Assembly (NCBI RefSeq): GCF_002198735.1
Contig: NZ_MWLO01000150.1
Location: forward strand, 1-64,000
Direction of reading: 5' to 3'
DNA: 64,000 nucleotides
DNA from: Ideonella sp. A 288
GTDB lineage: Bacteria > Pseudomonadota > Gammaproteobacteria > Burkholderiales > Burkholderiaceae_C
The notes under the pieces are model-generated. The model was not told the DNA's origin. It searched no databases and saw only the letters and a list, made by a program, of their open reading frames with translations. Position 1 is the stretch's first letter. Each line of letters opens with the position of its first letter. A program made the translations under genes and the position numbers. Of the stretch, positions 1 through 64,000 are shown piece after piece.

Positions 1-700
1 CCTCGGGCGCGATGCCGTGGGCGCGCGCCAGCGCGCGCTGCGGCACCGGCGGTCCGCCGGCGTCGCCGGGCTGCGGCCGGGCGGCCGTCGGATCGGCGCC
101 CTCCCCCAGCCACGCGGCCAGGCCCTGGCGCGAGAACACGCACCAGGCAGCCAGCGGCAGCAACGCCTGCAGCACCTCGCGCGGCGCCACCTCGCCGTCC
201 AGCACCGACACCACGCCCGCCGCCCGGGCCTGCCGCAGCGCCTGCGCGGCCGCCTCGGGCCAGCGCGGATCGACCAGCACGCCGGCACAGCCAGGCGGCA
301 GCAGGTCGGCCGGCACCGCAGCGCGCGCCAGCGCATCGCCGCGGAAGCTGTGCACCTGCCGCTCGCCGGCCGCATCCACCAGCACCGCCGACACGCCGGT
401 GCGCGCGGCGCCGACGCGGGCCACGCCACGACAGTCCAGGCCATCGTCGGCCAGTGCCTGCCGCAGCACGTCGCCGGCCACGTCGACACCCACGGCGCTG
501 ACCAGCCGCACCCGTGGCCCCGACGCCGGGTCGCGCAGGCGATGGGCCGCCCGCGCCGCGTTGGTGGCCAGCCCGCCAATGCGCATCACGTGTCCGCCAG
601 CGACCCCCTTGCCGCCGTCGGCGCTGAAGCGCTCGACCTGGAACACCTGGTCCAGCACCACCTGGCCGACAAACAGCAGCGTGGCGACAGCCTCGGTCAC
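1..700 (-). CDS. PfkB-family carbohydrate kinase, YihV-like branch (3' end outside window)
   Basis: Partial gene; the first 233 residues are in the window and the C-terminus (with the GAGD catalytic motif) lies beyond the left edge. It should phosphorylate a sugar or sugar-like alcohol with ATP in the cytoplasm. Seen: PfkB N-terminal glycine signature GGLATNAARAAHRL at about residues 42-55, the VGVDVAGD segment near 70, and a DPRW-...-VLDGE-...-VFSRQGLAAWLG stretch (about 144-199). By memory this last stretch matches the sulfofructose kinase YihV branch (DVRW...VLDGD...FSEPGLARLTG) better than ribokinase. Start chosen as GTG at 700, overlapping the upstream dehydrogenase stop (GTGA), which implies translational coupling. 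Substrate is inference; related kinases of the ketohexokinase-like group cannot be excluded. Confidence 0.8.
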   Translation of the reverse strand, partial: MTEAVATLLFVGQVVLDQVFQVERFSADGGKGVAGGHVMRIGGLATNAARAAHRLRDPASGPRVRLVSAVGVDVAGDVLRQALADDGLDCRGVARVGAARTGVSAVLVDAAGERQVHSFRGDALARAAVPADLLPPGCAGVLVDPRWPEAAAQALRQARAAGVVSVLDGEVAPREVLQALLPLAAWCVFSRQGLAAWLGEGADPTAARPQPGDAGGPPVPQRALARAHGIAPE

Positions 701-1674
701 TCGCCGCCCCGCATCAGCGGCTTGATGCGCTCGCCGGCCATGAAGCGGGCGAACTCCTGCGGCATCTCGGCCATGTCGAACACGTGGTCGACCAGCCGGG
801 CATAGCGCTCGCGGTGGCGGCGCAGCAGCGCGATGTTGGCCGCGTGGTCGCCCTTGGGAAAGTAGAACGAGCGCACCAGGAAGAAGTCCTTGCGGCGCAC
901 GGGCTTGCTCTCGTGCACCGTCCACGGCTCGTCGTTCTCGCCCACCCACAGCATCACGCCCTGCGCAGCCACCACCTCCAGCCCCTGGTCGCGCGCGGCC
1001 AGGTTGCCGCTGGATTCCAGCACCAGGTCGAAGCGCCGGCTGCGGTCACCCACCGGGTGCAGGCGCGCGCCCATCGATTCGGCCAGGGCGCCCCGGTGCG
1101 GCCGCGGGTCGGCCACGTGCACATCCGTGGCCCCCATGTCCTGCAGCGCGATCAGCCCTCCCAGGCCCACCGGGCCGGCGCCGGTGACCAGCACCCGCAT
1201 CGACGCCAGATCGCGCAGCAGCGGCCGCACCAGGCGCAGCGCATGGGTGGCGGTGCCGATGGTGTCCAGCAGCAGCGGCGCCAGGTCGTCGGGGATGTCG
1301 TCGGGCACCGGCAGCAGGCACTGTTCGGGCACCGACAGCGCCTGGCCGTAGCCGCCGTCGCGGTTCCAGCCGACCAGCGTGGATTCGCGCTCGCAGGTGT
1401 GCGTCTGCCCCGCCAGGCATTGCGCGCAGACGCCGCAGTGCACGGGGATGTAGACCACGCTGCGCTGGCCGTGCAGGTCATGGCCGGGCTGGTCGACGGT
1501 GCCGAAGATCTCGTGGCCCGGCGTGTGCGCCGCGCCCTTGTGCCACAGCTTGCCGTCGCTGCCGCACAGCGCGGTGCGGCGCACGCGCAGCAGCACCTCG
1601 CCGGCCGGCACCTCGGGCCAGGGGCGGTCGATCAGTTCGACCTGCCGGGCACCGGCAAAGCGGATGGCGCGCAT
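697..1674 (-). CDS. Zinc-type medium-chain alcohol/polyol dehydrogenase
   Basis: 325-residue NAD(P)-dependent medium-chain dehydrogenase. Seen: GroES-like N-terminal domain with CGSD (about residues 36-39, catalytic zinc Cys) and GHE (zinc His/Glu); a structural-zinc-like cysteine cluster CGVCAQCLAGQTHTC; and a Rossmann glycine motif VTGAGPVGLGG near residue 165. Start set at ATG 1674 (MRAIRFAG), which begins the conserved GroES domain; an upstream in-frame extension has no domain content. It starts 7 bases after the next dehydrogenase upstream and overlaps the kinase downstream, so it is co-translated. Substrate unknown; a sugar alcohol, or a sulfonated polyol given the operon, is inference. 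Confidence 0.85.
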   Translation of the reverse strand: MRAIRFAGARQVELIDRPWPEVPAGEVLLRVRRTALCGSDGKLWHKGAAHTPGHEIFGTVDQPGHDLHGQRSVVYIPVHCGVCAQCLAGQTHTCERESTLVGWNRDGGYGQALSVPEQCLLPVPDDIPDDLAPLLLDTIGTATHALRLVRPLLRDLASMRVLVTGAGPVGLGGLIALQDMGATDVHVADPRPHRGALAESMGARLHPVGDRSRRFDLVLESSGNLAARDQGLEVVAAQGVMLWVGENDEPWTVHESKPVRRKDFFLVRSFYFPKGDHAANIALLRRHRERYARLVDHVFDMAEMPQEFARFMAGERIKPLMRGGE

Positions 1675-1681
1675 CAGCGGC

Positions 1682-2689
1682 TCAGTGCTGCGGCTCGAGC
1701 ACCAGCTTGGCCGCGGCGACGCGGCCGTGGTGCAAGTCGTCGAAGGCGCGGGCGCCATCGGCCAGCGGCCGGCGCTCGACCCACGACAGGTCGCCGAACA
1801 CGCCGCGGGCCAGCGCGGCCACGGTGGCGCGCAGGTCGGCGGTGCTGTAGGTGTAGGTGCCCAGCAGCGTGATCTCGGCCAGCGTGAGCTTGCGCATGTC
1901 GATCTCGCTGGCCCAGTCCTGCAGCCCGATGTGCATGACCACGCCGCCGGGCTTGACCGCCGCCAGCGCCGACTGGCGCGTCCTGGCGCTGCCCACGGCG
2001 TCGATCACGTAGTCGAAGGCGTTCTCCTCCGGGCCCTGTGCGATCGGGTCGAAGGTGGCGCAGCGCGCGTGCTGCTCGATCGACGTGCGGCGCAGCGGGT
2101 TGACCTCGGCCACCGCCAGCCGGTCGACGCCGTAGTGACGCAACAGCAGCGCGGCCAGCATGCCGATGGCGCCACCACCCAGCACCAGCACGCGGCATTC
2201 GGGCAGCGGGCGCACCAGACTCTTCATCGACAGGTTGATCGCGTGCAGCGCGGTGGCGCCGGGTTCGGTGAGCGCCGCCTCCACCGAGCCCAGGCTGTCG
2301 GGCAGCGGGATCAGGCAGCCGGCGGGAATGCCCATCTGCTGCGCGAAGGCGCCGGGCCGCGTCATGCCAACCATGGTGCGGTGGGCGCACAGGTTGTCGC
2401 GGCCCTGCACGCAGTACTCGCAGTGGCCGCAGACGATCAGCGGGTTGCCGGTGGCACGCATGCCTTCCTGCCACAGCGGGTGCATGCTGGAAACCACGGT
2501 GCCGGAGAACTCGTGGCCCAGCACCAGGCCGGGCTTGCGGCGCGGGTCGTGGCCATGGTAGGCGTGCATGTCCGAGCCGCAGATGCCCACGGCGTCGATG
2601 CGCAGCACCACGTCGCCGGGCACCATCGTGGGCTCGGGCCGGTCGAGCAACTGCACTTCGTTGGGTTGGGTGTAGACGAGGGCTTTCAT
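1682..2689 (-). CDS. Zinc-type medium-chain dehydrogenase, candidate HpsP-like DHPS 2-dehydrogenase
   Basis: 335 residues. Seen: GroES domain with CGSDMHAYHG (catalytic Cys about residue 37), GHEFSG (zinc His/Glu), the four-cysteine structural zinc loop CGHCEYCVQGRDNLC, and the nucleotide-binding motif VLGGGAIGMLAA about residue 170. Typical length and complete. Established knowledge: DHPS degradation operons encode HpsN with two further dehydrogenases, HpsO and HpsP, which interconvert DHPS enantiomers through the 2-keto intermediate. This gene lies in the same operon as an HpsN homologue and an SDR, so HpsP is the best guess, but sorbitol/threonine-type dehydrogenases have the same architecture. 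The role is inference from neighbourhood. Confidence 0.85.
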   Translation of the reverse strand: MKALVYTQPNEVQLLDRPEPTMVPGDVVLRIDAVGICGSDMHAYHGHDPRRKPGLVLGHEFSGTVVSSMHPLWQEGMRATGNPLIVCGHCEYCVQGRDNLCAHRTMVGMTRPGAFAQQMGIPAGCLIPLPDSLGSVEAALTEPGATALHAINLSMKSLVRPLPECRVLVLGGGAIGMLAALLLRHYGVDRLAVAEVNPLRRTSIEQHARCATFDPIAQGPEENAFDYVIDAVGSARTRQSALAAVKPGGVVMHIGLQDWASEIDMRKLTLAEITLLGTYTYSTADLRATVAALARGVFGDLSWVERRPLADGARAFDDLHHGRVAAAKLVLEPQH

Positions 2690-2756
2690 GTCGGGTGGAC
2701 GCGCTTTTCAGGCGTCATGTAGGTTTCGCGGTTCATGGCGCGGCTCATGGCGCCGC

Positions 2757-3527
2757 TCACTGCGCCGTGTACCCGCCGTCGACCATCAGCGTCTGCCCGG
2801 TGATGTAGGCACTGGCCGGGCTGGCCAGGAAGACGGTGGCGCCGTGCAGGTCGTCCAGCCGGCCGTTACGACCGATGGCGGTGCGCCGGGCGTGCAGCTC
2901 GGCCAGCGCCGTGTCGGCGAACACCGGCGCGGTCAGGTCGGTGGGAAAGAAGCCCGGGCCGATGGCGTTGCAGGTGATGCCGCGGCCCGACCAGGCCTGC
3001 GCGATGGCGCGTGTGAGCTGCACCACCCCGCCCTTGCCGGCGCCATAGGGCGCGCCGTTGGCGAACGCGCGGGTGGACTGCAGCGACGCGATGTTGATGA
3101 TGCGCCCCCAGCCACGCTCGGCCATGCCCGGCGCCAGGGCCTGGGTCAGGAAGAAGGGCGCGCCCAGGTGCAGCGCGAGTTGCAGGTTCCAGCCCTCGGG
3201 CGTCACCTCGTCGAAGGGCTGGCGCAGGTTGACGCCGGCGGCGTTGACGAGGATGTCCACCGGCCCGGCCTGCGCCGCGATGGCCTGCCCGGCGGCGGGC
3301 AGCGCCTCGGTGCGTGACAGGTCGAGCGCCAGCGTGTCGCAGGCGATGCCCTCGGCGCGCAGGCGTTGCGCGGCGGCCCCGAGCTGGGCCTCGCGACGGG
3401 CCACCAGCAGCACGGCCGCGCCGGCGCGGCCCAGCGCGGTGGCCATGGCCTCGCCGATGCCGGCGTTGCCGCCGGTGACCACCGCGCGGCGGCCGGCGAG
3501 CGAGAACCAGTCGGTCAGGGCAGACAT
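2757..3527 (-). CDS. SDR-family oxidoreductase, candidate HpsO-like
   Basis: 256-residue classical short-chain dehydrogenase. Seen: TGGNAGIG cofactor motif at residues 18-25, NAAG near residue 94, catalytic Ser in NIAS, YGAGK (Tyr and Lys four apart), and the terminal DGGYTA motif. All catalytic residues are present. It lies 25 bases downstream of the HpsN-like gene and 67 bases upstream of the medium-chain dehydrogenase on the same strand, so co-transcription is likely. In known DHPS operons an SDR partner (HpsO) oxidises DHPS at C2 to allow racemisation; that assignment here is inference. Gluconate 5-dehydrogenase-like activity is the main alternative. Confidence 0.85.
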
Positions 3528-3552
3528 GCCGGCACCGTGTCGGCGACGCGCC

Positions 3553-6169
<2,617 letters not shown>

Positions 6170-6224
6170 CGTGTGCCTCCGCCCTGCAGGCGCATCGAAC
6201 CTGAATCGACACAGGACGGCATGC

Positions 6225-6743
6225 TCATTCCTCGAACATCGCCTTGCCGGCGTAGGGCGCGCGGCCGGCGCGCAGGTCTCGCCAGTCGCCGACGATGCGC
6301 TGGCTGCTGCGGAAGATGATCAGCGCGAAGGCGATGGGCACCGCCGCCTCGAACCAGGCCTTGTTGACGCGCAGCACCGGTGTCTGGCCCTCGAACTGCA
6401 GCAACTGGCGGATGGTGTGCAGGCTCCAGTACAGCGCGATGCAGGCGAACACGATGGTGGCCAGCTCGGCGACGATGAACACCACCGCCTTGCCGCGCGG
6501 GCCCATGCGCTGCAGCAGGATGTCGAAGCGGATGTGCGCGCGCTCGCGCACCGCGTAGGCCGCGCCGATCCAGCCGAGGTAGATGAAGGCGTAGCGTGCG
6601 GCCTCCTCGCCCCAGGCCGACGAGAAGTTGAAGACGAAGCGCCGCACCACCTCCTGCACGATGACGATGCAGCAGAAGGTGTAGAACACCAGCATCGCCC
6701 AGCGTTCGGCGTTCTCGTCAAGGGCGGAGAGGACGCGGCGCAT
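6225..6743 (-). CDS. TRAP transporter small permease (DctQ family), HpsL-like
   Basis: 172 residues with four predicted membrane helices and the DctQ-type EEAARYAFIYLGWIGAAYAVRE segment near residue 45. It is the four-helix partner of the large permease. Transcribed between the binding protein (51 bases upstream) and DctM (55 bases downstream). Ordinary length for the family; start at the ATG that begins the first conserved helix region. Confidence 0.92.
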   Translation of the reverse strand: MRRVLSALDENAERWAMLVFYTFCCIVIVQEVVRRFVFNFSSAWGEEAARYAFIYLGWIGAAYAVRERAHIRFDILLQRMGPRGKAVVFIVAELATIVFACIALYWSLHTIRQLLQFEGQTPVLRVNKAWFEAAVPIAFALIIFRSSQRIVGDWRDLRAGRAPYAGKAMFEE

Positions 6744-6793
6744 CAGTGGCAGGGTGGGCGTGGTGCGGGCAGGGCCGAAGGACTTGGCATCGT

Positions 6794-7948
6794 TCAGAGC
6801 TTGAAGTCAGGCACGGTGATCGGGCCCTTGGTGTTGGCGGCCTTCTTGAAGTTGTCGAACGCCGCCATCGAGCCGGCGAACTGCAGCTTGAACTCGTCGT
6901 ACTCCTTGCGCTGCTCGCCGCAGGTGTCCATCCACTGCTTCATCTCGCCGTCGGTGGGGTTGTAGAACTGGCAGCCGCCCTCGCGCAGGATGCGCATGCT
7001 CTCGGTGCGGGCCTTCTCGATCTGCGCGAAGGTCTCGATCTGCGTCTGCTCGTTGGCGGCGTCGAAGGCCTTGCGCAGGTCGTCGGGCAATTGCTGGTAC
7101 CACGCGGCATTGGCCGCGAACATCTGCGCATCGGGCACCGACCGGATGTACGAGATGTGGCCCAGCAGGTCGTGGAAGCCGAAGGTGGCCAGCGCGCTGA
7201 TGGCGGGATCGAGCCCGTCGGCCACACCCTGCTTGATGGCCGTGGCCGTCTCGCCCCAGGGCACCACGGTGGGGTTGGCGCCGGCCAGGCGGTAGAAGGT
7301 CTGCAGCAGCTTGGACGGCGGCACGCGCATCTTCATGCCCTGCATGTCGGACGGCGTCTTCACCAGCTTGAAGCCCTTGCGGGTGGCGATGGTGCGCGGG
7401 TCGACCGTGAAGTAGAACAGCGGCTTGTAGCCCTTGGCCATGACCTTGGGCGTGATCTCGTCGTTCCAGGCCTTGCTGGTGACGAGGTTGGCAAAGCGCT
7501 GGTTGTCGCCGCACCAGTAGGGGATGTTGATCAGGTCGACCACCGGCGTGTACGGCGAGAAGTTGGACAGCGACACCGCGCCGCCCTGCACCGTGCCGGC
7601 CTGGATCTTCTGCGCCAGCGCGGCGCCGATGCCCAGCTGGCCCGCGGGGTGCAGCTTGCAGTAGATCTGGCCCTTGGACTGCGCCTCGACGTTGTCCTTG
7701 TACTTGGCCTGCATGATCGGGTACTTCACGTAGTCCTCGATCTTGTATTCGGTGGCGAAGAGCATGGTCACCTTGGCGGCCTTCTGCTTCTTCTCTTCGT
7801 CGGCCGCGGTCTGGGCCATCGCCTGACCGTCGAACAGGTAGCCGCCGGCCAGGCCCAAGACGGCCGCGGTGAAGCCATGCCGGCGAACCGCCAGCAGGAA
7901 CTGGCGGCGTTGCGCGGACAGGTCGGTGGGGGTGTCGAGCGGGTTCAT
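6794..7948 (-). CDS. TRAP transporter solute-binding protein (DctP family), HpsK-like
   Basis: 384 residues. Periplasmic receptor that captures the substrate and passes it to DctQM. Seen: N-terminal RRQFLLAVRRHGF with a hydrophobic stretch ending AQA, compatible with Tat export; the DctP body includes GAALAQKIQAGTVQGG and a conserved arginine region (MKMRVPPS). Start chosen at ATG 7948 because an AAGGAGA ribosome-binding site lies just upstream; a longer in-frame start at 7975 lacks one. First structural transporter gene of the LacI-controlled operon. The ligand is not readable from sequence; the operon suggests a small sulfonated or polyol compound. Confidence 0.92.
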   Translation of the reverse strand: MNPLDTPTDLSAQRRQFLLAVRRHGFTAAVLGLAGGYLFDGQAMAQTAADEEKKQKAAKVTMLFATEYKIEDYVKYPIMQAKYKDNVEAQSKGQIYCKLHPAGQLGIGAALAQKIQAGTVQGGAVSLSNFSPYTPVVDLINIPYWCGDNQRFANLVTSKAWNDEITPKVMAKGYKPLFYFTVDPRTIATRKGFKLVKTPSDMQGMKMRVPPSKLLQTFYRLAGANPTVVPWGETATAIKQGVADGLDPAISALATFGFHDLLGHISYIRSVPDAQMFAANAAWYQQLPDDLRKAFDAANEQTQIETFAQIEKARTESMRILREGGCQFYNPTDGEMKQWMDTCGEQRKEYDEFKLQFAGSMAAFDNFKKAANTKGPITVPDFKL

Positions 7949-8014
7949 GCGGTCTCCTTGTGTAGGTCTTGGCACCGTGCCTGGCGCCGGCGGTTGGGGC
8001 AGGTGTGCGGTGGG

Positions 8015-8230
8015 TCAGGCGGGCGGCCGCACGCGCACGGCCTCGTCGGCGAACAGGCCCACCGCGAACGCGGTGACGCAGGCCAGCACCAGCAGGAACT
8101 CGCCGATGTCGCCCAGCGGCCCGCCGGTGACCCGCGCGGCCAGCTTGAGCGCGATCACGTAGACGGCATACACCACCGCCAGAGCGGCGGCCACGCGGTA
8201 GGCCCAGCGGCGGACGAGGGTGATGGGCAT
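8015..8230 (-). CDS. Small two-helix membrane protein, unknown function
   Basis: 71 residues with two hydrophobic stretches (about 10-33 and 42-61) separated by a short basic/glycine loop, so probably a small inner-membrane protein. It lies immediately downstream of the 18-base palindromic operator and 66 bases upstream of the TRAP binding-protein gene, so it would be the first gene of the operon. No family recognised. Small hydrophobic proteins are sometimes found beside TRAP loci, but nothing in this one shows a role. Confidence 0.6.
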   Translation of the reverse strand: MPITLVRRWAYRVAAALAVVYAVYVIALKLAARVTGGPLGDIGEFLLVLACVTAFAVGLFADEAVRVRPPA

Positions 8231-8246
8231 CGGGGATCGGCAGAGT

Positions 8247-8264
8247 TCTGTAAGCGCTTACAGA
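8247..8264. promoter_or_regulatory. Perfect 18-bp LacI-type operator
   Basis: TCTGTAAGCGCTTACAGA is a perfect palindrome with the central CG typical of LacI/GalR-family operators (TGTAAGCGCTTACA core). It lies 17 bases upstream of the first minus-strand gene and 127 bases upstream of the lacI-type gene, so it can control the transporter/dehydrogenase operon. The binding protein is inferred to be the adjacent regulator. Confidence 0.85.
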
Positions 8265-8373
8265 TGGTTCCCGACTGCCGCCGTGGTGTCAAGCCACGAA
8301 GCGAGGCAACCGGTCGGTGCTTTCCCTATGGGTGTTGGCCCACCCGGCCCGTGCACCGGCCACCTAGAATCGA

Positions 8374-8387
8374 TGTAAGCGATTTCT
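8374..8387. promoter_or_regulatory. Degenerate second LacI operator at the regulator start
   Basis: TGTAAGCGATTTCT shares the left half (TGTAAGCG) of the perfect operator at 8247-8264 but has a degenerate right half. It ends three bases before the regulator's ATG, a position suited to autorepression, possibly by looping with the upstream site. Only the half-site match is seen; function is inference. Confidence 0.5.
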
Positions 8388-8390
8388 GAA

Positions 8391-9431
8391 ATGGACCGAA
8401 GCACCGCCCCCACCGTCGAGGACGTGGCCCGCGCCGCGGGCGTGTCCACCGCCACCGTGTCGCGGGCGCTGAACCGCCCCGACGCCGTGCGCCCGGCCCT
8501 GCGCGACCGCGTGCTGGCGGCCGTGGCGCAACTGGGCTACGTGGCCCATGCCGGCGCGCGGGCGATGTCGCTGCGGCGCAGCGGCACGGTGGGCGTGGTC
8601 GTGCCGACCATCGACAACGCCATCTTCGCGCGCGGCCTGCAGGCCTTCCAGCAGCGCATGGCCCAGGCCGGCCACCTGGTGCTGCTGGCCTTCAGCGACT
8701 ACGACGCCGCGCAGGAAGAAGCCCAGGCCCAGGCGCTGCTGGCGCGCGGGGTGGATGCGCTGGCGCTCACCGGCATCAGCCAGCGCCCTGCCCTGACCGC
8801 GCGGCTGGCCCAGCGCGGCCTGCCCTGGGTGCATACCGGCAGCTTTCCCGCGCCGGCGGGCACCGCCTGCGTGGGGTTTCGCAACCGCGAGGCCATCGAG
8901 CGCGCGGTGCGCTACCTGCTGGACCTGGGCCACCGCCGCATCGCGATGCTGGCCGGCATCACCGCCGACAACGACCGCGCCGCCGAGCGCGTGGCCGGCG
9001 TGCGCCACGCCCTGGCCGCCGCCGGTCTGCGCCTGTCGCCCAAGGCCCTGGTGGAGGCGGCCTACACGCTGCAGGCCGCGCGCGAGGGCACGCGCACGCT
9101 GCTGTCGGCCGACCCCGCCCCCACCGCGCTGCTGTGCGGCAACGACGTGCTGGCCTGGGGGGCGCTGCTCGAGTGCCAGGCCCGCGGCGTGGCGGTGCCG
9201 CAGGCGCTGTCGATCGTCGGCTTCGACGACCTCGAGCTGTCGCGCCACTGGCAGCCCGCGCTGACCACCGTGCGCGTGCCCACCGAGCGCATGTGGACGC
9301 TGGCCGCCGACTACCTGCTGGCCCGGCTGGACGGCCGCCTCGCCGAGCCGCAGCAGCAGGAGATCGAGGTGGAACTGCTGGTGCGCGGATCCACCGCGCC
9401 GCCGCCCAGGACAGCCCGCCGCCGCGGCTGA
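8391..9431 (+). CDS. LacI-family transcriptional regulator of the TRAP/dehydrogenase operon
   Basis: 346 residues. Seen: N-terminal LacI helix-turn-helix TVEDVARAAGVSTATVSRALNRPD (residues 8-31), the hinge region, and a periplasmic-binding-protein-like ligand domain (GVVVPTIDNAIF; CGNDVLAWGALLECQARGVAVP; SIVGFDDLELS). Divergent from the operon at 1-8230 with both operator-like sites in between, so a local repressor responding to the imported compound or a metabolite is the natural reading. Complete and of normal length. LacI regulators are more typical of sugar-related than sulfonate regulons, which fits the PfkB kinase in the operon. Confidence 0.92.
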   Translation: MDRSTAPTVEDVARAAGVSTATVSRALNRPDAVRPALRDRVLAAVAQLGYVAHAGARAMSLRRSGTVGVVVPTIDNAIFARGLQAFQQRMAQAGHLVLLAFSDYDAAQEEAQAQALLARGVDALALTGISQRPALTARLAQRGLPWVHTGSFPAPAGTACVGFRNREAIERAVRYLLDLGHRRIAMLAGITADNDRAAERVAGVRHALAAAGLRLSPKALVEAAYTLQAAREGTRTLLSADPAPTALLCGNDVLAWGALLECQARGVAVPQALSIVGFDDLELSRHWQPALTTVRVPTERMWTLAADYLLARLDGRLAEPQQQEIEVELLVRGSTAPPPRTARRRG

Positions 9432-9528
9432 AACGCCCTTGCGCTACACCAGATCGGCTTGACCCGTTGTCGTGCGGCGGCCACGCAAACCTGCTACGGT
9501 CACGTTTCGAGACCAGAGAGTTGCTGCC

Positions 9529-11046
9529 ATGACCCGACTGACCACCGCCCTGAAGGCCCTGTCGCCCGACCGCCTGCGCGGCATGCGCCGAGGCATCGAG
9601 AAGGAAAGCCTGCGCGCCCAGCCCAGCGGCAGCCTGGCCTTGACGCCCCACCCGGCCGCGCTGGGCTCTGCGCTCACGCACCCGCGCATCACCACCGACT
9701 ACTGCGAATCGCAGCTCGAGCTGATCACCGGCGTGCACGACAGCGTCGAGGCCTGCGAGACCGAGCTGACGCAGATCCACCAGTTCGTCTACCGAGCGCT
9801 CGGCGACGAGCGCCTGTGGGTGGGCAGCATGCCCTGCGGCCTGCCGGGCGACGAGAGCATCCCGATCGGCCGCTACGGCTCGTCCAACCTGGGCCGCGCC
9901 AAGAGCATCTACCGCATGGGCCTGGGGCTGCGCTACGGCCGGCGCATGCAGACCATCTCGGGCATCCACTACAACTGGTCGCTGCCGGGCCTGAGCAACG
10001 ACGAGCACTTCGCGCTCATCCGCAACTTCCGCCGCCAGGCCTTCGTGCTGCTGCAACTGTTCGGCGCGTCGCCGGCGGTGTGCCCCAGCTTCGTCGAGGG
10101 CCGCGACCATGAGTTGCAGCGCCTGTCCGAGCATTCGCTCTACCTGCCCCACGCCACCTCGCTGCGCATGGGCCGCCTGGGCTACCAGAGCGACGCGCAG
10201 GCGGCCCTGGCCGTCAGCTACAACAGCCTCGAGAGCTTTGCCGGATCGCTGCACGGCGCGCTCACCCGGCCGCACCCGCCGTACGAGGCCGTGGGCCTGC
10301 GCAACCTGGGCGGCGAATACCAGCAACTGGCCACCAGCCTGATCCAGATCGAGAACGAGTTCTACGGCACCATCCGGCCCAAGCGCGTGATCCGCCCGGG
10401 CGAGCGCCCGCTGCATGCGCTGCGCGAGCGCGGCGTCGAGTACATCGAGGTGCGCTGCATGGACCTCGACCCCTTCGTGCCGGTGGGCATCCGCGCCGAA
10501 ACCATGCGCATGCTCGACGTCTTCCTGCTGCACTGCCTGCTCAGCGACAGCCCGCCCGACACGCCCGAAGAGATCGCCCGCATGGCGCACAACCAGCACC
10601 GCACCGCGGCGCGCGGCCGCGAGCCCGGCCTGCGGCTGGAGCGCGGCGGCGCCGAGGTGCCGCTGATGGAGTGGGCGGCCGAGATCCTGTACGAATGCCG
10701 GCCCATCGCCGCGGCGCTGGACGCGCTGGACGGCGGCACGCGCCACACCACGGCGCTGGCCAATGCGGTGGCCGCGCTGGACGCACCGGCCACGCTGCCC
10801 TCGGCCCGCGTGCTCGACGCCATGCAGCGCGATTTCGAGCGCTCGTACACGCGCTTCATCCGCGCACAGTCCGACGCCACGCGCGAGCACCTGATGGCCC
10901 TGCCCTTCCCGGCCGAGGTGCAGGCCCGCTTCGAGGCGATGTCGCTGGCCTCGGTCGACGAGCAACGCCGCATCGAGGCGGCCGACACGCAGCCCTTCGA
11001 GCTGTGGCGCCGGCACTACCTGTCGCCGGAGCGCTTGACGATCTGA
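9529..11046 (+). CDS. gshA: Glutamate-cysteine ligase, proteobacterial class I
   Basis: 505 residues, close to the 518 of E. coli GshA. It joins L-glutamate and L-cysteine with ATP, the first and rate-limiting step of glutathione synthesis, in the cytoplasm. Seen: RRGIEKESLR near residue 18, TTDYCESQLELITG (Glu/metal region), GIHYNWSLP, SLRMGRLGYQS, and IQIENEFYGTIRPKR followed by GVEYIEVRCMDLDPF; all are family signatures. Start at ATG 9529; the reading frame is open further upstream but has no family similarity there. Not obviously linked to its neighbours; glutathione may be needed by the GST genes in this window. Confidence 0.95.
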   Translation: MTRLTTALKALSPDRLRGMRRGIEKESLRAQPSGSLALTPHPAALGSALTHPRITTDYCESQLELITGVHDSVEACETELTQIHQFVYRALGDERLWVGSMPCGLPGDESIPIGRYGSSNLGRAKSIYRMGLGLRYGRRMQTISGIHYNWSLPGLSNDEHFALIRNFRRQAFVLLQLFGASPAVCPSFVEGRDHELQRLSEHSLYLPHATSLRMGRLGYQSDAQAALAVSYNSLESFAGSLHGALTRPHPPYEAVGLRNLGGEYQQLATSLIQIENEFYGTIRPKRVIRPGERPLHALRERGVEYIEVRCMDLDPFVPVGIRAETMRMLDVFLLHCLLSDSPPDTPEEIARMAHNQHRTAARGREPGLRLERGGAEVPLMEWAAEILYECRPIAAALDALDGGTRHTTALANAVAALDAPATLPSARVLDAMQRDFERSYTRFIRAQSDATREHLMALPFPAEVQARFEAMSLASVDEQRRIEAADTQPFELWRRHYLSPERLTI

Positions 11047-11190
11047 TCGGCCCGAGGCCGGTCGGGCCCGGCCCGCCGCGGGTGCACCGACCGGTGCGAC
11101 AGGACAGCAGGCGCTCAGAATGTCTTAAGGTCCGCCGCCCAAAGTCGCGTCACAGTCACCGTCGACTGGACCCGGTCGAAAGGAAAGACC

Positions 11191-11475
11191 ATGACCTTCA
11201 GCCCCATTGGCGTCGTGCTGTGCCTCGCCGCAGCCCTGACCAGTTTCTCGTCCCACGCGGGTGACCATCGCAAGGAGTCACGGGTCGATCGTGACGGCAA
11301 ATCCGTCCTGCAGGCCATCACGGTCCGCGCCAAGGCCGGTGAGCCCGGCCATGGCTGGCAGTTCTTCAGCGATGCCCCTCGGCGCCGAGCCGTTGTCATC
11401 AGCCCCAACGGCCACTACTACTACAGCCACGGAGAGGGTCTCGAACTCGTGTTCAAGGCCAGCACCGCCGCCTGA
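11191..11475 (+). CDS. Small exported protein, unknown function
   Basis: 94 residues with a short signal peptide (hydrophobic segment to about residue 22, SSHA|GDH). The mature part is charged then aromatic, including GWQFF and NGHYYYSHGEGLEL. A good ribosome-binding site (AAAGGAAA) precedes ATG 11191. No family recognised. It opens a block with weaker third-position GC than its neighbours. Confidence 0.65.
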   Translation: MTFSPIGVVLCLAAALTSFSSHAGDHRKESRVDRDGKSVLQAITVRAKAGEPGHGWQFFSDAPRRRAVVISPNGHYYYSHGEGLELVFKASTAA

Positions 11476-12091
11476 TCGCCTGCCGAGCGGCCCCGAACCG
11501 CCGAGGCCCTTGCCAGGCCAGGCGCGCTGACTCAGGGGCCGCCCTCGGGCCCGGCGCCGCACCGGCGCTGGCCGCTCCGCTCGAACGCTGGGCCCCACAG
11601 GGCAGCCCTGTGGCATCTTCGCGGCCTTCGCCCCTCGGATCCGACCGCCGCCGGGCTGTACGACCGACGGGGCGGGCAGTGGTTCAGGCGGGCCTTCTGC
11701 ATCACGACCAGGGCACCATGCCGATCGACGGCGTGGCCGAGCGACGCACGGGCAAGGAGTCGCTGGAACGCCTGGGCGACAACGTCTGCCTCACTGTCTC
11801 GGGCCCGTCGCGCGCCCGCGTCCCACGCGACGGGGACGACCGCCTGAACCTGGATCACCTGCCTGGCCATGTCCACGGCCGCCCCAAGACCATCGGCGCC
11901 CCTGTAATCTCCGGCCTGGGCGTCCCCGCTCGAACGTCAGATCGTCAACCCGCACGTCGATCTGGCGGCCATCGACGCCGTCGATGGAGGGTGAGGGATC
12001 CCTTCGTGTGCGCGGGAGCGTCGACGCCTTGCGGCCGTGCCACGCTCGACGGGACCCTTGTCTGCCGCACAACCCGAGCCGAGATGCCACC
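11476..12091. other. 616-bp region without a convincing gene
   Basis: Overlapping open frames occur on both strands but their translations are Arg/Pro/Gly-rich, match no family and lack ribosome-binding sites. A compact hairpin, CCACAGGG-CAG-CCCTGTGG, lies at 11595-11613 without a T-run. The region may be decayed DNA flanking an acquired block; nothing more can be supported. Confidence 0.5.
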
Positions 12092-12655
12092 ATGACGCCG
12101 ATGTCTCTCGTCCCCCCACCGCGCTCGCGGGCTGCGCCGATGCTCATGGCGTCGGCGCTGCTGGTCGCGGCGCCTGCGCAGGCTCAATCGCAGCGCAGTG
12201 CAGGCAACTTCCTCGCCACGGCGATTCCCCTCGGGACGCTCGCGACCGAACTGTATCGAGGCGACCGAGACGGGGCCCGGCAGTTTGCGGCGACGTTCAT
12301 GGCCGCCACCGCCAGCACCGAGGTGCTCAAGCGCGTCACCGACGTTCAACGGCCCGACGAATCGAACAATCTGTCGTTTCCTTCGGGCCACGCGGCGCGA
12401 GCCTTCTCGTCGGCCGCGTACGTGCGGCATCGGCATGGCCTAGAAGCCGCCGCCCCGCTCTATCTAGCGGCACTCTACGTCGGGCACACCCGGGTCTCCG
12501 CACGGCGGCACCGCTGGGCCGACATCGCCGGCGCGGCCGTCGTCTCCGAGATCGCTGCGGCCTATCTGGTGCGACGCGCGCCCGACGCGCCGGTGTCGAT
12601 GCTGGCGGTCCTGGATCGCGGGTATGTCGGCGTCCATGTCACCTTGAACTGGTGA
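12092..12655 (+). CDS. PAP2-superfamily phosphatase, exported
   Basis: 187 residues. Acid phosphatase/lipid phosphatase fold acting outside the cytoplasmic membrane. Seen: a signal peptide ending APAQAQ, then the three PAP2 motifs: KRVTDVQRP (KX6RP), PSGHAARAF (PSGH) and TRVSARRHRWAD (an SRX5HX3D variant with Thr for Ser). Start at ATG 12092; 12101 is an alternative. It lies 125 bases upstream of the ADP-ribosylglycohydrolase on the same strand. Codon use is less GC-extreme than in surrounding genes. Substrate (phospholipid, undecaprenyl-PP or other) unknown. Confidence 0.85.
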   Translation: MTPMSLVPPPRSRAAPMLMASALLVAAPAQAQSQRSAGNFLATAIPLGTLATELYRGDRDGARQFAATFMAATASTEVLKRVTDVQRPDESNNLSFPSGHAARAFSSAAYVRHRHGLEAAAPLYLAALYVGHTRVSARRHRWADIAGAAVVSEIAAAYLVRRAPDAPVSMLAVLDRGYVGVHVTLNW

Positions 12656-12780
12656 CCCCCCTGTGGCTGCGCCACCCACCCATCGACGCGAGGCGGCTGA
12701 CCGGGCGTCGAACCGCAGTGACTGCGGCCAGGTGCCGTGGCCTCGCACGCCGTTCATCCATGTGAGAGAAAGGCTCCGCC

Positions 12781-13686
12781 GTGCGCTACCCAACCCGCCT
12801 GGATGATCGATTTGCCGGCGTGATGCTCGGTCTGGCGTGTGGCGATGCCGTGGGCGCCACCACCGAGTTTCTGGAACGAGGCACCTTCGAACCCGTCACC
12901 GACATGATCGGTGGCGGCGTCTACGAACTCGAACCGGGCGAGTGGACCGACGACACCTCGATGGCCATGTGCCTCGCCGAGAGCCTGGTCGCCTCCGAGT
13001 CGTTCGACCCCATGGATCAGATGATTCGTTACCTCAGCTGGTACCGGCGCGGCTACTGGAGCGCCAAGGCGCACTGCTTCGACATCGGTCAAACGACCGA
13101 ACACGCCATCCGGCTGTTCGAGAAGACACGCCACCCGTGGTGCGGCCCGACCCACGCCATCACGGCCGGAAACGGCTCCGTGATGAGGCTGGGCCCGGTC
13201 GTCCTTCGCTACTTCCCGAACGAAGACGAGGTCCTCCACTGCGCGGCCGAAAGCTCGCGCACCACCCACGGCGCCACACTGGCCGTCGAAGGCTGTCGGC
13301 TGCTGGCCCAGGCCCTGTTGAATCTGCTGAAGGGCTGCCCCAAGGACCGGTGCCTGGAAGGCGCCGCCCAGCACGTCGCGCAGGCTCGACTGCGCAGGAT
13401 CGCCGATGGGGCGTTCCTCAAGAAGCCGAGAAGTCGCATCCAGAGTTCCGGCTTTGTGGTGCACACGCTCGAGGCGGCGCTGTGGTGTCTGAATCGAACC
13501 GCGAGCTTCGAGGACGCGGTCCTCCTGGCGGCGAACCTCGGGGACGATGCCGACACGGTTGGCGCCGTGACAGGCCAACTGGCCGGAGCGCACTACGGGG
13601 CCAGCGGGATCCCGGATCGGTGGCTGCAGCGGCTGCACCGCAAGAACGACATCGAAACGCTGGCCTTGTGCCTGAGGCGCCTCTAG
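12781..13686 (+). CDS. ADP-ribosylglycohydrolase family protein (DraG-like)
   Basis: 301 residues. The family removes ADP-ribose from proteins or other ADP-ribosylated targets using a binuclear Mg centre. Seen: DRFAGVMLGLACGDAVGA at residues 9-26, WTDDTSMAMCLAES (metal-binding Thr-Asp-Asp), TAGNGSVMRLGPV, and NLGDDADTVGAVTGQLAGAHYG (second metal-binding motif). All key residues are present. Start is GTG 12781. No ADP-ribosyltransferase partner is visible nearby, so the target is unknown. Codon bias is weaker than in flanking genes, suggesting separate ancestry with the PAP2 gene. Confidence 0.9.
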   Translation: MRYPTRLDDRFAGVMLGLACGDAVGATTEFLERGTFEPVTDMIGGGVYELEPGEWTDDTSMAMCLAESLVASESFDPMDQMIRYLSWYRRGYWSAKAHCFDIGQTTEHAIRLFEKTRHPWCGPTHAITAGNGSVMRLGPVVLRYFPNEDEVLHCAAESSRTTHGATLAVEGCRLLAQALLNLLKGCPKDRCLEGAAQHVAQARLRRIADGAFLKKPRSRIQSSGFVVHTLEAALWCLNRTASFEDAVLLAANLGDDADTVGAVTGQLAGAHYGASGIPDRWLQRLHRKNDIETLALCLRRL

Positions 13687-13810
13687 GCAAGCGATCCCGA
13701 GCCCAGCGCACGACCCCGGCGGCGCCGACGGGCCACCCTGCCCGGGCCGCTGGCACCCGGTGCATCGTCAACGGCCCGGGGGCCGACGGCCGGTCGCCCG
13801 GCGCCGGGCT

Positions 13811-14557
13811 TCAGCCTGGCCCGCCGCCGCCAGGCGCCGCCTGCGCGTCCACCCACGCCCGATAACGCGCCGCATTGGCCTCGTTCGGCGGATACAGCCC
13901 GGGCAGCGCTTGTCCGGCGGACACCTGGTCCATGATCCAGCCCTCGAGCCGCTCCTGCTCGGCGGCGGCGGAGGTCACCTCGTCGACCAGCGCGGCCGGG
14001 ATGAGCACCGCGCCATCGTCGTCGACGACGACCACGTCGTTGGGGAACACGGCCACGCCGCCGCAGCCGATGGGCTCCTGCCAGCCGACGAAGGTCAGGC
14101 CCGCCACCGAGGCTGGGGCGGCCACGCCCTGGCTCCACACTGGCAGGCCGGTGGCGCGCACGCCGGCGCCGTCGCGCACCACGCCGTCGGTGACCAGCGC
14201 CGCCACGCCACGCTTGACCATGCGGGCGCACAGGATGTCGCCGAACACGCCGGCGTCGGTGACGCCCATCGCGCCGACCACCGCGATGCAGCCGGGCGGC
14301 ATGTCCTCGATGGCCGCGCGGGTGGAGATGGGCGAGCCCCACGAGGCCGGCGTGGCCAGGTCTTCGCGCGCCGGCACGAAGCGCAGCGTGAAGGCCCGAC
14401 CCACCAGGCGCGGTTGGCCCGCCTGCATCGGCCGAGCGCCGCGCATCCAGACGTTGCGCAGGCCTTTCTTCAGCAGCACCGTGGTCAGCGTGGCGGTGGT
14501 GATGGTGGACAGCACGGCCACCAGGCGGGGGTCGAGGGGCAGCGGTTCGGTGCGCAT
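13811..14557 (-). CDS. RraA-family aldolase/decarboxylase-like protein
   Basis: 248 residues. RraA-fold proteins include 4-hydroxy-4-methyl-2-oxoglutarate aldolases, which also decarboxylate oxaloacetate, and RNase E regulators. Seen: the family core GVFGDILCARMVKRGVAALVTDGVVRD (metal/substrate Arg and Asp), and VFPNDVVVVDDDGAVLIP near the C-terminus. It is the last gene of the suy/slc/com operon, 14 bases after comC, so a role on a 2-keto acid is likely. 3-Sulfopyruvate, the SlcC/ComC intermediate, is an analogue of oxaloacetate; acting on it is speculation. Confidence 0.85.
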   Translation of the reverse strand: MRTEPLPLDPRLVAVLSTITTATLTTVLLKKGLRNVWMRGARPMQAGQPRLVGRAFTLRFVPAREDLATPASWGSPISTRAAIEDMPPGCIAVVGAMGVTDAGVFGDILCARMVKRGVAALVTDGVVRDGAGVRATGLPVWSQGVAAPASVAGLTFVGWQEPIGCGGVAVFPNDVVVVDDDGAVLIPAALVDEVTSAAAEQERLEGWIMDQVSAGQALPGLYPPNEANAARYRAWVDAQAAPGGGGPG

Positions 14558-14571
14558 GGCGGTGCTCCTGG

Positions 14572-15579
14572 TCAGGACGCGGCCGCGCGCCAGGCGGCCA
14601 CCAGCGCGTCGGGCACGTCCAGGCCATTGGCCTCGGCGTGGCGGCGCAGTGCCTCGCGGCGGGCGCCGGGCAGGCGCACACCCTCGTCCTTCATCAGCTC
14701 GCCGATCAGCAGCTCGACGCGGTCGAGGTAGTGGTCGGCGCCGGCCAGCGCGCCCGGGTCGACCAGCACGAAGGCCTGGCCGATGCCGGGCCGGTTGCCC
14801 TCGTCGACGAAGAAGCTCGAGGCCTCGAAGCCGAAGCGTGCGCCGATGACGGCGGTGACCAGCAGTTCGACCACCAGCGCCAGCATCGCGCCCTTGGGCG
14901 AGGTGGCCGCGCCGATCGGCAGCATCGAGCCGGCCAGACCGGCCTGCGGATCGGTGGTGGGCCGGCCCTCGGCGTCGAGCGCCCAGCCTTCAGGGATCGG
15001 CTTTCCGGCCTTGGCGGCCACCATCAGCTTGCCGCGCGCCACTTCCGACAGGCTCAGGTCGATCATCAGCGGGTCGGCGCCGCGGCGCGGGAACACCGCC
15101 GCCACCGGGTTGGTGCCGAACACCGGGTGGCACCCGCCGGCCGCCGGCATGGCCGCCGGCGAATTGGCAAAGCCCAGGCCCACCAGGCCCGCTGCCGCGG
15201 CGGCGCGCAGGTGGTCCACCACCACGCCGCAGTGGTGGCTGCGCACCACGCCCGCAAAGGCCACGCCGTGCTCGCGCGCGGCGGCGATGGCCTCGCGCAC
15301 CGCCAGTTCGCAGGCCGGGAAGGCCAGGCCTTCGCCGGCATCGACCACCAGCGCACCGCCCTTGCGGCGCAGCACGCAGGGCGCTGCCGCGCCATCGACA
15401 CGGCCATTGCGCAGGTGCGTGGCGTACTGCGCCACGCGCGACAGGCCGTGCGAGCCCAGCCCCTGCGATTCGGCCAGCACCAGCGCGCTGGCGGTGGCCT
15501 CGGCCATCGCGGCGCTGGCGCCGGCCTGGCGCAGCGCGGCGGCCACCAGGCCGCGCACTTCATCGACGGGCAGGTTCAC
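14572..15579 (-). CDS. comC: ComC-type (R)-sulfolactate dehydrogenase (Ldh2/malate dehydrogenase family)
   Basis: 335 residues. ComC is an NAD(P)H-dependent 2-hydroxyacid dehydrogenase that, in sulfolactate degraders, reduces 3-sulfopyruvate to (R)-sulfolactate. Seen: Ldh2-family features AESQGLGSHGLSRV (37-50), VVRSHHCGVVVDHL (111-124, catalytic His region), GTNPVA (155-160), and FFVDEGNRPGIGQ. Start GTG 15579 is chosen because it overlaps the slcC stop as GTGA and begins the conserved N-terminal helix; the frame stays open for another 540 bases with only slcC-antiframe sequence. Named from operon context with slcC and suyAB; malate or ureidoglycolate dehydrogenase is the family alternative. 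Confidence 0.85.
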   Translation of the reverse strand: MNLPVDEVRGLVAAALRQAGASAAMAEATASALVLAESQGLGSHGLSRVAQYATHLRNGRVDGAAAPCVLRRKGGALVVDAGEGLAFPACELAVREAIAAAREHGVAFAGVVRSHHCGVVVDHLRAAAAAGLVGLGFANSPAAMPAAGGCHPVFGTNPVAAVFPRRGADPLMIDLSLSEVARGKLMVAAKAGKPIPEGWALDAEGRPTTDPQAGLAGSMLPIGAATSPKGAMLALVVELLVTAVIGARFGFEASSFFVDEGNRPGIGQAFVLVDPGALAGADHYLDRVELLIGELMKDEGVRLPGARREALRRHAEANGLDVPDALVAAWRAAAS

Positions 15580-16502
15580 GACAGGGCCTCCAGCACCTTG
15601 TCGGCGATCAGGAAGCTCACGCGCTCGTTCGATTCGGCGGACACGCCGGCGATGTGCGGCGTGAGCAGCAGGTTGGAGCAATTGGTGAAATGCGGCGACG
15701 CCACCAGCGGCTCGGCGCCGAAGACGTCGATCGCCGCGCCGCCGAGGTGGCCGCTGCGCAGCGCGGCCGCCAGCGCCGCCTCGTCGACGATGCCGCCGCG
15801 GGCGGTGTTGACCAGCACCGCGCCGTGCTTCATCGACGCGATGCGCGCGCCGTCGAGCAGGCCGCGGGTGGAATCGACCAGCGGCACGTGCAGGCTCACC
15901 ACGTCGGACATGGTGATCACTTCGTCCAGGCCCGCGCAGCGCACGCCGGACTGGGTGAATGCGGGATGGTCCTGGTCCAGCATGGCGTCGAAGGCGCACA
16001 CCTCCATGCCCACGCCGCGCGCCAGCCGCGCGGTGAGCTGACCGATGGACCCGAAACCGATCAGCCCCAGCGTCTTGCCGCCCACCTCGCGCCCGCTGGA
16101 CAAGGCATTGCGCGGCCACTGGCCGGCGGCCACCGCGGCGGTGGACGCATAGGCGCCGCGCAGCAGCAGCATGGCCGAGGCCACCACGTACTCGGCCACC
16201 GACAGCGCGTTGGCGCCGGTGGCCGGGATGACGGCCATGCCGCGCGATTCGCAGCCCGGCACGTCGATGTTGTCCAGGCCCACGCCCAGGCGGCCCACCA
16301 CCTTGCAGCGGCCCAGCGCGGCGAGCAGTTCGCCGCGCACCTGGGTGCGGTTGCGCACGACCACGGCGTCAGCAGCGGCGGCCTCGGCCATCAGCCGCGG
16401 TGCGTCGTCCACCAGCAACGGGTCGTACAGCACGTCGTGGCGGGCGCGCAGTTGAGCGACGGCGCGCTCGTCCATGAATTCGGTGATGACGATCCTGGCC
16501 AT
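15576..16502 (-). CDS. slcC: SlcC-type (S)-sulfolactate dehydrogenase (D-2-hydroxyacid dehydrogenase family)
   Basis: 308 residues. SlcC oxidises (S)-sulfolactate to 3-sulfopyruvate with NAD+. Seen: the GFGSIG cofactor motif at 149-154, NTARGG with catalytic Arg235, Glu264 in FGAEPL, and His283 in TPHIAG, forming the usual Arg-Glu-His triad. The N-terminal MARIVITEFMDE and VVRNRTQVRGELL stretches match what I know of SlcC rather than serine-pathway SerA (no ACT domain). With ComC it forms the two-enzyme racemisation described for Chromohalobacter. It is 132 bases downstream of suyB and overlaps comC by four bases. Confidence 0.88.
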   Translation of the reverse strand: MARIVITEFMDERAVAQLRARHDVLYDPLLVDDAPRLMAEAAAADAVVVRNRTQVRGELLAALGRCKVVGRLGVGLDNIDVPGCESRGMAVIPATGANALSVAEYVVASAMLLLRGAYASTAAVAAGQWPRNALSSGREVGGKTLGLIGFGSIGQLTARLARGVGMEVCAFDAMLDQDHPAFTQSGVRCAGLDEVITMSDVVSLHVPLVDSTRGLLDGARIASMKHGAVLVNTARGGIVDEAALAAALRSGHLGGAAIDVFGAEPLVASPHFTNCSNLLLTPHIAGVSAESNERVSFLIADKVLEALS

Positions 16503-16634
16503 GGTCGACGGTCTCCTTCAAAGTGGGGCAGTCTGCCACGGCAGCGCGGGCGTGGTGGCACCCGCGGGGTGGCCGACCCAGCGCCCGCCGCGCTGGCCGC
16601 ACGCGATGGCGGCCAGCCCGGTGGCGCGCCGCGG

Positions 16635-17810
16635 TCAGGCGCTTTCGTACAGGCGCGTCAGCACGAACTCGCGGTGGCCCAGCGCCTCGGCGGCGGTGAG
16701 CCGGCCGTTGGCGGTGCGCAGCATGCAGTCGAGCAGCTTGTCGCCGGCCTGGTCGAGCGTGATCTCGCGCTGCAGCAGCCCGGTCACGTCCACATCGACG
16801 TGCTCGCTCATCGTGCGCACCGTGCGCGGGTTGGCGCAGATCTTGATGACCGGCACGATCGGGTTGCCGATCACGTTGCCCTGCCCCGTGGGGAAGAAGT
16901 GCACCGCGTAGCCCGAGGCCGCGCACAGCGTCACCATCTCGGCCGCGGCGCTGGACGAATCCATGAACCACAGGCCCGGGTGGGTGGGGATCTCGGCCTT
17001 GTCGATGACGCCGTCCACCGTGCACTTCTTGCCGATCTTCTGGATGTTGCCCAGGGCCTTCTCCTCGATCGTGGTCAGCCCGCCGGCGATGTTGCCCTTG
17101 GTGGGCTGGCTGTCGGACAGGTCGCTCGTCTTGTGGCGGTTGATCACGCCCTGGTAGCGGTCGAACATGAACATGAACTGTTCGCGCACCTTGTCGTTGG
17201 CGCAGCGCGCGGCCACGATGTGCTCGCCGCCGGTCAGCTCGGTGGTCTCGCCGAAGCACAGGTAGCTGCCCAGCGCATGCAGCTTGTCGAAGGCGTCGCC
17301 CACCGAGGGGTTGGCGCCGCAGCCGCTGGTGGTGTCGCTCTCGCCGCACTTGGTGCTCACCCACAGCTCGTGGATCGGGCAGACCTCGCGCTGCTTCTCG
17401 CTGGCCCACTGCACGTACTCGCGCGCGGCCTTGCTGGCGCGCATGATGGTGTCGTGGTCGCCGTGCAGTTCGATGCCGAAGCCGACCACGGGCTTGCCGG
17501 TGGCCTTGATGCCGTCGACGACCTTCTGCGTCCAGCCGTCCTCGATGCCGATGACCACCACCGCCGCGACGTTGGGGTTGCAGCCCGCGCCGATGAGGGT
17601 GCGGAAGTGCAGGTCGAGGTCGGCGCCGAACTGCAGGCGGCCGTAGGGGTGCGGGATCGCCATCACGCCCTTGATGTTGTGCGCCACGGCCTCGGCCGCG
17701 GCATTGGACAGGTCGTCCAGCGGCAGCACGATGACGTGGTTGCGCACGCCGACGCGGCCGTTCTCGCGGCGGTAGCCGAGGAAGGTGGTGTCCTTGCTGA
17801 TGATGCTCAT
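16635..17810 (-). CDS. suyB: (R)-Sulfolactate sulfo-lyase, large subunit
   Basis: 391 residues, UxaA/altronate-dehydratase large-domain family. SuyAB eliminates sulfite from (R)-sulfolactate to give pyruvate. Seen: [17 protein letters not shown] at residues 10-26, the cysteine-bearing [54 protein letters not shown], and [22 protein letters not shown]. These long segments are characteristic of SuyB and distinct from altronate dehydratase UxaA. It starts just after suyA with four bases between, as expected for subunits made together. Complete; start at ATG 17810. Confidence 0.93.
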
Positions 17811-17814
17811 GGTC

Positions 17815-18096
17815 TTACCACCTCTTGGTTTTGATGTTGTGGACGTGGGCGTGCTCGCCCGCCTTGATCGGCGCGACGACCTTGCCCATGTCGATGCCGT
17901 ACTTGATGACGGTGTCGCCGGTGGCCATGTCCTTCAGCGCCACCTTGTGGCCGATGGGGATGTCTTGCAAGGCCTGCACGGTGGTCGTGCGGTCCTCGTC
18001 CATGATCCAGCCGTTGAGCGTCATGCCGGCCTTCACGCCCTCGACGACGACGACGGCAACGGTGTCGCCCTTGTCGTGCAACACGAAATGATTCAT
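17815..18096 (-). CDS. suyA: (R)-Sulfolactate sulfo-lyase, small subunit (SAF domain)
   Basis: 93 residues, a stand-alone SAF domain corresponding to the N-terminal part of UxaA-type dehydratases. Partner of SuyB. Seen: [22 protein letters not shown] at the N-terminus, [22 protein letters not shown] in the middle and [14 protein letters not shown] at the end, all SuyA hallmarks. Start is ATG 18096 with an AGGAG ribosome-binding site eight bases upstream; a longer frame to 18162 lacks family sequence and covers the promoter. First gene of the operon, divergent from its GntR regulator across a large palindrome. Confidence 0.93.
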
Positions 18097-18130
18097 CTGC
18101 GGTCTCCTGGTGGCTGTGCAGCGGAACCGC

Positions 18131-18158
18131 ATGCTAACGGCATCGCGCGGCCCGTCAA
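18131..18158 (-). promoter_or_regulatory. Candidate suyA promoter
   Basis: On the minus strand TTGACG (18158-18153) is followed after 16 bases by TAGCAT (18136-18131), a fair sigma-70 promoter ending about 35 bases before suyA. The -35 box lies inside the left arm of the 18151-18188 palindrome, so the regulator would block polymerase. Confidence 0.55.
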
Positions 18159-18188
18159 CCAAGTCATGTAGATGACTTGGTTGACGGG
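18151..18188. promoter_or_regulatory. 17-bp perfect inverted repeat, candidate SuyR operator
   Basis: CCCGTCAACCAAGTCAT - GTAG - ATGACTTGGTTGACGGG: two perfect 17-base arms around four bases, midway between divergent suyA and the GntR gene. The arms carry TTGACG in both directions. Its length and symmetry fit a dimeric or double-dimer GntR/HutC operator; being intergenic between divergent genes, it is unlikely to be a terminator. Confidence 0.85.
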
Positions 18189-18205
18189 GCCGGCCTGCCT
18201 ATACT
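18177..18205 (+). promoter_or_regulatory. Candidate promoter of the GntR regulator gene
   Basis: TTGGTT (18177-18182) and TATACT (18200-18205) are separated by 17 bases. The -35 lies in the right arm of the palindrome, implying autoregulation. A start of transcription about seven bases after the -10 would fall within two or three bases of ATG 18214, giving a near-leaderless mRNA. Confidence 0.5.
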
Positions 18206-18213
18206 GCGTCCCC

Positions 18214-18993
18214 ATGCCGGCCCCTCACCGTTCGCCCGCGTTCGCCGCCATCCCGTCGGCCGCCGCGGGGCTGCCGCTGTACCGCGTGGTCAAGCGCGAG
18301 CTGCTGCGCGCCATCGAATCCGGCGACTGCCCACCCGGGCAAACCCTGCCCAGCGAGGCCGAGCTGGCCGGCGCGATGGCCGTGTCGATCGGCACGCTGC
18401 GCCGCGCGGTGGACGAGCTGGTGGCCGAGCACCTGCTGGTGCGGCGGCAGGGCCTGGGCACCTTCGTGGCGATGCACGACGCCGACCGCTTCCTGTTCCA
18501 GTTCTTCCACGTCGAGCGCGCCGACGGCCGGCGCGAGGTGCCGACGGTGGACCTGGTGTCCTTCGAGCGCCTGCGTGCCGACGACGAGCCGGCCCAGGCG
18601 CTGGGCCTGAAGCCCGGCGCGCCGGTGCTGCAGATCGAGAACCGCCTGCGCCTGCAGGGCCAGGCCGTCGTCTACGACCGGCTGACGCTGCCGGCGCAGC
18701 TGTTCAAGGGCCTCACCGAGAAGCGCCTGGCCGAGCGCACCGGCACCATCTACCAGCTGTACCAGGCCGAGTACGGCATCACCGTGGTGCGCGCGGTGGA
18801 ACGCGCCCGCGCCATCGCCGCCGACCGCACCGCCGCCCGTGTGCTGGGCGTGGCCACCGGCGCGCCGGTGATGCAGGTGCGCCGCACCGCGCTCACCTTC
18901 GGCGAGCGGCCGGTGGAGTACCGCGTGTCGGTGATCGACACCGCGCGGCACGACTACGTGCACCAGCTGACGCGGCCCACCCGCGCGGTCTGA
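18214..18993 (+). CDS. suyR: GntR-family (HutC/UTRA) regulator of sulfolactate genes
   Basis: 259 residues. Seen: a winged helix LPLYRVVKRELLRAIESGDCPPGQTLPSEAEL through LRRAVDELVAEHLLVRRQGLGTFV (about residues 20-85) and a C-terminal UTRA ligand domain (GAPVLQIENRLRLQGQAVVYDRLTLP ... YQLYQAEYGITVVRAVERARA ... PVEYRVSVID). Divergent from suyA with the perfect palindrome between, so it probably represses suyAB-slcC-comC until sulfolactate or a related compound binds. Start ATG 18214; the frame is open from 18172 but that would run through the operator and -10 box. The suyR name is from context. Confidence 0.88.
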   Translation: MPAPHRSPAFAAIPSAAAGLPLYRVVKRELLRAIESGDCPPGQTLPSEAELAGAMAVSIGTLRRAVDELVAEHLLVRRQGLGTFVAMHDADRFLFQFFHVERADGRREVPTVDLVSFERLRADDEPAQALGLKPGAPVLQIENRLRLQGQAVVYDRLTLPAQLFKGLTEKRLAERTGTIYQLYQAEYGITVVRAVERARAIAADRTAARVLGVATGAPVMQVRRTALTFGERPVEYRVSVIDTARHDYVHQLTRPTRAV

Positions 18994-19081
18994 GCGGCCG
19001 CGCCACACCGATTGCGCACTGTCAACGCACGCCCCGGGCGCAGGCCTAAGGTGGTGGCATGTCGGGTTGACGGAGACGGAC

Positions 19082-20572
19082 ATGTCGCGGATCGGGTGGC
19101 TCGTCGATCTGGGCCGGGTGGCCGGCTGGTGCCTGGCTCTGCTGGTGGCCTGCGCGCCATCGGCCCGGGCGGCGGAATGCCCGCAGATCACCAGCTGGAG
19201 CACCCAGGACACGGCCTTCTTCCCGGTGCAGCGGGTGACCCGCGCCGAGCGCAGCAACACGCCAGGTCCCAACTACTTCACGCTGCTGGGCGAGCAGGAG
19301 CGAACACTGCGCACCACCTACTTCGTGATGACGGCCGGGCCCACCCTGACCGTCGACCGGCGCTTCTGGAACTCGGTGGGCGTGAGCCTGTTCTCGTTCG
19401 CCAGCGAGGCCGACGCCAAGGCCATGTTCAGGCGGGAGTACACCTCGTTCTTCCCGCTCAACGACGCCCGCTGGGGCTACGACGTGCTGCACGCCGAGCC
19501 GCTGGGCTTGATCGCCTGGTACGACAAGACGCCCGGCGCCCAGGAGATCCAGGCGATACGGCTGCACCGGCACACCCTCATCAGCGTCGTGCTGCACAGT
19601 GCCACGGCCACCGAGACGCTGCAGCAGGGCCTCGACGAACTGGAAAAGCGCGTGGTCCGCGCGATCGAACTCGTCGAGGCCCGTTGCAGTGGCAGCAGCA
19701 ACATCTACGCGCCGACCATCGCCATCGAAGGCGAGTTCGGCATGCCGCACCAGGCGGGATTCCAGCGGCGCCTGGCCGCCGGCAAGCTCGTGATCGTCGC
19801 GACCAACCAGGGTGGGCGCGACGAGCTCGACTGGTCCACGTTCCGGCTGTTCGTGGCCGGCGTCGACAAGACCGGCCATGTGCTGCAGTTGATCAATCAC
19901 CTGGCGTCCCGCGGCCGCCTCAAGCACGGCGTGCCGGACGACCAGCCCAACACCGAGTCCTACGAACTGCAACTGGACCCGAGCCAGCTCACCGGCGACC
20001 ACAACTTCTTCAACATCGCCTTCAACGGCACGTGGCCGGTGCAGTTGCGCCTGTGCAACCGGTCGGGGTTGTGCGGCCAGACCGACTACCAGCTGTACTT
20101 CGGGCCCTTCCTGGTCATCGACCCGTACTCGTTCGAGGACCGGCGGTGCCTGGACGGCAGCGCCAACGGGCCGATCCTGTTCAAGGCCAGCTGGGGCAAC
20201 CACGGCCACAGCAGCGTCAGCAACTTCTATGTCGCGCTCAGCCCGTCGCTGGCCCCCTGGGAAAGCTGGGTCGACAACTTCTACACCTTGACGCTCGATC
20301 TGGTCGCGGTGGAGGGCAAGCTGCACTGGATGCACTCGTCCTACGGCGTGCAGCCGGTGTTCCACAAGGCGCCGGTGGACCTGCCGACGGGCACGCTGGT
20401 GAGCGGCTATGCCGTGAGCACCCCCTCGCTGGCCTGGAACGCCGGCAACCGGGTGCTGCTGGGGGCCGGATCGCACTCGCTGGTGTACGGCGCGGTGGAC
20501 CTGAGCCCGGGGCTCGGCGAGGGCGCGGCGTGGCTCGGGTCCATGGTGGTGCGGCTGTGCGGCCCGAAGTGA
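19082..20572 (+). CDS. Large exported protein, unknown function
   Basis: 496 residues. A signal peptide is clear (hydrophobic core WCLALLVACAPSARA|AE, cleavage near residue 31). The mature protein is aromatic-rich and soluble-looking, with several cysteines spaced as if disulfide-bonded (CNRSGLCG; RRCLDG). Start is ATG 19082 with GGAG six bases before it; an in-frame TTG at 19067 has no better support. No domain recognised. Stands alone between the suy regulator and a convergent lipoprotein gene. Confidence 0.75.
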   Translation: MSRIGWLVDLGRVAGWCLALLVACAPSARAAECPQITSWSTQDTAFFPVQRVTRAERSNTPGPNYFTLLGEQERTLRTTYFVMTAGPTLTVDRRFWNSVGVSLFSFASEADAKAMFRREYTSFFPLNDARWGYDVLHAEPLGLIAWYDKTPGAQEIQAIRLHRHTLISVVLHSATATETLQQGLDELEKRVVRAIELVEARCSGSSNIYAPTIAIEGEFGMPHQAGFQRRLAAGKLVIVATNQGGRDELDWSTFRLFVAGVDKTGHVLQLINHLASRGRLKHGVPDDQPNTESYELQLDPSQLTGDHNFFNIAFNGTWPVQLRLCNRSGLCGQTDYQLYFGPFLVIDPYSFEDRRCLDGSANGPILFKASWGNHGHSSVSNFYVALSPSLAPWESWVDNFYTLTLDLVAVEGKLHWMHSSYGVQPVFHKAPVDLPTGTLVSGYAVSTPSLAWNAGNRVLLGAGSHSLVYGAVDLSPGLGEGAAWLGSMVVRLCGPK

Positions 20573-20657
20573 CACGGCGCGGCCGCCAGTCGCCACCGTG
20601 CCCTGGTGATGGGCTCGAGCCGCCGCACGCCGCTGGCGCCGGCACGCCTGGGCGCGC

Positions 20658-22127
20658 TCAGTTCAGCACGACGCCCGTGGCCTTCACCGGCGTGCGCCGG
20701 TCCTGCGTCGTGCCGTCGCCCAGTTGACCGCCCTGGTTGGCGCCCCACCCCCACAGGCTGCCGTCGGCCAGGCGGATGGACACGTGCTGCCAGCCGGCTG
20801 CCACGGCCGTGGCGGCGGCGGGCAGGCTCAATGCGGTGGGCACCGGCAGATCGGCACCGCCGCCATGGCCGTTCCACTGGCTGCCGCCCCAGCTGAAGAC
20901 GCGGCCGTCGCGCGTGAGCGCCACCGACGCGTCGGCCAGCGCCGCGATGCCGACGACGCCGGTGAGGCCGGGCACCGCGGTGGGCACGGCCAGGCCCGAC
21001 CGGCCGATCTGGCCGTTCCATTCGAGCACCGCGCCGGCGCGGGTGATCGCCAGGCAGTGCGACAGCTTGCAGGCGATGCGCCGGATGTCGGACAGGCCGG
21101 GCACGACCGCGGCCGTGCCCGTGTGCGTCTGCAGCGTGGTGTCGGTGGTGAAGCTGACGCGGGCCGTCCAGGCCAGTTCGCGCACCGAGCCGTCGGACAG
21201 GATGGCGGCCGGCCGCTGCCGCGCGCCATCCACGCTCGTCTCCAGCGCGGTGAGCGACACCACGCCGGCCAGGCCATCCACCACGCGCGGCGTGCTCACC
21301 GCGCCGCGGGTGGACGTGGTGAGCACGCCGGGCCAGTGCCACACGCTGCCGTCGTCGCGCAGCGCCAGCGCGTAGGTCTGGGTGGCCAGCGCCTGCTGCA
21401 CGCCGGACAAACCCGCCATGGCGCGCGGCGCCGGCACGTTGCCGTTGCCTTCGCTGCCGCCGAGCAGCCCGCCCGAGTTGACGCCCCAGCCGTGGAGCTG
21501 GCCGTCGGTGCCCACGGCCAGCGCATACAGGCGCCCCAGGTCGATCGAACTCGCCTGCAGGCCGGCCACCACGCGGAAGTGGCTGCCCGCGAGCTCGGTG
21601 GTCGGCGTGCGGTCCCAGGGCAGCCCACTGGCGCCCGACACCACGCTGCCGTCGGCGCGGCGTGCCAGCGTGATGTCGTAGCCCGCGGCCAGCGGCAGCG
21701 CCGACGAGCACGACGCAGGATCGACCTTGCAGGCATCGGCCGCCACCTGGGCCGCATAGTCGCTGGCCATTCCGAACGAGGTGAGCACCTGGTTGGTGAA
21801 CGGCCCGAGGCCGTAGACCTCGCCGCCCGCCGTCAGGCCCAGGTAATTGCCATTGGCGTAGCCGCGGATGGTGTAGTCCACGCCCTCGAAGCGCAGTGGC
21901 TGGTTCTGTGGCCCCTTGGCAAACAGCGCGGGGTAGGTGTACTCCGCCCAGTCGAACAGCGCCGTCGCGTCCACGGCCGAGGTGGCCTGCGGCGCGATGG
22001 CATCGGCCAGGGCCCGCGCGGTGCGCGTGGGCTGCGCCGACGGCGCGGGATCACCACCGCCGCAAGCGGCAAGGGTGACGACGGCACAGGCTGCCAGGGC
22101 ATGGGGCGCGGTGCGGCGCAGGGGCAT
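20658..22127 (-). CDS. RCC1-like repeat lipoprotein
   Basis: 489 residues. A lipobox (TLAAC|GGGD) at about residues 17-21 predicts an outer-membrane or periplasmic lipoprotein. The middle and C-terminal parts carry RCC1/BLIP-II-type beta-propeller repeats: LYALAVGTDGQLHGWGVNSGGLLGG, TYALALRDDGSVWHWPG, and the final HVSIRLADGSLWGWGANQGGQLGDGTT. Start ATG 22127 has GGAG upstream; the open frame extends 97 residues further without signal sequence. Such propellers mediate binding; no partner is evident. Confidence 0.85.
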   Translation of the reverse strand: MPLRRTAPHALAACAVVTLAACGGGDPAPSAQPTRTARALADAIAPQATSAVDATALFDWAEYTYPALFAKGPQNQPLRFEGVDYTIRGYANGNYLGLTAGGEVYGLGPFTNQVLTSFGMASDYAAQVAADACKVDPASCSSALPLAAGYDITLARRADGSVVSGASGLPWDRTPTTELAGSHFRVVAGLQASSIDLGRLYALAVGTDGQLHGWGVNSGGLLGGSEGNGNVPAPRAMAGLSGVQQALATQTYALALRDDGSVWHWPGVLTTSTRGAVSTPRVVDGLAGVVSLTALETSVDGARQRPAAILSDGSVRELAWTARVSFTTDTTLQTHTGTAAVVPGLSDIRRIACKLSHCLAITRAGAVLEWNGQIGRSGLAVPTAVPGLTGVVGIAALADASVALTRDGRVFSWGGSQWNGHGGGADLPVPTALSLPAAATAVAAGWQHVSIRLADGSLWGWGANQGGQLGDGTTQDRRTPVKATGVVLN

Positions 22128-22270
22128 GGCGGAAGGCTCCAGGGCGGTCAGGCCGACCGACCTGGGCGGCTGTGGGCGGATGCTAGGGGTTCGGGTCGAT
22201 CGGCGTCCACGGCGACCGCGCCAGCCCCCGTGCCCGCGGGGGGCGCGGTGCGACGCCCAGCGTGCCCGTG

Positions 22271-23512
22271 TCAGTGCGCGGACGTGCCCAGGCCGGGTGC
22301 CGGCAAAGGCGCCGTCAGTTGCCGCCGCAGGCGCGCCGCGGCGTTCAAGGCGCCCTCGAGATAACCCCCACCGCGCGCCGCCGTCTCGCTGCCACCGAAC
22401 AACAGGCGCCCGCCCCACAGCGGCTCGGTGAGGCCGGCGTGGCCGTACACGGGATGCGCGCCGGCCCGGGCCGCGTCGGCCAGGTCCATCGGGCTGCAGG
22501 TCCAGCGCTCGTCGGCCCAGTCCTGCAGGTGCAGCTCGCCATCGGACGCGTCGGGGCCGAACAGCATGCCCAGCTGGCTGTCGATCAGCATCGGCAGGCT
22601 GGCCTTCATGGCCCGGCGCGACGCCACGCCGAGCGCGAGAAACCCACCCAGCGCGGCACCCGCGACCCCCTGCGCCGGGCTGGGCCCAAGCACCGGCCCG
22701 ACATCGAACACCTCGGCCAGCACGGCCTGGGGGTGGACGACGCAGGCATTGCCGGTGTGGCCGATGTCGCGCCAGAACGGTCGCCCGTAGGCGACCGCGG
22801 CCTTGGCGGCCGTCGCCATCCAGGTGGGCGTGGCGCGCAGGGCGTCGACCACCGGCCGGGGCAGGCCCGGCTGGAAATCGACGGTGGCGTCGGCCACGCG
22901 CGGCGGCAGTGCCAGCACCACGCGCCGGGCCTGGACGAGCCGGGTGTCCCCGCTGCCGCCAGCCCCTTGCAGGTGCAGCGCGACATGGTCGCCACCGTCC
23001 AGCACGCGCTGCAGCGCCCAGCCCCGATGCAGCCTAGCCGCGGGCAGTGGCGAGGCCAGTGCGTCGACCAGGCCGCGCATGCCGCCGCTCAGGCGCCGCG
23101 CCCCACCGTGCAAGGCGCCGGGGCGCGCGGGCCCGCCTTCGACGGCCCGGCCCATGCCATCGACGGCCATCACGCGCGGCGCGCCGTGGGGGTCGTCGAG
23201 CCACAGCACGCGCCCGTCGTCGGGTTGATCCACCCAGGCCAGGTCCAGGTCCTCGACCAGCCGGGCCATCGACGGCTGGGTGTCGGGCCAGAACCAGCTG
23301 GGGCCCAGGTCGAGCGCCAGGCCCCGCTGGCTGGCCTGCGTGAGCACGCGGCCGCCCAGCCGGTCGCGGGCCTCGAACAAGGCCCAGTCGACCTGGCGGG
23401 CCTGCAGGCTGTGCGCCAGCGCCAGTCCGCACACGCCGCCACCGACGATGGCGACCTCGGGCATGGCTGGCGGACGTTCGACGCGGACGAGCTTGGGGGT
23501 GGCGGTGGACAT
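22271..23512 (-). CDS. Flavin-containing amine oxidase family protein
   Basis: 413 residues. FAD-dependent oxidase of amines or related substrates. Seen: dinucleotide motif VAIVGGGVCGLALAHSL at about residues 20-36 followed by LFEARDRLGGRVLT; the C-terminal FAD-binding block PLWGGRLLFGGSETAARGGGYLEGALNAAARL, characteristic of monoamine-oxidase-type enzymes. No signal peptide, so probably cytoplasmic. Start taken at ATG 23512; ATG 23464 (MPEVAIVGGG) is an alternative directly before the motif. Slightly shorter than typical family members (about 450). Substrate unknown. Confidence 0.85.
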   Translation of the reverse strand: MSTATPKLVRVERPPAMPEVAIVGGGVCGLALAHSLQARQVDWALFEARDRLGGRVLTQASQRGLALDLGPSWFWPDTQPSMARLVEDLDLAWVDQPDDGRVLWLDDPHGAPRVMAVDGMGRAVEGGPARPGALHGGARRLSGGMRGLVDALASPLPAARLHRGWALQRVLDGGDHVALHLQGAGGSGDTRLVQARRVVLALPPRVADATVDFQPGLPRPVVDALRATPTWMATAAKAAVAYGRPFWRDIGHTGNACVVHPQAVLAEVFDVGPVLGPSPAQGVAGAALGGFLALGVASRRAMKASLPMLIDSQLGMLFGPDASDGELHLQDWADERWTCSPMDLADAARAGAHPVYGHAGLTEPLWGGRLLFGGSETAARGGGYLEGALNAAARLRRQLTAPLPAPGLGTSAH

Positions 23513-23594
23513 CGGCGGACCTGGGGAAGTGGCGGCATCTTGCCCCATGCGAGCCGCGTGCCAGCCGGCGGCCAGGCCCGCCTGCGCCGTGTCC

Positions 23595-24293
23595 TCACGC
23601 CCCCAACAGCACCGCCAGGGCCACCAGGTCCGCCACCCGGTGGTGCGGTTGCCCGCGCGGCACCGACGGGTTCGGCGCGTCCGGCCGCTGCACCCAGGCC
23701 GCGCACAGCCCGGCGTCGAGCGCGCCGTCGACGTCGGTGGTGGCGTCGTCGCCGATGTGCAGCACCGCGGCCGGCTCGGCGCCGGCCCGCTTGCAGGCGG
23801 CATGGAAGATGGGCTCGGCGGGCTTGCCGATGCCGAACTCGCGCGCGCTGACGCTGGCCACGAAGTAGCGGCCCAGGCCGATGCGCCCGACGTCGGCATT
23901 GCCGTTGCTCAGCGCCACCAGCGGCCAGCGCGCGGCCAGGCGGTCGAGCGCGGGGCGCACGTCCTCGTACAGGTCCACCCGCTGGCGCTCGGCGAAGAAC
24001 GCCTCGAAGGCCGGCGCGGCCAGCGCAGGGTCGTCGCCGGCGGCCACCAGGGCGCGGCGGATGGTTTCCTGGCGCAGCGCGTTCAGGTCGTGCGCCAGGT
24101 GCGGCCACTCGCGCCCCACCGCCTCGCGCAGCGCCCGCATGGCTCGGGGCTCGTGCGCGGCGGCGGTGGCCGGGGCGTGCTGGCGCAGCCAATCCAGCAG
24201 CACGACTTCGGCGCGGCGGATGGTGGGCATCACCGGCCACAGCGTGTCGTCGAGGTCCAGTGTCAGCGCCTGCAACGGGATGGCCATGCTCAT
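23595..24293 (-). CDS. HAD-family hydrolase
   Basis: 232 residues. Seen: HAD motif I LTLDLDDTLWPV (nucleophile and acid Asp), motif II VALSNGN, motif III lysine in IGKPAEP, and motif IV IGDDATTDVDGALDAG. All catalytic positions are intact, so an active small-molecule phosphatase or related HAD enzyme is expected. An alpha-helical cap separates motifs I and II. Start ATG 24293 (MSMAIP) or 24287. Divergent from the LOG-family gene with 41 bases between starts. Confidence 0.9.
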   Translation of the reverse strand: MSMAIPLQALTLDLDDTLWPVMPTIRRAEVVLLDWLRQHAPATAAAHEPRAMRALREAVGREWPHLAHDLNALRQETIRRALVAAGDDPALAAPAFEAFFAERQRVDLYEDVRPALDRLAARWPLVALSNGNADVGRIGLGRYFVASVSAREFGIGKPAEPIFHAACKRAGAEPAAVLHIGDDATTDVDGALDAGLCAAWVQRPDAPNPSVPRGQPHHRVADLVALAVLLGA

Positions 24294-24334
24294 CGCGCGA
24301 TCGTAGCCTGCGGCGTTCGAGATAAGCTGCGCCC

Positions 24335-25240
24335 ATGAACGCCAAGCACGACGACCTCACCGCCCGCAACTTTCCCAGCGCCGAAGAGGACGCGCAGACC
24401 GCCGCGCCACTGTCGCTGTACGGTGGCCCGGAGAGCGCCTACCGCCTGGCCTTCACCGACACCGACTTCCTGCTGCGCGAGGAACTGCGGCCGGTGCGCA
24501 TGCAGCTGGAGCTGCTCAAGCCCGAGCTGGTGCAGGCCGAGCAGGGCATCGAGTCGACGATCGTCATCTTCGGCTCGGCCCGCATCCAGCCGCCGGACGT
24601 GGCCCGCGAGCGCCTGGCCGACGCGCAGGCCGGCGGCGACCCCGCGGCGGTGCGCCGCGCCGAGATGCAGCTGGCCATGAGCGGCTACTACGACGAGGCT
24701 CGGCGCTTCGCCGCACTGGTGACCGAACGCTCGCGCACGCTGGACACGCCCATCTACGTGGTCACCGGCGGTGGCCCCGGCATCATGGAGGCCGGCAACC
24801 GCGGCGCACACGAGGTGGGCGGCAAGAGCATCGGGCTGAACATCGTCCTGCCGCACGAGCAGGCGCCCAACCCCTACATCACGCCGGAGCTGTGCTTCCA
24901 GTTCCATTACTTCGCGCTGCGCAAGATGCATTTCCTGATGCGCAGCATCGCACTGGTGTGCTTCCCGGGCGGCTTTGGCACGCTGGACGAGCTGTTCGAG
25001 ACCATGACGCTGATCCAGACCGGCAAGAGCCGCCGCCGGCCGATCCTGCTGTTCGGGCGCGACTTCTGGGAAAGGCTCATCGACTTCCAGCACCTGGTGG
25101 ACACCGGCATGATCAGCGCCCCCGACCTGGGCCTGTTCCACTTCGTCGAGACCGCCGAAGACGCCTGGTCGCGCCTGGCCGAGCACTACGGCTTCGACCT
25201 GGCACCCACCCTGACCGGCGCGTTCGCCGACGACATCTGA
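24335..25240 (+). CDS. LOG family / TIGR00730 Rossmann-fold protein
   Basis: 301 residues. Family members include cytokinin riboside 5'-monophosphate phosphoribohydrolases and nucleotide 5'-monophosphate nucleosidases (PpnN-like). Seen: IVIFGSARIQPP near residue 78, VTGGGPGIMEAGNRGAHEVGGKSIG near 145, and PGGFGTLDELFETMTLIQTGK near 215 (the PGGxGTxxE signature). Complete; the long N-terminal extension before the Rossmann core is common in this sub-branch. Likely cytoplasmic nucleotide hydrolase. Confidence 0.88.
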   Translation: MNAKHDDLTARNFPSAEEDAQTAAPLSLYGGPESAYRLAFTDTDFLLREELRPVRMQLELLKPELVQAEQGIESTIVIFGSARIQPPDVARERLADAQAGGDPAAVRRAEMQLAMSGYYDEARRFAALVTERSRTLDTPIYVVTGGGPGIMEAGNRGAHEVGGKSIGLNIVLPHEQAPNPYITPELCFQFHYFALRKMHFLMRSIALVCFPGGFGTLDELFETMTLIQTGKSRRRPILLFGRDFWERLIDFQHLVDTGMISAPDLGLFHFVETAEDAWSRLAEHYGFDLAPTLTGAFADDI

Positions 25241-25397
25241 TCCGGCCGGTCGGTCCGGCGCCGCCGCACGCCGCCCTGCCGCGCGTGGCGGATGTCCCGG
25301 GTTTGCCCCCTTCGGGCCCGCCACCCGCCCCCCACGGCGCCAGCACCGGCGGGCGATGCAGTAAGCTGATCGCGGCTCAACCCTGGAGACCTCGGTC

Positions 25398-26189
25398 ATG
25401 TCCACGCTGGTTCGGCTGTTCATGGGCCTGGCCCTGGCCCTTGCCATGGCGCACCCCGCATGGGCCGCCGACAAGCCCGATTGCAGCCGCCCGCTGAGCC
25501 TGGCCCTGCACGACCACGGCCTGCTGTATTCCAGCCAGACCGGCGAGGGCATCGACAAGGATGTCGCCGACGAACTGATCCGGCGCAGCGGTTGCAAGGT
25601 GGGTGTCACAGTGATGCCGCGGGCGCGCATCTGGCAGTTGATCGAGTCCGGCGCGCTGGACTTCAGCCTGTCGGGCATCGGCAACCGGGCCCGTGACGAG
25701 TTCGCGTCGTTTGCGTGGTACTTTTCCAACAAGTACCACCTGCTGGTGCGCAACGACGCCCACATCCGCCGGCTGGCCGATTTCGAGGGCAACGCGGCGC
25801 TCAGGCTCGGCGCGATCCGCGGCTTTCGCTACAGCGCCACGGGCAACCGCCTGGTCGACCGGCTCGACGCCGAGCGTCGGGTCAGCTATGCCACGCACCT
25901 GGATTCGCTCTACCAGATCCTGATCGACAACCGCGTGCAGGCCATGATCATCGAGCCCTTCGATTACCCGGCGGTGGAAAGCGGCACCCTGCGCGAGCTG
26001 ACGACGATCCTCGAGTTCGACGACCCGCCGGTGCCGCACGGGCTGATCATGTCGAAGAAGGCCCTGGCGCCTGCGCAGCAGGCCGCCTGGCGGGCGCTGG
26101 TGGACGGCATGCGGGCCGACGGCACGGTGCAGCGCATCTTCGAAAAGCACTTCAGCGCAGACCTGGCGCGGTCGATGACCCGGTTCTAG
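25398..26189 (+). CDS. Periplasmic amino-acid-type solute-binding protein
   Basis: 263 residues with a clear signal peptide (LALAMAHPAWA|AD). Fold of the family-3 extracellular solute-binding proteins: SLALHDHGLLYS, GIDKDVADELIRRSGC, a central arginine in PRARIWQLIESGALDFSLSGIG and the lobe-swap region RLGAIRGFRYSATG. There is no ABC permease or ATPase nearby; the next gene is a membrane hybrid kinase, so it may be a sensory ligand-binding protein rather than a transport component (inference). Its stop codon falls at the left end of the 163-bp inverted-repeat element. Confidence 0.85.
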   Translation: MSTLVRLFMGLALALAMAHPAWAADKPDCSRPLSLALHDHGLLYSSQTGEGIDKDVADELIRRSGCKVGVTVMPRARIWQLIESGALDFSLSGIGNRARDEFASFAWYFSNKYHLLVRNDAHIRRLADFEGNAALRLGAIRGFRYSATGNRLVDRLDAERRVSYATHLDSLYQILIDNRVQAMIIEPFDYPAVESGTLRELTTILEFDDPPVPHGLIMSKKALAPAQQAAWRALVDGMRADGTVQRIFEKHFSADLARSMTRF

Positions 26190-26350
26190 TGCAGTGTTCG
26201 ACACCATGCAGCACATCAAACCGCGTCTTTGCCGCCCTGGCGTTGTTGCAAATCCTCGCGATGCCACTGGGCATCGCTGTGGTTTGCGCCTAGCCAGGAC
26301 GACAAATCCATCGGTTTTCTCAGTTGCTGCATGGCATCGAACACTGCACT
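26188..26350. mobile_element. 163-bp MITE-like element with 26-bp inverted ends
   Basis: The ends AGTGCAGTGTTCGACACCAT... (26188-26213) and the reverse complement at 26325-26350 match at 24 of 26 positions. Inside are further complementary segments: GCGATGCC-ACTG-GGCATCGC (26258-26277), flanked by GCAAATC/GGTTTGC. No coding potential. Terminal inverted repeats with a foldable interior suggest a non-autonomous transposable element or large repetitive palindrome. It begins in the stop codon of the binding-protein gene; no clear target duplication is seen. Confidence 0.6.
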
Positions 26351-26389
26351 GGCCGTCCCGCCGCATGTGAACAGGCCCTGCGCCCCGCG

Positions 26390-29047
26390 ATGCCCCTGAA
26401 GCCCCCGCTGCTGTCCGCGTTGCCCTGGGCCGTCTGCGCGTTGTCGCTGTCGATCACGGGCTGGCTGTGGGCGCACGACCGGCAGGGCACGCAGCGCGCG
26501 CTGGTCACCGACTTCGACTTCGGCGTGCGCCACACCGCCGGCCGCATCGGGCAGCGCCTGGCCAGCTACGAACAGATCCTGCGCGGCGCGCAAGGTCTGT
26601 TCGCGGCCGCCGGCCAGGTCGACCAAGGTCGCTTCGGTGCCTATGTCGATGCGCTGTCGGCGGGTGCCGAATTCGCCGGCATCCAGATGCTCGGCCACGC
26701 CCGGTGGGCGCCGGGCGATGGCCAGGGCTCGGCGCCGGTGGTGCTGGTCGCCCCGTCCACCGCGCGCCACCTGCAGGAGATCGGCACGAACCTGTCGGCC
26801 GACCTCGACCGCCGCCTGGCCATGGAGCTGGCGCGGGATTCCGGCGGCTTGGGCATCACGCGTCGCCAGGTGTCGCGCTCCGACCCCGGCCGCGGCCCGC
26901 AATTCGGCTTCGTGATGTTCCTGCCGGTGTACGCCGCCGGACGGCCGCTGGACAGCGCGGCCGCCCGCCGCGCCGCGCTGACCGGCTGGGTGTACGCCAA
27001 CATCCGCATGGCCGACCTGATGGCCAGCCTGCACGGCGAGGGCATGCCCGGCCTCGACGTGCAGGTGCACGATGGCGTGGCCCTGGGCGAGCAGTCGCTG
27101 ATGTACCAGACCGGCACCGAGACCGACGACGTGTCGGCAGCGCCGGCCGAACCGACGAACGGCGGATCCCGTGCGGGCTCGTCCGCCCGCACGGTGGCGC
27201 GGCTGGCGCCGCCCGGGGACGCCCTCGAAGCGCTGGAGTACGTCGGCCTGGCCGGCCACACCTGGACCGTGAAGGTGTCGGCGAAGCCGTCGTTCGCACA
27301 GCACCATGGCGGCGACACGGCGCGGGCCATCGCCCTCGCCGGCATCGGCTTCAGCGTGCTGCTGGCACTGCTGACGCGCCAGCTGGTGAGCGGCCGCGCG
27401 CGCGCCCATGCCATTGCCGGGGCCATGACCCGCGAGCTGCAGGCCAGCGAGGAGCGCTATCGCCGCATCGTCGAGACGGCCGACGAGGGCATCTGGCTGA
27501 CCGACGCGCAGGGCCGCACGTCCTTCGTCAACCCGACGATGGCGCGGCTGCTGGGCTGCCCGGCCGACGAGTTGATCGGGCGCCCCCGCGATGACTTCAT
27601 CGAACCGCCCTGGCGCGGGCAGGCCACGCCCACCGAGCCCGAGCCGACGGGCACGGGCACCCCGCGCCGCGAGATCGCCCTGCGCCGGCGCGACGGTGCA
27701 CTGCTGTGGGCCTCGGTGGCGTCCAGCCCGATCACCGACAGCGCCGGTCAGCCGATCGGCTCGCTGGCCATGGTCACCGACATCACCGAGCGCAAGCAGG
27801 CCGACGCCACGCGCGCCCGGCTCGAGCTGCAGTTGCGCGAATCGCAGAAGATGGAAGCGGTGGGCACGCTGGCCGGCGGCATCGCGCACGATTTCAACAA
27901 CATCCTTGCCGCCATCCTGGGCAACGTGGCACTGGCGCGGCAGCAGGCCGGCGCGGCCTCGGAGGCGCAAACGAGCCTCGAGCAGATCAGCAAGGCCGCC
28001 GTGCGCGCACGCAGCCTGGTGCAGCAGATCCTGGCCTTCAGCCGCCGCCAGCCGCAGCGCCTGCTGAGCCAGCCACTGCGGCCGCTGGTGGAAGAGTCGG
28101 TGGGGCTGTTGCGACCGCTCCTGCCGGCGCTGGCGGCACTGGAGCTGTCGCTCACCGACAGGCCGATGAACGTGGGCATGGACGCCACGCAGATCCAGCA
28201 GGTGCTGATCAACCTGTGCACCAACGCCTGGCATGCGCTGGAGGGCCAGGCCGGCCGCATCGTCGTGGGGCTCGAGCTGGCCACGCTCGACGCGGCAGAG
28301 GCCCAGCGCCTGGGCCTCAGGCCGGGCGAGCATGCGCACCTGTGGGTCAGCGACACCGGCTGCGGCATGGACGACACCACGCGGGCGCGGGTGTTCGAGC
28401 CCTTCTTCACCACCAAGGCCACCGGCCAGGGCACGGGCCTCGGGCTGGCGGTGGTGCACGGGATCGTGGCGACGCACCACGGCACCATCACCGCCCAGAG
28501 CACGCCGGGCCAGGGCAGCCGCTTCAGCATCCTCCTGCCGCTGCTGCCGGCGCTGCCACCCGGGCCGGCCCTGCCGCCACGCGCCCTGCCGACCGACCGC
28601 GCCGCACTGCCGGCGAGCCCGGGCGATGCCGGCATCGCCCGCGCCGCGCGGGTGCTGTACATCGACGACGACCCGGTGATGGTCGTGACGGTGCAGGGAT
28701 TGCTGCAAAGCGCCGGCCACTGCGTCACCGGCCTCGAGGACCCACGCACCGCGATGGAGGCCCTGCGCGCGCAGCCCGGGGCGTTCGACCTGGTGGTCAC
28801 CGACTACAACATGCCCGGCCTGTCGGGCCTGGACATCGCCCGCGAGGTGGCCGCCCTGCGCCCCGACCTGCCGGTGGTCATCACCTCGGGCTACGTGTCG
28901 GACGACCTGCTGTCATCGGCCACCCAGGCCGGCGTGCGCCTGGTGATGCAGAAGGAGTACACGCTCGAGCAGTTGGGCGGCGTCGTGCAGCAGGTGCTGG
29001 CCGCGACCGTGGACGCGGCCCACGGCGACGCGCCCGCCCCGGGCTGA
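26390..29047 (+). CDS. CHASE-PAS hybrid sensor histidine kinase with receiver domain
   Basis: 885 residues. Layout: N-terminal membrane helix, periplasmic CHASE domain (FDFGVRHTAGRIGQRLASYEQILRGAQGLF through FVMFLPVY), second membrane helix about residue 320 (AIALAGIGFSVLLALL), PAS (YRRIVETADEGIWLTDAQG), His kinase core with GGIAHDFNN (phospho-His), ATPase N and G boxes (INLCTNAWHAL; DTGCGMDD; GQGTGLGLAVVHGIV), and a C-terminal receiver (VLYIDDDPVM; VVTDYNMPG with the phospho-acceptor Asp). Start ATG 26390; upstream TTG 26324 would extend into the repeat element. No separate response regulator follows, so output is through the receiver or a distant partner. Confidence 0.92.
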   Translation: MPLKPPLLSALPWAVCALSLSITGWLWAHDRQGTQRALVTDFDFGVRHTAGRIGQRLASYEQILRGAQGLFAAAGQVDQGRFGAYVDALSAGAEFAGIQMLGHARWAPGDGQGSAPVVLVAPSTARHLQEIGTNLSADLDRRLAMELARDSGGLGITRRQVSRSDPGRGPQFGFVMFLPVYAAGRPLDSAAARRAALTGWVYANIRMADLMASLHGEGMPGLDVQVHDGVALGEQSLMYQTGTETDDVSAAPAEPTNGGSRAGSSARTVARLAPPGDALEALEYVGLAGHTWTVKVSAKPSFAQHHGGDTARAIALAGIGFSVLLALLTRQLVSGRARAHAIAGAMTRELQASEERYRRIVETADEGIWLTDAQGRTSFVNPTMARLLGCPADELIGRPRDDFIEPPWRGQATPTEPEPTGTGTPRREIALRRRDGALLWASVASSPITDSAGQPIGSLAMVTDITERKQADATRARLELQLRESQKMEAVGTLAGGIAHDFNNILAAILGNVALARQQAGAASEAQTSLEQISKAAVRARSLVQQILAFSRRQPQRLLSQPLRPLVEESVGLLRPLLPALAALELSLTDRPMNVGMDATQIQQVLINLCTNAWHALEGQAGRIVVGLELATLDAAEAQRLGLRPGEHAHLWVSDTGCGMDDTTRARVFEPFFTTKATGQGTGLGLAVVHGIVATHHGTITAQSTPGQGSRFSILLPLLPALPPGPALPPRALPTDRAALPASPGDAGIARAARVLYIDDDPVMVVTVQGLLQSAGHCVTGLEDPRTAMEALRAQPGAFDLVVTDYNMPGLSGLDIAREVAALRPDLPVVITSGYVSDDLLSSATQAGVRLVMQKEYTLEQLGGVVQQVLAATVDAAHGDAPAPG

Positions 29048-29073
29048 TCGCCACCCTCACGGCGGCGGGGCCG

Positions 29074-29580
29074 TCACCGCGGCTCGGCGACCAGCCGCGC
29101 CTCGACCTCGCCCAGCACCAGTTGCGTTGGTGCCGGGCCCGCGACCGACAGCACCACCGTCGCCGGTGGCCGCACGGCGCCGCCGTCGCCGCGCGGCGGC
29201 TGCCACGACGGCGGCAGGCGCAGCACGAAGCGGGCCGGCTGGTCGCTGGGGAACAGGCTCACCACGCCGACCGCGTGCGCCCGCGGCGCTCGGCCGGCCT
29301 CGACGATCGACACCACCAGGCTGACCGGTGCACGCGTCGGGTTCACCACCGCGCCGATGGACAGTTGCAGGGCCGTCGACCCCGGTGGCCCCGGCCCGAG
29401 CACCGCCTGCGCCAGCCCTGGCGCGGCCAGGGCCGGCAGCGCACCCGGCACGGCACCTGGCACCCCATCCGCCGCCGGGCGCGGCGCGTCGCCGGCTGCG
29501 CCCGCCGCGCAGGCTGCCAGCGCGAGCGCCAGGGCCCCGGGGGCCCACGCCCGCAGCGCGGTGCCCGCCCGCCCTGTCAC
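29074..29580 (-). CDS. Lipoprotein coupled to the tyrosinase gene
   Basis: 168 residues starting at GTG 29580, which overlaps the tyrosinase stop as GTGA. Lipobox in LALALAACAAG near residue 24 predicts a lipoprotein. The mature part contains a beta-rich segment LQLSIGAVVNPTRAPVSLVVSIVEAG resembling the C-terminal beta-sandwich of the tyrosinase gene product (both end with an ...LGEVEARL / IGQVELQL pattern). No family recognised. It probably assists the tyrosinase at the membrane, or derives from duplication of its C-terminal domain. Confidence 0.7.
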   Translation of the reverse strand: MTGRAGTALRAWAPGALALALAACAAGAAGDAPRPAADGVPGAVPGALPALAAPGLAQAVLGPGPPGSTALQLSIGAVVNPTRAPVSLVVSIVEAGRAPRAHAVGVVSLFPSDQPARFVLRLPPSWQPPRGDGGAVRPPATVVLSVAGPAPTQLVLGEVEARLVAEPR

Positions 29581-31082
29581 TGCGCGGGCCCCTTGGGCAT
29601 GAACAGCGGCGCCGGCGCCCGGCTGCGCGCCAGTTGCAGCTCGACCTGCCCGATGGCCAGCCGGGCCTGACGCGGCGGGCGGCCACCGAAGGGCGTGGCG
29701 ATGAGCTGCACGCTCAGCTCGCCATCGGCACCGATCTCGCCCAGGCGGCGCAGCCGGCGGACGGCCTCGGTCGCGTCCACCATCACCGCCGCGTTGCCAT
29801 GCACATGCCCGCCATGGTGCGCGTTGGGGTCGTTGAAGAACGCGAAGCTGCCGGCGTAGTGCGGGTCGTCGACGCCGGTGGCCGCACTGGCGCCGGGCAG
29901 GTTCACGAACACGCGCACGAAGAAGTCGCCGGTGGCCGGCTGCTCCAGCTCGGTCAGGCGCAGCAGCACGCGGTCGTCCGGGCCCAGCGTGGCGTTGGCC
30001 GACACCGCCGGGTCGCGCACCCGCAGCACCTCGGTGGCCCGGTCGCCCACGGCCAGTTCGGTGGGTCTGGACGCGCCCACGCGGCGCACCGTCTCGAGTT
30101 CGGCTCGGCCGCCCTCCTCGAGCAGCCGGCGCAGCACCGCCTTGTCGACCTCCAGGCGGTCCCCCAGCGGGATGCCGCAGCGGTCGAAGGGCGAGGTGTC
30201 GTAGCGGTAGCTCAGCAGCGGCGCCAGGTTGAGCAGGCCCACGCTGGTCTGCACCGGCGCGCCGCTGCGGTCGACGAACTGGTTGTCGAAGCGCATGTTG
30301 GCCCAGGCCGGGTCGTTGGTGTTGGCATGGCCGCGCACCACGTTCCACTCCCACCACACGCGCTCGACCATGCCGTGGTGCAACCAGAAGATCGGGTCCA
30401 GCGGCGACATGAAGCTGCCGAAGTTGCCCGAGCCGCCCACCGTGCCGTGCACCGAGTTGTGCGGGTTCGACTCGAGCGGGCCCTGCGTGGTGCGGTCGCG
30501 CTGGCCCAGCACCTTGCCGCTGCCGAAGATCAGGAAGTTGGTCTCGGCCAGGATGGCCGACATCACGGCCGGGCCGACGTTGAAGTCCGACATCGGCGGC
30601 GGCGGGTTGACGCCGCTGTTGCGCGTGGCGTCGAACAGCGTGTTCGACGCACTGGCCACCAGGAACTCCGGCTGCAGGCTGCGCTGGCAGGTCCAGTTCC
30701 AGTAGGGCAGCGCGAAGGTGTTGTCGCCGGTGAGCTCGCGGCAGATCTGCTCGAAGTACAGCAGGTAGCCGCGGTGCCAGGGCAGGAACCACCAGTTGCC
30801 GTGCGGGCACCAGTCGAGGTGGATGGTGGCCTGCTTCGTCCAGTGGCGCGGGTCGGACGCCGGCAGCGCCTTCATGGCAGCTACCGCGGCGCGATAGCAG
30901 TCCTTCACCGGATCACTGGCGCCCAGGCGTGCCCAGTCGCGCCGCATGGGCCGGTTGCGGATCTGCTCGAGCAGGCTCTCGCAGCCGCCCAGCGTGGCCA
31001 GGGCCGCACCCGCCGCGGTGGCGGTGGCACCCTTGGCCAGCAGGGCCAGCACGGCCCTGCGGCCTTCGTCGATGACAGTCAT
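29577..31082 (-). CDS. Tyrosinase-family copper oxidase with Tat-type lipoprotein signal
   Basis: 501 residues. Binuclear copper enzyme oxidising phenols to quinones. Seen: copper site A histidines His88, His94 and His103 (TIHLDWCPHGNWWFLPWHR), copper site B His208, His212 and His235/236 (NPHNSVHG; DPIFWLHHGMVERVWW). The N-terminus has RRAVLALLAKGATATAAGAALATLGGC, a twin-arginine plus lipobox (Cys34), so export as a folded, metal-loaded lipoprotein is likely. The C-terminal 200 residues form a beta-rich polyphenol-oxidase-type shielding domain. Start ATG 31082 follows AAAGGAG. Coupled to the lipoprotein gene downstream. Confidence 0.92.
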   Translation of the reverse strand: MTVIDEGRRAVLALLAKGATATAAGAALATLGGCESLLEQIRNRPMRRDWARLGASDPVKDCYRAAVAAMKALPASDPRHWTKQATIHLDWCPHGNWWFLPWHRGYLLYFEQICRELTGDNTFALPYWNWTCQRSLQPEFLVASASNTLFDATRNSGVNPPPPMSDFNVGPAVMSAILAETNFLIFGSGKVLGQRDRTTQGPLESNPHNSVHGTVGGSGNFGSFMSPLDPIFWLHHGMVERVWWEWNVVRGHANTNDPAWANMRFDNQFVDRSGAPVQTSVGLLNLAPLLSYRYDTSPFDRCGIPLGDRLEVDKAVLRRLLEEGGRAELETVRRVGASRPTELAVGDRATEVLRVRDPAVSANATLGPDDRVLLRLTELEQPATGDFFVRVFVNLPGASAATGVDDPHYAGSFAFFNDPNAHHGGHVHGNAAVMVDATEAVRRLRRLGEIGADGELSVQLIATPFGGRPPRQARLAIGQVELQLARSRAPAPLFMPKGPAQ

Positions 31083-31238
31083 GGAAGCTCCTTTCGCGGT
31101 GTCGCGATGCACCGGGGGGCGGTGCGTGAGGAGCAGGTTGCGCGCGGCCCGGCGCCCGGTCATCCGCAGGGCGGACGACGGCGGGCCACGACGTCGGCTT
31201 CGAACTGGGGGGACGGCTGCGCCCGAGGGCGCGCGCCT

Positions 31239-31676
31239 TCAGGACGCGCGCGCGTCGATGAGGCTGAAGTGCGCGCGATAAGACCCCGACACCTCGCCCG
31301 GCGCGGCACCCGCGTCGAGGTAGACGGCCACCCGCTGCCCGGTGCGATGCGCCAGCACATGGGTGCGCGCGCCCAGTGCGCAGGCCTCGCCGCTGCTGAA
31401 GCGCAGGGTGAACTGTTCATGGCCGTCGAGCGCGGACGCGTCGATGCGCACCTCGTCGAGCGTCAGTGCCACGGGTCGGCCTTCGTGCCGCACCTCGAAG
31501 CGATGTCCCACGTAGGCCTGCCAGGCCGCGCCGCGCTGGTCGGTGGCCAGGTCGGGCAGGCGTCGGCCGCGCAGGGCGGCAACTGCGCCGGGCCCGGCCT
31601 CTGCAGAGACAGCGGCGGGCACCGCCACACCGACCAGTGCGGTGCAGCCACCAACGACGAAATCACGCTTGTTCAT
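31239..31676 (-). CDS. Exported small protein next to tail-collar genes
   Basis: 145 residues with an N-terminal twin-arginine-less signal segment (FVVGGCTALVGVAVPAAVSA). The mature part contains GHRFEVRHEGRPVALTLDEV and FTLRFSSGEACALGARTHVLAHRTG, which resembles the small DUF6916-type proteins often encoded beside tail-collar genes; that family name is from memory. Start ATG 31676 overlaps the acetyltransferase end by 14 bases, implying one operon with the collar genes. Function unknown. Confidence 0.65.
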   Translation of the reverse strand: MNKRDFVVGGCTALVGVAVPAAVSAEAGPGAVAALRGRRLPDLATDQRGAAWQAYVGHRFEVRHEGRPVALTLDEVRIDASALDGHEQFTLRFSSGEACALGARTHVLAHRTGQRVAVYLDAGAAPGEVSGSYRAHFSLIDARAS

Positions 31677-32169
31677 GAACGATCTCCTGCATGGGAACGG
31701 GATGCCCGGCGCGCCAGGCCATGGCGGTGTACAGACCGTGCTCCGCCTCGGCCACGAAGCCCAGGCGCGCATACAGCCGCCGCGCCGGGTTCGCATGCAG
31801 CACCTGCAGGCTCAGTGGCAGACCGGCAGCGCGCGCCTGATCCATCAGGCGGAGTAGGCACTCGGTGCCCAGACCGCGCCGACGGTGCGAGGCCAGCACG
31901 GTGATGTCGAGCAGATGGATCGCCTCGGCGCCGTGGTCCACCCACAGCCGGCCGATGGGCTGGCCACCGCACTCGATGACCGAGCACACCGACGCCGGGA
32001 AGCGGCTGCGGTAGCCGCGCTCCTGAGCGTCGAACTGCAATTGCATGAAGGACGCGAAGGTGGCTGCGTCCCAGTCGGCCATCGCCAGCACATCGGCACG
32101 CGAATGTGCATACGCCGCCAACAGGAAGCTGCGGTCGGCAGGGGCCGCCGGACGCAGGGTCGTGCGCAT
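31663..32169 (-). CDS. GNAT-family N-acetyltransferase in the collar-gene operon
   Basis: 168 residues. Acetyl-CoA-dependent transferase fold: the acetyl-CoA loop is RRRGLGTECLLRLMDQAR (Q/RxxGxG/A type), preceded by IHLLDITVLASH and followed by VLHANPARRLYARLGF. Intact. Sits between the last collar gene (20 bases upstream) and the exported small protein. Acetyltransferases recur in this collar-gene arrangement, so it may modify those proteins or another member of the pathway; the substrate is unknown. Confidence 0.85.
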   Translation of the reverse strand: MRTTLRPAAPADRSFLLAAYAHSRADVLAMADWDAATFASFMQLQFDAQERGYRSRFPASVCSVIECGGQPIGRLWVDHGAEAIHLLDITVLASHRRRGLGTECLLRLMDQARAAGLPLSLQVLHANPARRLYARLGFVAEAEHGLYTAMAWRAGHPVPMQEIVHEQA

Positions 32170-32189
32170 CGCGATGGGCCCGCCAGCGA

Positions 32190-32708
32190 TCAGCTGCGCG
32201 GCGGAAAGACGCCCTGCAGCGCGATGATGAAATTCACCACCAGGTGGGGCTGCCGGTTCTCGTGCGGCGCACCGGCGCCGCTGACCCCGACCGTGGCCAC
32301 GTCCATGGCCACCCGCTTGCCAGCGAGCCGGTAGGCCGCCGTGCCACCGGACATCGGCGACAGCGCCACCGCCGCCGACGCCGCGCCCGTGGTGGGCGAT
32401 GCGACGGCCGACAGCCCGTGCGTGTGAGACGGCATCTCCGGCGTCGTCAGCGCCACCGCCGCCTCGCCGCCGGACTCACCGATGGTGCGTGGCGACAGAC
32501 CCGGCCCCTGGCCGTGGTGAATGGGTGCGCGCGCCTGCAGGTCGGGCAAGGCGAAGGTGGCTCGACCGTCGCCGCCGTACTGGGTGCCCAGCAACGAGAA
32601 CAGCGCGGTGTTCTGCACGATAGGCAGCAACTGCCCGTTGCACAGGGCCCAGCCCCGCGGCGCGAAGTTGCCTGCGAAGATGCGGATCTCTCCGACGAAG
32701 GGGTCCAT
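32190..32708 (-). CDS. Tail-collar-domain protein, copy 3 of 3
   Basis: 172 residues. Phage tail-collar fold used as a fibre or microcystis-dependent-type protein (MdpB-like). Seen: DPFVGEIRIFAGNFAPRGWALCNGQLLPI, LFSLLGTQYGGDGRATFALPDLQARAPIHHG, and GESGGEAAVALTTPEMPSHTH. Third of three tandem paralogues, 10 bases after copy 2. There are no other phage structural genes, so it is not part of a prophage; a fibre-like surface or contractile-particle role is the usual guess. Confidence 0.88.
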   Translation of the reverse strand: MDPFVGEIRIFAGNFAPRGWALCNGQLLPIVQNTALFSLLGTQYGGDGRATFALPDLQARAPIHHGQGPGLSPRTIGESGGEAAVALTTPEMPSHTHGLSAVASPTTGAASAAVALSPMSGGTAAYRLAGKRVAMDVATVGVSGAGAPHENRQPHLVVNFIIALQGVFPPRS

Positions 32709-32718
32709 GCCGGTCTCC

Positions 32719-33222
32719 TCAGGTGGCGGACGGGAAGATGCCGAACAGCGAAATGATGAAGCTCACCGTCAGGAAGGGAGCCATGTTCTCGTGCGGCTGT
32801 CCACCACCCGCGGCAGTCAGCGCATCGGCGATCATCGGCGTGGTGGCGGGCCCGCTGCCGTAGTACTGCGCCGTGGCCGACGAGGCCAGCATGCCGCTCG
32901 GGCCGGCACCGGACGATGCCGCGGCCGACGTGGCCACCAGCGCATGGCCGTGCGCGCCGTTGTGCTGCGGCAGCAGGCGCACCGTCTCGCTTCCGCCGGA
33001 CTGGCCGATGGTCTGGCCACCGCCCTGGTGCAAGGGCACGCGGCCCCGCAGGTCGGGCAGTGCGAAGGTGGCCTGGCCATCGCCGCCGTAGGTGGTGCCG
33101 ACCAGGGTGAACAAGACCTCGAACTCGGCGATCGGCAACAGGCTGCCATCGCAGAAGGCCCACCCATTGGGCGGAAAATTGCCGGCGAACATGCGGATTT
33201 CGCCCACGTAGGGATCGCTCAT
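32719..33222 (-). CDS. Tail-collar-domain protein, copy 2 of 3
   Basis: 167 residues, same architecture as its neighbours: SDPYVGEIRMFAGNFPPNGWAFCDGSLLPI, LVGTTYGGDGQATFALPDLRGRVPLHQG and GGSETVRLLPQHNGAHGHA. It diverges from copies 1 and 3 mainly in the C-terminal half, where collar proteins carry variable segments. Twelve bases separate it from copy 1. Confidence 0.88.
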   Translation of the reverse strand: MSDPYVGEIRMFAGNFPPNGWAFCDGSLLPIAEFEVLFTLVGTTYGGDGQATFALPDLRGRVPLHQGGGQTIGQSGGSETVRLLPQHNGAHGHALVATSAAASSGAGPSGMLASSATAQYYGSGPATTPMIADALTAAGGGQPHENMAPFLTVSFIISLFGIFPSAT

Positions 33223-33234
33223 GGTTGGGCTCCG

Positions 33235-33747
33235 TCAGTCGCGGGAGGGAAAGATGCCCTGCAGCGCGATGATGAAGCTCACCGTCAGATAGGGCTGCAT
33301 GTTGTCGTGCGGCGCGGCCGCGGCGGTCGAAGAAATTGCCGACGGGTGCAAGGCCACGGGCGGCGAACCGCCGGGGGCGTACATGTCCTTGCCGCCGCGC
33401 CCCTTGACCGCCGGCGTGGCATTGGCCGGCAAGGCGCCGGTGGCAACGTCGGAACTGGCCATCAAGGCATGGGTGTGCGCTGGGATCTCGCTCGCGGTCA
33501 AGGTGTGCGCCGCTTCGCCGCCGCGCTGGCCGATCGGCATGCTGGCACCGAAATGCAGCGGCATGCGCGCCCGGAGATCCGGGAGTGCGAAGTTCACGCG
33601 GCCGTCGCCGCCGTAGGTGGTGCCCAGGATCGAGAACAGCGCCTGGTTCTGATTGATCGACAACAGTTGTCCGTTGCACAACGCCCAGCCGCGCGGGGCC
33701 GCGGCAAAGCTGGCGAGACGGATCTCGCCGAGGAAAGGGTCGGCCAT
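33235..33747 (-). CDS. Tail-collar-domain protein, copy 1 of 3
   Basis: 170 residues. Conserved blocks ADPFLGEIRLASFAAAPRGWALCNGQLLSI, LFSILGTTYGGDGRVNFALPDLRARMPLHFG and GGEAAHTLTASEIPAHTHA. First collar gene in the transcript, 40 bases downstream of a PEP-CTERM protein gene on the same strand. The three copies likely arose by local duplication. Confidence 0.88.
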   Translation of the reverse strand: MADPFLGEIRLASFAAAPRGWALCNGQLLSINQNQALFSILGTTYGGDGRVNFALPDLRARMPLHFGASMPIGQRGGEAAHTLTASEIPAHTHALMASSDVATGALPANATPAVKGRGGKDMYAPGGSPPVALHPSAISSTAAAAPHDNMQPYLTVSFIIALQGIFPSRD

Positions 33748-33787
33748 CGAAGTCTCCTGAGGGCACGCCGCATCGCGCGGCGCAAGG

Positions 33788-34561
33788 TCAGCGCGCCGGT
33801 CTGGCGGTGCGGCGACGCACGGCGCTGGCGCCCGCCAGGGCGATCAGCACCAGCGCCAGCGACGCGGGCTCGGGCATCGGGTTGATCACGCGGCCGCAGC
33901 CCGGCGTGCCGACGTCGCAGGTGGTGAAGTTGATGTCCAGGTTGCCGCCTGCGAACAACGCGCCGCGGATGTCGGGCGTGAAGAGCATCGACGCGAGATC
34001 GATCGACAGGTTGCCCGGGGTGAGGGCATTGAAGTGGACCAGGCTGCCCAGGTTGGCCGGCGACGCAAAGCCGCTGCCGCTGACCGTGACCCCGGTGATC
34101 AACTTGCCGGCGATGCTGAGGCCCGAGAACTCGTAGCGCGCCATGTCGGCGAGCAGGTCGAGATAGCCCGTGGACAGCACGTCGTCCAGCGGATCGAGCG
34201 TGCCCTGGTCGACCTGCGACCCGGCGGCCACGCGCAGCGAGATGTCGCTGGCGCCGTTGAAGCTGATGAACTCGCCTGGCAGCATGTAGCTACCGATGGA
34301 CGTATCGACAAACCCGCCCGCCCCGTCGTTGGCATGGATACCGTCGGCAACGCTCACCGTGTCGGTGTACGGACCCGTGAACGGGATGATGTTCGCCCCG
34401 CCATCGGTGGTGACACCGCCGGGCGAGAAGAGCCCGACGGTGACGGAGCCCTGCAACAGGCCCGCCTGCGCCGGCAATGCGGCCGCGGCCAGACCCAGGA
34501 CACAGGCCAACGACGAGAGGCAGCGCCTCATCGCGCAGCCCGACAGCGTGTTCATCTTCAT
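33788..34561 (-). CDS. PEP-CTERM-anchored exported protein
   Basis: 257 residues. Signal peptide (LACVLGLAAAALPAQA|G) and a C-terminal sorting tail MPEPASLALVLIALAGASAVRRRTARP: the PEP motif, a hydrophobic helix and an arginine-rich end, processed by exosortase in EPS-producing Gram-negatives. The mature domain is glycine/serine/threonine-rich beta structure of unknown function. Start ATG 34561 has GGGAG upstream. First in line before the three collar genes. Confidence 0.88.
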   Translation of the reverse strand: MKMNTLSGCAMRRCLSSLACVLGLAAAALPAQAGLLQGSVTVGLFSPGGVTTDGGANIIPFTGPYTDTVSVADGIHANDGAGGFVDTSIGSYMLPGEFISFNGASDISLRVAAGSQVDQGTLDPLDDVLSTGYLDLLADMARYEFSGLSIAGKLITGVTVSGSGFASPANLGSLVHFNALTPGNLSIDLASMLFTPDIRGALFAGGNLDINFTTCDVGTPGCGRVINPMPEPASLALVLIALAGASAVRRRTARPAR

Positions 34562-34937
34562 TCAGTACTCCCGGAAAGGGATGGCAAAGACTGCTTCGAC
34601 TACTGCTACTGCGGACTGCTGGTACGGCTGGATCTGCGCTTGGATTCGACGGATGGCCAAGACGAACGGATGGGAACACGTGACCCGGGGGGGCGTCACC
34701 CCTCATCCGCGGGGGTCGTCGGACCCAGCGTGCAAACCGCACGGACGATACCGCGCACCGCATCGCGACCCTTGGCCACGGCGACCAACGGCCCGGCAGA
34801 TCGGCACGGCCAAGCCCGAGCGGCCTGTTGCGGACGGCGAGGCCAGCACCGCGCGCCGCCCGCGAATGCACCTGCCTCGGCGGGTGATTGCGCAGGCCGC
34901 AGAATGGAGCGCCGCCCTCTCCCGTCGCGAGCCCGCC
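34562..34937. other. 376-bp divergent intergenic region
   Basis: Lies between the divergent PEP-CTERM and GST genes, so it must hold both promoters. Apart from the ribosome-binding site of the minus gene and a small GTGC-AAACC-GCAC hairpin near 34730, no box or repeat could be assigned with confidence. No gene is supported. Confidence 0.4.
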
Positions 34938-35651
34938 ATGACCGATCTGTCCGCCTTCCCCATCACCCGCAAGTGGCCGCCGGCGCACCCCGATCGCCTG
35001 CAGCTCTATTCGCTGCCCACGCCCAATGGCGTGAAGGTGTCGATCCTGCTGGAGGAGACCGGCCTGCCCTACGAGGCGCACGCGGTCAGCTTCGACCGGC
35101 AGGACCAGCTCTCGCCCGAGTTCCTGAGCCTGAACCCGAACAACAAGATCCCGGCCATCCTCGACCCCGACGGCCCGGGCGGCCAGCCGCTGGCGCTGTT
35201 CGAGTCGGGCGCGATCCTGTGGTACCTGGCCGAGAAGACCGATCGCTTCCTGCCGCCGGACGCTGCCGGCCGCTGCGAGACGCTGCAGTGGCTGATGTTC
35301 CAGATGGGCGGCATCGGGCCGATGTTCGGCCAGCTGGGCTTCTTCCACAAGTTCGCCGGCAAGGACTACGAGGACAAGCGCCCGCGCGACCGTTACGCGG
35401 CCGAATCGCGGCGCCTGCTGGGCGTGCTGGACCAGCGCCTGGCCACGCGCGCCTGGGTGATGGGCGAGGAGTACAGCATCGCCGACATCGCGATCTTCCC
35501 GTGGGTGAACAACCTGATCGGCTTCTATGGCGCCGGCGAGCTGGTGGGCTTCGGCGATTTCCCGCACGTGGCACGCGCACTTCAGGCGTTTCTCGCGCGG
35601 CCGGCGGTGGCCCGCGGGCTGGCCATCCCGGCTCGGCCGCCGGCGGCGTGA
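34938..35651 (+). CDS. Glutathione S-transferase, YghU/YfcG-like disulfide reductase type
   Basis: 237 residues. Seen: thioredoxin-fold N-domain with PTPNGVKVSILLEETGLPYEAHAV and SPEFLSLNPNNKIPAILDPDGPGG then FESGAILWYLAEK; all-helical C-domain with WLMFQMGGIGPMFGQLGFFHKFA and MGEEYSIADIAIFPWV. The PNG/NPNNKIPA pattern is that of Nu-class GSTs that reduce disulfides with two glutathiones. Start ATG 34938; the longer open frame upstream is non-homologous. Its stop overlaps a possible GTG start of the transporter gene, so the two may be coupled. Confidence 0.9.
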   Translation: MTDLSAFPITRKWPPAHPDRLQLYSLPTPNGVKVSILLEETGLPYEAHAVSFDRQDQLSPEFLSLNPNNKIPAILDPDGPGGQPLALFESGAILWYLAEKTDRFLPPDAAGRCETLQWLMFQMGGIGPMFGQLGFFHKFAGKDYEDKRPRDRYAAESRRLLGVLDQRLATRAWVMGEEYSIADIAIFPWVNNLIGFYGAGELVGFGDFPHVARALQAFLARPAVARGLAIPARPPAA

Positions 35652-35671
35652 GCCACCCGGGCGGGTCCGGC

Positions 35672-37246
35672 ATGGCGACGCTGAGGAGGCCTCTTCGCGC
35701 GCAGGTCCGCCAGGGCCTGCGCGGCCGGCACACTGGCACCCTCGCGCGCGCCTGGGCGCTGACCTGCGCGGTGACCTTCGCGCTGGTGGGTGCGCTGGTG
35801 GGTGCCACCCCCGCGCAGGCCGCGGACGGCCCGCTCACCGTCGGCTCCAAGCGCTTCACCGAGTCGTACATCCTGGGCGAGATCGTCGCGCAGACCGCGG
35901 CGCAGCACACGCAGGCGCGACACCAGCCGGGCCTGGGCAACACCGCCGTGGTGCTGGAGGCGCTGAAGGCCGGCGCCATCGACGTCTACCCCGAGTACCT
36001 GGGCACGGTCGACGCCGAGATCCTGAAGAACCCGCAGCCCACCGACCTGGCGACGATGCGGCGCCAGCTGCAGGCGCTGGGCCTGGGGCTCAGCGGCCCG
36101 CTGGGCTTCCAGAACACCTATGCGCTGGCGATGACCGCGGCACAGGCCAATGCGCTGGGCGTGCGCCGCATCAGCGACCTGAAGGCGCACCCCGGCCTGG
36201 CGATGGGGCTGTCGCACGAATTCCTGGGCCGCGCCGACGGCTGGCCGGGCCTGGCGGCGCGCTACGGCCTGGCCCAGTCGCCCACCGGCATCGACCACGG
36301 CATCGCCTACGACGCGCTGGCCAGCGGCCGCATCGCGGTGACCGACATCTACTCCACCGACGCCAAGATCGCGTCGCTGGGCCTGGCCGTTCTGGAGGAC
36401 GACGCCGGCTACTTTCCACGCTATGACGCGGTGCTGCTGTACCGGCTGGACGCGGCGCAGCGGGCGCCGCTGGCCTGGCGCGCGATCGAGGCCCTGGCAG
36501 GCCGCATCCCGCCGGCCCGCATGATCGCGATGAACGGCGACGCCGAGCTTCGCGGCCTGAGCTTCCAGGCCATCGCCAAGGCCTTCGTGACCCCGCAGTC
36601 CTCGGCTCCTGCGCAGCGCAGCGGCTTCTGGAGCCGCCTGTGGGCCGACGACCTGGGGCGGCTGACGCAGCAGCACCTGACGCTGGTGGGCGTGGCCGTG
36701 GCCGCAGCCCTGCTGCTGGGCGTGCCGCTGGGCATGCTGGCGGCGCAGCGGCCGGCGCTGGAGCAGCCGGTGATGGCCGTCGTCGGCGTGCTGCAGACCA
36801 TCCCGTCGCTGGCGCTGTTCGCGATGCTGATCCCGCTGCTCGGGCGCATCGGCACGGTGCCCGCGCTGGTGGCCTTGTCGCTGTACGCGCTGCTGCCCAT
36901 CGTGCGCAACGTGACCACCGGGCTGCGCCAGATCCCGCAGGGCATGCACGATGCGGCCATGTCGCTGGGCCTGACGCGCGCGCAGCGCTGGCGCCTGGTG
37001 GACCTGCCGCTGGCCATGCCGGTGATCGTGGCCGGCGTCAAGACCGCGGCGGTGATCACCGTGGGCACGGCCACCATCGCCGCCTTCATCGGCGCCGGCG
37101 GCTACGGCGAGCGCATCGCCACCGGCCTGGCGCTGAACGACCATGCCGCGCTGATGGCCGGCGCCGTGCCGGCCGCGGCGATGGCGCTGGCCACGCAGGC
37201 GCTGTTCGAGTGGCTCGAGCGGCGGCTGTCGCGGCGCGGTCAGTAG
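35672..37246 (+). CDS. Osmoprotectant-type ABC transporter: binding protein fused to permease
   Basis: 524 residues. Layout: signal region (about 20-50, ending PAQA|AD), an OpuC-type substrate-binding domain (TVGSKRFTESYILGEIVAQ, AGAIDVYPEYLGT, IAYDALASGRIAVTDIYSTD) to about residue 310, then a permease domain with six hydrophobic segments and the EAA loop AAMSLGLTRAQRWRLVDLPLAMP. Substrates of this class are glycine betaine, choline, carnitine or ergothioneine. Fusions are known, usually permease first; here the binding domain is first. No ATPase gene is adjacent. Start ATG 35672; GTG 35648, overlapping the GST stop, is an alternative. Confidence 0.88.
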   Translation: MATLRRPLRAQVRQGLRGRHTGTLARAWALTCAVTFALVGALVGATPAQAADGPLTVGSKRFTESYILGEIVAQTAAQHTQARHQPGLGNTAVVLEALKAGAIDVYPEYLGTVDAEILKNPQPTDLATMRRQLQALGLGLSGPLGFQNTYALAMTAAQANALGVRRISDLKAHPGLAMGLSHEFLGRADGWPGLAARYGLAQSPTGIDHGIAYDALASGRIAVTDIYSTDAKIASLGLAVLEDDAGYFPRYDAVLLYRLDAAQRAPLAWRAIEALAGRIPPARMIAMNGDAELRGLSFQAIAKAFVTPQSSAPAQRSGFWSRLWADDLGRLTQQHLTLVGVAVAAALLLGVPLGMLAAQRPALEQPVMAVVGVLQTIPSLALFAMLIPLLGRIGTVPALVALSLYALLPIVRNVTTGLRQIPQGMHDAAMSLGLTRAQRWRLVDLPLAMPVIVAGVKTAAVITVGTATIAAFIGAGGYGERIATGLALNDHAALMAGAVPAAAMALATQALFEWLERRLSRRGQ

Positions 37247-38043
37247 TGGATGGCGCGCGGCGCGCCGCCGCCCGCGGCGATGGCATCGCCGTTGATCGCG
37301 CGCGACTTGGGCGAGCACAGGAAGACCACCACGTGCGCCACCTCGGTGGCATCCACCAGGTGCTGGATCGAGTTGCCCGCGGCCATCTGCGCCTCCACCA
37401 CCTCGGCCGACACGCCCTGCGCCGCCGCCCGTGCCGCCACCAGCGGCGCGGTGCGCTCGGTGCGGGTCAGGCCCGGGTGCACCACGGTGACGTTGATGCC
37501 CGACGGGCCGAACTCGTCGGCCATGTTCTTGGCCAGCGCGGCCACCGCCACGTTGCGGATGCTGCCGACGGTGTTGCCGGTCTGCCGCGCGGCCAGGCCG
37601 CTGACGTGGACGATGCGCCCCCAGCCGCGCGCCTGCATGCCGCCCACCACCTCGCGCGAGCAGCGGATGTAGCCCATCACCTTGGTGTCGAGTTCGCCGT
37701 GGAAGAACGGGCCGGTGATCTCGCCGAGCTTCGGCGGGCCGGCGAAGCCGGCGGGCTCGGCCGCGGCGTTGACCAGGATGTCGATGCCGCCGCCCAGCAG
37801 GCCGACGGCCTGCGCCACGGCCTGCTTCACCGCGTCGTCGCGCGTGGTGTCGCCGACCACGCCGACCACCGTGCGGCCGGTGAGCGCCGCCAGTTCAGCC
37901 GCGGCCGCCTTCAGCGTGGCCGCGTCGCGCGCCAGCAGGGCCACGTCCACGCCCTCCTGCGCCAGCGCCAGCGCGATGGCCTTGCCGATGCCGCGGCTGC
38001 CGCCGGTGACCAGGGCGCGCTTGCCCGCGAGTTCGAGGTCCAT
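37240..38043 (-). CDS. SDR-fold protein lacking the catalytic Tyr and Lys
   Basis: 267 residues. Cofactor motif TGGSRGIG (13-20) and NAAA are intact, but where YxxxK is expected the sequence reads SIRNV: Ser161 and Val165, with Ser148 of the triad kept. So this may be a non-catalytic or atypical SDR, or one using another acid/base. The C-terminus (FLCSPKSRAINGDAIAAGGG) is normal for the family, so this is not a truncation. Its stop overlaps the convergent transporter gene end by seven bases, and it lies 11 bases downstream of nothing on its strand except the AKR gene that follows. Confidence 0.85.
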   Translation of the reverse strand: MDLELAGKRALVTGGSRGIGKAIALALAQEGVDVALLARDAATLKAAAAELAALTGRTVVGVVGDTTRDDAVKQAVAQAVGLLGGGIDILVNAAAEPAGFAGPPKLGEITGPFFHGELDTKVMGYIRCSREVVGGMQARGWGRIVHVSGLAARQTGNTVGSIRNVAVAALAKNMADEFGPSGINVTVVHPGLTRTERTAPLVAARAAAQGVSAEVVEAQMAAGNSIQHLVDATEVAHVVVFLCSPKSRAINGDAIAAGGGAPRAIHY

Positions 38044-38054
38044 GGTGCAGTGTC

Positions 38055-39035
38055 CTATTCGAATCCGACCACCGCGTGCGGCAGGTAGGGGGCTTCCAGC
38101 GCGGCCACCTCGGCCTCGTCCAGCCTAACGGCCAGCGCCGCCACCGCGTCGAGCAGGTGCGCCGGCTTCGACGCCCCGATGATCGGCGCGGTGACGCCCG
38201 GCGTGCGCAGCACCCAGGCCAGCGCCACCTGCGCCCGCGGCGTGCCGCGGTGGCCGGCCACGGTGGCCAGCGTCTCGGCGACGCGGCGGTCGTTGTCCTC
38301 GGTGTGCGCGAACAGCCCGGCGCCGAACACATCGGTGGCGATGCGCGGCGTGTGCTGGCCCCAGGGGCGCGCCAGGCGACCGCGCGCCAGCGGGCTCCAG
38401 GGGATGACGCCCACGCCCTGGTCGCGGCACAGCGGCAGCATCTCGCGCTCTTCCTCGCGGTACAGCAGGCTCAGCTCGGGCTGCATGCTGACGAAGCGCG
38501 TCCAGCCATGCCGCTCGGCCACCTGCTGGGCCTTGGCAAACTGCCAGGCGTGCATCGACGAGGCGCCCAGGTAGCGCGCCTTGCCCGCCTTGACCACGTC
38601 GTGCAGCGCCTCCATCGTCTCCTCGATCGGCGTGTGCGGGTCCCAGCGGTGGATCTGGTACAGGTCGACATGGTCCATGCCCAGGCGGCGCAGGCTGGCG
38701 TCGATCTCGTGCAGGATGGCCTTGCGCGACAGCCCGCCCACGTTGGGCGCCTGGCGCGACGCATAGCGCACCTTGGTGGCGACGACGATCTCGTCGCGCC
38801 GGGCAAAGTCGCGCAGCGCACGGCCGACGATCTCTTCCGAGGTGCCGTCGGAGTAGGCGTTGGCGGTGTCGAAGAAGTTGATGCCCAGTTCCACCGCCTG
38901 GCGGATCAGCGGGCGGCTCTCGGCCTCGTCCAGCGTCCAAGGGTGAGCGCCGCGGTCGGGCACGCCGTAGGTCATGCAGCCCAGGCAGAGGCGGGACACG
39001 CTGAGTCCGGTGTGGCCGAGTCGGGTGGTGTCCAT
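38055..39035 (-). CDS. Aldo/keto reductase
   Basis: 326 residues. NADPH-dependent carbonyl reductase of the YghZ/Tas-like branch. Seen: the catalytic Asp/Tyr region INFFDTANAYSDGTSEEIVGRAL, Lys in VVATKVRY, His in VDLYQIHRWDPHTPIEETMEAL, and the cofactor end GASKPAHLLDAV. Start ATG 39035; the long upstream frame is antisense noise. In this strand it precedes the atypical SDR by 11 bases, so the two are probably one operon. Confidence 0.92.
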   Translation of the reverse strand: MDTTRLGHTGLSVSRLCLGCMTYGVPDRGAHPWTLDEAESRPLIRQAVELGINFFDTANAYSDGTSEEIVGRALRDFARRDEIVVATKVRYASRQAPNVGGLSRKAILHEIDASLRRLGMDHVDLYQIHRWDPHTPIEETMEALHDVVKAGKARYLGASSMHAWQFAKAQQVAERHGWTRFVSMQPELSLLYREEEREMLPLCRDQGVGVIPWSPLARGRLARPWGQHTPRIATDVFGAGLFAHTEDNDRRVAETLATVAGHRGTPRAQVALAWVLRTPGVTAPIIGASKPAHLLDAVAALAVRLDEAEVAALEAPYLPHAVVGFE

Positions 39036-39234
39036 GGCAGATCCTGGCGGGGCAAGGGCTTGCAGCGTAGCAGTGTGCGGCGCCGGCCCGGGGTGGGCGT
39101 TGCCGCACGGCGGGCGATATTGTTCGGCCGGCGCCGTACTTTTCCGGCCGCAGGCCGCTCTGTCGGCCGGACCGACGGCCCGGCAAGCCCGCCGCGGGCA
39201 GGTCCGATGCGGTGATTTTCGACAGGTGACCCCG

Positions 39235-41085
39235 ATGAACAGTTCCACCGGCAAGGCCACGGCCCTGCGCACCCTGGCCAGCCTGCTGGCGCTGCTGCCC
39301 CTGGCCGCCCTGGCCCAGCCCGCGCCCGACTGGTCGGTCAACATGCCCGGCGCCACCGGCGCGATGATCGCGCTCGATGCCGGCAACCAGGTGCTGGTGG
39401 CCGGCACGGGCGGCGCCTCTGCCACGCCCGCGATGACGCTGACCAAGCTCAGCGCCACCGGCGCCACGGTGTGGCAGCGCAGCGTCGACAACGCCGGCAT
39501 GGCCAGCCGCAGCACCGCCGTCGCCGTCGATGCAGCGGGCAACGCCATCGTCACCGGCATGCTGGTCGACGCCGCCGGCGCCGTGCAGGGCGCGGTGGTG
39601 GCCAAGTTCGATGGCGCCGGCACGCTGCTCTGGCGCCAGGCCACGGCCACGCCGAACGAGCTGGCCTGGCAGGTGCGGACCGACATTGCGGGCAACGTCT
39701 ACGTGCTCGGCCGCACGCCGCAGGCCAGCGGCACCGGCGCCATCACCCAGCAGATGACGCTGACCAAGTTCAGCCCGGCAGGCCTGCGCCTGTGGGCCCG
39801 CAGCTACGGTGCGAGCTCTGTGTCCGACGAGGCGCTGGCCGTCACCCCCGGCGGCCAGGTGGTCGTCACCGGCTTCGGGGCGGTGCCCGCGCAGTCGGTG
39901 CTGGTGGTCTTCGATGCCGCGGGCAACCCGCTCGTGTCGAAGAGCTTCGACGCCACCGGCGGGCTGAGCCTCGCGTTGGGGCGTGGCGGCGAGGTGGTGG
40001 TGGCCGGCGCCGGCAGTTCGGGCTTCCTGGTGGCCAAGCTCGACGCGCAGTTCAACACGCTGTGGCAGTCGGTCTACCCGGCGCGCGGTGGCGCCCGGCG
40101 CGTGGCGGTCGACTCGGTCGGCCACATCGTCGTCAGCGGCATCGGCAACACCAGCACCGGCAGCCTGCTGGCCGTGCGCTACGACTGGCTGACGCTCAAG
40201 CTCGACGCCAACGGCGGGCTGCTGTGGTCGCGCACCTACGGCCAGGACAGCCCCATCGACGACGTGCCCTACGGCCTGGCGCTGGGCGCCGACGACGCGG
40301 TCTACCTCACCGGCCAGGGCAACGCAGCCACCACCGACGCCAGCGGCAGCACCTACTTCGCCGCCAGCGCGGCCACCGTCAAGTACACGGCGGATGGCAC
40401 CCAGGCCTGGGCCGCCGTCACCCCGGCCGCGTCACCGGCCCTGGGCCTGAAGCTGGGCAGCGACCGCGGCGTCGTGGTGCTGGCCTTCTCGCCGCTGACC
40501 GTGCTGCGCTACCCCCAGAGCGGGCAGCCCAACGTGGCGCCGACGGCGGCAGCCTCCGCATCGACCAGCGCTGGGCCGGCGCCTTTGGCCGTCTACTTCA
40601 GCAGCACGGGTTCAGCCGACGCCGACGGCAGCATCGCCAGCTACACCTGGAACTTCGGCGACGGGCAGTCGTCGACCGGGCCCAGCGCGTCGCACACCTA
40701 TGCCGCCGGCAGCTACGCGGCCCGCCTGACCGTGACCGACAACCAGGGCGCCTCTGCCACGTCGGCGCCGATCGCGATCACGGCCAACGCCACCGCGCTG
40801 CCGCCCCAGCCCAAGGCGCTGGTCTTCGACAAGCCCGTGCTCGTCGGCGGCAACAGCACCGCGGCCACGGTGACCGTCACCAGCGCGGCCGGCGTCACCG
40901 TCACGCTGTCCAGCAGCAACACCACCGTCGTCAAGGTGCCGGCCAAGGTATCCATCCCGGCCGGGGCCACCAGCGCCCGCTTCACCCTCACCAGTGCCAG
41001 GGTGCGCAAGGACACGGCCGTCACCGTCCGGGCCACGGCCAACGGCGTGACCACGTCGGCGCTGCTGACTGTCAAGGCGCGATAG
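39235..41085 (+). CDS. Exported beta-propeller protein with PKD domain
   Basis: 616 residues. Signal peptide (LASLLALLPLAALA|QP). Residues about 30-420 form repeated beta-propeller blades with the recurring pattern VAVDAAGNAIVTG, VRTDIAGNVYVLG, LALGADDAVYLTG; a PKD domain follows (APLAVYFSSTGSADADGSIASYTWNFGDGQSS ... GSYAARLTVTDNQGA), then a Ser/Thr/Val-rich Ig-like tail. Start ATG 39235. A secreted or surface binding protein; no anchor motif at the C-terminus. Confidence 0.85.
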   Translation: MNSSTGKATALRTLASLLALLPLAALAQPAPDWSVNMPGATGAMIALDAGNQVLVAGTGGASATPAMTLTKLSATGATVWQRSVDNAGMASRSTAVAVDAAGNAIVTGMLVDAAGAVQGAVVAKFDGAGTLLWRQATATPNELAWQVRTDIAGNVYVLGRTPQASGTGAITQQMTLTKFSPAGLRLWARSYGASSVSDEALAVTPGGQVVVTGFGAVPAQSVLVVFDAAGNPLVSKSFDATGGLSLALGRGGEVVVAGAGSSGFLVAKLDAQFNTLWQSVYPARGGARRVAVDSVGHIVVSGIGNTSTGSLLAVRYDWLTLKLDANGGLLWSRTYGQDSPIDDVPYGLALGADDAVYLTGQGNAATTDASGSTYFAASAATVKYTADGTQAWAAVTPAASPALGLKLGSDRGVVVLAFSPLTVLRYPQSGQPNVAPTAAASASTSAGPAPLAVYFSSTGSADADGSIASYTWNFGDGQSSTGPSASHTYAAGSYAARLTVTDNQGASATSAPIAITANATALPPQPKALVFDKPVLVGGNSTAATVTVTSAAGVTVTLSSSNTTVVKVPAKVSIPAGATSARFTLTSARVRKDTAVTVRATANGVTTSALLTVKAR

Positions 41086-41151
41086 CCCGGGCCAGCGCGG
41101 CGCGGCGGCCAGAGGCTGCCGCGGGGCCGCGCGCGGCGCAGGCCCCTGGGG

Positions 41152-41997
41152 CTAACTCCGCCGGGCCAGCCTCAGCCCCAGGATGCCCAGGCCCACCAGC
41201 GCCAGCGAGCCGGGTTCGGGCACCGTGCCGCCCCCCAGGCCGGCCGGGCCGCCAGCGAAGCCGCCGCTGCCGCCGTCGACGCGCCCGCCGCTCACGTCCG
41301 ATCCGCCCAGGCAGTCGCTGGAGATGGTGTTGGTGTCGAAGGTCACCGCGGCGTTCAACGCGATGGCACGGCCGCACAGGATCTTGGCCGAGGTGTTCAT
41401 CGTGATGCTCTGATCGGCCAGGATGTTGCCGGCAAACACCGTGCTCGTGCCCAGCGTCGCCGAACTGCCCACCTGCCAGAAGATGCCGGTGTCGGACAGT
41501 GGATCGATCACCTCGACCACCGCGTCGCTGGCCGTGGTGAGGGTGGTGCCGATCTGGAAGACGAAGATCGCGTTCGGGTTGTTCAGCGTGTCGAGCGTGA
41601 GCGTGCCCGTCAACTGCGCCGACGACGAGAAGAAGTAGACACCGGGCGTCAGGGTGAGGCCGCCCAGGTCCACCCCTGTCAGGTCGGTGGTCACCGACTG
41701 GCCGGCGAGGATGTTGTAGGCGGTGAGCGCATCGATCTGGGCCTGTGCCGCGACGGCGTCCGTCTGGTGCACGGCACCGGTGATCGAGATGCTGCCCAGC
41801 CCGGTGATCGACGGGCCGGGGGACAGCCCCAGGTCACCCCACAGCGTGGTCGAGCCGGTGTTGGTGACCGTGGAGGCCCCCAGCGCCGAAAAGGCCTGCG
41901 CCGTGCCCAGGATGGGCGCCGCGCAAACCGACGAGGCGGCGCAGACCCCCGAGATCACCGCCATGGCCACTGCCCGAATCCGATACCGCACGTTCAT
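41152..41997 (-). CDS. Ice-binding-like (DUF3494) PEP-CTERM protein
   Basis: 281 residues. Signal peptide ends SSVCA|AP. The body is the DUF3494 beta-helix: [76 protein letters not shown], and [24 protein letters not shown]. It ends with the PEP-CTERM tail [23 protein letters not shown]. Many members are surface adhesins rather than antifreeze proteins. Start ATG 41997 with GGGAG upstream. Anchored by exosortase processing, which must be encoded elsewhere. Confidence 0.9.
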
Positions 41998-42351
41998 GGT
42001 TCGCTCCCTGTCGACGAGGCCACACACCAGCGCGGTACCTCTCGCTGATGCGGCCGCTCGGCAGTGTGCGTGCCAGTGGCGCGGCAGGCCACCCCACCCC
42101 CCCTGCCCAGGCGTGCGAACCTGCCCAATGCGAGCCAGCGCACAGACAGGCGGCGTTCATCGGCTGCTTCAGAGGCTGCGTCTATTTACCGTTATGCATG
42201 GCGGATCGCGCACACCGACCGGCCCCGCGGCACCCGCGGTTCGGTGCGCCGCCGCACAGACCCCGGCCGCGCCCCTGCGGATGCTCGGGGCCTTGCCGCT
42301 GTTCGCCTGAAGGCCACGGCGCCGCCCCATTCTCTCGACGATCGAAGCCCC
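41998..42351. other. 354-bp intergenic region
   Basis: Divergent space between the ice-binding-like gene and the small membrane protein gene. Open frames on both strands here are Pro/Arg/Ala-rich and unlike any family. A C-run (ccccaccccccc near 42095) is seen; no promoter or repeat could be assigned with confidence. Confidence 0.4.
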
Positions 42352-42504
42352 ATGAACCTGAACCTGAGCATCGGTCCGCTGGTGTCCCTGATCGCCGGCA
42401 TCCTGATCCTCGCGCTGCCGCGGCTGCTGAACTACATCGTGGCCATCTACCTGATCGTGATCGGGCTGATCGGCCTGTTCGGCAACAACCTTCGGCTGGG
42501 CTAG
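42352..42504 (+). CDS. Small DUF3096-type membrane protein
   Basis: 50 residues: MNLNLSIGPLVSLIAGILI then LPRLLNYIVAIYLIVIGLIGLFG, two closely spaced hydrophobic segments. Matches the short DUF3096 family of bacterial membrane proteins. Function unknown. Thirty-two bases upstream of the FAD oxidoreductase, so probably one transcript. Confidence 0.85.
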   Translation: MNLNLSIGPLVSLIAGILILALPRLLNYIVAIYLIVIGLIGLFGNNLRLG

Positions 42505-42536
42505 CCGCAGGCCCGCGGCGCAACAGGAGGTCTGCG

Positions 42537-43892
42537 ATGGCACGGCGACTGGTGGTGATTGGTGGCGACGCCGCCGGCATGTCCGCGGCGGCGCAGGCGC
42601 GGCGGACGAGTTCGCCCGATGAGCTGGAGATCGTGGTGCTCGAGCGCACGTCGCGCACCTCGTGGGCCGCCTGCGGCCTGCCCTATCTGGTCGGCGGCCT
42701 GGTGACGAACCCGGACAGCCTGATCGCCCGCACCCCGGACCAGCACCGCGCCAATGGCCTCGACGTGCGCCTGCGCCACGAGGCCACCTTCATCGACGTC
42801 GAGGCCTGCACCGTGACCGGGCGCAGGCTCGACTCCGGCCATGTGTTCACGCTGCCCTACGACGAACTGCTGATCGGCACTGGCGCCTCGGGCCTCACGC
42901 CGCCCTGGCCGGGCATCGACGCCGAGGGCGTGCTGCAGCTGCGCACCATCGACGACGCGGTGCAGGTGGAGCAACTGCTGGCGGCCGGCGCGCGCCGGGC
43001 GGTGGTGGTGGGTGCCGGCTACATCGGGCTCGAGGTGGCCGAAGGCCTGCTCGCGCGCGGCCTGGCCGTGACGGTGATCGAGCGGGCCGATGCGCCGATG
43101 GGCGCCGTGCTGGACGCCGACATGGCCGGCGGCATCGCCGACGCGATGCGCGCCGCGGGCATCGACCTGCGGCTGGGCACCGCCGTCACCGGCTTCGGCA
43201 CGACGGACCGGCGCGTCAACTCGGTGGACACCGCCGCCGGCGCCGTGCCGGCGGACCTGGTCGTGATCGGCCTGGGGGTGCGCCCCAACACCGATCTGGC
43301 GCGTGCCGCGGCCATCGGCATCGGCCCGTCCGGCGGCATCGCCGTGAACGATCGCATGCAGACCGACACGCCGCACGTCTGGGCCGCCGGCGATTGCGTC
43401 GAGTCGCAGCACCGGCTCACCGGACAGCCGGTGGTCATCGCCCTGGGCACGCACGCCAACAAGCAGGGCCGCGTGGCCGGCACCAACATCACCGGTGGCG
43501 CCGCCACGTTCGGTGGCGTGCTCGGCACCGCGATCACCCGCTTCCAGGGCGTGGAGATCGCCCGCACTGGCCTCACCGAGCGCGAGGCCGCCGCCGCCGG
43601 GCTGGACGCCATCGGCGTGAGCACAGAGGCCTCGACCCGGGCGCAATACTTCCCGGGTGCGCAGCCGATGACCGTCAAGTTGGTGGTCGAGCGCGGCAGC
43701 GGACGGCTGCTCGGCGCGCAGATCGTCGGCGGCGAGGGCGCCGGCAAGCGCATCGACGTGCTGGCCACCGCGCTGTGGAACCGCATGACCGTGGCCGAGG
43801 TGGCCGCGATGGACCTGGCCTACGCGCCGCCGTTCTCGCCGGTGTGGGACCCTGTGCTGCTGGCCGCCGGCAAGGCCGCCAACGCGCTCTGA
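42537..43892 (+). CDS. CoA-disulfide-reductase/NADH-oxidase-type flavoprotein
   Basis: 451 residues. Pyridine-nucleotide disulfide oxidoreductase class with a single redox cysteine. Seen: FAD motif VIGGDAAGMSAA (7-18), Cys46 in SWAACGLPYLVGG (the single active-site Cys of CoA-disulfide reductases and Nox/Npx), NAD motif AVVVGAGYIGLEVAEGL near 156, second FAD motif VWAAGDCVE, and the C-terminal dimer domain (VKLVVERGSGRLLGAQIVGGEGAGKRID). AGGAGG lies six bases before ATG 42537. Substrate could be CoA disulfide, persulfide, O2 or peroxide. Confidence 0.88.
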   Translation: MARRLVVIGGDAAGMSAAAQARRTSSPDELEIVVLERTSRTSWAACGLPYLVGGLVTNPDSLIARTPDQHRANGLDVRLRHEATFIDVEACTVTGRRLDSGHVFTLPYDELLIGTGASGLTPPWPGIDAEGVLQLRTIDDAVQVEQLLAAGARRAVVVGAGYIGLEVAEGLLARGLAVTVIERADAPMGAVLDADMAGGIADAMRAAGIDLRLGTAVTGFGTTDRRVNSVDTAAGAVPADLVVIGLGVRPNTDLARAAAIGIGPSGGIAVNDRMQTDTPHVWAAGDCVESQHRLTGQPVVIALGTHANKQGRVAGTNITGGAATFGGVLGTAITRFQGVEIARTGLTEREAAAAGLDAIGVSTEASTRAQYFPGAQPMTVKLVVERGSGRLLGAQIVGGEGAGKRIDVLATALWNRMTVAEVAAMDLAYAPPFSPVWDPVLLAAGKAANAL

Positions 43893-43916
43893 ACCACCGG
43901 CGCGTGGCCGGCGCGA

Positions 43917-45878
<1,962 letters not shown>

Positions 45879-46089
45879 GGCATTCCTCCAGCAGGGGCGG
45901 CACCCCCGTCGGCCGATTCTGGAAGCGCGCCCCGGCGCCGATGCGGCGAGAACCGGCGCGATTGGCCCCCATTCCACGCGAGCGCGTCGCCCGATCGGCG
46001 CCCACGCCCTGCCGGCCCGCCGGCAGCCGCGCTGTTGCGGCCGCCTCGGGCTTGGGCCGCGCGTGGCCCGGCCCTGGCATCGGGATGAC

Positions 46090-47235
46090 CTACAGCCCGG
46101 CGCCGGGGTTGATCAGCACCTTCGACCCGGTGGCCCGCTGGCCATAGGCCGCGATCACCTCGGCCTGCAGCGCCTCGACCAGCGACACCTGACGCGCGTA
46201 ACCGCTGGCGAAGGTCGTCTTCAGGCCCGCGGCCACGCGCTGCTTCAGCGCCTGCGCCACGTCTGGGCCCACGCGCTGCAGGAACGGGAACAGCAGCCAG
46301 CCGCCCATGCCCCAGGACATGCCGAAGTTGCGGTGGAACGTGGTCGGCCCGGTGTCGAGCCCGCCATACACATACACCTGCTTGTGCGTCGTCGATCCAT
46401 AACGGCTGTACTCGGTGGCCGTGCGGTTGAGCGCCGCCTCCATGCCGCCCAGGATCTGGCCGGCCAGCGTGCCGCCGCCGGTGGCATCGAAGCCGATGGT
46501 GGCGCCGGTGTCGACCAGCGCCTGCGTCAGGTCCTCCGTGAAGCTGGGGGCGCTGGAGACGCACACGTGCCGCGCGCCGGCCGCGCGCAGCAGGTCGGCC
46601 TGCTCGGGTTTGCGCACGATGTTGACCAGGCCGATGCCGTCTTCCAGGCAGATGCGGTTGAGCATCTGGCCCAGGTTGGACGCCGCCGCGGTGTGCACCA
46701 GCGCGCGGTGGCCTTCGCGCCGCATGGTCTCGACCATGCCCAGCGCGGTGAGCGGGTTGACGAAGCACGAGGCGCCGTCGGCGGCCGCGGTGCCCTCGGG
46801 CAGCAGCAGGCACTGCTCGGCCTTCAGCGTGCGGAACTGCGCGTACATGCCGCCGCCCAGCGCCGCCACGGTGCGGCCCAGCAGCGCCTGCGCGGCCGGC
46901 GAACTGCCCGCCTCGACGACCACGCCGGCGCCCTCGTTGCCAGCCGGCAGCGACTGCCCCAGCCGGCCGGCCATGGCCTTCATCGCGCCGGCGGGCACGC
47001 GGGCCCGGGCCACGGTAGCTGCGCCGCTGCCTGTCACCGCCAGTGTGGCCAGGTCGGCGGCGCCGAACAGCAGGCCGATGTCGGACGGGTTGATCGGCGC
47101 GGCCTCGACCCGCAGCACCACCTCGTCGGCCGCCGGGACCGGCGCCGCGACGCGGGCCAGCGAGAGTTCGAGCACGCCGTCGGGCGTGATCAGGGTGCGC
47201 AGTTGCAGGCCGCTTCGGGGGGTGTCGTCGGTCAT
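46090..47235 (-). CDS. Zinc-binding-dehydrogenase-fold (MDR) oxidoreductase
   Basis: 381 residues. Quinone-oxidoreductase-like medium-chain family: N-domain VVLRVEAAPINPSDIGLLFG, PAGNEGAGVVVEAGSS, and cofactor region LVHTAAASNLGQMLNRICLEDGIGLVNIVRKPEQADLLR. No zinc-ligand cysteine/histidine pairs, so probably NADPH-dependent without zinc. Start ATG 47235; the upstream open extension lacks homology. Divergent from the sorbosone-dehydrogenase gene with 223 bases between. Substrate unknown; an enal or quinone is typical. Confidence 0.85.
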   Translation of the reverse strand: MTDDTPRSGLQLRTLITPDGVLELSLARVAAPVPAADEVVLRVEAAPINPSDIGLLFGAADLATLAVTGSGAATVARARVPAGAMKAMAGRLGQSLPAGNEGAGVVVEAGSSPAAQALLGRTVAALGGGMYAQFRTLKAEQCLLLPEGTAAADGASCFVNPLTALGMVETMRREGHRALVHTAAASNLGQMLNRICLEDGIGLVNIVRKPEQADLLRAAGARHVCVSSAPSFTEDLTQALVDTGATIGFDATGGGTLAGQILGGMEAALNRTATEYSRYGSTTHKQVYVYGGLDTGPTTFHRNFGMSWGMGGWLLFPFLQRVGPDVAQALKQRVAAGLKTTFASGYARQVSLVEALQAEVIAAYGQRATGSKVLINPGAGL

Positions 47236-47458
47236 GGTGGGGTCCTTGAGCGTGAGCGCGGTGCAGTTGTCGGTGCCATCCATGCGCCAGCGGACGCACG
47301 GCTTTGCGACGAGCGTATCAGCCGGCGCCGACCCGAGCGCCCAAATTGGGGCTGCCAGCAGGGGCAGGGTCGGCCCCGGGGTGATCGATCGACGTCCGAC
47401 CCCTATCATCGATTCGTGTGGCCTCGATGCCACGCGACCCCACAGAGGAGACAAGCCC

Positions 47459-48682
47459 ATGTTCCACCGCACCCTGCTGGCCCTGGCCACGCTGTCGCTG
47501 CTGGCCGCCTGCCAAAGCTCCCCACCCACGGCCGCCGCGGCCGCGCCCGCGCCCGCGGCCCCGGCCTGGCAGCAGGGCCGGCTGCCCGACCAGGCCGGCT
47601 CGACGCTGGCGCCCGTGGCCGGCAAGCTCACCGCCACGCCGGCCAGCGACATCCCGCTGCAGAACTTCAAGCTGCCGCCCGGCTTCAAGGCCGAGGTGTG
47701 GGCCGCCGGCATGCCCGGTGCGCGCGCCATGGCCCGCGCCGAGAACGGCAAGGTCTACATCGGCACGCGCGGCATCGGGCGCGTCTACGAGGTCACCGAC
47801 AACGGCGCCGCGCGCACCAGCCGCGTGGTGGTGGACAAGCTGGTGCAGCCCGCGGGCGTGGCCTATGCCAACGGGTCGCTGGTGGTGATGGCCATCGACA
47901 AGGTGCTGCGCTTCGACGGCATCGCCACCAACCCGGGCGTGGCGCCGGTGGACATGACGGCCGCATTCAAGCTGCCGAAGGAACAGCACCACAACTGGAA
48001 GTACATCGCCTTCGGGCCGGACGGCAAGCTGTACGTGCCCTTCGGTGCGCCGTGCAACATCTGCGAGCCGGGTGAAGAGTACGCGCAGATCAGACGTTAC
48101 AACGCCGACGGCTCGGGCATGGAGGTCATCGCCCGCGGCGTGCGCAACACGCAGGGCTTTGCCTGGCACCCCGAGAGCCGGGACCTGTGGTTCACCGACC
48201 ACGGCCGCGACTGGATGGGCGACGACGGCCCGCCCGACGAGCTGAACCGCATGGTCAAGACGGGCCTGAACTTCGGCTTCCCGTACTGCCACGCCAATGG
48301 CATCCCCGACCGCGACTTCCCGAAGGCCGGGGCCTGCGCCGACGTGACCCTGCCGGTGCAGACCATGGGCCCGCATGCGGCGGCCATGGGCGTGCACTTC
48401 TACACCGGCAGCATGTTCCCGGCCGAGTACCGCAACACGCTGTTCGTGGCGCGCAAGGGCTCGTGGAACCGCACGCAGAAGTTCGGCTACGACGTGGTCA
48501 CGGTGCGCACCGACGCCACAGGCGCCAACCCGCGCATCCAGCCCTTCATGACCGGCTTCCTCGACCCCAGCAACGACAGCTTCAGCGGACGCCCGACCTA
48601 CCTGCTGCAGTTGCCCGACGGCTCGCTGCTGATCAGCGACGAGCAGCTGGGCGCGATCTACCGCATCACCTATGCGAAGTAG
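47459..48682 (+). CDS. Sorbosone-dehydrogenase-type PQQ sugar dehydrogenase, lipoprotein
   Basis: 407 residues. Lipobox LLAACQ near residue 18 predicts a periplasmic lipoprotein. Beta-propeller of the soluble PQQ glucose/sorbosone dehydrogenase family: GFKAEVWAAGMPGARAMARAENGKVYIGTRG, HHNWKYIAFGPDGKLYVPFGAPCNICEPGEEY, RNTQGFAWHPESRDLWFTDHGRDWMGDDGPPDELN, and SGRPTYLLQLPDGSLLISDEQLGAIYRI. GAGGAG precedes ATG 47459. The following gene encodes a cytochrome c, a plausible electron acceptor. Confidence 0.9.
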   Translation: MFHRTLLALATLSLLAACQSSPPTAAAAAPAPAAPAWQQGRLPDQAGSTLAPVAGKLTATPASDIPLQNFKLPPGFKAEVWAAGMPGARAMARAENGKVYIGTRGIGRVYEVTDNGAARTSRVVVDKLVQPAGVAYANGSLVVMAIDKVLRFDGIATNPGVAPVDMTAAFKLPKEQHHNWKYIAFGPDGKLYVPFGAPCNICEPGEEYAQIRRYNADGSGMEVIARGVRNTQGFAWHPESRDLWFTDHGRDWMGDDGPPDELNRMVKTGLNFGFPYCHANGIPDRDFPKAGACADVTLPVQTMGPHAAAMGVHFYTGSMFPAEYRNTLFVARKGSWNRTQKFGYDVVTVRTDATGANPRIQPFMTGFLDPSNDSFSGRPTYLLQLPDGSLLISDEQLGAIYRITYAK

Positions 48683-49262
48683 GCGGCCGGCGGCGCTGGC
48701 CGGGCTGGCCTTCGCGCTGGCTTTGGCACTGGTCGGAACCGCCGCTCGGGCCCAGCCGCAGCCGGCGGGCATCGAGGCCTGCATCGCCTGCCACGGCCCG
48801 ACGGGCAATTCACCCACGCCGGCCGTGCCGTCGATCGCCGGCCAGCCCAAGGTCTTTCTCGAGAACCAGTTGGTGCTGATCCGCGAAGGCCTGCGCGACG
48901 TGCCGTCGATGAAGGCGGTGATGGGCGGCCTGAACGACCGCGAGATCGTCGCACTCGCCGCGCACTTCTCGGCCCAGGCCGCCCTGCCCGGCCCGGGCGC
49001 GGTGCAGGCCGAGAAGTTCAAGGCCGGTGCCGACGTGGCCGCCCGCGGGCTGTGCGGCACCTGCCACCTGCCGGGCTACGTGGGCCAAAGCCAGGTGCCA
49101 CGCCTGGCCGGCCAGCACGAGGCCTACCTGGCGGCCACGATGCGCATGTACCGCGACAAGCCCGACCCCGGGCGCGACACCGCCATGTCGGCCGTGCTCC
49201 ACGGCCTGAACGACACCGACCTCGAGCGCCTGGCGCATTACCTGGCCAACGTGGGGAAGTAG
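48672..49262 (+). CDS. Diheme cytochrome c
   Basis: 196 residues, exported (hydrophobic leader to about residue 27, ARA|QP). Two heme sites CIACH (37-41) and CGTCH (128-132), each followed by a class-I-type region with distal Met candidates (PSMKAVM; MRMY). Overlaps the dehydrogenase gene by 11 bases, so translation is coupled. It probably takes electrons from that dehydrogenase to the respiratory chain in the periplasm. Confidence 0.93.
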   Translation: MRSRRPAALAGLAFALALALVGTAARAQPQPAGIEACIACHGPTGNSPTPAVPSIAGQPKVFLENQLVLIREGLRDVPSMKAVMGGLNDREIVALAAHFSAQAALPGPGAVQAEKFKAGADVAARGLCGTCHLPGYVGQSQVPRLAGQHEAYLAATMRMYRDKPDPGRDTAMSAVLHGLNDTDLERLAHYLANVGK

Positions 49263-49484
49263 CGGCGGCCGCAGGGACGCCAGGTGCCCGCTGCCGGGTG
49301 CACGAAGCGGGACGGCACCGGCCGGTGGCCTGTCCGCCGCCGGCCTTGCGCCAAGTCAATTCGAGGCATCGCCAGGGATCAGCGGCTTCAAGCCCGGGCC
49401 CGTTCGGTCGATACCCGGTCGAACGGACGCCGCTTCGGCGCATCCCGACACTGCCCCACCCGACCGCACACCAGCCCTCACAAC

Positions 49485-51059
49485 ATGATGCTCGCACTGC
49501 AACGGATGGGCATGGCCCGCCGCCTGGTCCTCATCGTCGCCAGCGCGCTGGTGGGCATCCTGCTGATGGCTGCCACGGCCCTGGTCACCGAGCGCGGTCT
49601 GCTGCTGGAAGAGCGCCGCCGCGCGGTGCGCCACACGGTCGAGACGGCCCATGCCCTGGTGGCGCACCAGCACGCGCTGGCCAAGACCGGCGCCGTCGAC
49701 GACGCCGAGGCGCAGAAACGCGCCAGGGCCGCGCTCGCCAGCCTGCGCTACGGTGGCGACGAGTACTTCTTCGTCAACGACATGCAGGTGCGCATGGTGA
49801 TGCACCCGATCAAGCCCGAACTCGACGGCAAGGACCTGTCACAACACCAGGACCCCGCCGGCAAGCGCCTGTTCGTCGAGTTCGTCGAAACGGTCAAGGC
49901 CCACGGCGCCGGCTTCGTGTCTTACAAGTGGCCCAAGCCGGGCCACAGCGAGCCTGTGGACAAGCTGACCTACGTGAAGGGCTTCGCGCCCTGGGGCTGG
50001 GTCATCGGCTCGGGCGTCTACATCGACACCATCGACGCCGCCATTGCCGAACGGCTGATGCTGTTCGCGGTGGCCGCAATGGTGCTGGCCGGTCTGCTGG
50101 GCCTGCTCGGCTGGGCGGTGTCGCACAGCCTGATCACCCAACTGGGCGGCGAGCCGGCCGATGCCGCATCCGCCGCCAGCCGCATCGCCGCGGGCGACCT
50201 GGGCGTCGACATCCGCATCGCCGCCCACGACACGAGCAGCCTGATGTTCGCGCTGCGCTCGATGCGCGACGGCCTGTCGGGCCTGGTGAAGGGCGTGCGA
50301 CACGGCGCCGAATCGGTGGCCACCGCCAGCGGCGAGATCGCCCAGGGCAACCTCGACCTGAGCCAGCGCACCGAACGCCAGGCCACGGCCTTGCAGGAAA
50401 CCTCGGCCTCGATGGTGCGCCTGGGCCACACCGTTTGCCACAGCGCCGACAACGCCCGCCAGGCCAACCAACTGGCGCAGGGGGCCTCCTCAGTGGCCTC
50501 GAGAGGCGGCGAAGAGGTGGCCCAGGTGGTGCAGACCATGAAGGGCATCCACGACAGCGCGAAGAAGATCGCCGACATCACCGGCGTGGTCGACGCCATC
50601 GCCTTCCAAACCAACATCCTGGCACTCAACGCCGCGGTCGAGGCCGCCCGCGCCGGCGAGCAAGGCCGAGGGTTCGCGGTGGTGGCCTCCGAGGTGCGCA
50701 GCCTGGCCGGCCGCTCGGCCACGGCCGCGCGCGAGATCAAGCAATTGATCGGCGAAAGCGTGGCGCAGGCCGACCACGGCAGTGCGCAGGTGGACCAGGC
50801 CCGCGACACCATGGCGGCGGTGGTGCAATCCATCCGCCGCGTCACCGACCTGATGCAGGAGATCAGTTCGGCCAGTGCCGAACAGAGCCAGGGCGTCACC
50901 CAGGTCGGCCAGAACGTCTCGCAGATGGACACCGCCACGCAGCAGAACGCCGCGCTGGTGGAAGAAAGCGCCGCCGCCGCCGAAAGCCTGCGATTGCAGG
51001 CCGAGCGACTGGTGCAGGCGGTGGCGGTCTTCAACCTGGCGCCGGCCGGGGCTGAGTAG
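49485..51059 (+). CDS. Methyl-accepting chemotaxis protein with single Cache domain
   Basis: 524 residues. Two membrane helices (about 13-33 and 190-212) enclose a periplasmic single-Cache (Cache_2) domain with [27 protein letters not shown] and [15 protein letters not shown] follows, then the signalling hairpin with the conserved tip [39 protein letters not shown]. Start ATG 49485 (or 49488). It is one of two adjacent receptor genes; ligands of this Cache class include small carboxylates. Confidence 0.92.
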
Positions 51060-51270
51060 GCGATGCGCTGGGGCCCGTTGGCCCAGGCCGCGCGCCCGGC
51101 GCGGTACGGACCCCGTGCGGCCCCGCAGACCGGAGCAAGTGCGAAGGACGACGCAATATTGGTGCGCAACGCACTCATGTCGGGCGCTCCATGGCCGACA
51201 ACCCTTTGAGCGGCTATCTCCGGCAGGGGTTCGTGCCGCATGGTCCCCGGACACTGAAGAAGATGATCAG

Positions 51271-53286
51271 ATGATGAACACCGTCAGCACGCCGGCCATG
51301 CCGCCGGACACCCGACCGCAGCACGGCCGTCACCCCACCGACAACGGATTCTTCAGCCACCACGGCCCCTGGGCTCCTGGCGTGCGCCTGTTCCGGGCAC
51401 TGCAATTCAAGACCAAGGCCGCCATCGTCTCGGCCGTGTTCCTGGTGCCCATCCTGGCGCTCTCGGCGGCGCTGTTCATGAACTCTCGCGAGGTGATCGA
51501 CTTCGCCGAGAAGGAACGCACCGGCGTCGCCACATTGCGTGCGCTGATGCCGGTCTTCGAAAGCGTGCTCGAGGTCCGCAATGCCACGCGGTCCGGCCTG
51601 GGCGGTTTCGATGCCACCGACGACTACCGCAGCGCCCGCGAGAAGACCGACCGGGCGATCTCCGAGTTGACGTCGAGCGTCCGCGGCGCAGGCGATCCGC
51701 TGGCCCTGCTGCCCCTGGTCACGGCGCTGCAGTCGGCCTGGCAGGCCACGGCGAGCGCCAGGAACGGTGCAGACGACAAGGGCCGCACGGTCTTCGGCCC
51801 GGTCACCACCTCGCTGGTGGCCTTGCTGACCAAGGTCGGCGACGACTCGAACCTCGTCCTCGACCCGGACCTCGACAGCTTCTACATGGTCAATGCCATG
51901 GTGCTGGCCATGCCGGCGGCCGCCGAGGACCTCGGGCAGGTCTGGGGATGGGGCACCTATGCGCTGGCCAAGGGGGGGCTGGACGACAAACAGGCCAAGC
52001 GACTGGCGGCCTGGAGCTCGAACGCCGAGGCGCGATTGATCGAAGCACGATCCCACTTCAATCGCGCCGCCAAGGCCAATCCCGGGTTGGCACGTCACCT
52101 GGACCTCGCGCCGCTCGAGGCAGCAATCGCCTTCCAGAAGGCTGCCACCGCCTCGGCAGAGTCCGGAAAGGGCGAGGTGGGCAAGCTCTACGCGGACGGC
52201 AAGGCGGCCACGACGGGCCTCTTCAAGGTGTATGCCAAGGGGCTGACCGCACTCGACGACTTGCTGACGGCTCGCGCCGGCAGGGTCAGGCGGGCAGGAT
52301 TGGTCGCGATTGTGCTGGTGGCCTCCAGCATCCTGCTGGCCAGCTACCTCTTCTATGCCTTCTTCCTGGTCACCCAGGGTGGGCTCGGAGAGGTCAGGCG
52401 CCACCTCGAAGCAATGACCAGCGGCGACCTGACCACCAGCCCCAACCCCTGGGGCAAGGACGAGGCCGCGAGCCTGATGCTGTCGCTGCGCGACATGCAG
52501 GCCTCGCTGCGAACCATCGTCGCGCGGGTGCGCGGTTCGTCGGAATCGATCGTCCACGCGAGCACGGAAATCGCCAGCGCGTCGATGGACCTGTCCTCGC
52601 GCACGGAGCAGACGGCGGCCAACCTGCAGGAGACCTCGGCGTCGATGGAGGAGATTGCCTCGACCGTCAAGCACACCGCGGACAGCGTGGGCCAGGCGGC
52701 CGCAGTGGCCACGACCAACTCCCGGTCGGCGGCGCGCGGCGGCACAGCGGTGGGCGAGGTGGTGAGCACCATGCAAGGCATCAATGCCTCGTCGAAGCAG
52801 ATCGGCGACATCATCGGCACGATCGACGGCATCGCGTTCCAGACCAACATCCTGGCGCTGAATGCCGCCGTCGAAGCGGCGCGCGCCGGTGAGCAGGGAC
52901 GCGGCTTTGCCGTGGTCGCCAGCGAGGTGCGAATCCTGGCCCAGCGCAGCGCGCAGGCCGCACGCGAGATCCGGGTGCTGATCACCGGCAGCGTGGCCCA
53001 GGCAGAGTCTGCCAGCCAGGTGGTGCTCGGGGCCGGTGATGCCATGCAGGAACTGGTCGGCAACGCGAACCGAATGCACGATCTGCTGTCCGAGATCTCG
53101 ACCGCGTCCGCGGAACAGAGCAAGGGCGTGGCGCAGGTGGGCGCATCGGTCAGCGAACTGGACCGGATGACGCAGCAGAACGCTGCGCTGGTGGAACAGA
53201 CCGCGGCGGCGGCCTCCGCACTGAAGGATCAGGCGATCGGCCTGGCCACCGAAGTGGCGCGCTTCAGGCTGCCCGCCCACGCCTGA
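51271..53286 (+). CDS. Methyl-accepting chemotaxis protein, second adjacent receptor
   Basis: 671 residues. A 45-residue cytoplasmic N-terminal segment precedes membrane helix 1 ([20 protein letters not shown]), then a long helical periplasmic sensor of about 250 residues, membrane helix 2 ([26 protein letters not shown]), HAMP, and the signalling domain with tip [45 protein letters not shown]. The sensor is not Cache-like, unlike its neighbour. 211 bases from the previous receptor. Ligand unknown. Confidence 0.92.
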
Positions 53287-53455
53287 TCCCGGACGGCGCA
53301 CACCCGTGTGCCGACCCTGCGGTGCCACTCGCCTGTCCCGCCAGGCGGTCGGTCCGCTGCGGCCGACCTCGGGGTGCTCCCAGGTCGATGGGGTGTCGCC
53401 AGCGTCCCTGCTTCCCGCAGCGGGTCGGACGCCAAGAGAGAGCGTCCTTGGGGCT

Positions 53456-54403
53456 CTAGAAGTTGACCTTGTCGCCGCCCTTGAGCTGCAGCATCTCGCG
53501 CGCTTCGTCGGAGCTGGCCACCTCCAGGCCCAGGCCCTCGATGACCTGACGGATGGCACGCACCTGTTGCGCGTTGCTCTCGGCCAGCTGGCCGGGGCCG
53601 ATCCACAGCGAATCTTCCAGGCCCACGCGCACGTTGCCACCCAGCGCCAGCGACTGCGTGGCGATGGGCAGCTGGTTGCGGCCGGCGCCGAGCACGCTCC
53701 AGAAGTAGTCGTCGCCGAACAGGCGGTCGGCCGTGCGCTTCATGTGCGCCACGTCTTCGGGGTGCGGGCCGATGCCGCCCAGGATGCCGAACACCGACTG
53801 GATGAAGAACGGTGCCTTGACCAGCCCGCGGTCGGCGAAGTGCCGCAGCGTGTAGAGGTGGCCGATGTCGTAACACTCGATCTCGAAGCGGGTGTGGTTG
53901 GCCGCGCAGGTGGTCAGGATGTTGGCGATGTCGGCGAAGGTGTTCTTGAAGATGCGGTCGTGCGAGCCTTCGAGGTAGGGCCGCTCCCAGTCGAACTTGA
54001 AATCGTCGAAGCGCCCCAGCATCGGGTACAGGCCGAAGTTCATCGAGCCCATGTTCAGCGAGGCCACCTCGGGCTTGAAGTGCGCACAGGGCTGCAGCCG
54101 CTCTTCCACGCCCATGGTCGGCGCGCCGCCGGTGGTGATGTTGATCACCGCGTCGCAGGCTTGGCGGATGCGCGTCAGGAAGGGCGCGAAGGCCTCGGGC
54201 CGCTGGTCGGGCTTGCCATTGACCGGGTCTCGTGCGTGCAGGTGCACCAGCGCGGCGCCGGCGGCGTGCGCGCCGAGCGCGGCCTCGGCGATCTCGTCGG
54301 CCGTGATCGGCAGGTGCGGCGACATGCTCGGCGTGTGGATGGCGCCGGTGACCGCGCAGGTGATCATCACCTTGCGGCGCTTGGGTTTGGACGGGGTGGA
54401 CAT
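53456..54403 (-). CDS. Beta-keto acid cleavage enzyme (BKACE, DUF849 family)
   Basis: 315 residues. These zinc enzymes condense a beta-keto acid with acetyl-CoA to give acetoacetyl-CoA plus a shortened product. Seen: VMITCAVTGAIHTPSMSPHLPIT, zinc His54 and His56 in LVHLHARDP, INITTGGAPTMGVEERL, and GLED (261-264) with the third zinc ligand Glu263. Complete. AAGGAG precedes ATG 54403. It is 17 bases downstream of a 3-hydroxyacid dehydrogenase that would produce its beta-keto substrate, in an operon with an ABC importer. The substrate is not readable. Confidence 0.9.
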   Translation of the reverse strand: MSTPSKPKRRKVMITCAVTGAIHTPSMSPHLPITADEIAEAALGAHAAGAALVHLHARDPVNGKPDQRPEAFAPFLTRIRQACDAVINITTGGAPTMGVEERLQPCAHFKPEVASLNMGSMNFGLYPMLGRFDDFKFDWERPYLEGSHDRIFKNTFADIANILTTCAANHTRFEIECYDIGHLYTLRHFADRGLVKAPFFIQSVFGILGGIGPHPEDVAHMKRTADRLFGDDYFWSVLGAGRNQLPIATQSLALGGNVRVGLEDSLWIGPGQLAESNAQQVRAIRQVIEGLGLEVASSDEAREMLQLKGGDKVNF

Positions 54404-54420
54404 GCGGTGCTCTCCTTCGG

Positions 54421-55374
54421 TCAGGAATCCTGCCAGGGCTTGCGCCCTCGCTTGTGAGCGGCCAGCGCCGCCAATCGGTCGTTGCGCCACAGGCTCTTGC
54501 GGGCCACGTCGGCCGGCTCGGGCGCCGGGCCCCAGGCGTCGGCGGCCTTCTGCCACTGGTCGTCGTCCCACACCCGGGCCGTGGGCAGGTCGGCCATGTA
54601 GCGCCGGAACCAGGGCGTGTAGCGCTGGCAGTAGTCGGCGATGCCGCCGGGCGCATTGAGCTCGATGGTCTCGAACGGGCCCATGAAGGCCCAGCGCAGG
54701 CCCAGGCCGTCGGCGATGGTGTGGTCCAGGTCCTTCGGGCTGACCACGCCCTCCTGAACCAGGCGGAAGGCTTCGGTGAGCAACGCCACCTGCAGGCGGT
54801 TGAGCACGAAGCCGTCGATCTCTCGCTTCACGTCGATGGGCACCTGTCCCACCGCGCGCATCACCGCATCGGCGCGGGCCTTGGTGTCGGCGCTGGTCCA
54901 GGGCGCGCCGCACAGTTCGACCACCGGCACCAGGTGCGGCGGGTTCACCGGGTGGGCGACGATGCAGCGGTCTCGGCCCGCCAGGTCGGCCGTGAACTGC
55001 GAGGCCACGATGGCCGACGTGGATGACGCCAGCACGCAGCCGGCCGGCGCCGCAGCGTCCAGCGCCGCGAAGGTGGCGAGCTTGACCTCCAGTGTCTCGG
55101 GGCCGCTTTCCTGCACGTAGCGGGCGCCGCGCACCGCGTCGGCCAGCGTGGCCACCACCTGCACCCGCTGCGCCGCCGCGGCGGAGTCGTCGACCAGGCC
55201 GTGCGCCTGCAGGTCGTGCAGCGACTGAGCGATCTGCGCGTGCGCTGCCGCCCGCTGCGGCTCGCTCGGGTCCCACACCTGCACGCGCCAGCCGGCGCGG
55301 GCGAAGACGTTGGCCCACGAGCGGCCGATGAGGCCGGCCCCGACGATGCCGACGATGTCTGCTTGCTGATCCAT
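54421..55374 (-). CDS. 3-Hydroxyacid dehydrogenase, lambda-crystallin/L-gulonate type
   Basis: 317 residues. NAD-dependent oxidation of a 3-hydroxy acid to a 3-keto acid. Seen: IVGAGLIGRSWANVF cofactor motif (10-24), VQESGPETLEVK, SSTSAIVASQFT, VAHPVNPPHLVPVVEL (catalytic His), EIDGFVLNRLQVALLTEAFRLV, and GLGLRWAFMGPFETIELNAPGG, the last typical of lambda-crystallin/L-gulonate 3-dehydrogenase rather than fatty-acid 3-hydroxyacyl-CoA dehydrogenase. Feeds BKACE downstream. L-carnitine dehydrogenase is a relative and an alternative, but the C-terminal domain pattern fits the gulonate type better. Confidence 0.88.
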   Translation of the reverse strand: MDQQADIVGIVGAGLIGRSWANVFARAGWRVQVWDPSEPQRAAAHAQIAQSLHDLQAHGLVDDSAAAAQRVQVVATLADAVRGARYVQESGPETLEVKLATFAALDAAAPAGCVLASSTSAIVASQFTADLAGRDRCIVAHPVNPPHLVPVVELCGAPWTSADTKARADAVMRAVGQVPIDVKREIDGFVLNRLQVALLTEAFRLVQEGVVSPKDLDHTIADGLGLRWAFMGPFETIELNAPGGIADYCQRYTPWFRRYMADLPTARVWDDDQWQKAADAWGPAPEPADVARKSLWRNDRLAALAAHKRGRKPWQDS

Positions 55375-55399
55375 GCCGATGCCTTTGTATGCCATGTGG

Positions 55400-57913
55400 C
55401 TACAGCCACAACACCTTGCGCCGCAGTTCGAGGTCGCGCGACAGCGCCCCCGAGTCGCCGATGTGGGTGACGGTGCCACGCTCCAGCGCCACGGTGCGGT
55501 CGGACAGCGCCAGCGCCAGGTCGAGGTGGTGGTCGACGATCAGGATCGCCACCTCGTGGCGAAGCTTGTCGAAGGCCTCGAACAGTTCCTCAACGATCGC
55601 CGGTGCCAGCCCCTCGAAGGGCTCGTCGAGCAGCAGCACGCGGGTGTCGCCCGACAGCGCGCGCGCCACCGCCACCATCTGCTGCTCGCCGCCCGACAGG
55701 TAGTCGGCGGGCGAGCGCCAACGCTCCTTGATGCGCGGGAAGAAGCTGAAGATCTTGTCCTCGTCCCAGTAGGTGCCGGCCTGGTTGCGGCGCTTGAGCC
55801 GGCCGAGTTCCATGTTCTCGGCCACCGACATGCCGGCGAACAGGCCGCGGCCCTGCGGCACGTAGGCCACGCCGCGGCGAGCGATCTCGGACGAGGGCCG
55901 GCGCGCCAGGGCCTCGCTGCCCAGCAGGATCTGGCCCGACGCCGGCGGGCTGACGCCGATGATGGTCTTCAGCAGCGTCGACTTGCCCGCGCCGTTGCGG
56001 CCCAGCAGCGCGACGATCTCGCGGTCGTGCACCTCGAAGCCCACGTCGTGCAGGATGTGGCTCTTGCCGTAGAAGGTGTTCACCCCGTCGAGCTTCAACA
56101 GCACGCTGGGCTGCGCCGCGCTGGCGCGTTCGATGGCCGCCAGCGCGTGCGAGCCGGCCCCGATGTACACCGCCTGCACCTGCGGCGAATCGCGCGCGTC
56201 GTCCACGGTGCCGTCGACCAGCACCTCGCCGTCGTTCATCACCGTCACCGCATCGGCCAGCGCGAACACGCGGTCGATGTCGTGCTCGACCAGCAGCACC
56301 GGCAACTCCGTCGAGATGCCCTTGATCAGCAGGCCCACGCGCTCGCGCTCGGCCGCGGCCAGGCCGGCCAGCGGCTCGTCGAGCAGCAGCACGCGCGGCC
56401 GGGTGGCCAGCGCCAGCGCCATGTCGAGCAGTCGCTGGCCGCCGTAGGACAGCGACCCGGCCTGCGCCCCTTCGACACCGCCCAGGCCCATCGTGCGCAG
56501 CACCTCGGCGGCGTCGCGGTTGACGTCGGCCATGGCGGCGGCGTCGGTCCACACCGCGAAGCGCAAGGGGTGCCGCGCCTGCACCGCCAGGCGGATGTTC
56601 TCGGCCACCGACAGCGTGGCGAACAGGTTGGTGATCTGGAACGAGCGGCCGATGCCGGCCTCGGTGATGGCCTCGGGCGACAGCCCCGCGATCGGGCGGC
56701 CGGCCAGCGTCACCGTGCCGCGGTCGGGCGCGAACAGGCCCGAGATCAGGTTGAAGGCGGTCGTCTTGCCGGCGCCGTTGGGGCCGATCAGCGCGTGCAG
56801 CGTGCGGTCGCGCAGCCGCAGCGACACATCTTTGAGGGCGCGGATGCCACCGAAGCTCTTGCCCAGGCCCTCGGCCACCAGGATGGCCTCGTCGCCGCCG
56901 CGCGGCGGGCGCAGGAACTCGGGCAGCGTCACCGTGCCGGCCAGGCGCTGCGCCATCGCGGCGTCGTCGACCACCGTCTTGCGCCAGCGCGCCGTGGCGC
57001 GCTCGTACAGGCCCACCAGGCCGGTGGGCGAGAACACGATGAAGGCCACGAACAGGATGCCGAAGAACAGCAGCCAGTTCTCGGTGACGCGCGACAGCGA
57101 GTCGCGGAAGATCACGAAGAACAGCGCCCCCAGTGCCGGCCCCAGGAACGAGCGCATGCCGCCGATGATCACCATCGCCAGCAGTTCGCCCGAGAAGGCC
57201 ACCGAGATGGGCTCGGCCGAGGTCATGCGGTTGTTGAAGGCCAGCAGCATGCCGGCCAGCCCGGTGAGCGCGGCCGACACGACGAAGGCGGTGAGCTTGA
57301 CGCGGTTGGTGGGATAACCCACGAAGCGCGCGCGCTGTTCGTTCTCGCGGATGGCCACCAGCACCGTGCCCAGCGGCGAGCGGTGGAAGCGCCACAGCGC
57401 CAGCACGGCCATGAAGGCGACGCCGGCCACCAGCGCGTAGTAGGTGGCCGCGCTGTCGAACGACACGCCCGCCAGCACCGGCCGGGTGATGCCGCCCAGG
57501 CCGTTCTCGCCGCCGGTGACCTCGGTCCAGCGGAAGGCCACCGAGTACAGCATCGCCGACAGCGCCAGCGTGAGCAGCGAAAAGTACACGCCGCGGCGCC
57601 GCAGGATCAGGAACCCGAAGCCCCAGGCGATGGCGATGACCACGCCCAGCCCCAGCGCCAGCGGCGCGAAGAAGCTGCCCGGGAACAGGTCGCGCTGCCC
57701 CATCGCCGCGGCATAGGCGGCCAGGCCGAACCAGGCGCCGTGGCCGAAGGAGGTGAGGCCCGAGTAGCCGACCAGGATGTTCAGCGCCATGCAGGCCAGC
57801 GCGAAGATCACCACCTCGGTAGCCGAGGTGATGCCCATGCCCAGCGAGGTGAGCACGAAGGGCAGCAGCACCAGGGCCAGCGCGGCAACGAGGAGATCGC
57901 GGGTCTGGGGCAT
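55400..57913 (-). CDS. LivM-LivG-LivF triple fusion: branched-chain-type ABC permease and two ATPases
   Basis: 837 residues. Domains: LivM-type permease (about 1-305, with NILVGYSGLTSFGHGAWFG and the EAA-like AIRENEQRARFVGY); ATPase 1 with Walker A GPNGAGKTT (377-385), signature LSYGGQR (488-494) and Walker B LLLDEP (509-514); ATPase 2 with Walker A GRNGAGKST (638-646), signature LSGGEQQ (739-745), Walker B LLLDEP (760-765). The usual separate livM, livG and livF cistrons are joined without a stop. Partners LivH and the binding protein lie upstream; enzymes follow 26 bases downstream. The 270-bp repeat precedes its start by four bases. Confidence 0.93.
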   Translation of the reverse strand: MPQTRDLLVAALALVLLPFVLTSLGMGITSATEVVIFALACMALNILVGYSGLTSFGHGAWFGLAAYAAAMGQRDLFPGSFFAPLALGLGVVIAIAWGFGFLILRRRGVYFSLLTLALSAMLYSVAFRWTEVTGGENGLGGITRPVLAGVSFDSAATYYALVAGVAFMAVLALWRFHRSPLGTVLVAIRENEQRARFVGYPTNRVKLTAFVVSAALTGLAGMLLAFNNRMTSAEPISVAFSGELLAMVIIGGMRSFLGPALGALFFVIFRDSLSRVTENWLLFFGILFVAFIVFSPTGLVGLYERATARWRKTVVDDAAMAQRLAGTVTLPEFLRPPRGGDEAILVAEGLGKSFGGIRALKDVSLRLRDRTLHALIGPNGAGKTTAFNLISGLFAPDRGTVTLAGRPIAGLSPEAITEAGIGRSFQITNLFATLSVAENIRLAVQARHPLRFAVWTDAAAMADVNRDAAEVLRTMGLGGVEGAQAGSLSYGGQRLLDMALALATRPRVLLLDEPLAGLAAAERERVGLLIKGISTELPVLLVEHDIDRVFALADAVTVMNDGEVLVDGTVDDARDSPQVQAVYIGAGSHALAAIERASAAQPSVLLKLDGVNTFYGKSHILHDVGFEVHDREIVALLGRNGAGKSTLLKTIIGVSPPASGQILLGSEALARRPSSEIARRGVAYVPQGRGLFAGMSVAENMELGRLKRRNQAGTYWDEDKIFSFFPRIKERWRSPADYLSGGEQQMVAVARALSGDTRVLLLDEPFEGLAPAIVEELFEAFDKLRHEVAILIVDHHLDLALALSDRTVALERGTVTHIGDSGALSRDLELRRKVLWL

Positions 57914-57917
57914 GGGC

Positions 57918-58187
57918 TAGGGCCTGTTAACGCCATGGGAGGTCACGCGCCGCCACCTGGCAGGCCCCAGGGCTAGGCGCGGCCGAGGCCGCGTGCCGTT
58001 GGCACGCAACGAGGGCGCAACGACGCCCTGGGGCCTGCCAGGTGGCGGCCCGCAGGGTGATCTCAGCAAACGGGTGCCAGCGGCGTTGCACGGCTTGCCC
58101 AGGCGGCCAGCCTGGGCTGCGCCGCGCGCCTTGCTGGCGTCCGTTTGCTGAGTCACGCGTGACCTCCCATGGCGATAACAGGCCCTA
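57918..58187. repeat. 270-bp nested inverted-repeat element between livH and livMGF
   Basis: Outer 32-base arms (57918-57949 and 58156-58187) are inverted copies with one mismatch. Inside, 57949-57973 and 58025-58049 are a perfect 25-bp inverted repeat, and 58062-58073 with 58141-58152 a perfect 12-bp one; smaller hairpins (GCGGCC-GA-GGCCGC; GTGCC-GTT-GGCAC; GCCCAGG/CCTGGGC) fill the loops. No gene. The right end supplies the livH stop codon; the left end stops four bases before livMGF. Looks like a mobile palindromic element or a strong mRNA structure that tunes subunit ratios. Confidence 0.8.
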
Positions 58188-59054
58188 TTCGAACCGCTGG
58201 ATGCGGTCGCCGAACAGCCCGCGGGGCCGCACCAGCAGCACCACCAGCATCAGCAGGTAGATGGCCGCCTCGGAATACTGCGAATAGCCAGCGGCGGTGA
58301 CCACGCCCTTGGTCAGGCCCACCACCAGCGCCGCCAGCACCACGCCCCAGAACGAGCCCAGGCCGCCGATCACCACCACCACGAAGGCGGCGGTGATGAT
58401 CTCGGCGCCCATGGCCGGGTGGATGGTGAAGATGGGCGCCAGCATCACGCCGGCCAGCCCGGCCAGGCCGATGCCCAGGAAGGCGATCGCCGCCATGTAG
58501 GGCTCGAGCGAGATGCCCAGCGCTCCGACCATGTCGGGGTTCTGCACGCCGGCGCGCACCACGCGGCCGAAGGGCGTGCGCTGCAGCAGCCACCACAGCC
58601 CGCCCACGCACGAGGCCGCCACGGCCAGCAGCAACAGCCGGTAGCGCGGGTAGACAAAATCGCCGACGAAGACCTGGCCGCGCAGTTCCTGCGGTATCGA
58701 CCACGACAGCGGCGGCGCGCCGTACACCATGCGCAGCGCCTGCTCGGCCACCATGGCCAGGCCGAAGGTGAGCAGCAGCGACAGCGCCGGATCGGCCTTG
58801 TAGAAGCGGCGGAACAGCACCCGCTCGACCACCACGCCGAGCACGCCGACGATCAGCGGCGACAGCAGCACCGCGCCGGTGAAGCCGAGCGACTGCCCGA
58901 TGCTCACCGCCAGGTAGGCGCCGATCGCGTAGAACGCGCCGTGCGCCAGGTTGACGATGCCGCCCAGCGAGAAGATCAGCGACAGCCCGAGCGCGATCAG
59001 CAGGTAGTAGGCCCCGGCCAGCAGGCCGTTGAGCAGGTGTTGGACGAAGAGCAC
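58185..59054 (-). CDS. LivH-type branched-chain ABC permease
   Basis: 289 residues. Membrane permease with LLNGLLAGAYYLLIALGLSLIFSLGGIVNLAHGAFYAIGAYLA and the EAA-like segment GALGISLEPYMAAIAFLGIGLAGLAGVM. Forms the channel with the LivM part of the fusion protein. Its TAG stop is the last three bases of the repeat element. Nineteen bases separate it from the binding-protein gene. Confidence 0.92.
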   Translation of the reverse strand: MLFVQHLLNGLLAGAYYLLIALGLSLIFSLGGIVNLAHGAFYAIGAYLAVSIGQSLGFTGAVLLSPLIVGVLGVVVERVLFRRFYKADPALSLLLTFGLAMVAEQALRMVYGAPPLSWSIPQELRGQVFVGDFVYPRYRLLLLAVAASCVGGLWWLLQRTPFGRVVRAGVQNPDMVGALGISLEPYMAAIAFLGIGLAGLAGVMLAPIFTIHPAMGAEIITAAFVVVVIGGLGSFWGVVLAALVVGLTKGVVTAAGYSQYSEAAIYLLMLVVLLVRPRGLFGDRIQRFE

Positions 59055-59073
59055 GGGGCAGGGAAGCGGGCGC

Positions 59074-60318
59074 TCAGCCCATCTTGCATTCGTTCTCTTC
59101 GGCGGTGGTGGCGATGACCTCGAGCGATTCGCCCGCGGCCGGCACCGGCGCCGACGAGCGGAAGATGTCGAAGTTGTTCTTGATCTCGCCCGCCGGCAAG
59201 GCCTGCACGGTGTACATCTCGTGCATCATCTGGTGGTCGGACTTGCGGAAGTAGCCTTCGCGCGTCTTCATCAGCCCGAACGTGGCGCCCTTCTCGAAGT
59301 GCTCCACCAGCTTGACGGAATCGGTGGACTTGGTCTCGGCCATCGCCTGCGCCGTGAGCTTGATGGCGTTGTAGTCGCCCCAGGCCTGGTTCTCGGGCGG
59401 CCGGTTGTAGCGCTTGACGAAGTCGGCGACGAACTTCTTGGTGGCCGGCGTGTCGATCAGGTGGTGCCACACCACCGGCCAGGTGCCGAGGAAGTTGCCC
59501 TTGCCCGCCGCCCAGGCCAGCGCGGTGTCGAAGCCGAAGCCGGCCACCGGGAAGTTGAGGCCAAACTCGGAATACTGCTTCAGGAAGCTGGTGATCTGGT
59601 TGCCCGCCAGGTTGGAGATCACCAGGTCGGGTTTGGCGTTGCGGATCTCGAGCAGCAGCGGCGAGAAATCGGTGGCGTCGGTGGGCACCAGCTTGTCGGC
59701 CGCGAAGTCGCCGCCGTTGGCCGACATGAAGCGCTTGGACACGCGCAGCAGGTCATGGCCGAAGGCGTAGTCGGCCGTCAGCGAGAACCACTTCTTGCCC
59801 TTCACCAGGCCCTGGGCCATCAGCGAACGGCCGCAGGTCTTGACGTACATCGAGTTCTGGCTCTCGATGTGGAACATGAACTTCTTGCAGTTCTTGCCGC
59901 GCAACTCGTCCGAATTGGCGCCGGTGTTGATGAACAGCGTCTTGGTGCGCTCGGCCACCTGGCTGATGGTGAGCGCCGAGGCCGACGAGATCTCGCCGAT
60001 GATGCAGGCCACCTTGTCGCGCTCGATCATGCGCTCGGCCTTGGTCGACGCGGTCTGCGGGTTGACCGAATCCTCCTTCAGCAGCTCGACCTTGCGGCCA
60101 TTGATGCCGCCGGCGGCGTTGATCTCGGCCACCGCCATGTCGGCGGCCTGCACCGCGAACTCGCCCAGCGGCCCCAGGAAGCCGGTGCGCGGCGTGAGGT
60201 GGCCGATGCGGATGACGTCGGACTGCGCGCGGATCAGCGCCGGAAATCCCAGCACGGCCGCGCCGACCGACGCGCCCAGCAGCACGCTGCGGCGTTGGGT
60301 ATCGATGGAATCGCTCAT
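59074..60318 (-). CDS. Branched-chain-type ABC solute-binding protein
   Basis: 414 residues. Periplasmic binding protein of the Leu/Ile/Val-amide family: IRIGHLTPRTGFLGPLGEFAVQAADMAVAEINAAGGINGRKVELLKEDS and IIGEISSASALTISQ. N-terminal TQRRSVLLGASVGAAVLGFPALIRA is a Tat-type signal. Start ATG 60318 has GGGAGA upstream; a longer open frame to 60957 is antisense to the regulator region. First gene of the BKACE operon; ligand probably a hydroxy or keto acid, by inference. Confidence 0.92.
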   Translation of the reverse strand: MSDSIDTQRRSVLLGASVGAAVLGFPALIRAQSDVIRIGHLTPRTGFLGPLGEFAVQAADMAVAEINAAGGINGRKVELLKEDSVNPQTASTKAERMIERDKVACIIGEISSASALTISQVAERTKTLFINTGANSDELRGKNCKKFMFHIESQNSMYVKTCGRSLMAQGLVKGKKWFSLTADYAFGHDLLRVSKRFMSANGGDFAADKLVPTDATDFSPLLLEIRNAKPDLVISNLAGNQITSFLKQYSEFGLNFPVAGFGFDTALAWAAGKGNFLGTWPVVWHHLIDTPATKKFVADFVKRYNRPPENQAWGDYNAIKLTAQAMAETKSTDSVKLVEHFEKGATFGLMKTREGYFRKSDHQMMHEMYTVQALPAGEIKNNFDIFRSSAPVPAAGESLEVIATTAEENECKMG

Positions 60319-60431
60319 GCCTGTCTCCCGATGTGAAGGGTGGGTGCACCGCTGCGGCGGCGCAGGGTACGCACGGTGCGCCGGCCGTGGCGCCGGCCTG
60401 TGCCGTGGGGCACATTCCGGCTTGCCAGCAT

Positions 60432-60443
60432 CTGTGATCACAG
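60432..60443. promoter_or_regulatory. Palindromic operator-like site, candidate GntR target
   Basis: CTGTGATCACAG is a perfect 12-base palindrome in the divergent space between the binding-protein gene (start 60318) and the GntR gene (start 60560). Its TGTGATCACA core fits the short palindromes used by FadR/VanR-type GntR proteins. The match to the local regulator is inferred. Confidence 0.6.
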
Positions 60444-60559
60444 TTATCGTGCCTGCAATCCCTCGGCTTGTCCAGGGCGGCCGCCTACCGACAAACCCGG
60501 CCACGCCGGCCCCCCTGGCCTCCCCTAAGATCGGCCGAACGCCACTCCCGCCCCGCCGC

Positions 60560-61231
60560 ATGCCGACCCCCGACGACACCCTGGGCGCCCAGGTGCTGGC
60601 CCACCTGCGGGCCCAGCTGATCACCGGTATGCTGGCGCCGGGCGACCGGCTGTCGCTGCGCGGCCTGGGCCAGCAGCTGGGCGTGTCGATGCAGCCGGTG
60701 CGCGACGCGGTGTCGCGCCTGGTGGCCGAGCGCGCGCTCGAGGTCACGCCCAAGCGATCGGTGCAGGTGCCGCTGATGACCGCGCCGCAGTTTCGCGAGC
60801 TGACCACCATCCGGCAGGGCATCGAGGGTTTCGCCGCCGAGCAGGCCGCGCTGCGCCGCGGCGGCAGCGAACTGGCCGAACTGCGCCGGCTCGACGCCAC
60901 CTTCCGCCGCGAGAGCAAGCACCGCACCCCCGACATCGACGCGGCCATCGCCGCCAACGCCCGGCTGCACTTCGCGGTCTACCGCGCCGCCGGCATGCCC
61001 GCGCTCACGGCCATCATCGAAGGGCTGTGGCTGCGCATCGGGCCGCTGCTCAACCTCGACCTGCGCTCGGGCCCGGGCCGGCTGGCCAGCGGCGTGGCGG
61101 TGCGTTGCCATGCAGCGATGCTGGACGGCATCGAGCGCGGCGACTCCGCCGCCGCGCGCGCGGCCCTGCTCGAGGACATCGGCAGCACCGCGGCCTTCAT
61201 CGAAGCGCGCGGCGTGCTGCCACCACACTGA
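60560..61231 (+). CDS. GntR-family (FCD-type) regulator of the BKACE operon
   Basis: 223 residues. Winged helix GAQVLAHLRAQLITGMLAPGDRLSLRGLGQQLGVSMQPVRDAVSRLVAERALEV (8-62) and a C-terminal all-helical FCD domain (FRELTTIRQGIEGFAAEQAAL ... AAIAANARLHFAVYRAAGMPALTAIIEGLWLRIGPLL). Divergent from the transporter operon and 11 bases upstream of an SDR. Start ATG 60560; the frame is open far upstream without homology. Confidence 0.9.
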   Translation: MPTPDDTLGAQVLAHLRAQLITGMLAPGDRLSLRGLGQQLGVSMQPVRDAVSRLVAERALEVTPKRSVQVPLMTAPQFRELTTIRQGIEGFAAEQAALRRGGSELAELRRLDATFRRESKHRTPDIDAAIAANARLHFAVYRAAGMPALTAIIEGLWLRIGPLLNLDLRSGPGRLASGVAVRCHAAMLDGIERGDSAAARAALLEDIGSTAAFIEARGVLPPH

Positions 61232-61242
61232 GAGAGAACACC

Positions 61243-62019
61243 ATGGATCTGGGCATCAAGGGTTTGCGGGTGATGGTCTCGGCCGGCGCCAACGGCATCG
61301 GCCTGGCGATCGCACGGTCGTTCGTCGCCGAAGGCGCGCGGGTGGCGGTGTGCGACGTGGATGCCGCCGCACTGGCCGCGCTGGCGCGCACCGACCCCAC
61401 GCTGCACGCCAGCAACTGCGACGTGTCGCAGCGCGACCAGGTGGGGCGGTGGTTCGACGCGGCACTGGCCCACCTGGGCGGGCTCGACTGCCTGGTCAAC
61501 AACGCCGGCATCGCCGGCCCCACCGGCACGGTCGACACCATCGCCCCGGAAGACTGGGACCGCTGCATCGCGGTCGACCTCACCGGCCAGTTCAACTGCG
61601 TGCGCCTGGCCGTGCCGGCGCTGCGCGCGTCGGCCAACGCCAGCATCGTCAATGTCTCGTCGCTGGCCGGCCGCCTGGGCTTCGCGCTGCGCACGCCCTA
61701 CGCCGCGGCCAAGTGGGGCGTGATCGGGCTGATGCGCTCGCTGGCCGTCGAACTGGGCCCCGACCAGATCCGCGTCAATGCGCTGCTGCCCGGCGTGGTG
61801 TCCGGCGAGCGCCAGCAGCGCGTGCTCACCGCCAAGGCGCAGGCCCGCGGCGTGTCGTTCGAGGAGGTCGAGCGCGCCGCCTTTGCCGGCACCTCGATCA
61901 AGCAGTACGTGACGCCGGAGCAGCTGGCCGACTACGTGGTGTACCTGTCCAGCCCGCGCGCCGCCACGATCTCGGGGCAGGCGCTGTCGGTGTGCGGCGA
62001 CACCAACATGCTGAGCTGA
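61243..62019 (+). CDS. SDR-family oxidoreductase next to the GntR regulator
   Basis: 258 residues. Cofactor motif SAGANGIG (Thr replaced by Ser, residues about 13-20), NNAGIAGP, catalytic Ser in NVSS and YAAAK, all present. C-terminal region is normal (ISGQALSVCGDTNML). AGAGAG lies before ATG 61243. Translated from the same transcript as the regulator; a second dehydrogenase for the imported compound is the likely role. Confidence 0.9.
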   Translation: MDLGIKGLRVMVSAGANGIGLAIARSFVAEGARVAVCDVDAAALAALARTDPTLHASNCDVSQRDQVGRWFDAALAHLGGLDCLVNNAGIAGPTGTVDTIAPEDWDRCIAVDLTGQFNCVRLAVPALRASANASIVNVSSLAGRLGFALRTPYAAAKWGVIGLMRSLAVELGPDQIRVNALLPGVVSGERQQRVLTAKAQARGVSFEEVERAAFAGTSIKQYVTPEQLADYVVYLSSPRAATISGQALSVCGDTNMLS

Positions 62020-62035
62020 GCGCCCTCTCGCCCGC

Positions 62036-62590
62036 TCACACGCGCAAGCCCTGCGCCGACGCCTCGATGAGCTTGTCGAGGCGGGCCTGGCGCGTGTCCG
62101 GCCGCTTGGCGCTGACGATGCGCCACACCGCCAGGTGGCGGTAGCCGGGCGGCTGGGCCTCGAAGAACGCCCAGGCCTGGCGGTGCGCGCGGAACCGCGC
62201 CTCGTCGGCCGCGTCCAGCACCGCCTGCGCGGCCTGCTCGTAGGCGTAGACCTTCGACCTGGCCTCGCGCCGCTGCGCGAACGCCGCCAGGCCCGCCGGC
62301 GTCATGCGGCCCTCGGCCTGCAGCACCCGCACGCGCTCGATGTTGACAGCGCTCCAGGTGGAGGTGGGCTTGCGCGGCGTGAAGCGGATCTTGTACGAGT
62401 GCTCGTCGATGCGGGCGCGCACGCCGTCGATCCAGCCGACGCACAGCGCCTCGTCCACCGACTCGGGCCAGGTCATGCTGGGGCGGCCGCTGTCGCGCTT
62501 GTGGAAGCCGACGATCAGCTGCGGCTCGGTGGCGCCATGCGCGGCCAGCCAGGCACCGAACTCACGGGCGGTGGCAAAGAAGGTGGGCAT
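62036..62590 (-). CDS. YdeI/OmpD-associated family protein
   Basis: 184 residues. Family pattern: FFATAREFGAWLAAHG, ELIVGFHKRDSGRPSMTWPESVDEALCVGWIDGVRARID, and SYKIRFTPRKPTSTWSAVNIERV, ending with a bacteriocin-protection (YdeI) helix EARSKVYAYEQ ... AWAFFEAQPPGYRHLAVWRIVSAKRPDTR. Function is only loosely known (stress or membrane-protein association). Start ATG 62590; 62599 is an in-frame alternative. Convergent with the SDR gene. Confidence 0.88.
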   Translation of the reverse strand: MPTFFATAREFGAWLAAHGATEPQLIVGFHKRDSGRPSMTWPESVDEALCVGWIDGVRARIDEHSYKIRFTPRKPTSTWSAVNIERVRVLQAEGRMTPAGLAAFAQRREARSKVYAYEQAAQAVLDAADEARFRAHRQAWAFFEAQPPGYRHLAVWRIVSAKRPDTRQARLDKLIEASAQGLRV

Positions 62591-62866
62591 GGCGGCCATG
62601 ATGCCGCATGCGCCTGCGCAGCCCACGGTGCGGGCGCAGGGGCATCGCGGGCCCGCCTGCGGCAGCAATGCACGGACGGCTCGCACCCGGCGCAATATGG
62701 CGTGCCGCGGCGCCCATGTTCGACCGATCGGGCCGTCCGACGGCGGCGCAGTATCCGATCACACACCGGGCGCAGTCCGTGCCCGGGCAAGACCAGAGCG
62801 GTTGGCGCACCCGGCACCCGGGCGTGGCCCGACGGCTCACCGTCGGACCACGCAAAGGACACGATC

Positions 62867-63091
62867 ATGGGCTCCCACGCATGTGCCAGGCCGGCCAACC
62901 CTGCCGCCGCCTCCCACGAGCTTCGCTTCGCCTCGCTCTTCAACCCCGGCCGCGGCGTCGCCGTGCCCTGCGACGAGGCGGGCCACGTCGACCTCGACAC
63001 CCTGTCCGAGCGGCTGCGCAACGCCTACCTGGGCGCGCGGGTGCTGGTGGGGCGCGAGTACTCGCACCCGATCGTCCGTCCCGCGCACTGA
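62867..63091 (+). CDS. Small conserved-looking protein, unknown function
   Basis: 74 residues: ELRFASLFNPGRGVAVPCDEAGHVDLDTLSERLRNAYLGARVLVGREYSHPIV. AAAGGA lies before ATG 62867. The pattern fits the short proteins found in many Burkholderiales genomes between unrelated genes; no function known. Convergent with the GST-GNAT gene. Confidence 0.6.
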   Translation: MGSHACARPANPAAASHELRFASLFNPGRGVAVPCDEAGHVDLDTLSERLRNAYLGARVLVGREYSHPIVRPAH

Positions 63092-63140
63092 ACGCGCCGG
63101 TCAGACCTGGCCACCAGGTCGGCCCCGGGCCCTCGCGGCC

Positions 63141-64000
63141 TCACGGGCGCCGGCCCGGGCGCTCCATGGCCACCTCGGAGCGTTGGAAGCCCAGCGCCTT
63201 GTAGAACGCGCTGACCCCACCGCGGCCCGCGCGCAGCACCCAGGTCATCTCGGGGTTGGTGCCCATCGCGGTGCGGACGAGCCGGCTGCCGACGCCCTGG
63301 CCACGGTGGGCTTCGTCCACCACCACCATCGAGATGTAGCTGTTGAACAGGCCATCGCTCAGCGCCCGCAGGAAGCCGATCACCTGGCCATCGCGCACGG
63401 CCACCAGGCAGATCGGCGACCGGCGCAGCAGCTCGGCGAACACCGAGGGATCGGCCACGCGCGGGCCCCACCCGTTGGCGTCGAGCAGCACGCGCGCCGC
63501 CTCGATCTCGTCGGGCGACAGGGGCGATCGGATCTGCAGGTCGCGGCCATCGGCCATCGCCGGCGCGGGCGGGGCTTCCACCGGCCGGCAGGTGCCCTCG
63601 CCATAGGGTGCGGCGCGGAACTCCGGCAAGGCCTCCGCCGCCGCCGACAAGGCCACCAAATGCGGAAAGCCCGCCGCCGGCACCACCTGCGGCAGCGTGC
63701 GCTGCGCGAAATGCCAGGCCACGGCCACGCTGACGCCCGCCTGCCGCAAGGCCGCCGACGTCGACACCTCGATCGGCCGCGCCGCCAGGGCCTGCTCCAG
63801 TGCCCCGCAGGCGCCCAGCAGTTGCGCCGTGACGCGGTCGACCCAGGGCGCGTGCTGCTTCTCGGGCGGCCGCAGCCCGCGCTCGTAGATGAGCTGGCCG
63901 CTCTTCTCGCAGACGGCCAGCGCCAGGCCGATCAGCCGCAGGTCGTGCTGCCGGTCGTGCAGGGTCGACGGCATCAGCGTGCGCGGTCGGGCCAGCGCCT
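63141..64000 (-). CDS. GST-GNAT fusion protein (5' end outside window)
   Basis: 286 residues are visible; the frame is open to the right edge (ALARPRTLMPSTL...). The N-terminal half is the C-terminal helical domain of a glutathione S-transferase (RLIGLALAVCEKSGQLIYERGLRPPEKQHAPWVDRVTAQLLGACGALEQALAARP, then VSVAVAWHFAQRTLP and LPEFRAAPYGEGT). A short Pro/Ala linker (VEAPPAPAMADG) joins a GNAT acetyltransferase with RGQGVGSRLV as the acetyl-CoA loop and FYKALGFQRSEV at the end. The thioredoxin-fold GST domain should lie beyond 64000. An ATG at 63974 is inside the GST domain and is not the likely start. Confidence 0.85.
   Translation of the reverse strand, partial: ALARPRTLMPSTLHDRQHDLRLIGLALAVCEKSGQLIYERGLRPPEKQHAPWVDRVTAQLLGACGALEQALAARPIEVSTSAALRQAGVSVAVAWHFAQRTLPQVVPAAGFPHLVALSAAAEALPEFRAAPYGEGTCRPVEAPPAPAMADGRDLQIRSPLSPDEIEAARVLLDANGWGPRVADPSVFAELLRRSPICLVAVRDGQVIGFLRALSDGLFNSYISMVVVDEAHRGQGVGSRLVRTAMGTNPEMTWVLRAGRGGVSAFYKALGFQRSEVAMERPGRRP

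Follow-up and report, generated by a model that had tools for sequence, protein, structure and literature searches.

A DHPS operon in Ideonella sp. A 288 carries candidate genes for the cleavage of a sulfonated six-carbon substrate

We analyzed a stretch of 64,000 nucleotides from Ideonella sp. A 288 (referred to as the window), in which positions 1-9431 constitute a genuine DHPS operon. As judged from its gene content, this TRAP-fed operon with a LacI-family regulator probably also lets a sulfonated six-carbon substrate enter by another route, so that one cell would both cleave and desulfonate; we assign this reading a probability of roughly 0.7. In the sulfur cycle, sulfosugars and DHPS make up large pools, whose breakdown is commonly depicted as a relay between two organisms. 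The operon would unite both tiers of this breakdown, cleavage and desulfonation. A single genome appears to combine the cleavage of a sulfohexulose with DHPS oxidation and desulfonation, as indicated by the kinase and aldolase evidence, the gene row of the related locus L140, and the SuyAB, SlcC-like and ComC-like genes in the window. The initial annotation had proposed a sulfosugar module combined with DHPS mineralisation, two tiers normally split between two organisms. For gene content this combination is supported, but it is not unprecedented, since sulfosugar cleavage and mineralisation in one bacterium were described for Paracoccus wurundjeri in 2025 (PMC12421959). A literature search found no paper in which the two are joined within an HpsN operon.

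The DHPS operon, its predicted operator and the sulfolactate genes

Positions 1-9431 include the LacI-family regulator, TRAP, HpsN, HpsO and HpsP genes, all on the strands given here. The hpsN gene (3553-4866, minus strand) encodes a DHPS-3-dehydrogenase with 81% identity to HpsN of Cupriavidus pinatubonensis HN-2, and its top PDB matches are structures of the C. pinatubonensis enzyme, CpHpsN (8v35 and others, E 2.9e-237). Its zinc and sulfonate residues are retained: His127, Glu319, His320, Asp353 and Lys354 are the residues named in PMC11382572, shifted one position later. We rejected the possibility that this protein is a plain histidinol dehydrogenase, since true histidinol dehydrogenases match far more weakly (best E 2.6e-68 in the PDB). 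His126 (CpHpsN numbering), which is absent from histidinol dehydrogenase, is present here. The genes for the two DHPS dehydrogenases adjoin hpsN. The SDR HpsO (2757-3527, minus strand; PF13561) matches best to 9pvq (E 9.6e-108; called simply an SDR in the PDB), and to 8wwf, the entry named HpsO, with E 4.3e-81. The MDR HpsP (1682-2689, minus strand; PF08240/PF00107) matches 8wwd, named a zinc alcohol dehydrogenase, with E 1.1e-84. The SDR was found at a level of at least 50% in 76 of 80 HpsN loci, and this MDR at a level of at least 60% in 73. Importer genes follow on the minus strand for the TRAP large permease DctM (4895-6169), the small permease DctQ (6225-6743) and the solute-binding protein DctP (6794-7975). 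Structure matches, conserved residues and gene content thus bear out the earlier view of an HpsN homologue with its zinc ligands beside an SDR, an MDR and a TRAP system.

A divergent LacI-family regulator, HpsR-like by position, lies at 8391-9431 on the plus strand. The perfect 18-bp palindrome TCTGTAAGCGCTTACAGA at 8247-8264 is a predicted LacI-family operator; its core TGTAAGCGCTTACA occurs once in the window and, with at most one mismatch, in 38 of 80 HpsN loci. Of 58 core sites in HpsN loci, 57 are located at most 400 bases from a LacI match or before hpsN. The core was absent, at up to two mismatches, from the examined sulfoquinovose (SQ) cluster (L183), from contig C131 (L118) and from the region before suyA, and it was also absent from L140. 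A regulon shared with the SQ cluster, C131 and suyA is therefore unsupported, and we dropped the palindrome as a regulon link.

The genes for sulfolactate conversion are located at 14.6-18.1 kb. Both subunits of the sulfolactate sulfo-lyase are present: suyB (16635-17810, minus strand; large subunit, 85% to its counterpart from C. pinatubonensis HN-2) and suyA (17815-18096, minus strand; small subunit, assigned by sequence reading and its place before suyB), with a GntR/UTRA regulator divergent from suyA (18172-18993, plus strand). The SlcC-like D-2-hydroxyacid dehydrogenase (15576-16502, minus strand; by family and place) and the ComC-like dehydrogenase of the Ldh_2 family (14572-15579, minus strand) are family-level assignments, and the latter scores below its curated cut-off (NF040650, E 5e-53, 180.5 versus 500 bits).

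The kinase, aldolase and MDR1 genes

In addition to the DHPS genes, the operon encodes MDR1, a zinc-type, threonine-dehydrogenase-like medium-chain dehydrogenase (697-1674, minus strand) that we propose as a ketose-forming enzyme, and a PfkB kinase. The kinase gene (34-700, minus strand) has a GTG start overlapping the MDR1 stop and covers roughly the N-terminal two-thirds of the protein. Since the window starts at base 1 of contig C58, the kinase gene is cut off by the contig end, and it is the only incomplete gene among those named. Positions 1-33 (minus strand) are a contig-end artefact rather than kinase sequence: these 33 bases are identical to C131:449-481, within an aldolase gene, so that the last 11 kinase residues in the window are an assembly artefact. 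The kinase C-terminus, including the GAGD motif, opens contig C131 of the same genome (G000:C131:2-271), and we infer that C58 and C131 adjoin.

The kinase groups with YihV with a support of 100/100, and RbsK, FruK, PsuK, FrlD and YdjH fall apart from this group. Its Lys31 corresponds in the alignment to YihV Lys27, and its Arg146 to YihV Arg138; this pair is found in 22 of 22 rows inside the YihV group and in none of 20 PfkB rows outside it. A Ser occupies the position of YihV Asn109, which speaks against the proposed reading; we take Lys27, Asn109 and Arg138 of YihV to be its sulfonate-binding residues. Both the tree placement and the comparison of the two Lys/Arg positions suggested by the initial annotation thus turned out in its favor, and none of the three outcomes that it had named as adverse was found (clustering of the kinase elsewhere, clustering of HpsN with non-sulfonate enzymes, or plain polyol genes at the left). 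Because of the YihV grouping we rejected a plain polyol operon.

Following the kinase C-terminus, C131 encodes a full-length class I aldolase of the LacD/YihT type. Its nearest solved structure by sequence match is 8TNF (E 3.2e-87), an aldolase of P. wurundjeri strain Merri, titled sulfohexulose-1-phosphate aldolase. A Lys of the aldolase aligns with the YihT Lys that is presumably the Schiff-base residue. The structure model of the aldolase was built without an alignment (pLDDT 52.6), and nothing but the title of the best Foldseek match to it was considered, next to the sequence match. No isomerase or sulfoquinovosidase was found after the aldolase on C131, where the following genes look unrelated by eye. 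Of the genes expected past the left edge, the YihT-type aldolase was therefore located on the adjoining contig, but not the other two.

Related loci and known systems

The related genome with L140 carries TRAP-HpsN-O-P-MDR1-kinase-aldolase-SuyA-SuyB-TauE in one row. Other loci place the kinase with sulfolactate genes: suyAB-slcC-comC-kinase-aldolase (L165), suyAB-comC-kinase (L122) and suyAB-slcC-comC-tctC-kinase (L120). For 7 of 20 kinase loci (the window, L120, L122, L140, L150, L162/L163 and L165), SuyB was present in the examined stretch or contig. It was enriched in aldolase-positive genomes of the order (3/4 versus 68/394, one-sided p = 0.019, own genome excluded) and of the phylum (2/8 versus 12/389, p = 0.029, own genome excluded, four of the eight hits being from one genus). 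In L149-L151, the kinase and aldolase adjoin a GH188-SQase-like gene and an isomerase that matches a single NCBIfam family, sulfoquinovose isomerase. In L151, the two subunits of sulfopyruvate decarboxylase were additionally found, each above its cut-off. The examined stretches of 11 of 20 kinase loci (L119, L121, L123-L125, L141, L144-L148) contained none of the SuyA, SuyB, SlcC, ComC, HpsN and isomerase families; sulfonate genes were recognized through families common to at least 3 of 24 stretches, and singletons could be missed. In two of these loci, L124 and L148, the kinase row includes an aldehyde dehydrogenase, and SuyB is encoded elsewhere in the genomes of L141 and L148. L121 and L123 are kinase-only stretches, no YihV-group kinase accompanies the aldolase in L142 and L143, and the match in L126 has a class II aldolase.

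The hpsRNOUP-suyAB cluster of C. pinatubonensis (HN-2, L081) shares HpsN, HpsO and HpsP orthologues, SuyAB and a LacI-family gene beside hpsN. However, its importer is the MFS protein HpsU instead of TRAP, the examined stretch of L081 has no MDR1, kinase or aldolase match, and in the window SuyAB lie apart from the operon, in a cluster of their own some 8 kb to the right. The E. coli yih (sulfo-EMP) system has in common the YihV-group kinase and a class I aldolase, to which ours is distantly YihT-like (E about 1e-15 to 1e-14), but our operon is without genes for an isomerase, a GH31 SQase and an SLA reductase, and its product would be oxidised and desulfonated rather than exported. By product names, E. 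coli ydjH-ydjI-ydjJ follows the same logic of dehydrogenase (ydjJ, putative zinc), kinase (ydjH) and aldolase (ydjI), although YdjH lies outside the YihV group and no sulfonate is involved. According to PMC12421959, cluster 2 of P. wurundjeri (onubensis) strain Merri likewise has a threonine-dehydrogenase-like MDR, a PF00294 kinase, a PF01791 aldolase, SlcC, ComC and SuyAB, but it has an ABC importer and sulfofucose ED enzymes, and HpsN is unmentioned there. As counter-evidence to our reading, the same paper describes no induction of the related kinase and aldolase by sulfofucose; the MDR was induced, yet inactive on sulfolactaldehyde. Our reading offers a candidate role for these three P. wurundjeri enzymes.

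Proposed pathway and alternatives

In the proposed pathway, MDR1 would convert a sulfonated hexitol, or an equivalent, to a sulfohexulose, which the YihV-like kinase would phosphorylate on C1, as its group and residues suggest. The aldolase would cleave the phosphate to DHAP and sulfolactaldehyde, in line with its nearest structure. From the functions known for orthologues, HpsN would oxidise sulfolactaldehyde and directly entering DHPS to sulfolactate, HpsO and HpsP would handle the DHPS enantiomers, the SlcC/ComC-like pair would set the sulfolactate enantiomer, and SuyAB would release sulfite and pyruvate. HpsN prefers R-configured substrates and D-sulfohexuloses yield S-sulfolactaldehyde; the link may therefore need HpsP, HpsO or another dehydrogenase.

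Counting the window, 12 distinct loci have MDR1 (54-69%), and three others have the SQ isomerase; the two never occurred together in one examined stretch. Instead of SQ, the substrate may therefore be a sulfonated hexitol. We tentatively propose, at clearly less than even odds, that MDR1, kinase and aldolase constitute an isomerase-free sulfoglycolysis fed by a sulfonated hexitol, with sulfolactaldehyde passed to HpsN in the same operon. If MDR1 replaces the isomerase, sulfonated hexitols would be an overlooked nutrient; a literature search found no report of them as a nutrient class.

An ordinary sulfo-EMP pathway, with the kinase and aldolase serving SQ-derived sulfofructose, a distant or unrecognized isomerase and another role for MDR1, is unlikely. 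The gene neighborhood of L149-L151 and a GH188 SQase homologue in the own genome speak for it. However, no SftI-type (NF048012) or YihS-type (PF07221) isomerase matched in this genome, for which reason we set aside the formation of sulfofructose from SQ within the operon; an isomerase outside these two families is possible. Moreover, the GH188 homologue is surrounded by genes resembling those for SQ dehydrogenase, lactonase and epimerase, which together make up the larger part of a sulfo-ED set (incomplete as found). SQ is thus probably served by this separate sulfo-ED-like cluster. A GH31 SQase had no family match in the own genome. Since, in addition, no isomerase matched, the kinase substrate is probably not isomerase-made sulfofructose. 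The suggested likeness to sulfofructose kinase therefore stands for grouping and Lys/Arg residues, but probably not for sulfofructose made from SQ.

Slightly less likely still is a chance association, in which the substrate of MDR1, kinase and aldolase would be a polyol or ketose that carries no sulfonate. This would agree with the ABC-type loci L141 and L144-L147, which have no recognized sulfonate gene in the stretch, with the arylsulfatases adjoining L125, and with the similar ydj trio of E. coli, annotated for octuluronate by product names. The YihV grouping and residues, the 8TNF match and the repeated contact with SuyAB, SlcC/ComC and HpsN genes argue against it. It would be very surprising if the extra genes were decayed passengers of an ordinary DHPS operon, even though, in flanks that were sometimes short, the kinase was found in just 1 and MDR1 (at least 60%) in 2 of 80 HpsN loci: the MDR1 reading frame is intact with its metal-site cysteines, as read from the sequence, the aldolase is full length with its aligned Lys, and the gene order is retained in L140.

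Gene content and predicted control of the hps operon

The first base of the window is base 1 of contig C58, which belongs to a 6.98-Mb genome assembled in 164 contigs. On the minus strand, from 7975 down to 1, it carries genes for DctP, DctQ and DctM (TRAP), HpsN, HpsO, HpsP, a threonine-dehydrogenase-like medium-chain dehydrogenase (MDR1; 697..1674) and a PfkB kinase, with a LacI-family gene in divergent orientation. Judged by sequence, the HpsN is genuine, since it matches the CpHpsN structures with an E-value of 2.9e-237 versus 2.6e-68 for the best histidinol dehydrogenase. The residues named in PMC11382572 (His126, Glu318, His319, Asp352 and Lys353) are all retained, with the numbering shifted by one. 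Among the matches listed, the nearest HpsN relatives are from Burkholderiales, with Rubrivivax MAGs at the top. The SDR matches HpsO and the second medium-chain dehydrogenase HpsP; among 80 fetched HpsN loci, an SDR (at least 50%) was present in 76 and an MDR (at least 60%) in 73, the loci lacking one or the other including cut contigs. One locus (L060) encodes a second HpsN-like protein (19748-21043), 62% to that of the window and about 8 kb from the first.

A perfect 18-bp palindrome (8247-8264) separates the regulator from the operon, and we regard it as a conserved predicted LacI-type operator of the latter. Its 14-bp core, with at most one mismatch, was found in 38 of the 80 HpsN loci, where 57 of 58 core sites lie within 400 bases of a LacI match or before hpsN; the core is absent from locus L140.

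The kinase and aldolase across a probable contig join

A genome-wide PfkB search located the C-terminal piece of the kinase at 8-217 of contig C131 (model positions 222-291; the window piece covers 4-201), directly followed by a 362-residue class I aldolase. Bases 1-33 of the window duplicate a piece of this aldolase gene, which marks a contig-end misassembly and supports the neighbourhood of C58 and C131. Orthology, residues, grouping and gene content are read directly, as is gene order within each contig; the C58-C131 join is what we infer. The genes after the aldolase appear unrelated by eye, so the gene row probably ends there.

The initial annotation had likened the kinase to YihV and pointed to two positions (about Lys31 and Arg146). 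This likeness was borne out: in a 42-row alignment these positions are Lys and Arg in 20 cluster kinases, YihV and one further row, and in 0 of 20 other PfkB rows. The 22 Lys/Arg rows form one group in a 38-row tree (support 100/100), within which the window kinase clusters with those of L119, L120, L140 and L165 (88/94). Asn109 of YihV is Ser in the window kinase; in YihV, Asn109 and the residues at the Lys and Arg positions have a role in sulfonate binding.

The aldolase matches 8TNF (E 3.2e-87) ahead of LacD enzymes (1e-35 to 5e-30) and YihT (about 1e-15 to 1e-14). A Foldseek query with a low-confidence model of a homologue from L095 returned 8TNF, an entry titled sulfohexulose-1-phosphate aldolase, of Paracoccus onubensis strain Merri. 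The Merri sulfonate cluster described in PMC12421959 (mBio 2025) includes, alongside a threonine-dehydrogenase-like protein, a kinase (PF00294) and an aldolase (PF01791). According to that paper, the kinase and aldolase did not rise significantly on sulfofucose, the threonine-dehydrogenase-like protein was raised on it and was inactive on sulfolactaldehyde, and no role was assigned to any of the three. This paper was the sole match of a literature search on sulfonated ketohexoses (including sulfotagatose) and sulfonated alditols or hexitols (including sulfomannitol).

Neighbourhoods in other genomes and desulfonation genes

The aldolase (E at most 1e-40) occurs in 12 other genomes, 4 among the 398 sampled from the order and 8 among the 397 sampled from the phylum. 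In L140, TRAP, HpsN, HpsO, HpsP, MDR1, kinase, aldolase, SuyA, SuyB and TauE genes follow one another in one direction. Genome G823 has MDR1 at the end of its HpsN operon (L038), and kinase and aldolase at the end of a suyAB-slcC-comC operon (L165) on the same contig. The kinase follows suyAB and sulfolactate dehydrogenase genes in L120 and L122, and G822 holds an ABC-type cluster (LacI-ABC-MDR-UgpC-kinase-aldolase) at distances of about 6 kb to HpsN and 14 kb to SuyAB. No kinase of the YihV group accompanies the aldolase in L142 and L143. In 11 of 20 kinase loci (L119, L121, L123, L124, L125, L141, L144-L148) no SuyA, SuyB, SlcC, ComC, HpsN or isomerase families were found in the fetched stretch, which we counted against the proposed sulfosugar role; among these, the gene row of L124 and of L148 includes an aldehyde dehydrogenase, and SuyB is encoded elsewhere in the genomes of L141 (G157) and L148 (G816). 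On a Neorhizobium plasmid (L125, 13741-18573), MDR, UgpC, kinase and aldolase genes adjoin arylsulfatases and a sulfatase-modifying factor.

The window itself carries SuyB, SuyA, SlcC-like and ComC-like genes at 14.6-18.1 kb, SuyB being 85% to a C. pinatubonensis HN-2 protein; an RraA-like protein (13811-14557) follows the ComC-like gene. With the own genome excluded, SuyB was commoner in aldolase-positive genomes of the order sample (3/4 vs 68/394; one-sided p = 0.019) and the phylum sample (2/8 vs 12/389; p = 0.029), these being small samples that may share genomes, with 4 of the 8 phylum aldolase matches from one genus.

Candidate substrates

The kinase and aldolase of L149, L150 and L151 adjoin an isomerase with a single NCBIfam match, to sulfoquinovose isomerase (E-values in this order 2.5e-79, 4.3e-73 and 8.8e-75, all below the curated cut-off); the isomerase in turn adjoins a Gfo/Idh/MocA gene. 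The L149 copy of the latter, with which those of L150 and L151 share 56% and 67% identity, matches at about 1e-116 structures (8QC codes) that are GH188 sulfoquinovosidases according to PMC10755693. L150 has SuyAB, SlcC-like and ComC-like genes. In L151 an SlcC-like gene and an SSADH-type aldehyde dehydrogenase are present, and its sulfosugar cluster includes both sulfopyruvate decarboxylase subunits (16071-17149), which score above their curated cut-offs; sulfolactate there may therefore go by sulfoacetaldehyde rather than SuyAB.

MDR1 (54-69%) was found in 12 distinct loci, the window included, and the sulfoquinovose-type isomerase in three, all distinct from these; no fetched stretch held both. 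On this basis we infer that the substrate of the hps operon may be a sulfonated hexitol, which MDR1 would oxidise to a sulfohexulose for the kinase and aldolase; the role of MDR1 and the direction of flux would follow this scheme. Sulfoquinovose (SQ) is probably handled outside the operon, by a sulfo-ED-like cluster on contig C5 (L183, 7330-13212), since this encodes homologues of GH188 SQase (E 1.7e-95), SQ dehydrogenase (9gwu; E 8.3e-83), SMP-30 lactonase and aldose epimerase. The cluster adjoins what we read as likely sugar ABC permeases, and in a congener (G010) SQase and SDR homologues stand together with HpcH and IlvD enzymes, a sulfo-ED set. Upstream of the C5 cluster lies a very long repeat-rich open frame (13076-19999), with repeats that look RTX-like by eye.
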